Program-made: the position numbers and the translations under genes | Notes under the pieces: generated by a model | Databases searched by the model: none | Seen by the model: the letters and a program-made list of their open reading frames with translations, nothing else | What the model was told of the DNA's origin: nothing | Origin: Deltaproteobacteria bacterium | GTDB taxonomy: Bacteria; Desulfobacterota; G020345765 | Direction: 5' to 3' | DNA length: 42,205 bases | Assembly (NCBI GenBank): GCA_020345765.1 | Contig: CP070770.1 | Location: 2,633,067-2,675,271, forward strand | In this document: piece by piece, positions 1 to 42,205 of the stretch | Numbering within the stretch: position 1 is the stretch's first letter | Layout of the letters: each line of letters begins with the position of its first letter

Positions 1-100
1 GGGCGTACCGGGACACCTCATCGCAGTCCACTACCCCCGCAATGTTAAGCCCGCATTCGCAGACGAACACCCCGATCCTCAACTCATCGGACTTCGGCAA
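1..100 (-). CDS. hdrA: HdrA-like protein, N-terminal fragment (cut by window edge)
   Basis: Only the first 33 codons are inside the window. The reading frame opens with TTG, 8 bases after a strong AAAGGAGG ribosome binding site. After a seven-residue leader it reads RIGVFVCECGLNIAGVVD, the N-terminal signature of the HdrA family (usually RIGVFVCxCGxNIAGVVD). HdrA is the FAD- and iron-sulfur-containing subunit of heterodisulfide reductase-type complexes and the site of flavin-based electron bifurcation. It lies downstream of the hdrCB-like gene on the same strand, separated by about 190 bases that carry two repeat elements. It may be the last gene of the kor-hdr operon or be transcribed separately. 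The family call is confident; nothing can be said about the rest of the protein. Confidence 0.85.
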   Translation of the reverse strand, partial: MPKSDELRIGVFVCECGLNIAGVVDCDEVSRYA

Positions 101-150
101 TCTTATCACCTCCTTTCCTTTTTATTTGCTTTTGATCTGTATTTAAAAAT

Positions 151-192
151 AACTTCCTCCCCCTTGATGGGGCAGGAATGAGGTGGGGGTGA
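151..192. repeat. GC-rich short repeat element A
   Basis: This stretch has pyrimidine-rich then purine-rich halves (CCTCCCCCTTGATGGGG followed by GAGGTGGGGGTGA). It resembles short intergenic repeats that recur in many uncultured bacterial genomes; that resemblance is from memory. It lies in the hdrCB-hdrA gap next to element B. No coding potential is evident. Confidence 0.4.
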
Positions 193-201
193 TTATTTTA
201 A

Positions 202-246
202 CTTTTTCCCCCTCACCCTACCCTCTCCCACCAAGGGAGAGGGAAC
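202..246. repeat. GC-rich hairpin repeat element B
   Basis: A perfect 9-bp inverted repeat (CCCTCTCCC at 221-229, GGGAGAGGG at 235-243) has a 5-base loop and is preceded by a CCCTCACCCTA arm. It looks like a REP/MITE-type dispersed palindrome. No T-run follows the stem on the minus strand, so it is not a typical intrinsic terminator. It could still weaken or process the hdrCB-hdrA message. Confidence 0.5.
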
Positions 247-292
247 ATTGTAGGAGTCTTAAATCACCTACCTCCTATCCTATACTCCCCTC

Positions 293-1429
293 TCAGAGGG
301 CGGAGGCGGCAATCACAGTCAAATCCTCGACTTTTGCCTTTATCCTCTTACCCTCCTCGTCGCTCAGGGCACAGTTAAAATGGATATAGCATTTCGGGCA
401 ACTGGTAACCAGGGTGCCCGCCCTCAAACGGTCTGCCTCTTTCAAACGGCCCAATTGGATCATCTTAGAGGGAGCCCCACAATTAGTCCAGACACTCGTT
501 CCGCAGCAGACGGCGTTCTTCCCGCTTTTCTCCATATCCTTTAGCTTAAGCCCGGGAATACTGGACAGTATCTCTCGGGGCTGGTCATAGATTCCCATAT
601 GCCTACCTAACCGGCAGGGGTCCTGATAGGCTACGGTTCTATCCAACTTGTTGAACTTTATCTCCCCCGAGTCCAGCTTCTCTTTCAACAACTCTGAGAT
701 ATGGATAACCTCGAACCCAAGGCTCCCGAAATATTCGGGGTAATCAAGCTTAAATGTCCGGTAACCCTCGGCGCAGGAGAAGAGAACCGTCTTTGCCTTA
801 CTTTTTTCGATCTCGGACAGATTATGCTCCGCCAGTCTCCGGAAATTATCAATATCCCCCGTCCACAGCAGATCGTGACCGCAACACCGCTCGTTCGACA
901 GAAGGGCCGGCTCGATCCCCAGCTTATTGAGTATCCTGAGGGTACTCTTGGCAATGTCGAGTGATTCAACCCTGATATCGGAAAAAAGGACATCAAAGTA
1001 AGGCAAGCATCCGACGAAATAAACCAGGTCACCGGTTCTTGATATCTTTTTACCTTCGGGCAACCACCCGAGCCGGTTCTGTTTAAGCGTCGAAGAGGTC
1101 ATTATCCTCATCAGTGACTGCAGCGCGCCGCTGTGGGAGCAGATCCCCTCCTTCCCATCCCGGTGAGCTATGGTTCTGATATTCTTGATGTAACTCAAGT
1201 GGTCGATATTTGCCAGACACCGGGCATCACACATTCCGCAGGATAGACATGACCAGATTTCTCTATCGTTTAAAACCCTATCCAATTCGCCTAAATTAGT
1301 CATGCTGATAAATCGTCGGGGGGAGAACCTGATATTAAACTTGGATATGGGGCAGTTCGCAGTGCATTTGCCGCACTCCAGGCATTTATTTATCCCGGTA
1401 TCGCTGATGGCTTTTTCTATCTCTTTCAT
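293..1429 (-). CDS. HdrC-HdrB fusion protein (HdrD-like heterodisulfide reductase subunit)
   Basis: 378 aa. The N-terminus carries two ferredoxin-type cysteine motifs, CLECGKCTANCP near residue 16 and CLSCGMCDARC near residue 61, as in HdrC. The remainder holds two CCG domains, as in HdrB: CCGHDLLW with a preceding VGC and a following Cys, then DPCRLGR, CCGTSVW and CPKC. In HdrB the CCG domains bind noncubane iron-sulfur clusters that reduce a disulfide or pass electrons on. The first CCG repeat ends in SCAEG, not CxxC, so its cluster may differ. Joining both parts in one chain is the arrangement of HdrD. The start overlaps the mvhD-like stop by 4 bases (ATGA), implying translational coupling. 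The disulfide substrate is unknown and need not be CoM-S-S-CoB. Confidence 0.88.
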   Translation of the reverse strand: MKEIEKAISDTGINKCLECGKCTANCPISKFNIRFSPRRFISMTNLGELDRVLNDREIWSCLSCGMCDARCLANIDHLSYIKNIRTIAHRDGKEGICSHSGALQSLMRIMTSSTLKQNRLGWLPEGKKISRTGDLVYFVGCLPYFDVLFSDIRVESLDIAKSTLRILNKLGIEPALLSNERCCGHDLLWTGDIDNFRRLAEHNLSEIEKSKAKTVLFSCAEGYRTFKLDYPEYFGSLGFEVIHISELLKEKLDSGEIKFNKLDRTVAYQDPCRLGRHMGIYDQPREILSSIPGLKLKDMEKSGKNAVCCGTSVWTNCGAPSKMIQLGRLKEADRLRAGTLVTSCPKCYIHFNCALSDEEGKRIKAKVEDLTVIAASAL

Positions 1430-1848
1430 CTCAACTCTTTCAATCCCCGGACAAACGAATCGATTATCTCCTTAACTTTCTCCGACTCGTACTTCGGGGG
1501 ATACTCCATCCGGAGACGGTGTTCGTCGTACCCGAGTAGTCGCATTATTTTATTGGCGGCGGTAAAATTTTTTTCAGCCACTTTACGACCGAACGAATAA
1601 TGGCACTCCCCTTCCGGACAGCTCAGTATCAGGACACCATCGGCACCGAGTTCAAAGGCTTGCAAGATCAAAGCCGGGCTGAGCCGCCCCGAGCACATAA
1701 TCCGGATAATGTTTGTGCCGGGGTATTTTCTCGGCAGGACAATCTCACCACGATCGTCCTGCTTAAATGCTCCCCAGTTACAGGCAAAGACAACTACTTT
1801 CGGCCTGATATTTATTCTAACTATTCTTTTATAAGTATTTGTATTCAT
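1426..1848 (-). CDS. mvhD: MvhD/FrhD-like [2Fe-2S] electron-transfer subunit
   Basis: 140 aa. The protein shows the MvhD family landmarks CNW near the N-terminus, IIRIMCSGRLSPALILQAF, GADGVLILSC and GECHY. MvhD carries electrons between a partner oxidoreductase (a hydrogenase in methanogens) and HdrA. Here the partner is more likely the upstream NADPH-type flavoprotein or the Kor enzyme, because no hydrogenase gene is visible. The usual CNWC motif reads CNWG, so one commonly conserved cysteine is missing while four others remain. The start codon shares one base with the upstream stop (TAATG), and the end overlaps hdrCB by 4 bases. Confidence 0.85.
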   Translation of the reverse strand: MNTNTYKRIVRINIRPKVVVFACNWGAFKQDDRGEIVLPRKYPGTNIIRIMCSGRLSPALILQAFELGADGVLILSCPEGECHYSFGRKVAEKNFTAANKIMRLLGYDEHRLRMEYPPKYESEKVKEIIDSFVRGLKELR

Positions 1849-3812
1849 TAGTAATTAAGTAAAGCCTCGACTGTACCGTTTATCCACCCATCGTTAAAGT
1901 ATCCGGCTCTTATTGCTCTTGATGGGCAGATGGAGGCACACACCCCACACCCCCTGCAGATATTCTGGTCAATACTCGAAACCCGCACACCTTCTCCCTT
2001 ATCTATAAGACTTGGTGCCGAATACTCGCAAACCTCCACACACCTTCCGCAGCCCCGGCATAATGCCTGCTCGACCCGGCTGGTTATTCTTTCAATTTTT
2101 ACCGGAATACCCTCGATCTCACCTTCGGCCAAGCCCGACTCGAAAACTTGCTCGCCCATAGACCGACTGAGTCTCAAGAGCATACTCTCTCTATCCGAGC
2201 CGGGGATCGACAGGACGGCATGCCTTTTTTCGCAAGTCTCGACGCACTGGTAACATTCGGAACAGGGACCGCACTTAAGGCATCTTCCTGCTTCCATCAC
2301 TGCCTTTTTCTCGGATAATATACCGATGACCTCGGTAAAACTTCCCAGCCTTTTTTTAACCGGCAAAGATGGCGGCTGCTGCCTCTTTCCCCTCTTAATC
2401 AATCCAACTACCAATTCGGTTTCTTCGGTTTTTGTCATCTCCTGCTTAAAATAAATTTTTTTCCTCGATCCCTTGTTTACTAAATAGCTATCAATAGATT
2501 GGGCCGCCCGGTGTCCGGCAGCAATCGCTTCGATGACCGAGGCGGGACCCGTCACTGCATCACCCCCGGCAAATATCCCGGCCCGATTCGTTTGCATAGT
2601 TTCGGGATCGATTATAAACGAATTCTGTTCTGATAGCTCAAAGCCGTGTCCCCGGGGAAGAAAGGAAACATCTGGTTCCTGACCGATGGCCGGGATTATG
2701 CAGTCGGTTTCTACGGTAAATTCACTACCCTTAATCGGGATCGGTCTCCTCCTCCCACTGCGATCAGGACTGCCCAAGCGACAGCTCAGACATTCCACTC
2801 CGGTAACCTTTCCCTCCTTACCCAGAACCCTGACCGGTTGGGTCAAATGGATAATTTTAACCCCTTCCCTTTCGGCTTCTTCGACCTCATTCGGGTCCGC
2901 CGGCATTTCGCTGCGGGAGCGGCGGTAGACGATATTTACCTTCCGCGAACCGAGGCGCAGTGAACTCCGGGCGGCATCAACTGCGGAATTTCCGCCGCCA
3001 ATAACCAAGACCCGTCTACCTGTTTTTCCACTTCCCTCAAGGTTGGCTTCTCTTAGGAAAGTAATAGCTTCAATTATGCCCTCAAAATCATCCTCTCCCT
3101 CAATCCCTAATTTTAAGCCCCGGTGGGCACCAACCGCAAGAAATATAGCTTGATATCCCTGCTGTTTAAGCCTTTTAAGGGTTATATCCTTGCCCACGGT
3201 AATACCGGTTTTTATCTCAACTCCAAGGGCCTTGATGTAATTTATCTCATCATCGACTATCTCACGGGGCAGACGATACGTCGGTATTCCGGTAATCAAC
3301 ATCCCCCCCGACAGTGAAAGTTTCTCAAATACGGTAACGCCGTATCCCATCTTAATCAGGTAGTACCCGGCGCTCAGGCCGGCAGGCCCTGAGCCTACAA
3401 TTGCTACCTTCTCCTTCCTGGTCCTCTTTATCCGGGACGGAAGGGAAGCACCCGAGTAATCAACTACGAACCTTTTCAAATCATTGATCGCAACCGGCTC
3501 ATCTATCTCTATCCTTGCGCATTCGTACTCGCAGGGATGGAAGCAGACCCGTCCGCAGACACCCGGTAGGGGACAATTCCGCCTTATCAGCTCCAGGGCT
3601 TCCTTGTATTTGCGCGCGGCAATTAATGTATTGTACCCCTTCACCTCAATCCCGGCCGGACAGGCAACCTTGCACGGGGAGTCCTTAACCCGTTTGATCG
3701 GATAAGAACCACCGGCGCCTGTCATTAATGACAGTGTTACATCTTTCTTTTCCAGAAGCCCCTGAATATCGGCAATTTTATGCTTTTTTCTTGAAACAGC
3801 CTTCTTAACCAA
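1848..3812 (-). CDS. NAD(P)H-dependent GltD/NfnB-like flavoprotein with HdrA-type ferredoxin tail
   Basis: 654 aa. Residues about 40-115 form the N-terminal two-[4Fe-4S] domain of the GltD/dihydropyrimidine dehydrogenase family (CKVACPAGI, CPLPGVCGRVCFHPCEYEC). An FAD-binding GSGPAG follows at about 140, and an NAD(P)-binding VIGGGNSAVDAA at about 270. The last 150 residues carry an unusual cysteine string starting CLKCGPCSECYQC, then CRGCGRCVEVC and CRGCGVCASICPSRAI, with a C-terminus resembling that of HdrA. It should move electrons between NAD(P)H and iron-sulfur partners. The chosen TTG start overlaps korC by 8 bases; a start at Met30 is possible but less well placed. It sits between the Kor and Hdr genes, the expected place for a linker subunit. 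Confidence 0.85.
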   Translation of the reverse strand: MVKKAVSRKKHKIADIQGLLEKKDVTLSLMTGAGGSYPIKRVKDSPCKVACPAGIEVKGYNTLIAARKYKEALELIRRNCPLPGVCGRVCFHPCEYECARIEIDEPVAINDLKRFVVDYSGASLPSRIKRTRKEKVAIVGSGPAGLSAGYYLIKMGYGVTVFEKLSLSGGMLITGIPTYRLPREIVDDEINYIKALGVEIKTGITVGKDITLKRLKQQGYQAIFLAVGAHRGLKLGIEGEDDFEGIIEAITFLREANLEGSGKTGRRVLVIGGGNSAVDAARSSLRLGSRKVNIVYRRSRSEMPADPNEVEEAEREGVKIIHLTQPVRVLGKEGKVTGVECLSCRLGSPDRSGRRRPIPIKGSEFTVETDCIIPAIGQEPDVSFLPRGHGFELSEQNSFIIDPETMQTNRAGIFAGGDAVTGPASVIEAIAAGHRAAQSIDSYLVNKGSRKKIYFKQEMTKTEETELVVGLIKRGKRQQPPSLPVKKRLGSFTEVIGILSEKKAVMEAGRCLKCGPCSECYQCVETCEKRHAVLSIPGSDRESMLLRLSRSMGEQVFESGLAEGEIEGIPVKIERITSRVEQALCRGCGRCVEVCEYSAPSLIDKGEGVRVSSIDQNICRGCGVCASICPSRAIRAGYFNDGWINGTVEALLNY

Positions 3813-4371
3813 GTTTCTTCTTTTCCTCTTTCAGCTTATTCAGCCCGTATTCGTATCCCTTCTCAAAAGCCTTGAGATTAAGCTCCTCGGTACCTTTGGG
3901 AACCGTGTCCCTGATCGCCTTTCTGACCGCATCGGCATCGACCAGCTTGGTTACGGAGGTAAAGAAGCCGAGCATGACTATATTCAGGACGATCTTCCTC
4001 CCCAGTTCCTCGGCAAATCTTGTTGCCGGGATTGAGAAGGCCCTGATCTTCCCCCTCGTTGGGCCGGACTTCACCAGGTCCTCTTCAATCAGGAGTATCC
4101 CGTTCTCATCCAGCTGCGGCTCAAACCTCGTGTATGCCTCCTGCGACATAACTACCAGAACATTCGGTACGGTTACATAGGGGTATCTAACCTTCATATC
4201 CGAAACTACTATCTGGGCACTGCAGGCCCCACCCCTTGCTTCCGGGCCGAAACTCTGGGTCATAGTGGATTCCCTGCCCTCGAACAGTGAAGCGGCCTTG
4301 CCGATTATCAGAGCAGTAAGAATGACGCCCTGCCCGCCGAAGCCCCCGATCTTTATCTCGGTTCTACTCAC
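3805..4371 (-). CDS. korC: 2-oxoacid:ferredoxin oxidoreductase, gamma subunit
   Basis: 188 aa. The N-terminal GGFGGQGVILTALIIGKAA is the hallmark of the gamma domain of the 2-oxoacid:ferredoxin oxidoreductase family, and GPEARGGACSAQIVVSD matches the expected second block. The gamma subunit binds the CoA side of the reaction in the 2-oxoacid + CoA + Fd(ox) to acyl-CoA + CO2 + Fd(red) conversion. It overlaps korB by 4 bases and the following flavoprotein gene by 8, so all are probably translated together. Order and subunit lengths match the four-subunit 2-oxoglutarate-type enzyme. Confidence 0.92.
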   Translation of the reverse strand: MSRTEIKIGGFGGQGVILTALIIGKAASLFEGRESTMTQSFGPEARGGACSAQIVVSDMKVRYPYVTVPNVLVVMSQEAYTRFEPQLDENGILLIEEDLVKSGPTRGKIRAFSIPATRFAEELGRKIVLNIVMLGFFTSVTKLVDADAVRKAIRDTVPKGTEELNLKAFEKGYEYGLNKLKEEKKKLG

Positions 4372-5219
4372 CCTATCCCTCCGTACGGTTGGTATTTCTC
4401 TCCCAGAACCCGGCGGTAATGTTCATCTCTTGCCTCTAAGAATGTTGGCTTCTCGATATCAACAAATTTTCCCACAACGATCTTCTTCTGAAACTCAATA
4501 TTCACATCCCTGGTATTTGCCCCGTGCTTGATCTCGCTGTTATCGTGGTAGAACTTCATCAGACTGAGTCCATCCCCGAGCTTATTTCTCCGGGCATAAA
4601 TTGTGGAGCAGGGAGAGATCACCTCGATAAACGAAAACCCCTTTTTATTCAATGTCTCGCTAATCGCACCGGTAAGTCTGCGTATATGTAATGCGGTCCA
4701 GCGGGTAACATAGACCGCCCCACTGCTCTCCGCCAGGTAAGGCAGGTTAAAAGGCTTCTCGTAATTCCCGAAGGGCATCGTGGTGGCATTGGCGGTAAGG
4801 GGTGTTGTGGGACCAACCTGACCGCCGGTCATTGCATAATTAAAATTATTGACACAAATCACGACGATATCTATGTTTCTGCGGGCCGCATGAATAAAGT
4901 GGTTTCCCCCAATAGCGATTATGTCCCCATCGCCGCTGAATACTATTACCTTTAACTTGGGATTTGCCAGTTTAAGCCCGGTAGCAAAAGGGATTGCCCG
5001 GCCATGGGTTACATGGAAGGAATCCAGCTTGATGTATCCGGCCCCCCTTCCGGTGCACCCGATCCCGGAGACGACACTGACCTTATCCAGGTCGAGCTTT
5101 GAGGCCGATAGCGCACTGATCAGGCAATTTAATGTCGTCCCGATCCCGCAGGTAGGGCACCAGATGTGGGGGATCCGGTCCATCCGGAGTAAAGGGGCTC
5201 CCGGGTGTTCCTTTTTCAT
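4368..5219 (-). CDS. korB: 2-oxoacid:ferredoxin oxidoreductase, beta (TPP-binding) subunit
   Basis: 283 aa. HIWCPTCGIG near residue 18 is the KorB iron-sulfur/TPP entry motif. GDGDIIAIGGNH and NNFNYAMTGGQ form the thiamine-diphosphate and Mg2+ site. This subunit carries TPP and the cluster that receives electrons after 2-oxoacid decarboxylation. The start overlaps korA by 4 bases (ATGA). The length fits KorB, which lacks the extra domains of one-chain pyruvate:ferredoxin oxidoreductases. 2-Oxoglutarate is the likely substrate from subunit architecture, but other 2-oxoacids cannot be excluded. Confidence 0.92.
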   Translation of the reverse strand: MKKEHPGAPLLRMDRIPHIWCPTCGIGTTLNCLISALSASKLDLDKVSVVSGIGCTGRGAGYIKLDSFHVTHGRAIPFATGLKLANPKLKVIVFSGDGDIIAIGGNHFIHAARRNIDIVVICVNNFNYAMTGGQVGPTTPLTANATTMPFGNYEKPFNLPYLAESSGAVYVTRWTALHIRRLTGAISETLNKKGFSFIEVISPCSTIYARRNKLGDGLSLMKFYHDNSEIKHGANTRDVNIEFQKKIVVGKFVDIEKPTFLEARDEHYRRVLGEKYQPYGGIG

Positions 5220-6373
5220 CCTGCTGCCTCCATTATCTTCTTATAAATATCCTCCGGGTTATGGGTGGTCCCTCCCCCATGGGGAACCAGAAAAGTCGCT
5301 GCCCGGCCGGCGGCACACCTTTCCACCTCAAATACTATCTGGCCGTAGTTCATCTCCGGAACAACAAAGGCTTTCGTCTTGCCGGCAAGCTCCCGGATCC
5401 GCTTCTCGGGAAAAGGCCAGACAACTACCAACCTCAAGCTCCCTACCTTCACCCCGTCTTTCCGGGCTAACTCAATCGCCTGTTGGGCAACGCGGGCGGT
5501 TATCCCGTAAGAGACAACAATAACATCCGCCCCGTTTATCTTCTCTTCTTCGTAGCGGATAATCTTCTTTGCGTTAACTCGGATCTTGTCCACCAGGCGG
5601 TGGACTAATGTCTCCTGACAATCGGCACTCATTACCGGATAACCCTTCTCATTATGGGTCAGCCCGGTTACATGGAAGCGATAGCCGTCCCCGGCCTTGA
5701 CTATCGGGGGAACGAGGTCCCGGTCAGGCTTATAAGGCAAATATTTCCCCGGGGGCAATTTGGTATATCTTCGGGGAGTCACCTCAATCTTATCGGCCGG
5801 TGGTATCACCACCTTCTCCGTCATATGCCCCACACATTCGTCCATCATCAGAAAGACCGGGGTCCGATACTGCTCGGAGAGGTTAAAGGCGTCGATGGTC
5901 ATATCGAAACACTCCTGGGGAGAGCTCGGAGAGATGGCAATGACCTCATAATCCCCATGAGAGCCCCAGCGCGCCTGCATCATGTCAGCCTGGGAGGGAA
6001 GAGTAGGCAGCCCGGTGGAAGGCCCTCCCCTCTGCACATCAACATAGACGCAAGGGGTTTCCAGCATGACTGCCAGACCGATGTGCTCCATCATCAGAGA
6101 AAAACCCGGACCGGAGGTAACCGTCATCGATTTCACCCCGGCCCAGGAGGCACCGAGGATGGCGATCGAGGAAGAAAGCTCATCCTCCATCTGAATGAAT
6201 ATACCTCCCACTCGAGGGATCCTGGCAGAAAACCTTTCAACGACCTCTGTGGAGGGAGTAATCGGGTAACCGGCGACAAACCTGCAACCGGCGGCCAGTG
6301 CCCCTTCACAGCAGGCGTGGTCGCCGTCCAGGTAGTGTGAACCGGTCAATACCCCTTTAGGATCGGCCTTCAT
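5216..6373 (-). CDS. korA: 2-oxoacid:ferredoxin oxidoreductase, alpha subunit
   Basis: 385 aa from the ATG at 6373, which has a GGAGGAA site 9 bases upstream; an upstream in-frame start at 6415 would run into korD and lacks a ribosome site. GYPITPSTEV and VDVQRGGPSTGLPT, followed by a Q-A-D-M run, are typical of the 2-oxoglutarate/2-oxoacid:ferredoxin oxidoreductase alpha subunit. This subunit shapes the active site together with KorB. It starts one base after the korD stop. In a pathway containing succinyl-CoA synthetase, succinate dehydrogenase and fumarase, an enzyme linking 2-oxoglutarate and succinyl-CoA is sensible, but that assignment is inferred. Confidence 0.92.
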   Translation of the reverse strand: MKADPKGVLTGSHYLDGDHACCEGALAAGCRFVAGYPITPSTEVVERFSARIPRVGGIFIQMEDELSSSIAILGASWAGVKSMTVTSGPGFSLMMEHIGLAVMLETPCVYVDVQRGGPSTGLPTLPSQADMMQARWGSHGDYEVIAISPSSPQECFDMTIDAFNLSEQYRTPVFLMMDECVGHMTEKVVIPPADKIEVTPRRYTKLPPGKYLPYKPDRDLVPPIVKAGDGYRFHVTGLTHNEKGYPVMSADCQETLVHRLVDKIRVNAKKIIRYEEEKINGADVIVVSYGITARVAQQAIELARKDGVKVGSLRLVVVWPFPEKRIRELAGKTKAFVVPEMNYGQIVFEVERCAAGRAATFLVPHGGGTTHNPEDIYKKIMEAAG

Positions 6374-6374
6374 A

Positions 6375-6644
6375 CTATGATTCCTCCGAAACAACCTGAG
6401 TGACGAATATCGCAAATTCCGGACAGATCAACTCGCACAGGTTACAGTTCACACATTTCTCCCCATCCTTGGCAAAAGGAGGATGGTATCCCTTGACATT
6501 AAATTCCTGGGACAGTTCAAGGACATCCCGGGGACAATACTCAACACAGAACCCGCAGCCTTTGCATCTGTCCTTGACAACATGGATCTCGCCGGGTTGA
6601 ACCTTTAACTCGTCGGCATCAAGTGGCTTGCGCCAGTACTTCAT
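6375..6644 (-). CDS. korD: 2-oxoacid:ferredoxin oxidoreductase, ferredoxin-like delta subunit
   Basis: 89 aa. Two complete [4Fe-4S] motifs are visible, CKGCGFCVEYCP and CVNCNLCELICP, the 2x[4Fe-4S] pattern of KorD. It takes electrons from KorB and passes them on, here possibly to the Hdr-like subunits encoded in the same operon. The start MKYWRKPLD at 6644 is preferred because a GGGAG site lies 9-10 bases upstream; an earlier ATG would add nine residues. First gene of the kor-hdr operon. Confidence 0.92.
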   Translation of the reverse strand: MKYWRKPLDADELKVQPGEIHVVKDRCKGCGFCVEYCPRDVLELSQEFNVKGYHPPFAKDGEKCVNCNLCELICPEFAIFVTQVVSEES

Positions 6645-6686
6645 ATAAAGTCTCTCCCGCCTCTCAATCAATCATATTAAAGATTT

Positions 6687-6715
6687 AGGGTATCATTTTA
6701 TTCAATGTAATTCAA
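6687..6715 (-). promoter_or_regulatory. Possible promoter of the kor-hdr operon
   Basis: Read on the minus strand, TTGAAT (6710-6715) and TACCCT (6687-6692) are separated by 17 bases, about 45 bases upstream of korD. The match to the sigma-70 consensus is only moderate. It was chosen because this is the only intergenic space ahead of the operon. Confidence 0.35.
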
Positions 6716-6856
6716 GAAAAAAATAGAAGAAAACGAAGCAGAAAATCTTTTGATGACGATGAGTTTAATAAGAGAATTGCCTGGCAGGGTTTTGAAATTA
6801 CCGGCCTCTTGATTCAAACGGAGAGGCAGTCTGTCCCCTCTGCAATCTTTGAGAAG

Positions 6857-7435
6857 TTATTTTACGATCCCGATTCGACTGGGTGGCCAGTAGCGAAAGA
6901 CAGCCTTTGCCTTAATATTGTCCCGGGACAGGAAACCCCAAATATGGCTGTCCAGGCTATTGCATCGGTTATCTCCAAGAACAAACAGCTTTCCCTCCGG
7001 CACTCTCGTGGGCGGCAGATCGTAACAAGTGGGGCGCATGATATAAGGCTCGTTTAAAGATACACTATTGCGATAAACCTGTCCGTTGCGGACTTCAATG
7101 ATATCCCCCCCGACAGCGATTACCCGCTTTACGAAAGGGATAGTCTGCCCGAGAATGTTTGTCTTTTTTCGGGGAATGCAGTCAGGCGGGGTAAAGGTGA
7201 TTATCTCGCCCGGTATGGGCTCGCGAAAAAAGTATACCAGGCGGCTGCCCAATACCCGGTCGCCCGGCATAATCGTGGGCTCCATCGAACCGGTGGGTAT
7301 CTCGTACGATTGCACGACGGTTGCCTTGAGGATGAAAGCGAGCACAAATGCGATGAGGAGCGATTTCGTCCATTCCTTGACCGCCTCTCCTATCTTTCCT
7401 GACCGCCCTTTTCCGGCTCTTTTAACAGTCACCAT
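6857..7435 (-). CDS. lepB: Signal peptidase I
   Basis: 192 aa. A basic N-terminus is followed by one membrane segment (about residues 25-41). Then come SYEIPTGSMEPT with the nucleophile Ser50, PGD, VKRVIAVGGD with the general base Lys103, and VLGDNRCNSLDSHIWGFL. This is the complete S26A family set. The enzyme cleaves signal peptides from exported proteins on the outer face of the inner membrane. The ATG at 7435 is preferred because a GGAGG site is 8 bases upstream; the ATG at 7441 is only 2 bases from it. Its neighbours are unrelated, so it is probably a single-gene unit. Confidence 0.95.
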   Translation of the reverse strand: MVTVKRAGKGRSGKIGEAVKEWTKSLLIAFVLAFILKATVVQSYEIPTGSMEPTIMPGDRVLGSRLVYFFREPIPGEIITFTPPDCIPRKKTNILGQTIPFVKRVIAVGGDIIEVRNGQVYRNSVSLNEPYIMRPTCYDLPPTRVPEGKLFVLGDNRCNSLDSHIWGFLSRDNIKAKAVFRYWPPSRIGIVK

Positions 7436-7632
7436 CTTCATATCCTCCGTTAACTACAGATAGACTCATATAATCATATATCTGGACAATTTAAACGCAT
7501 TAATAGTTCCCAACCCGAGCCCGAAGCCTTCAAATTTTCTCAAACAAAATAAAGAGGGGGCACCAAGCCCCATCCCCTCGCTTGGATAATAAAAGAACTT
7601 TTATTTCAAATATTTCAAACGATGCCTTTCTA

Positions 7633-7662
7633 TTGACAACCTATTAGATAACTGGATATGTT
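7633..7662 (+). promoter_or_regulatory. Probable sigma-70 promoter of pyk
   Basis: TTGACA (7633-7638) and TATGTT (7657-7662) are spaced by 18 bases, giving a leader of roughly 55 bases before pyk. A small GC-rich hairpin lies further upstream at 7554-7579 (GGGGC-ACCAA-GCCCC within GAGGGG/CCCCTC), in the divergent lepB-pyk gap. Confidence 0.55.
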
Positions 7663-7724
7663 AATAACAAAAATATTTACGGAGATATTTCCAATGCCCC
7701 TCTCTTTCTATTAGCTGTTAAACG

Positions 7725-8753
7725 ATGGTTAAAACAAAGATAATTTGCACATTAGGTCCCGCAAGCGCAGATAGGACGATAATAAGAAAAATGATGCTTG
7801 CCGGTATGGACATCGCCCGGCTTAATTTTTCTCACGGAACCCATTCCCGGCATCAAAACCTGATAAACTTTATAAAAGAGCTAAATATTAAATATCGACG
7901 CCGTATAAGGATATTACAGGATCTGGAAGGTTATCGTATTCGGATTGGTAAATTTAAGGACAAGAAAACACGGGTTTTGAAGAAAAAACAGATAGTTTTA
8001 TTCACCAACCGGGATAATTTAATAGATGATCGGACGGTTCTGTTCGACTATCCAGGTTCATTGAGTGATATGAAAGTAAATACTTCTATCTATATCGATG
8101 ATGGCAATATTGCTCTCCGGGTAAAAGGCAGCGATAGGAATTATATCAAGACCGAAGTGATTATCCCCGGGGTCCTGAAAGAGAATAAAGGAGTCAGTAT
8201 TCCTGATATTGATTTGAGGTTCGGGGCTCTGACCGAGAAAGACCTGAAAGACCTGCGGTTCGGGATAAAACAAAAGGTAGACTTTATTGCCCAGTCATTT
8301 GTGCGGGACAAGCAGGATCTCGTTAACATCAGGGATATTGTGAAAGACAGCGGTTTCCACCCTCGAATAATTGCTAAGATCGAAAACCGTTCGGGAGTAA
8401 AGAATATCAATCGGATCCTGGATGTCGCTGACGGCATCATGGTTGCCCGGGGTGATCTGGGTGTATCTTTTCCGATCCACGAGGTTCCGGTTCTCCAGAA
8501 GATCCTGATAAAAAAGTGTAAACAAAGAAAAAAGATGGTCATAACTGCTACCCAGATGCTGGAGAGCATGACCGAACATATCAAGCCCACCCGTGCTGAG
8601 GTCAGCGATGTCGCTAATGCGATATTTGATGGCTCGGATTACCTTATGCTTTCGGCGGAAACCGCGGTCGGTAAATATCCGGTTGAAACGGTAAGGATGA
8701 TGAATGATGTTATAAAATTTACTGAAGGTTTCCTGAAGAATAAACGGAACTAA
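7725..8753 (+). CDS. pyk: Pyruvate kinase, short form lacking the C-terminal domain
   Basis: 342 aa against about 470 for typical pyruvate kinase. Catalytic landmarks are present: KIICTLGPAS, ARLNFSHG (Arg32, Asn34), IAKIEN (Lys218, Glu220), VARGDLG (Asp244), ITATQMLESM (Thr276) and MLSAETAVGKYPVE. The A and B domains are complete. The chain stops just after MLSAETA, so the C-terminal domain that normally holds the allosteric site and part of the tetramer interface is absent. The usual KGPEIR block reads LEGYRIRIG, an unusual substitution. No clear ribosome binding site precedes the ATG. It should convert phosphoenolpyruvate and ADP to pyruvate and ATP. A specialised PK-like kinase is possible, but the active site argues for true activity. 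Confidence 0.88.
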   Translation: MVKTKIICTLGPASADRTIIRKMMLAGMDIARLNFSHGTHSRHQNLINFIKELNIKYRRRIRILQDLEGYRIRIGKFKDKKTRVLKKKQIVLFTNRDNLIDDRTVLFDYPGSLSDMKVNTSIYIDDGNIALRVKGSDRNYIKTEVIIPGVLKENKGVSIPDIDLRFGALTEKDLKDLRFGIKQKVDFIAQSFVRDKQDLVNIRDIVKDSGFHPRIIAKIENRSGVKNINRILDVADGIMVARGDLGVSFPIHEVPVLQKILIKKCKQRKKMVITATQMLESMTEHIKPTRAEVSDVANAIFDGSDYLMLSAETAVGKYPVETVRMMNDVIKFTEGFLKNKRN

Positions 8754-8791
8754 ATCTTGCCAGGTGTCATTTAACGGTTAACTCCAAATTT

Positions 8792-9028
8792 TTATTCACT
8801 CCACCATCCCCAGATTCCTCCAATAACCGCGCCCAAGACAGTCCCCAAACACATCCATATCTCTGGAGTGACGGCCTCGGCCAATCCTTCAATAGTGACT
8901 GAGAGAACAAAAGCTCCAAAAAAAAGACTGAGAGCTAGTCCCGCACCTGCACCGACAAATGCGCTGAATAAGGAGAACCCAATCTTACTAATAAATAATT
9001 TCCTTTTTTCTTCCGGCAATAATTCCAT
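8792..9028 (-). CDS. Small two-helix membrane protein, function unknown
   Basis: 78 aa. A charged N-terminus (MELLPEEKRK) is followed by two hydrophobic, glycine-rich segments (about 16-46 and 56-75) joined by an acidic loop, ending GIWGWWSE. An AAGGAG site lies 8 bases before the ATG, supporting real translation. No family is recognised. The glycine-rich second helix resembles small membrane proteins with glycine-zipper motifs. It converges on pyk with only 38 bases between stops. Confidence 0.6.
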   Translation of the reverse strand: MELLPEEKRKLFISKIGFSLFSAFVGAGAGLALSLFFGAFVLSVTIEGLAEAVTPEIWMCLGTVLGAVIGGIWGWWSE

Positions 9029-9351
9029 TTTTTATCTCCTTATATAAATAGCATGGCGTTGAGCTTATTTTTCCCCTTTCTTTTTTTGCCTTATCTTAGT
9101 ATATTTATTCGAAATTATCAATCCGTCCGTTAATTCGCTCCTCAGAAAGACAACACGACGAAGTGCACGGGACTGAATACCCCCTGGGGAATTCCGGTAA
9201 TCCTCAGAATTTACTATCATTTTCACCCTCCGGCAGGTATAATTTATCTATTCCTGGTCATTCTACAATCTTGGCCTCTTTACTTAAAATTTCATTATCG
9301 TTAAACATCTTAGAATCCGTCAGGGTCTAATAAATAAAGAAAGAAATTAGT
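9029..9351. other. Intergenic region upstream of the ECF sigma operon
   Basis: About 320 bases between divergent genes, AT-rich toward the sigma gene. I see no gene, repeat or tRNA. No convincing sigma-70 or ECF-type promoter could be fixed by eye. The sigma gene promoter is presumably within the last 150 bases. Confidence 0.5.
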
Positions 9352-9873
9352 TTGGACTCCGAGCATAATCTAATCGAAAGGGCAAAAGCGGGAGATGAGG
9401 GAGCGTATCAAAAGATCGTCGATAATTATAAGGATCAAGTCTTTAGACTGGCCCTCGGTATTGTCAGAAACAGCCAGGAAGCCGAGGACATCACGCAGGA
9501 GGTATTTATCAGGGTGTTCAAGTCCTTAAAAAGCTTTCAATACCGCTCCCTCCTGAAAACATGGATATTCAGAATTACAATAAATATAGGCAAAAACTTT
9601 TTAAAGAAGAGAACGGATGCCCTCCCACTGGAGGGCGTTGAGATAGAAGACAGTAAACCGTCTCCCTTAGAAGGCACGGAATACCGGGAAAAACTCGAGG
9701 AATTTATGAAGGCAATCGGAAACCTGCCATTTAAGCAGCAAACGGCAGCAATATTAAGGATTCAGCAGGGCCTGGAATTCAAGGAAATTGCTCGGATCAT
9801 GAAATGTACCCTGGGTGGGGCAAGGTCACACTACTTCCAGGCGCTAAAGAAATTAAGGAAATCAATGGTATGA
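9352..9873 (+). CDS. RNA polymerase sigma factor, ECF family
   Basis: 173 aa. Region 2 spans about residues 20-90 (VDNYKDQVFRLALGIV, EDITQEVFIRVF, TWIFRITINIGKNFLKK). Region 4 spans about 115-165 (LPFKQQTAAILRIQQGLEFKEIA, with a helix-turn-helix ending in GGARSHYFQALKKLR). It directs RNA polymerase to envelope- or metal-stress promoters. Translation starts at TTG with only a weak upstream purine stretch. Its stop overlaps the start of the next gene, an anti-sigma factor, the usual ECF pair layout. The downstream Spy-like proteins suggest that periplasmic stress is the signal. Confidence 0.93.
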   Translation: MDSEHNLIERAKAGDEGAYQKIVDNYKDQVFRLALGIVRNSQEAEDITQEVFIRVFKSLKSFQYRSLLKTWIFRITINIGKNFLKKRTDALPLEGVEIEDSKPSPLEGTEYREKLEEFMKAIGNLPFKQQTAAILRIQQGLEFKEIARIMKCTLGGARSHYFQALKKLRKSMV

Positions 9874-10478
9874 AGTGTAAAAAGACTAAACTTTTGCTCT
9901 CCGAATATTTGGAAGACGAACTCGGCCGGAAGGAGATGGTCCGGGTAGATGATCACATTAAGCACTGCCCCCGGTGCCGGGAGGAAATGAGTGAAGTAAA
10001 GAATCTTGAGGAGAAAATTAAGGACTCCCTCGACTTTAGAGGAATGGCACTCTCTCCCCAATTTGAGATGAAGCTAAGATCCCGAATAAAAACACTTGAG
10101 AGTGAAAAACCTGGCTTCGCCATACCCCGGTGGGCCTTCGTCTCTGGCATGGCAGGTATTTTATTGGTTTCCCTAATAGTCCTGCTCAATTATCCCGACC
10201 GTTCACCTTCCGAGGGCTTTAACAAAACAATAGCCCGCCTCCCGCTCCAAGAATTGGAGGCAATGGATAACACCCTATCGGAACCAGAGGAACCGTCCTG
10301 GGAAGCCGTAGATTTCACCTTTGAAGATATTTTAAGAACAGTATTAAAAGATTACTCTCCGGAGAGTAACGAGACAGCTATCCTTGAGGACGAATTTCTC
10401 GGAGAGATGCTCGAAGGTTTGTCCCCTGCCGAAGAGCAGGAAATTTTTAAAGCGGTTAAGAATAAACTAAAGGTTTGA
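9870..10478 (+). CDS. Membrane-anchored anti-sigma factor with zinc-finger domain
   Basis: 202 aa from the ATG at 9870, overlapping the sigma stop by 4 bases (ATGA). The N-terminal HIKHCPRC pattern (HxxxCxxC) marks a zf-HC2 anti-sigma domain. A single membrane segment (about residues 88-106) follows, then an acidic extracytoplasmic tail of about 95 residues rich in Glu and Pro. It should bind and silence the ECF factor at the inner membrane and release it on an envelope signal. The tail has no recognised sensor domain. The next gene starts 11 bases downstream, so sigma, anti-sigma and the first Spy-like protein probably form one operon. Confidence 0.9.
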   Translation: MKCKKTKLLLSEYLEDELGRKEMVRVDDHIKHCPRCREEMSEVKNLEEKIKDSLDFRGMALSPQFEMKLRSRIKTLESEKPGFAIPRWAFVSGMAGILLVSLIVLLNYPDRSPSEGFNKTIARLPLQELEAMDNTLSEPEEPSWEAVDFTFEDILRTVLKDYSPESNETAILEDEFLGEMLEGLSPAEEQEIFKAVKNKLKV

Positions 10479-10489
10479 AGGAGGTTACT

Positions 10490-11050
10490 ATGAAGAAGCT
10501 GTTATTTCCATTAATGGTAGTTGCCTTAACCCTGACCCTGGCCTCCCCGGCCCGGGCAGGGAAAATGAGGGCGGAGGAAAAGGAAAGAGGAGGAAGGATT
10601 GAGAAGAGAATTGAAATGCTGAAGGCCATGAGGCTGAGCGAGGAATTGGGGCTTTCCGAGGAGGAGTCCTTTAAATTTTACGCAATCCTGAGAGAGCATC
10701 ACGAGCAAAAAAAGGAGTTAAGGCATACTATTCGGGAGCTCATTGAGAAGCTCGAGGAAGAATTGGAAAGAAAGAACACGAAACAAATGAAAGCCCTCAT
10801 TGAAGAAATCGAAACCAAATCTAAGGAAATGTGCGAGCTTAGACATACCCATCACTCCAAGCTCAAAGAACTGCTCTCCCTCGAGCAGCAGGCTAAGCTG
10901 GCAATACTGATGCCCAGGATCGAACACGAGATCAGGTCTACGATCCGGGAAACGATAATGGAAAGAAGAGGCCCGAAGCAAAGAATGAGACCAATGAGCC
11001 CTCCGCCCGGCTCCCCAACTCCGGGGCTCGATGAGCCGCCTCCCGAATAA
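10490..11050 (+). CDS. Spy/CpxP-like periplasmic protein, copy 1
   Basis: 186 aa. A clear signal peptide (MKKLLFPLMVVALTLTLASPARA) is cleaved near residue 23. It is followed by a highly charged, all-helical region of about 130 residues and a proline-rich tail. LSEELGLSEEESFKF and LSLEQQAKLAIL resemble the paired LTxxQ-type blocks of the Spy/CpxP/ZraP family of periplasmic chaperones and metal-stress sensors. The ATG at 10490 follows a GGAGG site. The second copy at 12467 has a nearly identical signal peptide and similar helices, so this is a local duplication. Metal binding is not shown; one Cys and several His (RHTHHSK) are present. Confidence 0.78.
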   Translation: MKKLLFPLMVVALTLTLASPARAGKMRAEEKERGGRIEKRIEMLKAMRLSEELGLSEEESFKFYAILREHHEQKKELRHTIRELIEKLEEELERKNTKQMKALIEEIETKSKEMCELRHTHHSKLKELLSLEQQAKLAILMPRIEHEIRSTIRETIMERRGPKQRMRPMSPPPGSPTPGLDEPPPE

Positions 11051-11113
11051 CGATAAAAGTGGATTGCCTGAACCGAAAATATTATAGATAAAAGTTAGAA
11101 AAGGAGTTAAGCT

Positions 11114-12406
11114 ATGAGTAACGAACACAAAAGCAATTCAGGCAGATTTAATCCTTTCAGATCCCGGGGAAAGGAGTTTGATATCAAAAAGATAATGACC
11201 ATATGCCTTTCGATAGTGATGGGTTTGCTCCTGATTTCCGGGTGTGGAGAGGAGGCGATCAACCCCGTAAACGACTCAATAGCAGTTGATACCAGCCTGG
11301 AGGCAACCGACGCGGTATCTGTACTTGATTATGCGGAGCTTAAAGCCGGGGGGATAGAGGACATATTCCCCCACGGCATGGCCTCCATGAATTTTCTGCG
11401 CTCAGTGCCTGCTCAAGCCACCCCACCTCCCCCACCTGAAGCTGTCCTATTGCACCTTAATCCGAATATCCTCAAGGCAAGGATTACTCTACTCCGGGCA
11501 ATAAGGACTCCTTTGGATATCATGAAGATATTCAAAGGTACCGAACACTGCTCTGTCGAGGGAATATGCCCCGACCCAAAAACACAAATACCCGGCAACT
11601 CATGTTCTATATCCTGCGACTTAACCGGTGCAGTTATAAATGTGCCCGTATTTGGCAGTCAGGTAGAAATAGACCTTTCCGGCTTGATCTCCGGTACAGT
11701 AGAGAGCTTAAGCGACACGCTTTTCAAAGCTACTGCAACCGCCACGGATCTGAAACTGACAGGTCCCGATGGAAGATGGCTTAATTATAACGGTTCGGTA
11801 TCGTGGGAATTGACCGGTCAGAGCGATACTGGGGCAAGCTGGATTCTAAGCACCTCCGACCTCGTCATCGATGATTCATCCGGGGCAAGGGGCACGGCAA
11901 GCGGATCAAGGTTAGTTGAAATTGAATTCGGAAAGCTATTTGAGGCTCAACACAACGCAGTCCTTACATATACGCCCCCCTACTCGGAAAGGGAAATCCG
12001 TCTCGATGTCTCGATAAACCGCACAATAACAATAGACGGTCTAACCAGGACCATCTCCATAGACGATACGGTAACAACAAACGGAACCGTGAGGACACTG
12101 CTGGGAGAGCTCGCAGTAACCAGGGAGATAATGGACGCAAATGGAAAGCTCGAAGGCATCGTGGTCAACGGTACTATCACAAGGAGCGGACCGAAGGGGA
12201 ATTTGACCATCACCTGTGATGATGTTTCCTTCAAGACCAACTGCGACCACAACCCGTGGGGAGGCACAATAGATGTGACAAACGGTGTGGAAACAATCAC
12301 TATCAGCTTTCGGGAGAACTGCGGCTGTGTGGTTGATGTTACCAGACCCGACGGTTCCGAGATTGAAGTCAATACTTGCGAGAAAAAGATAATCGGTCAG
12401 GATTAA
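11114..12406 (+). CDS. Predicted lipoprotein, beta-rich, function unknown
   Basis: 430 aa. A basic 27-residue N-terminus precedes a hydrophobic stretch and the lipobox LISGC (lipidated Cys44). Residue +2 is Gly, not Asp, so outer-membrane sorting is likely if Lol rules apply. A short Pro/Ala-rich linker (near residue 102) follows. The rest alternates polar and hydrophobic residues with many Thr, Ser, Gly and Asp, as in beta-sandwich or beta-solenoid proteins. Six or more cysteines occur in two groups (CSVEGICPD, CSISC; then CDDVSFKTNC, CGC, C near the end), suggesting disulfides. A GGAG site lies 7 bases from the ATG. It is bracketed by two Spy-like paralogs behind an ECF sigma pair, so an envelope-stress role is inferred. 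Confidence 0.65.
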   Translation: MSNEHKSNSGRFNPFRSRGKEFDIKKIMTICLSIVMGLLLISGCGEEAINPVNDSIAVDTSLEATDAVSVLDYAELKAGGIEDIFPHGMASMNFLRSVPAQATPPPPPEAVLLHLNPNILKARITLLRAIRTPLDIMKIFKGTEHCSVEGICPDPKTQIPGNSCSISCDLTGAVINVPVFGSQVEIDLSGLISGTVESLSDTLFKATATATDLKLTGPDGRWLNYNGSVSWELTGQSDTGASWILSTSDLVIDDSSGARGTASGSRLVEIEFGKLFEAQHNAVLTYTPPYSEREIRLDVSINRTITIDGLTRTISIDDTVTTNGTVRTLLGELAVTREIMDANGKLEGIVVNGTITRSGPKGNLTITCDDVSFKTNCDHNPWGGTIDVTNGVETITISFRENCGCVVDVTRPDGSEIEVNTCEKKIIGQD

Positions 12407-12466
12407 TTAACTGAACGGTGGGCTCTGTTATTTTTATTAACTAAAAATTTTAAAAAGGAGGTTGCT

Positions 12467-12994
12467 ATGAAGAAGCTGTTATTTCCGATTCTGACAGTCG
12501 CTTTAACTCTGGCCCTGGCTTCCCCGGCTCTGGCCCAGAGAGAAAAGGCGAAAAGAAAAGAAAAAATGGAAAGGATGGAGAAAATTGAAAAGCAGAAGTG
12601 CTCAAGGATGTGCGAAGAGCTGAAGCTTTCCAAGGAAGATTCCTCGAAGTTCTGTTCGCTCATGAGGGAGCATCGTAAACAAAAGAAGGAGTTGGGGAAA
12701 GCCATCGTTGAGCTTGTCGATAAGCTCGAGGTTGAATTGGAAAAGAAGAATACGGAACAAATGAAGGCCCTCGTTGAAGAAATCGAAGCAAAATTCGATG
12801 AAAGGATAAAGCTTGATCAGACCCTAAAGTCTGATCTCAAGCAGATGCTGTCCGTCGAGCAGCAGGCCATATTTATCATCCATTCGCCTAAAATCGATCG
12901 CAAGGTTAAATCCATGATGTGGGAGAAGAAAAGTGGGAAAAAGTGTCCTAATTGTCCTAATTGCAAACCACCATGTCCCTCAACTCCGGAATAA
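12467..12994 (+). CDS. Spy/CpxP-like periplasmic protein, copy 2
   Basis: 175 aa. The signal peptide MKKLLFPILTVALTLALAS ends in ALA and is almost the same as in the copy at 10490, including the ribosome site GGAGGTT. The mature part is helical and Lys/Glu-rich with LSKEDSSKFCSLMREHRKQKKE and SVEQQAIFII, the counterparts of the first copy's LTxxQ-like blocks. Unlike copy 1, it ends in a cysteine-rich tail (CPNCPNCKPPCP), which could bind metal or form disulfides, and it has two extra Cys early on (CSRMCEE). This suggests divergence after duplication. An intrinsic terminator follows. Confidence 0.78.
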   Translation: MKKLLFPILTVALTLALASPALAQREKAKRKEKMERMEKIEKQKCSRMCEELKLSKEDSSKFCSLMREHRKQKKELGKAIVELVDKLEVELEKKNTEQMKALVEEIEAKFDERIKLDQTLKSDLKQMLSVEQQAIFIIHSPKIDRKVKSMMWEKKSGKKCPNCPNCKPPCPSTPE

Positions 12995-13072
12995 GAGGGA
13001 GAGTAAAATAAAATCTCTAATCGCTATTGCCTGCCAATAGGCTGGTTATTAAAACCAATTAACAGAAGAGAA

Positions 13073-13111
13073 GGGGATGTCTTTAATAAATTTAAACCAT
13101 CCCCTTTTTTT
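13073..13111 (+). terminator. Intrinsic terminator after the ECF/Spy operon
   Basis: GGGGATG (13073-13079) pairs with CATCCCC (13098-13104), and an inner TTTAA/TTAAA helix closes a 5-base loop. Seven T residues follow. It ends just before the sixA ribosome binding site. Confidence 0.8.
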
Positions 13112-13126
13112 AAGGAGTTAAGGCAG

Positions 13127-13594
13127 ATGAACCTGTATTTGGTACAGCATGCAGAGGCAAAGCGCAAGGAAGAAGACCCTGATCGCCCGCTGTCAGAGAA
13201 GGGATGGGCTGATATCAGAAAGGTAGCGGCCTATATTGCTGATCATATTGACATTAAGGTAAGTGCTATCACCCATAGCAGGAAGACGAGGGCCCGCCAG
13301 ACCGCCGAGGCTCTGGCCGAATACCTGAAACCTCCCAAAGGAATCCAGGAAGCCGAGGGATTAGAGCCCCTTGCTGAACCCTCCGTCTGGGCAGACCGCC
13401 TAGCCGGAATAAAAGAAGACACTATGCTGGTAGGCCACCTACCCCACCTCGTTAAGCTGTCGGCTTATCTACTGTCTCATGATGAAAACAAGAAGATACT
13501 AAATTTCTCGATGGGCGGGATCGTCTGCCTGGGGAGGGACGAATCAGGCGACTGGTCAGTCCGGTGGATGATTATCCCCGAAATACTCAAATAA
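13127..13594 (+). CDS. sixA: Phosphohistidine phosphatase SixA-like protein
   Basis: 155 aa, the usual size. The N-terminal LVQHAEAK takes the place of the RHG motif and is the SixA variant of the histidine phosphatase superfamily. ITHSRKTRARQTAEAL supplies the second conserved Arg, and VGHLPHLVKL the second catalytic His. SixA removes phosphate from phosphohistidine in phosphotransfer proteins in E. coli; the target here is unknown. It has an AAGGAG site and sits between a terminator and a convergent gene, so it is probably monocistronic. Confidence 0.88.
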   Translation: MNLYLVQHAEAKRKEEDPDRPLSEKGWADIRKVAAYIADHIDIKVSAITHSRKTRARQTAEALAEYLKPPKGIQEAEGLEPLAEPSVWADRLAGIKEDTMLVGHLPHLVKLSAYLLSHDENKKILNFSMGGIVCLGRDESGDWSVRWMIIPEILK

Positions 13595-13620
13595 GCATTT
13601 ATTATGCGTCAAAATAAGTA

Positions 13621-13683
13621 ATGAGGATTCAAGGCACGAGAATTTTCTCCCTTGAACCCTGGAATCCTTGGATCCTTGAACTC
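13621..13683. repeat. Octamer-repeat element at a convergent gene junction
   Basis: Read on the minus strand, four units with 8-base spacing (TTCAAGGA, TCCAAGGA, TTCCAGGG, TTCAAGGG) match a second copy at 40432-40465. An oppositely oriented TTCAAGG lies just outside, so the region can fold into a hairpin. It separates the ends of sixA and the decarboxylase beta gene. Confidence 0.65.
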
Positions 13684-13688
13684 TCTCT

Positions 13689-14810
13689 TTATCCTACCAG
13701 AGCAAGGATCACGCCGGCGGCGATGGCCGAGCCGATCACTCCGGACACATTCGGTCCCATTGCGTGCATAAGTAAATGGTTCGCCGGATTAGCCTTCTGC
13801 CCTTCGATCTCCGCCACCCTGGCTGCCATGGGGACCGCGGAAACCCCGGCAGCACCGATCAAGGGATTGATCTTCCCTTTAGAAAGATAGCACATCAGCT
13901 TGCCCAGGAGAACCCCGGTTGCGGTGCCGATCATAAACGCAATCAGACCGAGAATTAGAATCCCGATGGTCTTGGCGGTCAAAAACTCCACCGCATCCAT
14001 CTTCGCCCCCACGCACAGCCCCAGAAAGATAGTTACGATATTGATCAATTCATTCTGGGCCGTGTGGGCAAGCCTCTCCACTACCCCCGCCTCCCGCAGG
14101 AGATTGCCAAACATCAGCATACCGATCAGGGGGGTAGCCGAGGGAACAAACAAGGCACAGAGGAGGGTGGTTCCGATCGGAAAGAGTATCTTGGTCAGTC
14201 GGGAGACCTCCTTCAACTGCTCCATTTTGATCTCCCTCTCCTTTTTGGTGGTAAGAAGGCGCATAACCGGCGGTTGGATGATAGGAACCAACGCCATGTA
14301 AGAATAGGCGGCAATTGCAACCGCCCCCATCAGATGGTCCGCCAGTTTACTGGCAACATAGATTGTGGTGGGACCGTCCGCCCCCCCGATTATTCCGATC
14401 GTCCCGGCCTCCCGGATATCAAAACCCAACAGCAGGGCCCCGATCAGGGTCACGAAGATACCGGCTTGGGCGGCAGCACCCAGAAGGGCGGTTTTCGGGT
14501 TGGCCAGCAGGGGTCCAAAATCGGTGAGAGCCCCTACCCCCAAGAAGATCAGCAGGGGGAACAGCCCGTTGGTGATACCAAAATTGTAAATTATGTAAAT
14601 AAATCCCCCGGGTTTCATCATCCCGATTACCGGGATATTCGTCAGGATCGCTCCGAAGCCGATGGGAATTAGAAGCAGCGGCTCATACTTCTTCTTGATC
14701 CCCAGGTAGATCAGAAGACACCCTATGGCCATCATAATAGCATTTCCTATGCTGAAATGAAGAAGGCCTACCGAGTTGATAAACTCCTGGAACGATTCTG
14801 TTAAATTCAT
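13689..14810 (-). CDS. mmdB: Na+-translocating decarboxylase, beta (membrane) subunit
   Basis: 373 aa from the ATG at 14810 (GAGG 6 bases upstream; an adjacent TTG at 14813 is too close). It is strongly hydrophobic with about ten membrane segments. It contains the family blocks [39 protein letters not shown] and [13 protein letters not shown]. This is the Na+ channel subunit of oxaloacetate, glutaconyl-CoA or methylmalonyl-CoA decarboxylases, coupling carboxybiotin decarboxylation to Na+ export. Location beside methylmalonyl-CoA mutase genes makes methylmalonyl-CoA the likely substrate of the complex. Third gene of the divergent minus-strand operon. Confidence 0.93.
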
Positions 14811-14835
14811 CAATTACCTCTTAACGCTCAATTGC

Positions 14836-15267
14836 TCATTCGGCAAGAACAACCAGGGTGGTTCCGCTATCGACCTTATCTCCCGGGGAAACCAGGACTT
14901 CCTTTACCTCCCCGTCCCGGTGGCTCCGGATTTCGTTCTCCATCTTCATTGATTCGATAGTAACCACAATGTCGCCCGTTTTAATCGTATCTCCGGGTTT
15001 GACTTTAACGGCCATAATCACCCCCGCCATCGGCGCCTGAATGATATTCCCGGCAGCGGCAGGCACTGCCACCGGGGCCGGTGCTGGCGTAGGTGCGGGA
15101 GCTTCTAACTTCGCGGCGGCGGGAGGCGGAACCGAGACCTTCTCCGGGGTCTTTATCTCCACCTGATAGTCGGTCCCGTTGACTTCTACCGTTGCCTTCT
15201 TGCCTTCACTCTTTTTAATCACTACATGATAATTTTTACCATTGATTAAATAATCGAACTCTTTCAT
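14836..15267 (-). CDS. mmdC: Biotin carboxyl carrier subunit of the decarboxylase
   Basis: 143 aa. The N-terminal 40 residues form a small assembly domain, followed by a Pro/Ala-rich flexible linker (about 50-75) and a biotinyl domain with the attachment motif ESMKMENEI, whose first Lys (after the Met) is biotinylated. It shuttles CO2 between the carboxyltransferase (mmdA, across the divergent promoter) and the membrane beta subunit. The ATG shares one base with the upstream stop (TAATG) and has GGAG 8 bases upstream. Confidence 0.93.
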   Translation of the reverse strand: MKEFDYLINGKNYHVVIKKSEGKKATVEVNGTDYQVEIKTPEKVSVPPPAAAKLEAPAPTPAPAPVAVPAAAGNIIQAPMAGVIMAVKVKPGDTIKTGDIVVTIESMKMENEIRSHRDGEVKEVLVSPGDKVDSGTTLVVLAE

Positions 15268-15584
15268 TACCAACTCTCCCTTGTCTTACTTTGCTGCTGC
15301 CAGATCCATCCGCTCATTTTCCAGGCGTTCAGACGGGGGGAAGCAACCGGGCTCATTACCCTGCCCTTCAGAAATAAGTGCTCATGTAGGGCCAGCCCAA
15401 TCGCTGCCGCTACTTCTTCCTGAGCTCCGGGCTTAACTTCTAACGATGTTTCCGTTCGGGCAGGAACCCTGCTCAGTCTCTGGATCAAAGCCATGAAAAT
15501 CACCAGCAAGAAAAGCAGGATGAATACAACCGTCAGGCCGACGACCATTATCATTATTCCTTCGGTTATCTCTCCTATATCCAA
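15267..15584 (-). CDS. mmdD: Decarboxylase small membrane subunit (OadG/MmdD type)
   Basis: 105 aa. One N-terminal membrane helix (about residues 10-35) is followed by a short linker and a conserved-looking C-terminus (EEVAAAIGLALHEHLF, NAWKMSGW). This is the architecture of the OadG/MmdD subunit, which holds the carboxyltransferase to the membrane subunit. It starts at TTG with a strong GGAGG site 6-7 bases upstream. First gene of the minus-strand unit. Confidence 0.85.
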   Translation of the reverse strand: MDIGEITEGIMIMVVGLTVVFILLFLLVIFMALIQRLSRVPARTETSLEVKPGAQEEVAAAIGLALHEHLFLKGRVMSPVASPRLNAWKMSGWIWQQQSKTRESW

Positions 15585-15660
15585 CTAAACTCCTCCTTGA
15601 TTTGAAAACATCCCGGTTGCTCTCCATTTCGGGCAGACTGAAGGGCCGGTAATATTACTC

Positions 15661-15689
15661 TTGACACATTAAGTCCTATATTATATAAA
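15661..15689 (+). promoter_or_regulatory. Promoter P1 of the mmdA-sucD operon
   Basis: TTGACA (15661-15666), 17-base spacer, TATAAA (15684-15689). It is preceded by AATATTACTC and is a near copy of P2 86 bases downstream. Confidence 0.7.
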
Positions 15690-15710
15690 GTTTTGGTATT
15701 TAATTGTCAA
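15682..15710 (-). promoter_or_regulatory. Promoter of the mmdD-mmdC-mmdB operon
   Basis: On the minus strand, TTGACA (15705-15710), 17-base spacer, TATATA (15682-15687). Its -10 hexamer lies over the -10 of P1 on the opposite strand, so the two promoters should compete for polymerase. Confidence 0.6.
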
Positions 15711-15746
15711 GCTAAATTTGAACAGACGCTGCCGGCAATATTACTC

Positions 15747-15775
15747 TTGACAAAACAGGCCCTGTATTATATAAA
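15747..15775 (+). promoter_or_regulatory. Promoter P2 of the mmdA-sucD operon
   Basis: TTGACA (15747-15752), 17-base spacer, TATAAA (15770-15775). The sequence around it, starting GGCAATATTACTC, repeats the P1 region. The leader to mmdA would be about 50 bases. Confidence 0.7.
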
Positions 15776-15832
15776 TTGTTAGTTTTTCTATCGAGTTAAG
15801 TCCTAAACAACAAATCATAAAAGGAGATTCGG

Positions 15833-17386
15833 ATGAAAACTGTGGCGGATAAAATAAAAAAACTTGAAGAGTTAGAGTCCAAAGAGCTAAGTATGGGGGG
15901 CGAGAAGGCCGTCCAGAAGCAGAAGGATGCCGGCAAGTTAACCGCCCGGGAAAGACTTGATCTCCTATTTGATGAGGGTTCCTTCACCGAGTTGGACATG
16001 TTCGTGCGCCATCGCTGTAAAGACTTCGGCATGGAAAAGACCGTCGTCCCCGGAGAAGGGGTTGTTACCGGCCATGGAATAGTAGATGGCCGCCTTGTCT
16101 TTGCCTATTCCCAGGACTTTACTGCCCGGGCCGGAACCTTGGGGGAAATGCACTCCAAGAAGATCTGTAAGGTTATGGACCTTGCAATGAAGGCCGGGGC
16201 CCCGGTCGTGGGGATGAATGATTCCGGGGGTGCGAGGATCCAGGAGGGTGTCGACGCCTTATCCGGATACGGAAACATTTTTTTCCGCAACTCCTGTGCT
16301 TCCGGAGTAATCCCCCAAATTAGTGCGATTATGGGGCCTACCGCCGGAGGGGCAGTTTATTCTCCCGCAATGACCGATTGGATCTTCATGGTGAAAAAAA
16401 CCAGCTACATGTTCATTACCGGTCCGGAGGTCATCAAATCGGTTACCGGCGAAGAGATCAATTTTGAGGACCTTGGTGGGGCAATGACCCATAACACCAG
16501 AAGCGGTGTCGCCCATTTTGCCTGCGAGAGCGATACCGATGCGATCAACCAGATCCGGGAACTGCTGAGCTACCTGCCCTCCAACAATATGGAGGAACCG
16601 CCGGTGAAAGACCTCGGGGACGATCCGGAGCGGGAGGAGACCATGCTTGACGAAATCATCCCGGACAACCCCAAGGCCAGCTACGACATTAAGGATGTAA
16701 TCAGGTCGATCGTCGATAAGAGGCAGATCTTCGAGCCCCATGAGCACTACGCCCAGAATATCATTATCGCTTTTACCCGCTTCAACGGGCGCACGGTAGG
16801 GATAATCGCCAACCAACCCAATGTGCTTGCCGGCTGTCTGGATGTAAATGCCTCGGACAAGGCCACCCGTTTCATCCGCTTCTGCGATGCCTTCAATATC
16901 CCCTTGCTAACGATTTCCGACGTGCCCGGATATCTGCCGGGGTCAAACCAGGAATGGGCCGGGATTATCCGGCACGGGGCGAAGCTCTTGTGGTGTTACT
17001 CCGAGGCCACGGTGCCGAAAATTACCCTTGTAACCCGGAAGGATTACGGCGGCTCCTACCTCGCCATGTGCGGCCGGGAACTGGGAGCGGACTATGTATT
17101 GGCCTGGCCTTCCGCGGAGATTGCAGTAATGGGTGCAGAAGGAGCCTCAAATATTATCTTCCGCAAAGATATTAAGGAAGCCGAAGACCCCAAGGCCAAA
17201 CTCCAGGAAAAGATCCAGGAATACGAGGAGCTTTTCGCCAATCCCTACGTAGCGGCCTCCCGGGGCTTTATTGATGCGGTCATTCGCCCCCGGGAGACCC
17301 GGAGAAGAATAATCAATGCCCTGAATATCTTACTGAACAAACGGGAAAGCCGGCCGCCGAAAAGGCACGGGAACATCCCGGTTTAG
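15833..17386 (+). CDS. mmdA: Methylmalonyl-CoA decarboxylase alpha / acyl-CoA carboxyltransferase subunit
   Basis: 517 aa, the usual length. Family blocks are GKLTARERLDLLFDEGSF, DSGGARIQEGVDALSGYG, GPTAGGAVYSPAMTDW, FITGPEVIKSVTGE, and in the second half DVPGYLPGSNQE, KDYGGSYLAMC and GAEGASNIIF. These give the two crotonase-like halves that bind acyl-CoA and biotin. It moves the carboxyl group between (S)-methylmalonyl-CoA and biotin. With the divergent beta, delta and carrier genes this forms a complete Na+-pump decarboxylase; running backwards, or with a biotin carboxylase, it could carboxylate propionyl-CoA. GGAG lies upstream of the ATG. First gene of a plus-strand operon reaching at least sucD. 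Confidence 0.93.
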   Translation: MKTVADKIKKLEELESKELSMGGEKAVQKQKDAGKLTARERLDLLFDEGSFTELDMFVRHRCKDFGMEKTVVPGEGVVTGHGIVDGRLVFAYSQDFTARAGTLGEMHSKKICKVMDLAMKAGAPVVGMNDSGGARIQEGVDALSGYGNIFFRNSCASGVIPQISAIMGPTAGGAVYSPAMTDWIFMVKKTSYMFITGPEVIKSVTGEEINFEDLGGAMTHNTRSGVAHFACESDTDAINQIRELLSYLPSNNMEEPPVKDLGDDPEREETMLDEIIPDNPKASYDIKDVIRSIVDKRQIFEPHEHYAQNIIIAFTRFNGRTVGIIANQPNVLAGCLDVNASDKATRFIRFCDAFNIPLLTISDVPGYLPGSNQEWAGIIRHGAKLLWCYSEATVPKITLVTRKDYGGSYLAMCGRELGADYVLAWPSAEIAVMGAEGASNIIFRKDIKEAEDPKAKLQEKIQEYEELFANPYVAASRGFIDAVIRPRETRRRIINALNILLNKRESRPPKRHGNIPV

Positions 17387-17420
17387 TGAGAATTAACCTA
17401 AATACATATAAGGAGTATTT

Positions 17421-19094
17421 ATGGCTGATAAAAATGACCTGAAGAAAATTCGCAAAGAAATGGACGAATGGGAAGGAAAGCTTGCCGAGACATTGAAAAA
17501 GCGTCCGGAGCGCAAGCCCTCTTTTGTCAACACCTCGGGGATTCCCCTGAACCGAACCTATACCCCGCTGGATATGGAAGAAGCTGACTATCTTGCCGAT
17601 CTGAATTTCCCCGGGGACTATCCTTTCACCCGGGGGGTTCAGCCGACCATGTATCGGGGCCGGCACTGGACGATGCGTCAGTATGCCGGGTTCGCTACCG
17701 CTGAGGAGACCAACCGGCGATACCGTTATCTCCTGGAAAAGGGTCAGACCGGTCTCTCGGTGGCATTTGATCTCCCCACCCAGATCGGTTACGACTCCGA
17801 CCACCCCCTGAGCCAGGGGGAGGTGGGAAAGGTAGGGGTGGCTATCGATTCGGTTCGGGACATGGAAGCCCTGTTTGACGGTATCCCCTTGGATAAGGTC
17901 AGCACCTCGATGACCATCAATGCCCCGGCCGCTATTCTTCTCGCAATGTATATTGTGATAGCGGAAAAGCAGGGGGTCACACCGGATAAACTTAACGGGA
18001 CGATCCAGAACGATATCCTGAAAGAATACACCTCCCGGGGTACATATATATTCCCTCCTGAGTCGTCAATGCGGATCATCACCGATACCTTTGCCTACTG
18101 CTCGGAAAGTGTCCCTAATTGGAACACCATCTCCATATCCGGGTATCACATGAGGGAAGCGGGGTGCACTGCAGTTCAGGAATTGGCATTTACCTTGGCT
18201 AATGGCATTGCTTATATAGATGCGGCCATCAAGGCTGGTCTGGATGTGGATACCTTTGCCCGCCGGGTTTCCTTCTTCTTTATCTCCCAACAGGACTTCT
18301 TTGAGGAAATTGCCAAATTCCGGGCGGCCCGCCGTCTCTGGGCCCGGATAATGAAGGAACGCTTCGGGGCCAAGAAGCCGGCAAGCTGGATGCTGCGCTT
18401 TCATGTTCAGACCGCCGGGTCCTCGCTTACCGCCCAGCAGCCGGACAACAATGTCGTCCGGGTGGCCTTTCAGACACTTTCTGCCGTCCTGGGCGGAACC
18501 CAGTCGCTCCACTCATGTTCACGGGACGAGGCCCTGGCCCTTCCCTCGGAGGAGGCGGTCCGGCTTTCACTGCGCACCCAGCAGCTCATTGCCCATGAAA
18601 CCGGAGTTACCGATGTAGTCGACCCGTTAGGGGGCTCGTATTATATTGAGCAGCTCACGGATGAGGTCGAACGCCGGGCGGAGGAGTATATCGAAAAGAT
18701 CGACAAGATGGGTGGTGCGGTCAAGGCAACCGAGAAGGGATATATCAATAAAGAGATCGAGGAGAGTGCCTACCAGTATCAGAAAGGGGTTGAGGACAAA
18801 TCCCGGATCGTTGTGGGGGTAAACGATTTCGTCGAGGAGGAAGAGGAAAAACCTGCCGACCTGCTCAAAGTGGACCCGACCGTCGGGGAAAGCCAGAAGG
18901 CCAAGTTAAAGGAACTCCGTTCCTCGAGGGACCAGAGCAAGGTCGAAAGCTCTTTAAAAGACCTGAAGAAAGCGACGGAAAACAAGAAAGAAAACCTCCT
19001 CCCCCATTTTGTGAATTCAGTTCGCTCCGAGGCCACCCTGGGCGAGATCTGCGATACCCTGCGGGAGGTTTTTGGGGAATACCAAGCGGCTTAA
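17421..19094 (+). CDS. mcmA: Methylmalonyl-CoA mutase, catalytic large subunit
   Basis: 557 aa, containing only the acyl-CoA-binding TIM-barrel part. Typical blocks are [87 protein letters not shown] and [10 protein letters not shown]. It converts (R)-methylmalonyl-CoA to succinyl-CoA reversibly, using adenosylcobalamin held by the separate small subunit encoded next. The split form occurs in archaea and many anaerobes. A 34-base gap follows mmdA. A 10-bp imperfect hairpin (19102-19132) lies in the gap to mcmB. Confidence 0.96.
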
Positions 19095-19170
19095 ATAATC
19101 GATTGCAGGTTGTTGATTTCAGAACCTACAATTTAAAATCCAAAATCTATATTGGAAACAGGAGAGGAAG

Positions 19171-19557
19171 ATGATAAAAGTATTAATGGCTAAGCCCGGG
19201 TTGGACGGGCACGACCGGGGAGCGAAGGTAGTCGCCCGGGCACTGCGGGATGCGGGGATGGAGGTGATCTATACCGGACTGCGGCAGACCCCGGAGCAGA
19301 TCGTGGAGGCGGTAATCCAGGAAGATGTGCAGGTTCTTGCATTGAGTATACTGTCCGGCGCCCAAGACTACCTGTTCCCCCGGATTATCGAGCTTCTGAA
19401 AGAAAAGAAAATCAAAGATGTCCTGGTCGTGGCGGGCGGTATATTCCCCTCGGAGGATGTCCCGAAATTAGAGAAGATGGGGATTACCGGGCTCTTTGGA
19501 CCGGGAACTACCACCGGCGATATTATTAATTTTATCCAGGACAAAGTAAAAAAATAA
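19171..19557 (+). CDS. mcmB: Methylmalonyl-CoA mutase, cobalamin-binding small subunit
   Basis: 128 aa. [18 protein letters not shown] holds the DxHxxG cobalamin motif with the lower axial His. SILSGAQ and [11 protein letters not shown] complete the B12-binding Rossmann fold. It supplies adenosylcobalamin to McmA. AGGAG lies ahead of the ATG. Confidence 0.96.
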
Positions 19558-19603
19558 ATTCCTCCCGGATATTGTTCGGGCTAAGAAAGAGAAAGGAGAA
19601 ACC

Positions 19604-20008
19604 ATGAAGACATTAATCGTCGATCATATCGGGGTTGCCGTTAAAAGCATCGAGGATGCGAAACGGATTTATCAAGACTTTCTGGGATTAAAGGTTGCTG
19701 AAGTCGAGGAGGTCCCGGACCAAAAGGTTAAGGTTGCCTTCATCCCGGTAGGGGAAAGCGAAGTTGAGCTGCTGGAATCCACCTCCCCGGACGGTCCGGT
19801 TGCTAAATTCATCGAATCCCGGGGCGAAGGGGTCCAGCACATTGCTTTCCGGGTGGATAACATCGAGTCCGCCCTCCAGGAGCTCAAGGATAAAGGGGTC
19901 CGGCTCATCGACCAGACCCCCCGGAAGGGAGCCGGCGGCGCCAAGATTGCCTTCATTCACCCCAAAGAGACCGGCGGGGTGTTAATAGAAATATCGGAAA
20001 GAGGATAA
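19604..20008 (+). CDS. mce: Methylmalonyl-CoA epimerase
   Basis: 134 aa. Two VOC/glyoxalase-fold repeats are visible: [14 protein letters not shown] (metal-binding His8) and [18 protein letters not shown], ending [12 protein letters not shown] with the metal-binding Glu. It interconverts (S)- and (R)-methylmalonyl-CoA between decarboxylase and mutase. AAGGAG precedes the start. The stop codon is directly abutted by the fumarase ATG. Confidence 0.95.
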
Positions 20009-20848
20009 ATGAGAGAAATAGAGGCAAATAAGATCACCGCCCAGGTAAAACGACTGTGCATGGAGGCCAACTACGACCTGGGAGAGGATGTGCTCAAGGC
20101 CTTTAAGGACTATTACGCTGCCGAGGAGTCTCCTGCGGGCAAGGAGATCCTGGAGCAATTGATCGAGAACGCCCGGATCGCCACGGATGAAAAAACCCCA
20201 ATCTGTCAGGATACCGGGCTGGCGATATTATTTATTGAACTGGGCCAGGACGTCCATTTAGTCGGTGGGGATCTCAACGAGGCCGTCCAGGAAGGAGTGC
20301 GCCAGGGATACCAGGAAGGTTATCTCAGGAAATCCTCCTGCCACCCCTTCACCAGGAAAAACCTGGGAGACAACACACCCGCGATAATCCATATCGAGCT
20401 GGTTCCCGGCGACAAGATCAACATCAAGTTCGCCCCCAAGGGGGGTGGTTCCGAGAACATGAGTCGGGTAGTGATGTTGACTCCCGCGGTTGGCCGCCAG
20501 GGAGTAATTGACTATGTCGTCAACCTGATAAAGGAATCCGGCTCCAACCCCTGCCCTCCCACGGTAGTCGGGGTGGGGATTGGGGGCACCTTTGAGCGGG
20601 CGGCCTATATTGCCAAGAAGGCACTGCTCCGCCCGATCGGAAGTAAAAACCCGGATCCCGAATTAGCCCAGATGGAAGAAGAGATCCTGGAAAAGATTAA
20701 TAAACTAGGGATCGGTCCGCAGGGATTGGGAGGCAGAACGACCTCGTTAGCCGTCCATGTGGATCTCGTCCCCTGCCACATTGCCAGCCTGCCATTAGCA
20801 GTAAATGTCCAATGCCACGCCGCCCGACACAAGGAAGTGACTATTTAA
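20009..20848 (+). CDS. fumA: Class I fumarase, alpha (N-terminal) subunit
   Basis: 279 aa. It shows the Fe-S hydro-lyase N-terminal domain: TPICQDTGLAILF (Cys66), SSCHPFTRKNLGDNTP, GGGSENMSR, NPCPPTVVGVGIGG (Cys182), and NVQCHAARH (Cys269) at the end. The three cysteines Cys66, Cys182 and Cys269 are the expected ligands of the oxygen-sensitive [4Fe-4S] cluster. With the beta subunit it interconverts fumarate and malate. A tartrate dehydratase is the main alternative; the pathway context favours fumarase. Confidence 0.93.
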   Translation: MREIEANKITAQVKRLCMEANYDLGEDVLKAFKDYYAAEESPAGKEILEQLIENARIATDEKTPICQDTGLAILFIELGQDVHLVGGDLNEAVQEGVRQGYQEGYLRKSSCHPFTRKNLGDNTPAIIHIELVPGDKINIKFAPKGGGSENMSRVVMLTPAVGRQGVIDYVVNLIKESGSNPCPPTVVGVGIGGTFERAAYIAKKALLRPIGSKNPDPELAQMEEEILEKINKLGIGPQGLGGRTTSLAVHVDLVPCHIASLPLAVNVQCHAARHKEVTI

Positions 20849-20887
20849 TCGAAATCAGCAAGGTAAATTAATCGAGAAGGAAATACC

Positions 20888-21445
20888 ATGCCTGAAACAA
20901 TTAAGCTGACTACACCGCTCTCCGACCAGGATGTAGAAAAACTGAGGATCGGGGATAAAGTCTCCCTTAATGGAGTCATTTACACCGGCCGTGATGCCGC
21001 CCACAAAAGGTTGTTCGATCTGCTGGACCAGGGTGAATCCCTGCCCATCGACATCAAGGGTCAAATCATTTACTATGTGGGACCGAGCCCGGCCAAACCG
21101 GGCCAGGCGATCGGCTCCGCCGGTCCGACCACCAGCTACCGGATGGATACCTACTCCCCGAAATTAATGAGTGTCGGGCTCAAGGGAATGATTGGCAAGG
21201 GGAACCGGGGCCAGGAAGTAATCGACGCCATGGTCAAATACAAGGCAGTCTATTTTGCCGCCGTGGGGGGGGCCGGGTCTCTCATTGCGAAGGCAATCAA
21301 AAAATCCGAGATAGTCGCCTATGAGGACCTGGGGCCGGAGGCAATCCGGAAGCTGGAGGTGGAAGATTTCCCAGTAATAGTCGTCAATGACACTCGGGGT
21401 GAAGACCTTTACCAGAAAGGCGTGGAGCAGTACCGCCGGGAATAG
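20888..21445 (+). CDS. fumB: Class I fumarase, beta (C-terminal) subunit
   Basis: 185 aa. TRYTGRDAAHKR-type motif (here YTGRDAAHKRLFDLL), YYVGPSPAKPGQAIGSAGPTT, MIGKGNR and GGAGSLIAKAIK are the family blocks of the fumarate hydratase C-terminal domain. It contributes the second half of the substrate site. It follows the alpha subunit after a 39-base gap with a GAAGGAA ribosome site. Confidence 0.94.
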   Translation: MPETIKLTTPLSDQDVEKLRIGDKVSLNGVIYTGRDAAHKRLFDLLDQGESLPIDIKGQIIYYVGPSPAKPGQAIGSAGPTTSYRMDTYSPKLMSVGLKGMIGKGNRGQEVIDAMVKYKAVYFAAVGGAGSLIAKAIKKSEIVAYEDLGPEAIRKLEVEDFPVIVVNDTRGEDLYQKGVEQYRRE

Positions 21446-21454
21446 CAGGAAACG

Positions 21455-22615
21455 ATGAAGATCCACGAATATCAGGCAAAACGGCTTCTGAAAGAGTTCG
21501 ATATCCCCGTCCCCGAGGGGGAAGTCGCTGAAACCCCGGAGCAGGCCCGGAAGATTGCTGAGAAATTAGGCGCCGGGAAGATGGTGGTAAAGGCCCAGAT
21601 CCATGCGGGCGGGCGGGGCAAAGGAGGGGGAATAAAGGTGGCCAGCACTCCGGAGGAAGCGGAAAAGTTGTCCGGTCAGATAATTGGAATGAAACTGGTT
21701 ACCCCCCAGACCGGACCGGAGGGGAAACAGGTCCGTAAGGTTCTACTGGAAGAGGGAATTAGTATCAAAAAGGAGCTTTATCTGGGGATCACGATCGACC
21801 GGGCCGCCTGCTGTCCGATGATTGTCGCCTCGGAGGCCGGGGGGATGGAGATCGAGGAGGTCGCCCGGTCTACGCCGGATAAGATTCTGAGGGAACAGGT
21901 GGATCCTATTCTGGGCCTGCGCGGCTTTCAGACCCGTAAGCTGGCCTATGGGCTGGGGCTGGAACAAGCAGTAATTAAGCAGGCGGCACCATTAATCAGC
22001 AACCTTTATCGGCTTTTCCATAATAAAGATGCCTCCCTGGCCGAGATCAATCCTCTGGTTATCACTGAAGATGACAGGCTTCTAGCCCTGGATGCCAAGG
22101 TTGACCTCGACGACAGCGGCCTTAACCGGCATAAGGAACTCCTCGAGCTGAGAGATCCGAACGAGGAAGAGCCCCTGGAGGTAGAGGCCTCGAAGTATAA
22201 TCTTAACTATATTAAGCTTGATGGCTCTGTCGGCTGTCTGGTCAACGGGGCAGGACTGGCCATGGCGACGATGGACCTGATCAAGCAGGTCGGGCTGGAG
22301 CCGGCGAACTTCCTTGATGTGGGCGGTCAGGCCTCGGCGGAAATGGTGGAAAATGCCTTTCGCATACTGCTCTCCGACGAAAAGGTAAAGGCTGTCCTGA
22401 TTAATATCTTCGGCGGCATCCTGCGCTGTGATACCCTGGCTACCGGTATTGTCGAGGCCGGCCACAAGTTGGAGATCAAGGTCCCGATGGTGATTCGTCT
22501 GGAAGGAACCAATGTCGAGCAGGGGCAGAATATCCTTAACAAATCCGGACTCAACTTCACGGTGGCCGCCGATATGAAGGAAGCTGCCGAAAAGATAGCA
22601 AGTACTCTCAAATGA
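21455..22615 (+). CDS. sucC: Succinyl-CoA synthetase, beta subunit
   Basis: 386 aa, normal length. ATP-grasp N-terminus ([31 protein letters not shown]), [18 protein letters not shown], then the flavodoxin-like CoA-ligase part ([30 protein letters not shown]). It makes ATP or GTP from succinyl-CoA, or the reverse. GGAAAC-type site upstream; the stop overlaps sucD by 4 bases. Confidence 0.96.
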
Positions 22616-23481
22616 GTATTTTAGTTGATAAGAATACCAAGCTTTTAGTGCAGGGGATTACCGGCGGTGAGGGCAGTTTCCATACCAAGCAGATGGTAAG
22701 CTACGGCACCAATGTAGTGGCCGGGGTAACCCCGGGTAAGGGAGGCCATTATGTAGAAGGAGTCCCCGTCTTTAATACCGTAGTCGAGGCAGAAAAAGCC
22801 ACCGGGGCCAATACTTCCGTGATCTTTGTGCCCGCCGCCTTCGCTACGGAAGCCATTCTGGAATCGGCCCACGCCGGCCTGAAACTGGTAGTCTGCATTA
22901 CCGAGAGGATTCCCCCTCAGGACATGATCCCTGCCTATCATTATCTCAAAAAAATCAATACCCGTCTCATCGGCCCCAACTGCCCCGGGATTATCTCCCC
23001 GGGTAAATGTAAGGTCGGGATTATGCCCGGCCATATCCATAAGGAGGGTGGAATCGGTGTGATCTCCAGGTCGGGAACACTTACCTACGAGGCGGTAAAA
23101 CAGCTTACCGACCTTGGGGTAGGCCAATCTACCTGTATCGGTATTGGGGGAGATCCCATAATCGGCTCCTCTTTTGTCGACCTTCTCAGGCTTTTTAACC
23201 AGGATAAGCAGACTAAAGGGGTAGTAATTATCGGTGAGATCGGCGGGAGTGAGGAGGAAAAGGCCGCCGAATACATTAAAGGGGAGTTCAAGAAGCCGGT
23301 AGTGGCATTTATTGCCGGGCAGACCGCTCCCCCGGGCAGAAGGATGGGACATGCCGGGGCGATCATTGCCGGTGGTAAGGGAACCGCAAAGGAAAAGATC
23401 GCTGCCTTGCGTGCTGCCGGAGTAAATGTCGCCAGTAGCCCGGTGGATATCGGGCAGAGAATGAAAGAAGCCCTATCGTAA
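22612..23481 (+). CDS. sucD: Succinyl-CoA synthetase, alpha subunit
   Basis: 289 aa. [14 protein letters not shown] and [14 protein letters not shown] bind Co[12 protein letters not shown] is conserved, and [10 protein letters not shown] contains the phosphorylated His247. The overlap with sucC (ATGA) couples translation and subunit ratio. Probable last core gene of the mmdA operon. A 66-base gap with a bulged inverted repeat (23482-23524, GGTAGG/CCTACC and ATGATC/GATCAT) follows. Confidence 0.96.
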
Positions 23482-23547
23482 GGTAGGATGATCTCAGATC
23501 CTGGATCATTCAGATTTCCCTACCCATCTGCCCTCCCCTGATCTCCT

Positions 23548-24399
23548 ATGAGTAACATGGTAATATACCCTTCAGTTCACCTGCTACCTGTTCCCTCGGT
23601 AACCCTGCCCACATTTTACACGACGAATAGCTATCTGGTCGGAAAAAGCGAGGTAACACTCATAGATCCCGGTTCGTCAAAGGAAGAGAGCATAGAGACC
23701 ACACTGAGCTATCTTAAGGGCCTAAGTGGAGCGAGGCTTACAAAAATTATCATAACCCACCGCCATCCGGATCATATCCAGGGCGCCTCCGCCATGAAGG
23801 ATGCTACCGGGGCGGAGATAGGTATTTACGAGAGCGATGCCCGGTTTTTGGCCAACCAGCCCGGGGCACCACCGATAGATTTGACCCTCAAGGACGGAGA
23901 TATAATCGATCTTGATAGTCTCAAATTGGAAGTCATTCATACCCCGGGGCATGCCAGCGGACATATCTGCCTATATCTCCCGGATGAACAAATTCTCTTC
24001 AGCGGAGACCTCATCGTAGGAATCGGTACCGTTATTATCTCACCCCCGGATGGGGATATGAAGGCCTATCTGGACTCCCTGAAAAGGCTCGGTGATTATG
24101 ATATCAAGGCCATCTGTCCCGGGCACGGACCGTTAATAACCGATGCTCCAGCAAAGATTCAGGAATACATCGACCATCGGCTCATGAGGGAAAGGCGGGT
24201 AATCGAGTCACTTGAAGGGGGAGAGAAGACTGTCAGGGAGTTAGTTAAGGAAATTTATACCGATGTCGATCCCCAACTGCACAGCCTTGCCGAGCGCTCG
24301 GTAACCGCCCATCTGATCAAATTAGAAACGGAGGGTAAAGTCAGCCGTCATCCCAAAAAAAAGGGGGACGAATACTTCTCCCTGATCCTGGATTCTTAG
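23548..24399 (+). CDS. Metallo-beta-lactamase-fold hydrolase with winged-helix tail
   Basis: 283 aa. THRHPDH (His71, His73, Asp75, His76), HTPGHASGH, FSGDLIVG and CPGHGP are the metal ligands of the MBL fold. The C-terminal 80 residues resemble the winged-helix tail of LACTB2-like proteins (VRELVKEIY, TAHLIKLETEGKVSR). Family members hydrolyse thioesters, nucleic acids or other esters; the substrate is not evident. The start ATG lacks an obvious ribosome site. The next gene begins directly after the stop, so the two are coupled. Confidence 0.85.
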   Translation: MSNMVIYPSVHLLPVPSVTLPTFYTTNSYLVGKSEVTLIDPGSSKEESIETTLSYLKGLSGARLTKIIITHRHPDHIQGASAMKDATGAEIGIYESDARFLANQPGAPPIDLTLKDGDIIDLDSLKLEVIHTPGHASGHICLYLPDEQILFSGDLIVGIGTVIISPPDGDMKAYLDSLKRLGDYDIKAICPGHGPLITDAPAKIQEYIDHRLMRERRVIESLEGGEKTVRELVKEIYTDVDPQLHSLAERSVTAHLIKLETEGKVSRHPKKKGDEYFSLILDS

Positions 24400-26379
24400 A
24401 TGAAAGCAAATACAAAAATAAAGGCAATCGGGACAGTACTGGTTAAAGGCCACCTTATTACCTTAGCAAACAGTCTTCAAAAAGTTGGGCAAGGGATACT
24501 TAATAGACTTGGGATACACCCAAATCCTCCAAGTGCCCAAGCAATAATCTCTCATCAGCTAGAATTATTCCTGGAACTCCTGCCGGACATTGCCTTCATT
24601 CTGGATTTAAAGGGTAAAGCAATCTATTCCAACGTTAAAATGACCAGTTTCTTAGGAATGGATTGGAAATCGCTAAAAGGCCTTGATTTTCGTGATTTCA
24701 TAGTTCCCGAGTATCAAGAAAAAGCCGAAAAAGTCCTGGAAACAATCTTTCAACAGGGTGAAGTCAGTGATACCCACATAGTGATTAAAAATAACTTAGA
24801 TAGAAGATTTCATGTATTGATCAGTGCTAAGCTTATCCAGGATGCGGCGGGAAAGGATATCGGGATTATGGGTATTGCCCGGGATATAACCGAGATAGTG
24901 AAGGTGGAAGAAAAATTTAGAGAGATCTTCCGAGCAATTCCCGACATAGCTTATATCCATGATTTGAAAGGCAATCTTATGCTGGTAAGCAGAATCACCG
25001 AGAAGAAGTTGGGCTATCCGGAACCTATGATCCTTAAAATGAATATCGCAGAGGTCCTCACGGAAGATTCTCATAAAACTGCATTGGAAAAGCTCTCGAG
25101 AATAAGGACGGAGAAAAAAGTGAGAGATATCCCTTTTACCCTGATAAATAAGGATGGTTATGAGATTCCCATGGAGGCCAGGGCCATTTTGATCAGGTTA
25201 GAAGGGCAAGATTGTGTGCTGGGTATTGGCAGGGACATAACTGAGAAGTTAGAAGCGGAAGAGGAAAGAAAGAAGGCAGAGGAAGAGATTCTCAGGATTA
25301 ATAATGTATTAGCCAATCTCTATAAGCTGCATCAGATAACGGCTAAAACCCATGAGCTACAAAATATTCTGGATATGACTGTAAACAGTGCGATAGAATC
25401 CCTTCCCATTGATGCCTGTGCAATAAAAATTTTTAACCCGGAGATAAAAGACTTCGAGGTAGCGGCTAAAAAAGGATTAGGTAAAGAGTATAGTAGAAAG
25501 AGAACCAAAAGCCTGACCGAGAGCCTAAGCTGGCAGGCTTTTGAAAAAGGAAAAATAATAGAAGAGTATGATTTGAAGAGCATTCAGAGTATGGCGGTAG
25601 ACGATGGGATGGCCTCGGGATTGTATATCCCCCTGTTGGTAGCTGTGGGTCCCGGGGAGATAGGTAAAGAATTTTACGATAAAATCGGCGTTCTTTGCAT
25701 TTACGTAAAGGAAAGATATAAATTCAGCGAAGAAGATAAAAGAAGAATTGAGATGTTTGCCAGCTATATAGCTATCCGGATCCGGGAGGCCCGATTATAC
25801 AAAAAGGTAGAGGAGCTATCCATAACTGATGAACTTACTAAGGTTTACAACCTTCGGGGTTTCCGGAGAAGATTGGAAGAAAAAATTAATATTTGCCAGA
25901 GAGATGGTAGGCCGTTGTCCCTACTAATGGTCGATCCCGATAATTTTAAGAAGGTCAACGACACCTATGGACACCCTGCCGGTGACGAGATTTTAGAAAA
26001 ACTGGTTCGGGCGTTAGAAGAAGCAGTGCGGGGTGTGGATGTAGTGGCCCGGTATGGAGGTGATGAGTTTGCAATAATATTGCATAATACGGATAATGCA
26101 AGCATTAGGGTAGTGGCAGAGAAAATCAGAAAAGTCATTGAGGAAAAGTCTTTCAGGATAGAAGGTTATCCTGATCATATCAAGATAAAGGTTAGCTTAG
26201 GCGGTGATTCTTTTACTAAGGCTCTCTTCAAAAATGCAGCCAGGCTCGAGTCTGCTGAAATTGAGAGCATAATTGGGATGTTGGTTGATTCAGTAGATAA
26301 AGCGTTATATCAAGCTAAGAAGCAAGGGGGAAACCGGGCAATAATCCGCAATCTCGCAAACTCAATCCGGGGGGAATAG
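24400..26379 (+). CDS. PAS-PAS-GAF-GGDEF diguanylate cyclase
   Basis: 659 aa with no membrane segment. Two PAS domains (about 50-165 and 170-285, each followed by a PAC-like GIARDITE or GIGRDITEK) are joined by a short coiled coil to a GAF-like domain (about 305-460). A GGDEF domain follows (about 475-655: SITDELTKVYNLRGF, DPDNFKKVNDTYGH, RYGGDEFAIIL). The RGVD five residues before GGDEF is an intact c-di-GMP inhibitory I-site. It should make c-di-GMP in response to cytoplasmic small-molecule or redox signals. There is an insertion of roughly 10-20 residues before DKALYQAKKQGGN. Its base composition is AT-richer than the upstream metabolic genes. The ATG abuts the stop of the MBL gene. Confidence 0.93.
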   Translation: MKANTKIKAIGTVLVKGHLITLANSLQKVGQGILNRLGIHPNPPSAQAIISHQLELFLELLPDIAFILDLKGKAIYSNVKMTSFLGMDWKSLKGLDFRDFIVPEYQEKAEKVLETIFQQGEVSDTHIVIKNNLDRRFHVLISAKLIQDAAGKDIGIMGIARDITEIVKVEEKFREIFRAIPDIAYIHDLKGNLMLVSRITEKKLGYPEPMILKMNIAEVLTEDSHKTALEKLSRIRTEKKVRDIPFTLINKDGYEIPMEARAILIRLEGQDCVLGIGRDITEKLEAEEERKKAEEEILRINNVLANLYKLHQITAKTHELQNILDMTVNSAIESLPIDACAIKIFNPEIKDFEVAAKKGLGKEYSRKRTKSLTESLSWQAFEKGKIIEEYDLKSIQSMAVDDGMASGLYIPLLVAVGPGEIGKEFYDKIGVLCIYVKERYKFSEEDKRRIEMFASYIAIRIREARLYKKVEELSITDELTKVYNLRGFRRRLEEKINICQRDGRPLSLLMVDPDNFKKVNDTYGHPAGDEILEKLVRALEEAVRGVDVVARYGGDEFAIILHNTDNASIRVVAEKIRKVIEEKSFRIEGYPDHIKIKVSLGGDSFTKALFKNAARLESAEIESIIGMLVDSVDKALYQAKKQGGNRAIIRNLANSIRGE

Positions 26380-26400
26380 GTTCAGCGCCCGGTTTATCGA

Positions 26401-26424
26401 AAAATAGAACCGTTCTCTTTTTTT
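26401..26424. repeat. Short dispersed repeat, copy 1 (AATAGAACCGTTCT)
   Basis: AAAATAGAACCGTTCT followed by a T-run lies between the convergent ends of the GGDEF and radical SAM genes. It contains the palindrome AGAACCGTTCT. A related copy is at 28688-28711. Similar GGGGACGGTTCT strings accompany RAYT-type elements in other bacteria (from memory). Confidence 0.5.
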
Positions 26425-27682
26425 ACTCCCGCTCTATTAACCGAGGATAATCGCGGGTAAACTGCATACTATAACAGTAATAGCAATAAAGCCCGAGAGT
26501 TGGCGGATCGACACCCATTCTGGGGAACCCTAAATCCGGATAGACCCCATATTTCTCCAGTAACTCATGGATCGGCTGTGCGAGCCGAAGGTAGAACTCG
26601 GTGGGTGGCGGATCGTCGACTTGAAAATTGCCCACAAGGGGGTAAGCGGTCCAGATGGTAAACCAGGGAACGATACCTCTTTTGATCAGATACTCAAACC
26701 CTTCTGTGTACGACTTCAATGCTTCATCCTGAGAAAGGAAGCCTGGCCGGGGAGCGCACTCGAAACCCCCTACAAAGTTGGTGCCTACATGGCCCCGGCC
26801 GAAAACCTCAACCGCATCTTCGAGACGCTTTATCCACTCTTGACGTCCGATTGTCTTGGCTTTGCCGGGCAGCAATTCAGGCCACAGTTGCTCGTCCCAG
26901 ACCTCAAGGTCAAAACATACGTTGGTGGCGCCGATATCTTTCAACTCTTTCTGGTCATCCTTTTCTAAGGCTTGAGAAAAAATGGTTACCTCTTCAGGGG
27001 GATCGATGCGATCGAAAATCGCATCAAGGCACCTCTTGATGTAATTCGCCTCTTTGTGCACATTGTAAAGTGCGCCGCCGCTGAGTTTTAGTTCCTTCAG
27101 GTCCACACCATCCTCGCATGCGATTGCAATAGCTTCCGCCAGTATATTATTATCCGGGATAGGCTTGATGAGTTTCATCTGCACCCCGAGATCCAATCCT
27201 AAAGAACAAATACAGTACTTACAGGACTCGCCCTTCTTGAAATAAGCGCAAAAATCCAGCGGACTTACACAAATACAGGATGGGCCTCTCTGGATAATCA
27301 GATAGTCACAAGGTTTTCCATCCGAGGTTTTTTTGTCCATATAGGAGGGACGCTTGATGAATTGCACCTCGCCGAAATTCTCTTCTCCACAGAAAATATG
27401 ATACCTGCCCTCACCATCCTCTCTGATCTCATAAGGGCTTCTTTCGTCCGCCTTGATGTCAACTGTGGTTTCGTCGGCTTTGAAATGGAACTGACTGGGC
27501 GGTGGGCTGGAACTGCCAATGAAACTTTCAAGCTTGCTGGAAATGCCCGTTGTGTTCGATGTTGCGCCCGCTTTTCGTATATCATCATTCAATTTTATGC
27601 CCCGCCGCAGAATATCGGCTTTGAGAATAATGTTCCGGGGGATATCCGAAAATTGATCAAGGAGTTTTTCAAGGTATTGCAT
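26423..27682 (-). CDS. Radical SAM-like protein with unusual cysteine spacing
   Basis: 419 aa from the ATG at 27682 (GGAG 6 bases upstream; an in-frame GTG at 27694 has no ribosome site). Cysteines CAYFKKGESCKYC (Cys145, Cys154, Cys157) give CX8CX2C, not the standard CX3CX2C. ELKLSGGAL is the GGE-like SAM-binding strand, and later blocks (ATNVCFDLEVWDEQLW, GREW-like GRQEWIKRLEDAVEVFG, GTNFVGGFE) fit a radical SAM TIM barrel. Other cysteines (Cys136, Cys138, Cys159 and a C-terminal CYYCYS) could bind a second cluster. The first 120 residues form an unrecognised N-terminal domain. The reaction is unknown. The haloalkane dehalogenase-like gene is 54 bases upstream on the same strand. Confidence 0.75.
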   Translation of the reverse strand: MQYLEKLLDQFSDIPRNIILKADILRRGIKLNDDIRKAGATSNTTGISSKLESFIGSSSPPPSQFHFKADETTVDIKADERSPYEIREDGEGRYHIFCGEENFGEVQFIKRPSYMDKKTSDGKPCDYLIIQRGPSCICVSPLDFCAYFKKGESCKYCICSLGLDLGVQMKLIKPIPDNNILAEAIAIACEDGVDLKELKLSGGALYNVHKEANYIKRCLDAIFDRIDPPEEVTIFSQALEKDDQKELKDIGATNVCFDLEVWDEQLWPELLPGKAKTIGRQEWIKRLEDAVEVFGRGHVGTNFVGGFECAPRPGFLSQDEALKSYTEGFEYLIKRGIVPWFTIWTAYPLVGNFQVDDPPPTEFYLRLAQPIHELLEKYGVYPDLGFPRMGVDPPTLGLYCYYCYSMQFTRDYPRLIERE

Positions 27683-27736
27683 ATCTATCTCCACAATTTA
27701 GTAAAAAATCTATATGACCATTTTCTCTTCAGTCTT

Positions 27737-28630
27737 TTATTGGGTGCTTCGGTTAATAAACTCAAGGATCTGCCCGGCTATTTCCGCCCCCTTATCTTCC
27801 TGGAGAAAGTGACCGGCATCCCTGATTACAATCTCGGGCTGATCCTGTGCGGTCGGTATGAGTGCGCGGAAGAAGAGGTCACCGCCCCGGGTAATAGGGT
27901 CCATATCCGAGAACATGACTAGGGCAGGCTTATCCCATTTGGTCATCGCTTGCCTAGCCAGTCGGAGTTCCGCGGAGGCCGGATCATCCGGTTTGATCGG
28001 CACCATTAGCGGCCAGGCCCTAGCACCTGCCTTATAGGTAGCGTCGGGGAAGGGGGCCTCATAGGCAGCGACAACATCCTTGTGAATTTTATCACCCTGC
28101 ACGGTTGCACCCTGGACGATCATTCCTACGGGCAGGTCGGGAGTCCTCTCTACGAAATTACGCCAATTGAGGAATGCCTCGGGTATATTCTCATCGCCGG
28201 TGGGCAGACCCGTGTTCATTATAACCAAGCGCGCAAACCTCTCCGGCACCATACCCGCCACCCGGAGGCCGATCAGTCCACCCCAGTCTTGAACGACAAC
28301 GGTTATGCGTTCCAGGCCAAGGGTCTTGATGAACTTGAATAGCGTATCGCGATGCATCTCGTAGGTGTACTCCTCCGCTTCGGTGTATTTGTCCGAGCGA
28401 CCGAACCCGACGAAGTCCGGGGCTACCATCCTGTGCTCGGAGGTAAGAATAGGGACCATCTTCCGGTAGAGAAAGCTCCAGGTAGGCTCACCGTGCAGGC
28501 ATAAGACGGGATCTCCCAAGCCTTCATCGATGTAATGGACCCTCAAGCCGTTAATCTCCACATAGTGCGGCTTATAGGGAAAATCGGGAAGATTAGAAAA
28601 CCGCTCCTCCGGAGTCCTGATTACTGGCAT
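27737..28630 (-). CDS. Haloalkane dehalogenase-like alpha/beta hydrolase
   Basis: 297 aa, typical length. HGEPTWSFLYRKM (oxyanion hole), VVQDWGG (nucleophile Asp115 and halide-binding Trp116), cap-domain FLNWRNF (Trp156, possible second halide ligand), FSDMDPIT (acid Asp244) and DAGHFLQED (base His274) make a complete Asp-His-Asp triad of subfamily I haloalkane dehalogenases (DhlA/DhmA type). These enzymes hydrolyse carbon-halogen bonds in haloalkanes. Epoxide hydrolases share the nucleophile but usually have two cap tyrosines and HGxP rather than this set. The natural substrate is unknown. It sits in a repeat-rich accessory stretch with a radical SAM gene downstream. Confidence 0.85.
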   Translation of the reverse strand: MPVIRTPEERFSNLPDFPYKPHYVEINGLRVHYIDEGLGDPVLCLHGEPTWSFLYRKMVPILTSEHRMVAPDFVGFGRSDKYTEAEEYTYEMHRDTLFKFIKTLGLERITVVVQDWGGLIGLRVAGMVPERFARLVIMNTGLPTGDENIPEAFLNWRNFVERTPDLPVGMIVQGATVQGDKIHKDVVAAYEAPFPDATYKAGARAWPLMVPIKPDDPASAELRLARQAMTKWDKPALVMFSDMDPITRGGDLFFRALIPTAQDQPEIVIRDAGHFLQEDKGAEIAGQILEFINRSTQ

Positions 28631-28687
28631 ACGTTCTCCCGTTCAATACCGATAATATTGTAAAATAAGTCCAGCATCCGTTTTATT

Positions 28688-28711
28688 AAAATAGAACCGT
28701 CCCCTTTTCTT
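28688..28711. repeat. Short dispersed repeat, copy 2 (AATAGAACCGTCCCC)
   Basis: AAAATAGAACCGTCCCCTTTT lies in the 94-base gap before the dehalogenase-like gene. It matches copy 1 at 26401 over AAAATAGAACCGT and is in the same orientation. Confidence 0.5.
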
Positions 28712-28724
28712 AGTTCTGCTCCTA

Positions 28725-29723
28725 CTATATGATATTTGCCGTAAGAGATAGGAGGAGCCCGTTATGCACCTGCCAATCCTCGGAGATGAAGGGCAGCCGG
28801 TAGGCTTTAACGGTGTAGTCAAGAGAGGCCCATTCTGCCAGTTTAACCCCTAACAGAAAATCAAATTCGATATTCAATATATCGATACCGGACAGATCCG
28901 TCTCGGCATTATGCATGAATGGATACATAAACTCTGCTTTGGAGTTGTAAATAAGATTCGTTTTGATCTCCCCGGATGCGGTCAAGATCAATCCCGAACC
29001 AAACATGGCGGAATCCTGGATGACCCGGAGATCCAACTCCGGGGTGGCAGCATCGTCGGCTACGATATAACCGTTTTGCCCAAATACCTCCCAGGCAGAG
29101 GCGCCGGCGCGGATGTTTACCTTGATGGGCTTCTTGTTTACTGCATCGGCAAAAACTCCCACGCTCTGTTTAAAGACCGTGGGAGCAAAGGCTTTGGTTA
29201 GCTCGATATCGTCCTCGGCGGCAATGGTTTCGATAGAAACTTCTTTTCCCGCTATATCTAACCGGCGCACAACCGTGTCCTCCGGGCGAACATCGTAGCC
29301 CGGGAAAACGGAGGTATTTAAAACCAAAGAAGCAAAAGGGCCGAGCCATTTAATTGACGGGATATGATAGAAGTAGGTAGAGGTGAACTCGAGAGCATCC
29401 AGGCTTTTGATCAAGCGGTCAATGACGGAGGTCCGGGTGTAGTTTAACTGCCATTTCAAGGCATTTTCCCACGAGTGTCCGCCCTCATTAAGGAAGCACA
29501 AGCCGCTATTTAGCAAAAATCCCAGGTTCCAATTTGCCCCGTCCGGGTTACCTACCACCTTCCGATTGTGACTGAAGGCGATATTGCTGGACATCTTGAG
29601 AATAGGATCCCATCCAAGGGCTTTCCCTTCCGCCGGAGTTTCCGGTTTTTCCGCGACGTATTCGGACACCTCCTGCGCCCGGGCATAATCGCTTCCCAGG
29701 ACTAGGATAATTCCCGACAACAT
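28725..29723 (-). CDS. Predicted outer-membrane beta-barrel protein (DUF3078-like)
   Basis: 332 aa from the ATG. A hydrophobic start ending ARA^QE looks like a signal peptide, followed by about 300 residues of alternating amphipathic strands (NWNLGFLLNSGLCF, WENALKWQLNYTRTS, GLILTASGEIKTNLIY, NIEFDFLLGVKLAEW) with a last strand HNGLLLSLTANII. This is the layout of DUF3078-type outer-membrane barrels. With the ATG at 29723 the signal peptide has no basic N-region; reading upstream in frame from ATT or ATA (near 29750) adds NTLKRII and sits 2-7 bases after AAGGAGG. A non-AUG start is therefore possible, although AAGAGG also lies 6 bases before the ATG. No enzyme motif seen. Confidence 0.65.
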   Translation of the reverse strand: MLSGIILVLGSDYARAQEVSEYVAEKPETPAEGKALGWDPILKMSSNIAFSHNRKVVGNPDGANWNLGFLLNSGLCFLNEGGHSWENALKWQLNYTRTSVIDRLIKSLDALEFTSTYFYHIPSIKWLGPFASLVLNTSVFPGYDVRPEDTVVRRLDIAGKEVSIETIAAEDDIELTKAFAPTVFKQSVGVFADAVNKKPIKVNIRAGASAWEVFGQNGYIVADDAATPELDLRVIQDSAMFGSGLILTASGEIKTNLIYNSKAEFMYPFMHNAETDLSGIDILNIEFDFLLGVKLAEWASLDYTVKAYRLPFISEDWQVHNGLLLSLTANII

Positions 29724-29837
29724 AATAATCCTCTTTAAAGTATTTATAATAACCCTCCTTAAATCAGAAGAATTGAGGGAATATTGGTTCTAAAACAACT
29801 TAGGCAGTAGTCAAAATTTGACAACGAAAACTTCATC

Positions 29838-29867
29838 TAAGTAAGGTGTCCCCGGAATTACTCAAGA
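29838..29867 (+). repeat. GGTGTCCCCGG repeat, inverted copy
   Basis: TAAGTAAGGTGTCCCCGGAATT is present here in plus orientation, followed by ACTCAAG. It is inverted relative to the two copies at 30622-30672, so the three copies flank the gene at 29987-30592. Confidence 0.65.
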
Positions 29868-29986
29868 GCTTCTTGCCTTTTTAAAACATAAGGATTGTAA
29901 GGACACTCCATTATAGTATTCAAAGAACAGCTCGATATAAATGAAAGAATGTGACCCTCCCCCGATTTCCCCTTTCAGATTAACAA

Positions 29987-30592
29987 CTACCAATGGCCTC
30001 CGATCAGCATCCCAAAATGTCCTCCCCCGGCGTTAACATCAATACCGAACAGCGTTATTTCTGCAGCGGAGGCCTTCAGCTCAAGTCCGATATTAAAGTG
30101 TCCTATTGTCCAGTAAACGCCTCCCCCTAACCAAAGCCCCGCGCCTTGATCATCATCTGTAACTTTAATATCAAAAGCTTCGACACTAAATTCCCCATTG
30201 ATGAACGATAACCCTCCGCCGATGAAAGGACGAGTATAGGCAAACTGCTCCCATATTTTTCGGACGCCAATATTGAATTCAGAGGTTATACTTTCAACCT
30301 TGACACCTAATGAGTCATCTTCTCCATAAGCCCCTAACAAATCGATAACGAGGTTGACCGGCCAGCTCCGAGGTCTAAAATCAATTTGTACACCAAATTC
30401 ACCCTGTTCTTCCACCGGGTACCAATCGTCTTCATCAAGAGCCTTTGCTCCGAGAAAGACGTTGACATTCCCTGTCCAACCGCTTTCTTGCGAGGTAGCA
30501 GTTCCATGACTCATAATGAAAATCACAAAAGTCACGGATAATAAGATGTAACACCTCCGAACAAAACCAACGGATTCAATCCCTTTTTTCAT
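29987..30592 (-). CDS. Predicted outer-membrane beta-barrel protein
   Basis: 201 aa. Basic N-terminus, hydrophobic core and cleavage near SHGTATSQ^E. The mature chain of about 165 residues has short amphipathic beta strands ending in GGHFGMLIGGHW, fitting a small eight-stranded barrel of the OmpW/OmpA-like size. Aromatic and Gly-rich turns (FIGGGLSF, LWLGGGVYW) support this. No catalytic motif. The gene is enclosed by inverted GGTGTCCCCGG repeats, which could mean that it was carried in as part of a repeat-bounded unit. Confidence 0.7.
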   Translation of the reverse strand: MKKGIESVGFVRRCYILLSVTFVIFIMSHGTATSQESGWTGNVNVFLGAKALDEDDWYPVEEQGEFGVQIDFRPRSWPVNLVIDLLGAYGEDDSLGVKVESITSEFNIGVRKIWEQFAYTRPFIGGGLSFINGEFSVEAFDIKVTDDDQGAGLWLGGGVYWTIGHFNIGLELKASAAEITLFGIDVNAGGGHFGMLIGGHW

Positions 30593-31068
30593 AGCCTATC
30601 TCCTTTTCTTGAGCGATATTTAAATATCCGGGGACACCTTACTTAAGAAATATCCGGGGACACCTTACTCAATTCAGAGAAGTCATGCTTTAATAAAAGA
30701 AATTTTGGGGCCAGGTTTTGCATTAACATATTTCACCTCTTCCCCATTACTTCAATCCCGATAGATATTGCCCCGATATGTATCGGTATAAATGGCTACA
30801 AAATGAATACGGTGGGGGATATTAGTCAATGGTGCTTTCAGGGTCGGTTCAACAAATCTCGGATTCTCTATCTCAGGTAGTAAAATCCCCCAATCTGTCG
30901 ATAAATTTAGCAATGTCATGGGGTAATGTCAAGGAAAAAGGGATTAGGGGGTAGTGTTAAGGAGTAGGATTATTAATGTCAAATTACAAAATCCAAAGTT
31001 CAAACAAAATACAGATAATAAAAAACCGGGGGGAAAGTCCCAACTATTCAGTTCAGTCTGCCTGAAGT
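30593..31068. other. Long intergenic region without a gene
   Basis: About 480 bases. It holds the two direct GGGGACACC repeats near its left end, then AT-rich sequence with no supported open frame, RNA gene or recognisable promoter, and ends at the thiolase terminator. The sequence looks like degraded or accessory DNA. Confidence 0.5.
30622..30672 (-). repeat. GGTGTCCCCGG repeat, two tandem copies
   Basis: Two nearly identical 26-base units lie head to tail (30622-30647 and 30648-30672); each contains ATATCCGGGGACACCTTACT. They are inverted relative to the copy at 29838. A CTTGAG flank is shared with that copy. Confidence 0.75.
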
Positions 31069-31098
31069 AAAAAAAGGGCCGACACAGGTGTCGGCCCC
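31068..31098 (-). terminator. Strong intrinsic terminator of the malic enzyme-sdh-thiolase operon
   Basis: GGGCCGACA and TGTCGGCCC form a perfect stem of 9 bp or more (31076-31097), followed on the minus strand by seven T. It lies about 25 bases after the thiolase stop. Confidence 0.85.
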
Positions 31099-31121
31099 TA
31101 CCTACTAATTATTCAGCTTTA

Positions 31122-32324
31122 TCAAACACCGTATTTGCCGATAATCGCCACACTGCAGATGTTCATAAACGGGAACCCGCCCAGGTTATGGGTAAGCCCC
31201 AGCTTGGGATCCTTGATCTGCCTTTCCTCGGCCCTCCCGTGGAGCTGGAGATACATCTCGTAGAGCATCCTGAGCCCGGAAGCGCCGATGGGATGCCCGA
31301 AGCACTTCAGTCCCCCGTCCACCTGGCAGGGAACCCCTCCGTCCCGGTCATAGAACCCGTCCATGATGTCCTTGGGGGCCTGTCCCCTTTCGGAAATATG
31401 GAGGTCTTCCATGGTCACCAGCTCGGTGATCGAGAAGCAATCGTGCACCTCCATCATGCTGATCTCTTCCCGGGGTTCCTTAATCCCCGCCTCTTTATAG
31501 GCCTCCGAACTCGCCTTAGAAGTGGTCACGAAATGGTCGCATTCCCAGTCATTATATTGGGCCTCGTACCCATTGCTGAGGGCCAGCTGCAGGGCCTTGA
31601 CGCTTACGAAATCCTTTTTACCCAGATCCTTAGCAATCTCCGGTGTGGTCACAATCGCACAGGCCGATCCGTCGCTCACCCCGCAACAGTCGAAAAGCCC
31701 CAGAGGATGGGCGATGATGGGTGCGTTCAGTATCTGGTCCATGGTAACTGCCTTGCGGAGATGGGCCTTGGGGTTCAGGGCGCCGTTGGCATGGCTCTTG
31801 AAAGACACATGGGCCATGGCTTTCTTGAGCTCTCCGGGATCAATGCCGTATTTCGCGGCATAGCCGGAGGCCAGCATGGCAAAGGAACCCGGTGCAGTAA
31901 CATTGGGCATCCAGAACCGGGCCAGGCTATTTCCGCTACTAGCGGGCAGACCACCGTAACCGGTATCCTTTAGCTTCTCCACCCCCTGGGCCAAGCAGAT
32001 ATCATAAGCCCCGGAGGCCACCGCATAGCAGGCTCCCCGGAAGGATTCGGTGCCGCTGGCACAGAAATTCTCCGTCCGGGTCACCGCAATATTGGGCAAA
32101 CGCAGGGTCATGGGTAAAGAAAGTGCGCTCTTGCCTACATTAACTTCATCCATGCATGTACCTAACCAGGCCGCTTGAATATCCTTTTTTTCAATCCCCG
32201 CATCCTTAATACACTCCTCAAAGGCTTCTACCATCAATTCCTCAGACCCGACATCCCATCTTTCACCAAATTTGGTGCAGCCCATGCCGATAATTGCAAC
32301 TTTGTCTTTAATTCCTGTGGCCAT
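31122..32324 (-). CDS. Thiolase (SCP2/acetyl-CoA acetyltransferase-like)
   Basis: 400 aa. ENFCASGTES carries the acylated Cys88, MEVHDCFSITE and CFGHPIGASG the active-site His and Cys blocks. It belongs to the thiolase group that pairs with DUF35/OB-fold proteins, as in archaeal mevalonate synthesis and BbsAB of anaerobic toluene degradation. It should make or cleave a beta-ketoacyl-CoA; the chain is not known. It follows the HMG-CoA synthase-like/DUF35 gene by 14 bases with a GGAGGG site and is last in the operon, before the terminator. Confidence 0.92.
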   Translation of the reverse strand: MATGIKDKVAIIGMGCTKFGERWDVGSEELMVEAFEECIKDAGIEKKDIQAAWLGTCMDEVNVGKSALSLPMTLRLPNIAVTRTENFCASGTESFRGACYAVASGAYDICLAQGVEKLKDTGYGGLPASSGNSLARFWMPNVTAPGSFAMLASGYAAKYGIDPGELKKAMAHVSFKSHANGALNPKAHLRKAVTMDQILNAPIIAHPLGLFDCCGVSDGSACAIVTTPEIAKDLGKKDFVSVKALQLALSNGYEAQYNDWECDHFVTTSKASSEAYKEAGIKEPREEISMMEVHDCFSITELVTMEDLHISERGQAPKDIMDGFYDRDGGVPCQVDGGLKCFGHPIGASGLRMLYEMYLQLHGRAEERQIKDPKLGLTHNLGGFPFMNICSVAIIGKYGV

Positions 32325-32338
32325 GTTACATCCCTCCT

Positions 32339-33793
32339 TTATGCTTGAGCCTGGGGCACGGCTTTCCAGAAGTATGCATGAAAGCCGCGGTCTTCGTCAT
32401 AATATCTTTTGCGGAACGACATCCTTATCGGCTGGCCTACCTTTACCTCGGTCAATTCGCAATCGGTAAAATCGGCCAGCATCCTTCCGCCCCCTTCAAA
32501 TTGGACTATCCCATAGACGGCCGGCGGCTCCTGGGATACCGCCAGCATATCTCCGGTATACGCCACCACCTTTCCATCTCTAGCGGAAAACTCGTAATCT
32601 TCCATTTCGCCAACGGCACCGCAATCGGGTTTAACACATATCTCCGGTTTAGGAAACTGGGGAGTCCCGCACTTCTTGCATTTACCGCCAACCAGGCCAG
32701 TGATCATCTTACGTTTTCTCCACAGGACGGTTATTGCGCTCTGACCACCGGCCTCGGCACGGATACCCATTTCCACCTTTACTAGATCCCGGAACTTGGC
32801 ATATTTCTGATAGTTGTCCAGTTCCTTGCGAATAGCCAGAGAGCCCTTGACGCCCTTATGCTCCTTCAATTTCTTGATCTTGTCGGTAACCTCGAAATAC
32901 ATGGCGTCGCAGCCGTTTCCGAAACTAGCCAGCAGGATCTTGTCGCCCGGCTTGGCCTCCTCCAGGGCCGCAACAAACATGAGCAGGGGATGGGCGGTCC
33001 CGGTCTCCCCGCAAACCTCATGCATATTGTCCTGAAGCTTATCCGGGGGAATCCCGAGTTTCTTGGCAATACCGATATGCTCCCTCTTGAAGAAACAGGG
33101 GTAAACCACCTTGGCGAAGCTGTCAATGGATACATTGCACTTTTTCAGCAGGCCGTTGATCGCCTCCGGAATGATCTTGGAATACCCTTCGTCCCTGACC
33201 CATCTTTCCTCCCACATGTAATCGAACTTATGTCCGGTCCCGCGATAGTGGTCGGCAAAGTCGTAGGATACCGAGTAGGCTCCCTTGAATTCGGCAATGA
33301 CATCCTTATCCCCCAGAAGCAGGGAGGCCGCGCCGTCACCAAACCACATCTCGTAAAAATAGGCCCCTTTCGTCTCCCGGTGATCGGAAGCGGTCACCAT
33401 AATGCTTTTCTTTTCTCCGCTTTGAATTACATCAAAGGCGGTAACCATCGCTGAGGTCCCCGCTTTTAAAGATGATGTGAAGTCGGCGGTCAGAATATCA
33501 TCCCGCAAGTTAAGCGCGGTAGAGACGATCCCGGCATTCTGCCTGTCGGCGTAAGGGAGAGTTGTGGAACATAGATATAGGGCATCTATGTTCTCCTTTT
33601 TCATCCCCACCAGACAATCCCGGGAAGCCTCCACTGCCATACTCAGGGCGTCCTCATCCCAGTTGCACACCGCCTTCTCCCCCTGAGCGACTGCCATTAT
33701 CGCCGGGGCAAACCAGCCCATAGACTGGAAAATGGCCATGCGTGTCAGCCGGAGTCTCGGGATATTGGCCCCGTAAGAAGTAATACCAATCAT
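32339..33793 (-). CDS. HMG-CoA synthase-like protein fused to a DUF35 zinc-ribbon/OB domain
   Basis: 484 aa. Residues 1 to about 335 have the fold blocks of HMG-CoA synthases (GITSYGANIPRLRL, LYLCSTTLPYADRQNAG, SLKAGTSAM, GETGTAHPL, LLASFGNGCDAM). The C-terminal 140 residues hold a DUF35 rubredoxin-like zinc ribbon (CKKCGTPQFP, CVKPDCG) and OB fold (VVAYTGDML, ADFTDCELTEVKVGQPI). The nucleophilic Cys of true synthases (in ACKAGT) is Leu109 here and the catalytic Glu (SESP-like) reads STT, while His in GTAHPL is kept. It is therefore unlikely to be an HMG-CoA synthase; it may support or channel substrate to the adjacent thiolase. GGAGGG precedes the ATG. Confidence 0.85.
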   Translation of the reverse strand: MIGITSYGANIPRLRLTRMAIFQSMGWFAPAIMAVAQGEKAVCNWDEDALSMAVEASRDCLVGMKKENIDALYLCSTTLPYADRQNAGIVSTALNLRDDILTADFTSSLKAGTSAMVTAFDVIQSGEKKSIMVTASDHRETKGAYFYEMWFGDGAASLLLGDKDVIAEFKGAYSVSYDFADHYRGTGHKFDYMWEERWVRDEGYSKIIPEAINGLLKKCNVSIDSFAKVVYPCFFKREHIGIAKKLGIPPDKLQDNMHEVCGETGTAHPLLMFVAALEEAKPGDKILLASFGNGCDAMYFEVTDKIKKLKEHKGVKGSLAIRKELDNYQKYAKFRDLVKVEMGIRAEAGGQSAITVLWRKRKMITGLVGGKCKKCGTPQFPKPEICVKPDCGAVGEMEDYEFSARDGKVVAYTGDMLAVSQEPPAVYGIVQFEGGGRMLADFTDCELTEVKVGQPIRMSFRKRYYDEDRGFHAYFWKAVPQAQA

Positions 33794-33886
33794 TTGATTA
33801 ACCCTCCTTTCATTTGCATCCTAACACAAAATCTTTCCCGGTTTAAGCTGTTTTTTTATTTATGTTACCTAAATTCCTTCTATCAA

Positions 33887-34588
33887 TCAGAACTGCCCGC
33901 CCACCAGGGCCCGTTTAAGTGCCGATATCGCCTTGGTGGGATTCAGCGACTTGGGGCATGCCTCCACACAGTTGAAGATGGTGTGGCATCTCCAGAGCCC
34001 GTGGCGGTTATCCACGAGCTTAAGGCGTTCCGCCTTGCCCTCGTCACGGCTGTCGGCAACAAATCTGTTCACCTTGAGAAACGCATGCGGGCCGAGATAC
34101 TCCCCATCCGCCCAGAACGACGGGCAGGAGGAGGTGCAGGAGCCGCAGATTATGCACTCGTAAAGACCGTCGAGCTTCTTATTCTCTTCGGGTGACTGGA
34201 GACGCTCGTGATCGGACGGCGGCGGGCCCTTTTCGATGAAATAAGGTTTTATCTCCAAAAGCTTCGTATAGATCGGCTCCATATCAACAATCAGGTCTTT
34301 GATAACCCTCAGGTGTCGAAGCGGCTCCACGACGAACTCCGATTTAAGGGTGGCAAGCTGGGTCTCGCAGGCCAGGCGGTTGACCCCGTCAATGGTCATG
34401 GCGCAGGAGCCGCAGATCCCGTGGCGGCAGGACCTCCGGTAACTGAGGGAACCGTCCCGGTACCACTTGATCTCATTCAGTGCGTCAAGGACGGTCCACC
34501 CTTCCTGTGCCTCGATGCTATAGCGCTCCTGATGCGGTTTCTCGTCCTGCTCCGGGTTAAAGCGTAATATCGTCACGGTATATTTCAT
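33887..34588 (-). CDS. sdhB: Succinate dehydrogenase/fumarate reductase iron-sulfur subunit
   Basis: 233 aa. RRSCRHGICGSCAM and the following Cys bind the [2Fe-2S] cluster. CIICGSCTSSCPSFW binds [4Fe-4S] and the CHTIFNCVEACPKSLNP block provides the remaining ligands including the [3Fe-4S] site. It relays electrons from the flavin to the quinone site in the membrane. It follows sdhA by 24 bases. Operon order sdhC-sdhD-sdhA-sdhB. Confidence 0.96.
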   Translation of the reverse strand: MKYTVTILRFNPEQDEKPHQERYSIEAQEGWTVLDALNEIKWYRDGSLSYRRSCRHGICGSCAMTIDGVNRLACETQLATLKSEFVVEPLRHLRVIKDLIVDMEPIYTKLLEIKPYFIEKGPPPSDHERLQSPEENKKLDGLYECIICGSCTSSCPSFWADGEYLGPHAFLKVNRFVADSRDEGKAERLKLVDNRHGLWRCHTIFNCVEACPKSLNPTKAISALKRALVGGQF

Positions 34589-34612
34589 AGCTCTGGAGTT
34601 CCCAAAAAATCC

Positions 34613-36415
34613 TCAGTAAACCCGTGCCTTCGGTTTGAACCGGGTGATGGTAACGGGTTTATAATCGAAGCGGATCCCCTCTTCTATCTTTAAAGCCAGC
34701 GTGTGCTTAAGCCAGTTGGTATCATCCCGCTCCTTGAAATCGGTCCGGGCATGGGCGCCCCGGCTCTCCTTTCGGTTAATCGCCCCGGCGACAATCGCCT
34801 CGGTAAAATCCAATTGGTAACCGAACTCAATCGCCTCGACAACCTCGGTATTGAAGCACCTGCTCCTGTCCTTGATCCCGATATTCCGGTAACGCTCCTG
34901 GCAATCCTTCACCGTTTCCAGAAGTGAGTTAAGATCCTTTTCATTACGGAAAACACCGCACTTGGCCATCATCTCTTCCTGCAGCCTTTTCCGCAGGTCG
35001 GCGACTTTCTCCTCGCCCTTGGCACCCAATAGCCGTTCTAACATCTTGAGGTCCTGCTCAGCCACCTCCTCGGGCATTTCGTTAAAAGGCAAGCCTTTAA
35101 CCTCCCGGGCCAGCGCCAACCCTGCCCTCCTGCCGTAAAGCGCCGCCTCCAAGAGGGAATTCGTCCCCAACCGATTCGCCCCGTGCACGCTGACGCAGGC
35201 ACATTCACCCGCCGCAAAGAGTCCTTTCAGTACCTCGCCCTTTCCATCGGCAAGGACACGGCAGTCCAGGTCGGTAGGAATCCCGCCCATCGAATAATGG
35301 GCCGTAGGCTGAATTGGGATCGGTGCCTCGTTTACATCAACCCCGGCAAATTTCGAGACCACCTCGGCGATTTGGGGAAGCCGCTCCTTGATTTTCTCCG
35401 CTCCGAGATGACGGACATCCAGGTTGACATATCCTTTACCGCCGATCCCCCTTCCCTCATTAATCTCCGTCTGAATCGCCCTGCTGATCACATCCCGGGG
35501 AGCAAGCTCCATCTTCTCGGGAGCGTATTTCTCCATAAACCTCTCACCCTCATCGTTAACGAGATATCCCCCTTCCCCCCGGGCACCTTCGGTAATCAGG
35601 ATCCCGTGCGGGTAGAGACCGGTTGGATGGAACTGAACAAACTCCATATCCTCCAATGGAATACCGACCCTCATTGCCAGCCCCAGACCGTCTCCGGTAT
35701 TGGCAAATGAGTTTGAGGTAATACTGAATACCCGGCCGTAACCCCCCGTTCCCAAGAGTACCGCCCGGGCGTGGAAGATATGAACCTCGCCGGTAGCCAT
35801 ATCCAGGGCGACAATACCCCGGCACACCTTATCCTTCACGATCAGGGAAAGGGCAAGGTATTCCGAGTAGAACCTGACCTGGTGTTTAACGCACTGCTCC
35901 CAGAGGGTATGGAGTAAGACATGCCCGGTCCGGTCGGCAGCATAGCAGGCCCTGAGCACCGGCCCTCCTTTGCCGAAATCCTTCGTATGCCCCCCGAACT
36001 TCCGCTGGGCGAGCCGGCCGCCCTCAGTCCGGCTGAAGGGGCACCCCATATGCTCGAAGCCTCGGACAACACTGGAGGCCTCCCGCACCAGGATCTCGAT
36101 AGCGTCTTGATCCCCCAGGTAGTCGCTCCCCTTGACGGTATCGAACATGTGCCATTCCCAGTGGTCTTCCTCTTGATTGGCCAGGGAGGCGGCAATACCA
36201 CCCTGGGCCGCCCCGGAATGCGATCGGGTGGGGAAGAGCTTCGTAACCACCCCCACATCTCCTATCTTCGCCGCCTCAAGCGCACCGCTGAGGGCGGCCA
36301 GACCGGCCCCGACTACCAACACATCATGCCGGTGGACATTATGGAGTGGAACCCCCCGGGGCTCATGGAGCTTCTCCGCTTCCGCTTCATTCCGGTAACC
36401 CTCGGATTCAGACAT
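34613..36415 (-). CDS. sdhA: Succinate dehydrogenase/fumarate reductase flavoprotein subunit
   Basis: 600 aa. [12 protein letters not shown] binds [13 protein letters not shown] contains His66 for covalent FAD attachment, and [21 protein letters not shown] and [13 protein letters not shown] complete the active site. It interconverts succinate and fumarate on the inner face of the membrane. An extra 28-residue N-terminus precedes the FAD domain. Direction depends on the quinone and cell redox state. Confidence 0.97.
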
Positions 36416-36444
36416 CTTCTTTTTATCTCCTGATATTTCTTACT

Positions 36445-36804
36445 TTATTTCCCCGGAAACGGGATGACTGTAATCGCCCCCATGGTAAACAGTACAATCC
36501 CACCGATACTGAGGACAAAGAACACCGCGACCCTCATCCAGTTTTTATTCAGATAATCTCCGGCGATGAGCCAGAGGCCATAGAGTCCGTGAGTGAGTGC
36601 CAGGGTCAGGAAAGTAAGGTCGATCACCTTCCAGTAGGGTGTCGAAAGCCGGGCAACGACCCGATTGTAATTTACCTCACCTCCCCCGCCAAAATGGAGC
36701 ACCAAGAAGTGGAGGAGGATGAGCAGGGCAATAGTTATCCCGGAAACCCGCTGAAACAGCCAGCCGGATGCCCCGCCCGAGTTTACCTGCGCGCTTTGAT
36801 CCAT
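36445..36804 (-). CDS. sdhD: Succinate dehydrogenase membrane anchor, second small subunit
   Basis: 119 aa from the ATG at 36804; an upstream start would overlap sdhC. Three membrane helices with FQRVSGITIALLILLHFLVLHF and THGLYGLWLIAGDYL, whose His residues suit heme b ligation. It anchors SdhAB and forms part of the quinone site. The ribosome site is weak. Confidence 0.88.
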   Translation of the reverse strand: MDQSAQVNSGGASGWLFQRVSGITIALLILLHFLVLHFGGGGEVNYNRVVARLSTPYWKVIDLTFLTLALTHGLYGLWLIAGDYLNKNWMRVAVFFVLSIGGIVLFTMGAITVIPFPGK

Positions 36805-36838
36805 TTGTATTGTTTTACCTATCCCTAAACACAGGATT

Positions 36839-37192
36839 TTAATGAAAAAAGCCGTAGGCACCAAGCCCGAGGGCAATAATACCAATTGCAACCAGAGCCC
36901 AGAAGGTAATTTTCTGGGCCTTGAGCTCCACGGTCCAGCCTAAGTCGACCAGGACGATCCGGATACCGTTCAGGGTATGATAGAGGATAACCCCGAAGAG
37001 CCCCAATTCGCCGAATTTAAATAGGGGTGAAGTCACAAATTCCATCAGGGCATCGAACTCCTCGGGACCCCGTTGAATATGGTGGATTACCCAGGTATGG
37101 AGCACCAGATAGGAGATCAATGCCATCCCGCTGAGGCGGTGAAGTATCCAGGCCCAGGTCCCGGTATGCCACCGATAATGTCTAATCACCAT
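36839..37192 (-). CDS. sdhC: Succinate dehydrogenase cytochrome b556-type membrane subunit
   Basis: 117 aa with three membrane helices. ILHRLSGMALISYLVLHTWVIHH is the SdhC signature region (it spans two adjacent motifs, HRLSG and LHTW), and YHTLNGIRIVLVD holds the likely heme b ligand His. With SdhD it is a two-anchor, heme-containing complex II. It begins 15 bases after the malic enzyme stop, so it belongs to that operon. Confidence 0.92.
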   Translation of the reverse strand: MVIRHYRWHTGTWAWILHRLSGMALISYLVLHTWVIHHIQRGPEEFDALMEFVTSPLFKFGELGLFGVILYHTLNGIRIVLVDLGWTVELKAQKITFWALVAIGIIALGLGAYGFFH

Positions 37193-37207
37193 GGAATAAA
37201 CTTCTCC

Positions 37208-38551
37208 TTATTCTTCCGGTAACTGGATAAACCCCTGCTTCTGGAGAGAATCCGTTTCATCCCTTGCCTTCTTGATGATACTCGAAGCTTTCGCTATCAG
37301 CTCATCTCTCGTCATCTTCACCCGGGCTATCCCCTGCTCGATTGCCTTCAGGCCAACGGCTGCTGCCTCGCGGGGATAGACCTCCCAATCGGCCATAGTG
37401 GGGATCAGGCTGTCTTCACTGAGCCCCTTCTCCTCTGCGCACAGGGCGAGCTCATCCGCCGCAGCAATGCACATCTCGTCGGTTATCGTTTTGGCCATAA
37501 CATCCAGGGTGCCCCGGAAGATGCCCGGGAATCCGAGGGAATTATTAACCTGGTTGGGAAAATCGGAGCGTCCGGTGGCCACCACCCTTGCTCCGGCCTC
37601 TTTCGCCTCCCAGGGCCAGATCTCCGGGATCGGATTGGCACAGACGAATACGATTGCATCATTGTTCATCGAGGAGATCCACTCCTTCTTGATTGTATCC
37701 GGCCCTGGTTTGGACAAGGCAATACAGACATCCGCTCCCTTCATCGCCTCCGGGATGCCTCCCTTACGGCCCTCGGAATTGGTCCTCTGGGCAAAATCCC
37801 ATTTCTCCGGGTAATCGGGCATAAGCTCCTTCCGGTCTGGGTGGAGGATCCCCTTTGAATCCACCATACACATATTACCGGGCTCCGCCCCGGCCGCAAT
37901 CAGTACCCGGGCAATACATATATTAGCTGCCCCGGTCCCGATCATTGAGATCTTGACCTTGTCCATATCCTTGCCGACAATTTTGAGGGCATTTTTCAAA
38001 CCCGCAAGGGTAACCGTAGCCGTGCCCTGTTGGTCGTCGTGCCAGACCGGGATGGTCATCTCCTCGCGCAGGGTATCGAGAATCTTGAAGCACTTGGGAT
38101 GCGCAATATCTTCCAGGTTGATACCTCCGAATGACGGTGTAAGCCACTTGACCGCCTTTATGATCTCATCAGCATTCTTGGTGCCTAAGCAGATCGGGAC
38201 CGCATCCACTCCACCTAAGTATTTGAATAGTAAAGCTTTTCCTTCCATGACCGGTAGCCCCGCCTCGGGTCCGATGTCCCCCAGGCCTAAAACCCGGGTT
38301 CCGTCGCTTACGACCGCAACGAAATTCCATTTATTGGTATGCTCGAAAACCTTCTCCGGGTTCTGTTGGATATCTTTACAGGGCTGGGCTACACCGGGGG
38401 TGTACCAGATAGCGAAGTCATTAAAGTCCCGGATACAGCTTTTCGGCAGCACCTCTATCTTGCCCCGGTAGAACGGATGGAGTTTCATCGCATCCTTACC
38501 CGGCTTCTCCGCCTTTTTCAGAAGCTCTTCCTTCGTGAGCTTTTTACCCAT
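37208..38551 (-). CDS. NAD(P)-dependent malic enzyme
   Basis: 447 aa, the size of the short bacterial malic enzymes without the phosphotransacetylase tail. IWYTPGVAQPC contains the catalytic Tyr, GDIGPEAGLPVMEGKA the Lys region, GINLEDIAHP and PVWHDDQQGTA the metal site, and GTGAANICIARVL the nucleotide-binding fold; ATGRSDFPNQVNNSLGFPG is typical. It interconverts malate with pyruvate plus CO2, closing the propionate-to-pyruvate route with fumarase and SDH. It is the first gene of the sdh operon. GGGAGG lies 8 bases before the ATG. Confidence 0.95.
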   Translation of the reverse strand: MGKKLTKEELLKKAEKPGKDAMKLHPFYRGKIEVLPKSCIRDFNDFAIWYTPGVAQPCKDIQQNPEKVFEHTNKWNFVAVVSDGTRVLGLGDIGPEAGLPVMEGKALLFKYLGGVDAVPICLGTKNADEIIKAVKWLTPSFGGINLEDIAHPKCFKILDTLREEMTIPVWHDDQQGTATVTLAGLKNALKIVGKDMDKVKISMIGTGAANICIARVLIAAGAEPGNMCMVDSKGILHPDRKELMPDYPEKWDFAQRTNSEGRKGGIPEAMKGADVCIALSKPGPDTIKKEWISSMNNDAIVFVCANPIPEIWPWEAKEAGARVVATGRSDFPNQVNNSLGFPGIFRGTLDVMAKTITDEMCIAAADELALCAEEKGLSEDSLIPTMADWEVYPREAAAVGLKAIEQGIARVKMTRDELIAKASSIIKKARDETDSLQKQGFIQLPEE

Positions 38552-38611
38552 TTACTTTCCTCCCAATTGCTTTTTTTATCAATTAAACTAGAGAAATTAA
38601 AAAATAAAAAA

Positions 38612-38629
38612 TGAATGAGTATTCATTCA
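38612..38629. promoter_or_regulatory. FadR (TetR-family)-like operator
   Basis: TGAATGAGTATTCATTCA is an 18-bp palindrome (7-bp arms) that matches the consensus TGAATGAnTAnTCATTCA described for the Bacillus fatty-acid regulator FadR. It lies 5 bases downstream of the predicted -10 of the malic enzyme promoter, where a bound repressor would block initiation. No matching regulator gene is in the window. Confidence 0.7.
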
Positions 38630-38634
38630 CAGAA

Positions 38635-38663
38635 TCAATAACACACCGGTTTTAAGCTGTCAA
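38635..38663 (-). promoter_or_regulatory. Promoter of the malic enzyme-sdhCDAB-thiolase operon
   Basis: On the minus strand TTGACA (38658-38663), 17-base spacer, TATTGA (38635-38640). The -35 is perfect; the -10 is weak. It was chosen with the operator position in mind. Confidence 0.55.
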
Positions 38664-38711
38664 GAACTTTTTAACCCACGTTAATACATCTGATATTAAG
38701 AGACATTAAAC

Positions 38712-38739
38712 TTGACTTCCTTTATTTGCCTGCTATAAT
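38712..38739 (+). promoter_or_regulatory. Strong sigma-70 promoter of the Na+/phosphate transporter gene
   Basis: TTGACT (38712-38717), 16-base spacer, perfect TATAAT (38734-38739). The ATG follows only 8 bases after the -10, so the transcript should start at or next to the start codon. Confidence 0.75.
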
Positions 38740-38747
38740 CCGACCAT

Positions 38748-40418
38748 ATGGGCAAGCAGTTAATATTCGAGCTTGTAGGAGGAATCGGGTTTTTCCTGTT
38801 CGGGATGAAGCTGATGTCGGAGGGACTGCGCAAGGTAGCCGGGGAACGACTGAAACGGATCCTGGAACTACTGACCAAGAAGCCGATTACCGGCTTACTG
38901 GTTGGGGCCGCGGTCACCGCCCTGATCCAGAGCAGCAGCGGTACCTCCGTAATGGTGGTAGGTCTGGTTAATGCCGGTCTGCTTACGCTGAAGCAGGCCA
39001 TCAGTGTCGTGCTGGGGGCAAATATCGGTACGACGGTGACCGCCTGGCTGGTTTCCTTTCTGGCAATATTCAAGATTACCAATTACGCCCTCCCTGCCGT
39101 CGGAATCGGTTTCCTCCTCGCAACCCTCGGAAAGACCAGAACTTCAAAGCTCTGGGGAGAGGTCCTGCTTGGTCTTGGCATACTCTTTATCGGCATCCAC
39201 TTTATGAAAGAAGCATTTGCCCCCCTGGAAGAAAGCCCTCAGGTCAAGGAATTGTTTGTCAATTTCAGCCGCTACCCTATCTTAGGGGTCCTGGTAGGAA
39301 CGATCATCACCATGATGCTTCAGAGCAGCAGTGCCACGATTGCCCTTGTCCAGGTTCTTGCCTTTCAGGGCCTGATCAGTTTTGAGGCGGCCATTCCCTT
39401 AATCCTGGGGGATAATATCGGAACCACGATTACTGCCCAGATTGCTTCGATCGGCACTAATGCTTCTGCCCGCCGGACCGCCATGGCTCATACCTTGTTC
39501 AATGTAATCGGAGCCTGCTATATGTTGATCTTTGTTTATTTGGGCATCTATGTCAAGGCAATCGACTTTATAATCCCCGGGCCGATAACTCCCGGTAACA
39601 TCATGTTCCATATTGCCGTTGCTCATAGCATCTTTAATATCTTCAATGCAATTATTGTGTTCCTGCCTTTAATAAGTTGGCTGGAAAGGATCTCGATTAA
39701 GATGGTTCCGGGGAAGCCGGAGGTAGCTGAGGCCACTCCCCAATACCTGGAAAGACATCTTCTGGATACCCCGATGGTTGCTCTTGAGCAGGCCACCAGG
39801 GAGATAATTCGAATGGGTCGTATAGCCCAACAGGCCATGAATGATGCCATGGATGGTTTTTTTGCCGATGATCCCAAGGCTCTCTCACGAGTGGCCCCGA
39901 GGGAGGAGGCCGTAGATAATCTCCAGAAGGAGATCACCCGGTATTTAGTCGAACTCTCGCAAAAGAACTTAAGTATGGAGGAATCAGAAAAGCTTCCGGT
40001 ACTCCTCCATACGGTTAATGACATTGAGAGGATCGGCGACCATTCGGAAAATTTGGTGGAACTGGGAACCCGGAAGATTGAGCAGAAGTTACCCTTTACT
40101 CCCCAGGCCATTACTGAGATAAGGAAGATGTATGAGGAAGCAAACAATATGCTCAACGAAACAATCGAGGCCCTGGAGAATAATGATTTAGCCCTGGCTA
40201 AACGGGCATTAAAGCGGGAAGAGACCCTCAACCAGTTACATATCGAGCTGCGTCAGAATCATGTCCAGCGGCTCAATGACGGAACCTGCCAGCTTCTCCC
40301 TGGCTTAGTCTTCCTCGACTATGTGGCTAACCTGGAAAAGGTTGGGGATCACCTGACCAACATCGCTCAGGCGATCATGGGTGGTCTCCGCTGGGACGGC
40401 TTCCCCCGAGAGGCTTAG
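38748..40418 (+). CDS. Na+/phosphate cotransporter with PhoU-like C-terminus
   Basis: 556 aa. Two inverted Na/Pi-cotransporter repeats carry the QSSS motifs (LIQSSSGTSVMVVGLVNAG, MLQSSSATIALVQVLAFQG) and the paired GANIGTTVTA and GDNIGTTITA loops. About eight membrane helices span residues 1-310. The last 200 residues form a helical PhoU-like domain (ERIGDHSENLVELG, EKVGDHLTNIAQAI). It belongs to the NptA/YjbB family that imports phosphate with Na+ or acts in export. A Na+-coupled transporter fits a cell with a Na+-pump decarboxylase. No ribosome binding site is visible. Confidence 0.93.
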   Translation: MGKQLIFELVGGIGFFLFGMKLMSEGLRKVAGERLKRILELLTKKPITGLLVGAAVTALIQSSSGTSVMVVGLVNAGLLTLKQAISVVLGANIGTTVTAWLVSFLAIFKITNYALPAVGIGFLLATLGKTRTSKLWGEVLLGLGILFIGIHFMKEAFAPLEESPQVKELFVNFSRYPILGVLVGTIITMMLQSSSATIALVQVLAFQGLISFEAAIPLILGDNIGTTITAQIASIGTNASARRTAMAHTLFNVIGACYMLIFVYLGIYVKAIDFIIPGPITPGNIMFHIAVAHSIFNIFNAIIVFLPLISWLERISIKMVPGKPEVAEATPQYLERHLLDTPMVALEQATREIIRMGRIAQQAMNDAMDGFFADDPKALSRVAPREEAVDNLQKEITRYLVELSQKNLSMEESEKLPVLLHTVNDIERIGDHSENLVELGTRKIEQKLPFTPQAITEIRKMYEEANNMLNETIEALENNDLALAKRALKREETLNQLHIELRQNHVQRLNDGTCQLLPGLVFLDYVANLEKVGDHLTNIAQAIMGGLRWDGFPREA

Positions 40419-40431
40419 ACCATAGAAAGGG

Positions 40432-40465
40432 ACTCAAGGATTCGAGGATTCAAGGGTTTGAGTGT
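40432..40465. repeat. Octamer-repeat element at a convergent gene junction
   Basis: Units CTCAAGGA, TTCGAGGA, TTCAAGGG and TTTGAGTG follow each other with 8-base spacing, matching the element at 13621-13683. ACTCAA and TTGAGT at its ends can pair into a hairpin. It lies between the stops of the phosphate transporter gene and aspS. Confidence 0.65.
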
Positions 40466-40512
40466 CTGCCTTCTTTCCCTTCCTTCGATATGCTTTAAAA
40501 CAGCCCCTCAAC

Positions 40513-42205
40513 TCATTTTCCATTAGGTTTCTTTAGATCCAGCTTGATGAACAGCTCCCGGAGCTGATCTCCGTCCACCTCCGACGGGGCCTCGGTCAGG
40601 GGACAGAAAGCCTTCTGGGTCTTGGGAAATGCAATGGTATCCCGGATAGAATCCGCCCCGCAGAGGATCATGATCAGTCGGTCCAATCCCAGGGCAATTC
40701 CCCCATGGGGAGGGGCACCGTACTCGAGAGCCTCAAGAAAAAAGCTGAATTTCTTTTCCCCTTCCTCCGGGGAAATTCCCAGCTTCTCGAACATCTTCAT
40801 CTGAAGCTCACGCTGATGTATCCGGATACTGCCCCCTCCGATCTCGTTACCGTTGAGCACCAGGTCATAGGCCTGGGCTCTTACCTTGCCCGGCTCCTGA
40901 TCGAGCTGGGGGATATCCTCGTCTCGGGGGGCAGTAAAGGGATGATGGACCGCTACCCACCTTCGGGTATCCGGATCATACTCCAATAAGGGGAAATCGG
41001 TAATCCAGACGAAATCATATTTATTGTCTTCGATGAGCTTCAACTTTTTGCCCAGTTGGATCCGCAGCTCCCCCAGAGTCTCATTAACAATCTTCCCACT
41101 GCCGGCTCCGAATAATATTAAATCTCCTGCATCCGCCCCTATCCGCTCCGACAGGTCTGAGCGTTCGGTATCGCTGAAGAACTTGGCAATCGGCGATTGC
41201 CAGCCTTCGGGGGTAATCTTAACCCAAGCCAATCCCCCTCCCCCCTGACTGACAACCCAATCGGTCATCTCATCCAACTCCTTTCGGGAAAAGGAGGCAC
41301 AGCCTTTAGCATTTATCGCCTTCACCACTCCTTCCCTTTCCAGGGCCTCGGCAAATACCTTGAACTTACATTCCCTTACTAAATCGGAGACCCTCCGGAG
41401 CTCGAAACCGAACCTGACATCAGGTTTATCCACTCCGTAGCGGGAGATGGCCTCTTGGTAAGTTAACCTGGGAAAGGGGGTGGTTAACTCTATTCCTAAT
41501 GTTCCCCGAAAGACCGCGGCCGTCATTCCCTCTACTATTCTAAAAATATCGTCCTGGTCACAAAAAGACAGCTCCATATCGACCTGGGTGAATTCGGGCT
41601 GCCGGTCGGCACGGAGATCCTCGTCGCGAAAGCAATGGACGATCTGGAAATAGCGGTCAAAGCCGGAGATCATCAATAGTTGTTTGAACAGTTGAGGTGA
41701 TTGGGGAAGGGCATAGAATCTGCCGGGATTAACCCGGCTGGGCACCAGGAAGTCCCTTGCTCCCTCGGGGGTACTTCGGGTCAGAACAGGGGTTTCGATC
41801 TCCACAAACCCCTGTTGATCAAGGTATTGTCTTACCAGGCCCGATACCTTATGTCGGAGAACCAAATTCTTCTGCAATCCGGGACGGCGCAGGTCCATGA
41901 AACGGTAGCGAAGTCGGACACTCTCATCCGCCGAGATAACGTCCTCAACCAAAAAAGGTGGGGTCCGTGATTCGTTCAGAACCCGGAGCTCATCCCCGAC
42001 GACTTCGACCTCCCCGGTCTTCAGATCCGGATTCACTGTTCCCTCCGGTCTCCGCCTCACTTTTCCTCTAACCGCGAGAACATATTCATTTCTAAGCCGA
42101 TGGGCCTTCTGGTGTAATTCCCGATCCACTTCGGGATTGAAGACCACCTGGGCAATCCCTTCCCGGTCCCGGAGATCGATAAATATCAGCCCGCCGTGGT
42201 CCCTT
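40513..42205 (-). CDS. aspS: Aspartyl-tRNA synthetase, N-terminus cut by window edge
   Basis: About 564 residues are visible; the frame runs to the window edge with [20 protein letters not shown], part of the OB-fold anticodon-binding domain, so only a few tens of N-terminal residues are missing. Class II motifs are clear: [18 protein letters not shown] (motif 2) and [10 protein letters not shown] (motif 3), and the bacterial GAD insertion domain lies between (about residues 300-420). It charges tRNA-Asp; whether it also charges tRNA-Asn cannot be told here. It is unrelated to its neighbours in the window. Confidence 0.97.

Follow-up and report, generated by a model that had tools for sequence, protein, structure and literature searches.

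A predicted FadR-type operator at a malic enzyme–succinate dehydrogenase–thiolase operon of a deltaproteobacterium, and the regulon to which it appears to belong

Which regulator governs an operon that joins malic enzyme, succinate dehydrogenase (SDH) and a thiolase, and what would such control be good for? The window (the whole 42,205-nt stretch of DNA that was analysed) carries this operon on its minus strand at 38551-31122. The seven genes are separated by gaps of no more than 93 bp and are followed by a terminator-like hairpin.

37208..38551, minus strand: malic enzyme, 447 aa, first gene of the operon (Pfam PF00390/PF03949)
36839..37192, minus strand: SdhC, SDH cytochrome b subunit (TIGR02970, 96.1 bits, cut-off 52.3)
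36445..36891, minus strand: SdhD, SDH membrane anchor; start codon uncertain, as the listed ORF overlaps sdhC (TIGR02968, 48.5 bits, cut-off 41.8)
34613..36415, minus strand: SdhA, SDH flavoprotein (TIGR01816, 812 bits, cut-off 727)
33887..34588, minus strand: SdhB, SDH iron-sulfur subunit (NF004616, 323 bits, cut-off 228)
32339..33793, minus strand: fusion of an HMG-CoA-synthase-like domain with a DUF35/ChsH2-type zinc-ribbon OB domain (Pfam PF01796, PF12172, PF08541)
31122..32324, minus strand: thiolase of the PRK06157-type acetyl-CoA acetyltransferase family (NF004810, 702 bits, cut-off 403)
31074..31099, minus strand: terminator-like hairpin at the operon end (sequence scan)

The best PDB relatives of the HMGS/DUF35 fusion (32339-33793) were 5m3k (PhlA/PhlB) and chains I and E of 6esq, an archaeal thiolase–HMGCS–DUF35 complex. 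Its segment TSSLKAGTS, which we take to cover the position of the HMG-CoA synthase cysteine, seemingly lacks that residue, as does PhlA in the alignment.

An earlier note had placed an 18-bp palindrome fitting the Bacillus FadR consensus at the predicted transcription start of these seven genes. Both the operon structure and the promoter geometry agree with that placement, and the fit to the consensus is exact.

38612..38629, minus strand: FadR-type operator, TGAATGAATACTCATTCA when read along the operon strand, at about +1 to +18 of the predicted transcript; one of a genome-wide set
38635..38640, minus strand: -10-like element TATTGA, preceded by the extended -10-like TGTG (by-eye alignment with other FadR-type promoters)
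38658..38663, minus strand: -35 element TTGACA, 17-nt spacer (read by eye)

The 18-mer TGAATGAGTATTCATTCA at 38612-38629 has no mismatches to TGAATGANTANTCATTCA, and no other stretch of the 42-kb window comes within one mismatch of TGAATGANNNNTCATTCA; dinucleotide shuffles gave an expectation of 0.01. The 7-bp arms of the 18-mer, TGAATGA-N4-TCATTCA, are perfectly complementary, and its centre, GTAT, falls short of full symmetry. An nTAn centre is not a rule in this genome, being present in 3 of the 6 sites with exact arms. The Bacillus FadR consensus and operon order, including a fadR gene adjoining etfBA, were reportedly described by Fujita and co-workers in 2007.

Read along the minus strand, TTGACA (38663-38658) is followed by 17 nt, TATTGA (38640-38635), 5 nt, the operator and, 60 nt further on, the malic enzyme ATG at 38551. 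The operator begins 5 bp past the -10 hexamer and therefore covers the predicted transcription start, a placement at which a bound repressor would block the promoter and which recurs in similar form at most sites. The promoter hexamers were picked by eye; owing to the weak -10 element, a simple promoter scan missed this promoter. The divergent Na/Pi transporter gene (38748-40418, plus strand) is preceded by a separate promoter-like pair (38712-38739), at a distance from the operator.

The genome-wide search that the earlier note had proposed revealed a family of such sites, with beta-oxidation and related genes among the targets. The window lies on a 3.42-Mb scaffold that is 85% complete. Exact TGAATGA-N4-TCATTCA occurs six times in this genome (G000), against 0.012 expected from composition, and four more sites have one mismatch, for a total of 10; a reversed-pattern control gave 0 in both cases. 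Matches with two or three mismatches were left out of the count, since the reversed pattern yields about half as many. Nearly all sites lie just upstream of genes, and we assigned the following targets.

Malic enzyme–SDH operon (window)
Formate–tetrahydrofolate ligase (FTHFS)
FolD
Acyl-CoA dehydrogenase
Thiolase
SCP2/response regulator/enoyl-CoA hydratase operon
Cytochrome c
Molybdopterin oxidoreductase
Set of response regulator–GcvH-like, Fe-S and CCG-domain proteins; the least secure assignment, with 409 bp between site and genes
Complex-I-like operon with a cytochrome c3 gene first

Downstream of one site, L021:4315-7423 (minus strand) encodes two proteins that combine a response regulator with a GcvH-like part, one of which also has Fe-S clusters, and a CCG-domain protein adjoins them. 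Of the 10 sites, 8 have an exact TTGACA within an upstream slot of 21 bp (background, 0.5%), and this geometry of TTGACA and operator is repeated in most relatives. The sites at FolD, thiolase and the enoyl-CoA hydratase operon are present both here and in the genus-mate G001. In relatives, the beta-oxidation genes that carry sites also include etfBA, MaoC and 3-hydroxyacyl-CoA dehydrogenase.

The identity of the regulator is suggested by the relatives. G001 has a fadR-etfBA operon, in which a TetR gene with etfB and etfA behind it is immediately preceded by an exact site. Residues 7-193 of this G001 protein align full-length with residues 6-191 of B. subtilis FadR (3whb; E = 1.8e-39), and 1vi0 was also matched. 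The recognition segment reads VADGTIYLYFKSKDDIL in G001 FadR and VADGTIYLYFKNKEDIL in B. subtilis FadR, with VADGTIYLYF common to both. We then used a profile built from six such proteins to seek FadR-type genes in 38 relatives. The palindrome lies just upstream of all 11 of the best-scoring genes (7 exact, 4 with one mismatch). A FadR-type gene was found in 8/8 relatives with exact sites (in one of which the gene runs off a contig end), versus 5/30 of those without (Fisher p = 2.6e-5). Three one-mismatch hits in G001 (TGAAGGAAGGATCATTCA) represent a single repeated sequence and were left out of the site count.

The earlier note had also suggested a search for a TetR gene bearing the same site. 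Such genes were found in the relatives but not in the window's own assembly, where three TetR genes (T1, T2 and T3) are present and the palindrome is upstream of none. The same note would have abandoned its reading if the genome had no FadR homolog and orthologous operons no site, and at first look neither was found. The missing homolog is probably explained by the assembly. The search for a FadR orthologue in this gapped assembly was negative, and its etfBA, which matches that of G001 at 85%, is interrupted near the start of etfB by exactly 100 N (at about G000:C1:3124980-3125080); the G001 fadR lies immediately beyond that point. Because the gap sits where G001 has fadR and such 100-N runs are frequent in the scaffold, we favour incomplete assembly as the reason for the absence, and from the gap and the genus-mate we infer that fadR is probably present in this genome.

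These results largely bear out the interpretation of the palindrome as a FadR-type operator: there is a family of sites, fadR genes have the palindrome upstream, and sites and genes occur together. We put the probability at roughly 0.8 that it is the operator of a TetR repressor of the B. subtilis FadR type, acting at the start of the malic enzyme–sdhCDAB–HMGS/DUF35–thiolase operon. When acyl-CoA is absent, a FadR dimer on the operator would block RNA polymerase; homology suggests that long-chain acyl-CoA would release it.

Such control would make metabolic sense in combination with other genes of the window.

15833-17386, plus strand: carboxyltransferase
17421-19557, plus strand: methylmalonyl-CoA mutase
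3805-6415, minus strand: 2-oxoacid:ferredoxin oxidoreductase

The first two belong to a complete-looking operon (15833-23481, plus strand) for carboxyltransferase, the large and B12 subunits of the mutase, an epimerase-like protein, fumarase alpha and beta, and both subunits of succinyl-CoA ligase, SucC and SucD. The malic enzyme–SDH operon would supply the steps from succinate to fumarate and from malate to pyruvate. It would thereby complete a route for odd-chain or branched fatty acids from propionyl-CoA through succinate, fumarate, malate and pyruvate to acetyl-CoA. Control of SDH and malic enzyme by acyl-CoA appears reasonable because odd-chain and branched fatty acids yield propionyl-CoA. 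A scan of the window found no FadR-type site at the methylmalonyl-CoA operon, so the proposed pathway would be only partly under FadR-type control. Upstream of that operon lies a tandem duplicate of a promoter-like unit, with GCCGG(T/C)AATATTACTCTTGACA...TATTATATAAA occurring twice. At 293-6415 (minus strand), the 2-oxoacid:ferredoxin oxidoreductase is followed by FAD/Fe-S, FlpD/MvhD-like and CCG-domain (HdrB/D-like) proteins, a gene set that is possibly an electron-bifurcating module.

The conservation on which the earlier note had counted was not seen at this particular target. No site precedes any of the 5 closest malic-enzyme genes among the relatives, and none was found at 80 named loci; the malic-enzyme relatives in named genomes are spread over many phyla, and all are without the site. 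G001 has no such malic enzyme. This outcome bears on the target and not on the kind of operator, and points to the malic enzyme–SDH operon as a lineage-specific recruit of FadR. The DNA around the operator offers a likely explanation for how it was recruited.

38612..38669, minus strand: promoter-operator cassette, which also occurs at the promoters of FTHFS and acyl-CoA dehydrogenase in this genome (alignment)

Over the 40 bp upstream of the operator, the window's copy matches that of FTHFS at 30/40 positions and that of acyl-CoA dehydrogenase at 26/40, and the latter two match each other at 34/40. Shuffled 40-bp pairs had a mean identity of 10.5 and a maximum of 23 (20,000 shuffles). A search with the cassette pattern found three places in the window's genome and one in G001, at a MaoC-type gene, all of them at operators. 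Since the identity extends into the promoter outside the operator and the cassette is confined to operators, the promoter-operator unit was probably duplicated and so copied to new operons. Copying also fits the absence of the site at malic-enzyme orthologues and the lack of this malic enzyme in G001. Most likely, the malic enzyme–SDH operon came under FadR by gaining a copy of the whole cassette.

The same likeness can be read in a less regulatory sense. Because it spans the promoter (30/40), the cassette might have been copied mainly as a strong promoter, leaving a working FadR operator that is incidental at this operon and regulation that is weak or not dependent on acyl-CoA. The orthologous operons and the partner methylmalonyl-CoA operon, all without the site, would fit such an incidental role. 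However, the operator arms have stayed perfect while a quarter of the flanking promoter has changed, a pattern that selection on the operator would produce, and we regard this possibility as unlikely.

Still less probable, in our judgement, is that the operator belongs to another TetR regulator unrelated to fatty acids, either T1 or one of T2 and T3, which are associated with RND-type operons. The stretch L031:5775-13210, across a 100-N gap from the window, contains T1 (L031:5775-6578), a hydratase-like gene, an OYE/FadH-like flavoenzyme and two OmpP1/FadL-like proteins. T1 is attractive in that it starts about 0.5 kb past the window end, in an operon with genes of just these types, and T2 is distantly FadR-like (NF053878, 98 bits, cut-off 200). 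However, the window's last base abuts the 100-N gap, so the closeness of T1 to the operon is not established, and T1 has no close counterpart in G001, where the sites are kept. Among the 38 relatives, only G012 has a close counterpart of T1 (65%). We rejected T1 for these reasons and because the palindrome is missing from its promoter. Many relatives that have no sites encode T2-like proteins, and T2 was rejected because G001 carries both T2 and a true FadR. T3, which has palindromes of its own with a different sequence, was considered as a PsrA and rejected, as it is only weakly PsrA-like (68.8 bits, cut-off 300) and has no FadR-type palindrome upstream. The genes that do have the site upstream in relatives are of the FadR type and not of the T1-T3 types. 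AT-rich intergenic DNA is prone to palindromes, but a chance origin is refuted by the statistics (expectations of 0.01 for the window and of 0.012 for the genome, which has six exact copies), by the fixed promoter spacing across sites and by the tie between the palindrome and fadR-type genes.

With a FadR-type operator as the preferred reading, comparison with known systems shows what is familiar and what is not. Relative to FadR (YsiA, TetR family) of B. subtilis, the palindrome arms are the same, the G001 regulator is homologous over its full length with a near-identical recognition helix, fadR adjoins etfBA, the operator lies at the promoter and the targets include beta-oxidation genes. In contrast, the present genome is anaerobe-like and from another phylum, the NTAN centre is not kept, and the targets include malic enzyme, SDH, FTHFS, FolD, and complex-I-like and molybdopterin enzymes. 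The kind of regulator is thus known and its regulon is unusual.

The motif of PsrA, another fatty acid regulator, differs from the FadR-type palindrome. The earlier note had called malic enzyme, SDH and thiolase an unusual target set for FadR, which is true relative to Bacillus, although the unrelated PsrA controls sdh in Shewanellaceae (PMC5343134). PsrA is a TetR-family fatty acid repressor that regulates sdh along with further TCA-cycle operons; it is not orthologous, and the consulted part of that paper names no malic enzyme or C1-pathway targets (PMC5343134). The TetR-type FadR2 of Desulfococcus multivorans lies beside etfAB in the fatty-acid locus of a sulfate reducer and was detected only in myristate-adapted cells; the consulted part of the source describes no operator or regulon (PMC5109826). 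The FadR proteins of Thermus thermophilus and Sulfolobus acidocaldarius are TetR-fold fatty-acid repressors, and acyl-CoA frees the Sulfolobus protein from DNA (PMC5597230, PMC6449355). The T. thermophilus motif, TTRNACYNRGTNYAA, is unlike the window's palindrome, and the acyl-CoA response of the archaeal protein is described as convergent (PMC5597230, PMC6449355).

Across the 38 relatives, where targets were assigned by site position and operons and promoters were predicted from sequence, the sites extend well into energy metabolism. Exact sites precede F0F1 ATP synthase genes in G014 (L063:7999) and G020 (L066:6189), which belong to two families of the phylum. G004 has sites before cytochrome c3 and Rnf-type genes, the CODH/ACS delta subunit and a NuoE-type gene, and G002 has an exact site with TTGACA upstream of the APS reductase beta subunit gene (L053:8001). 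Others precede Hdr-type genes (G001) and beta-oxidation genes. Our search of open-licence papers found no link between FadR and the C1 pathway, and no description of a TetR-family FadR fatty acid degradation regulon in Deltaproteobacteria. As far as that literature shows, a FadR regulon that takes in energy metabolism and C1 genes to this extent is new, as is the probable copying of a cassette.

The control of energy-conserving complexes in fatty-acid-oxidising anaerobes is poorly known. Here, a single computable palindrome would link SDH, malic enzyme, ATP synthase, Rnf and genes of the C1 pathway to acyl-CoA. It allows the predicted regulon to be mapped across many uncultured genomes, and a few DNA fragments and one protein would be enough to check it. 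The probable copying of a promoter-operator cassette also provides a concrete case of a regulon gaining operons. The distribution of sites suggests that fatty acid supply may control, beyond fat breakdown itself, much of energy metabolism. We tentatively propose, at somewhat less than even odds, that anaerobic fatty-acid energy metabolism in this phylum may have FadR as its master switch. Besides beta-oxidation, acyl-CoA would then set acetyl-CoA and C1 metabolism, SDH, ATP synthase and ion-pumping complexes, as well as sulfate reduction in some lineages, and the regulon would grow by the copying of cassettes.
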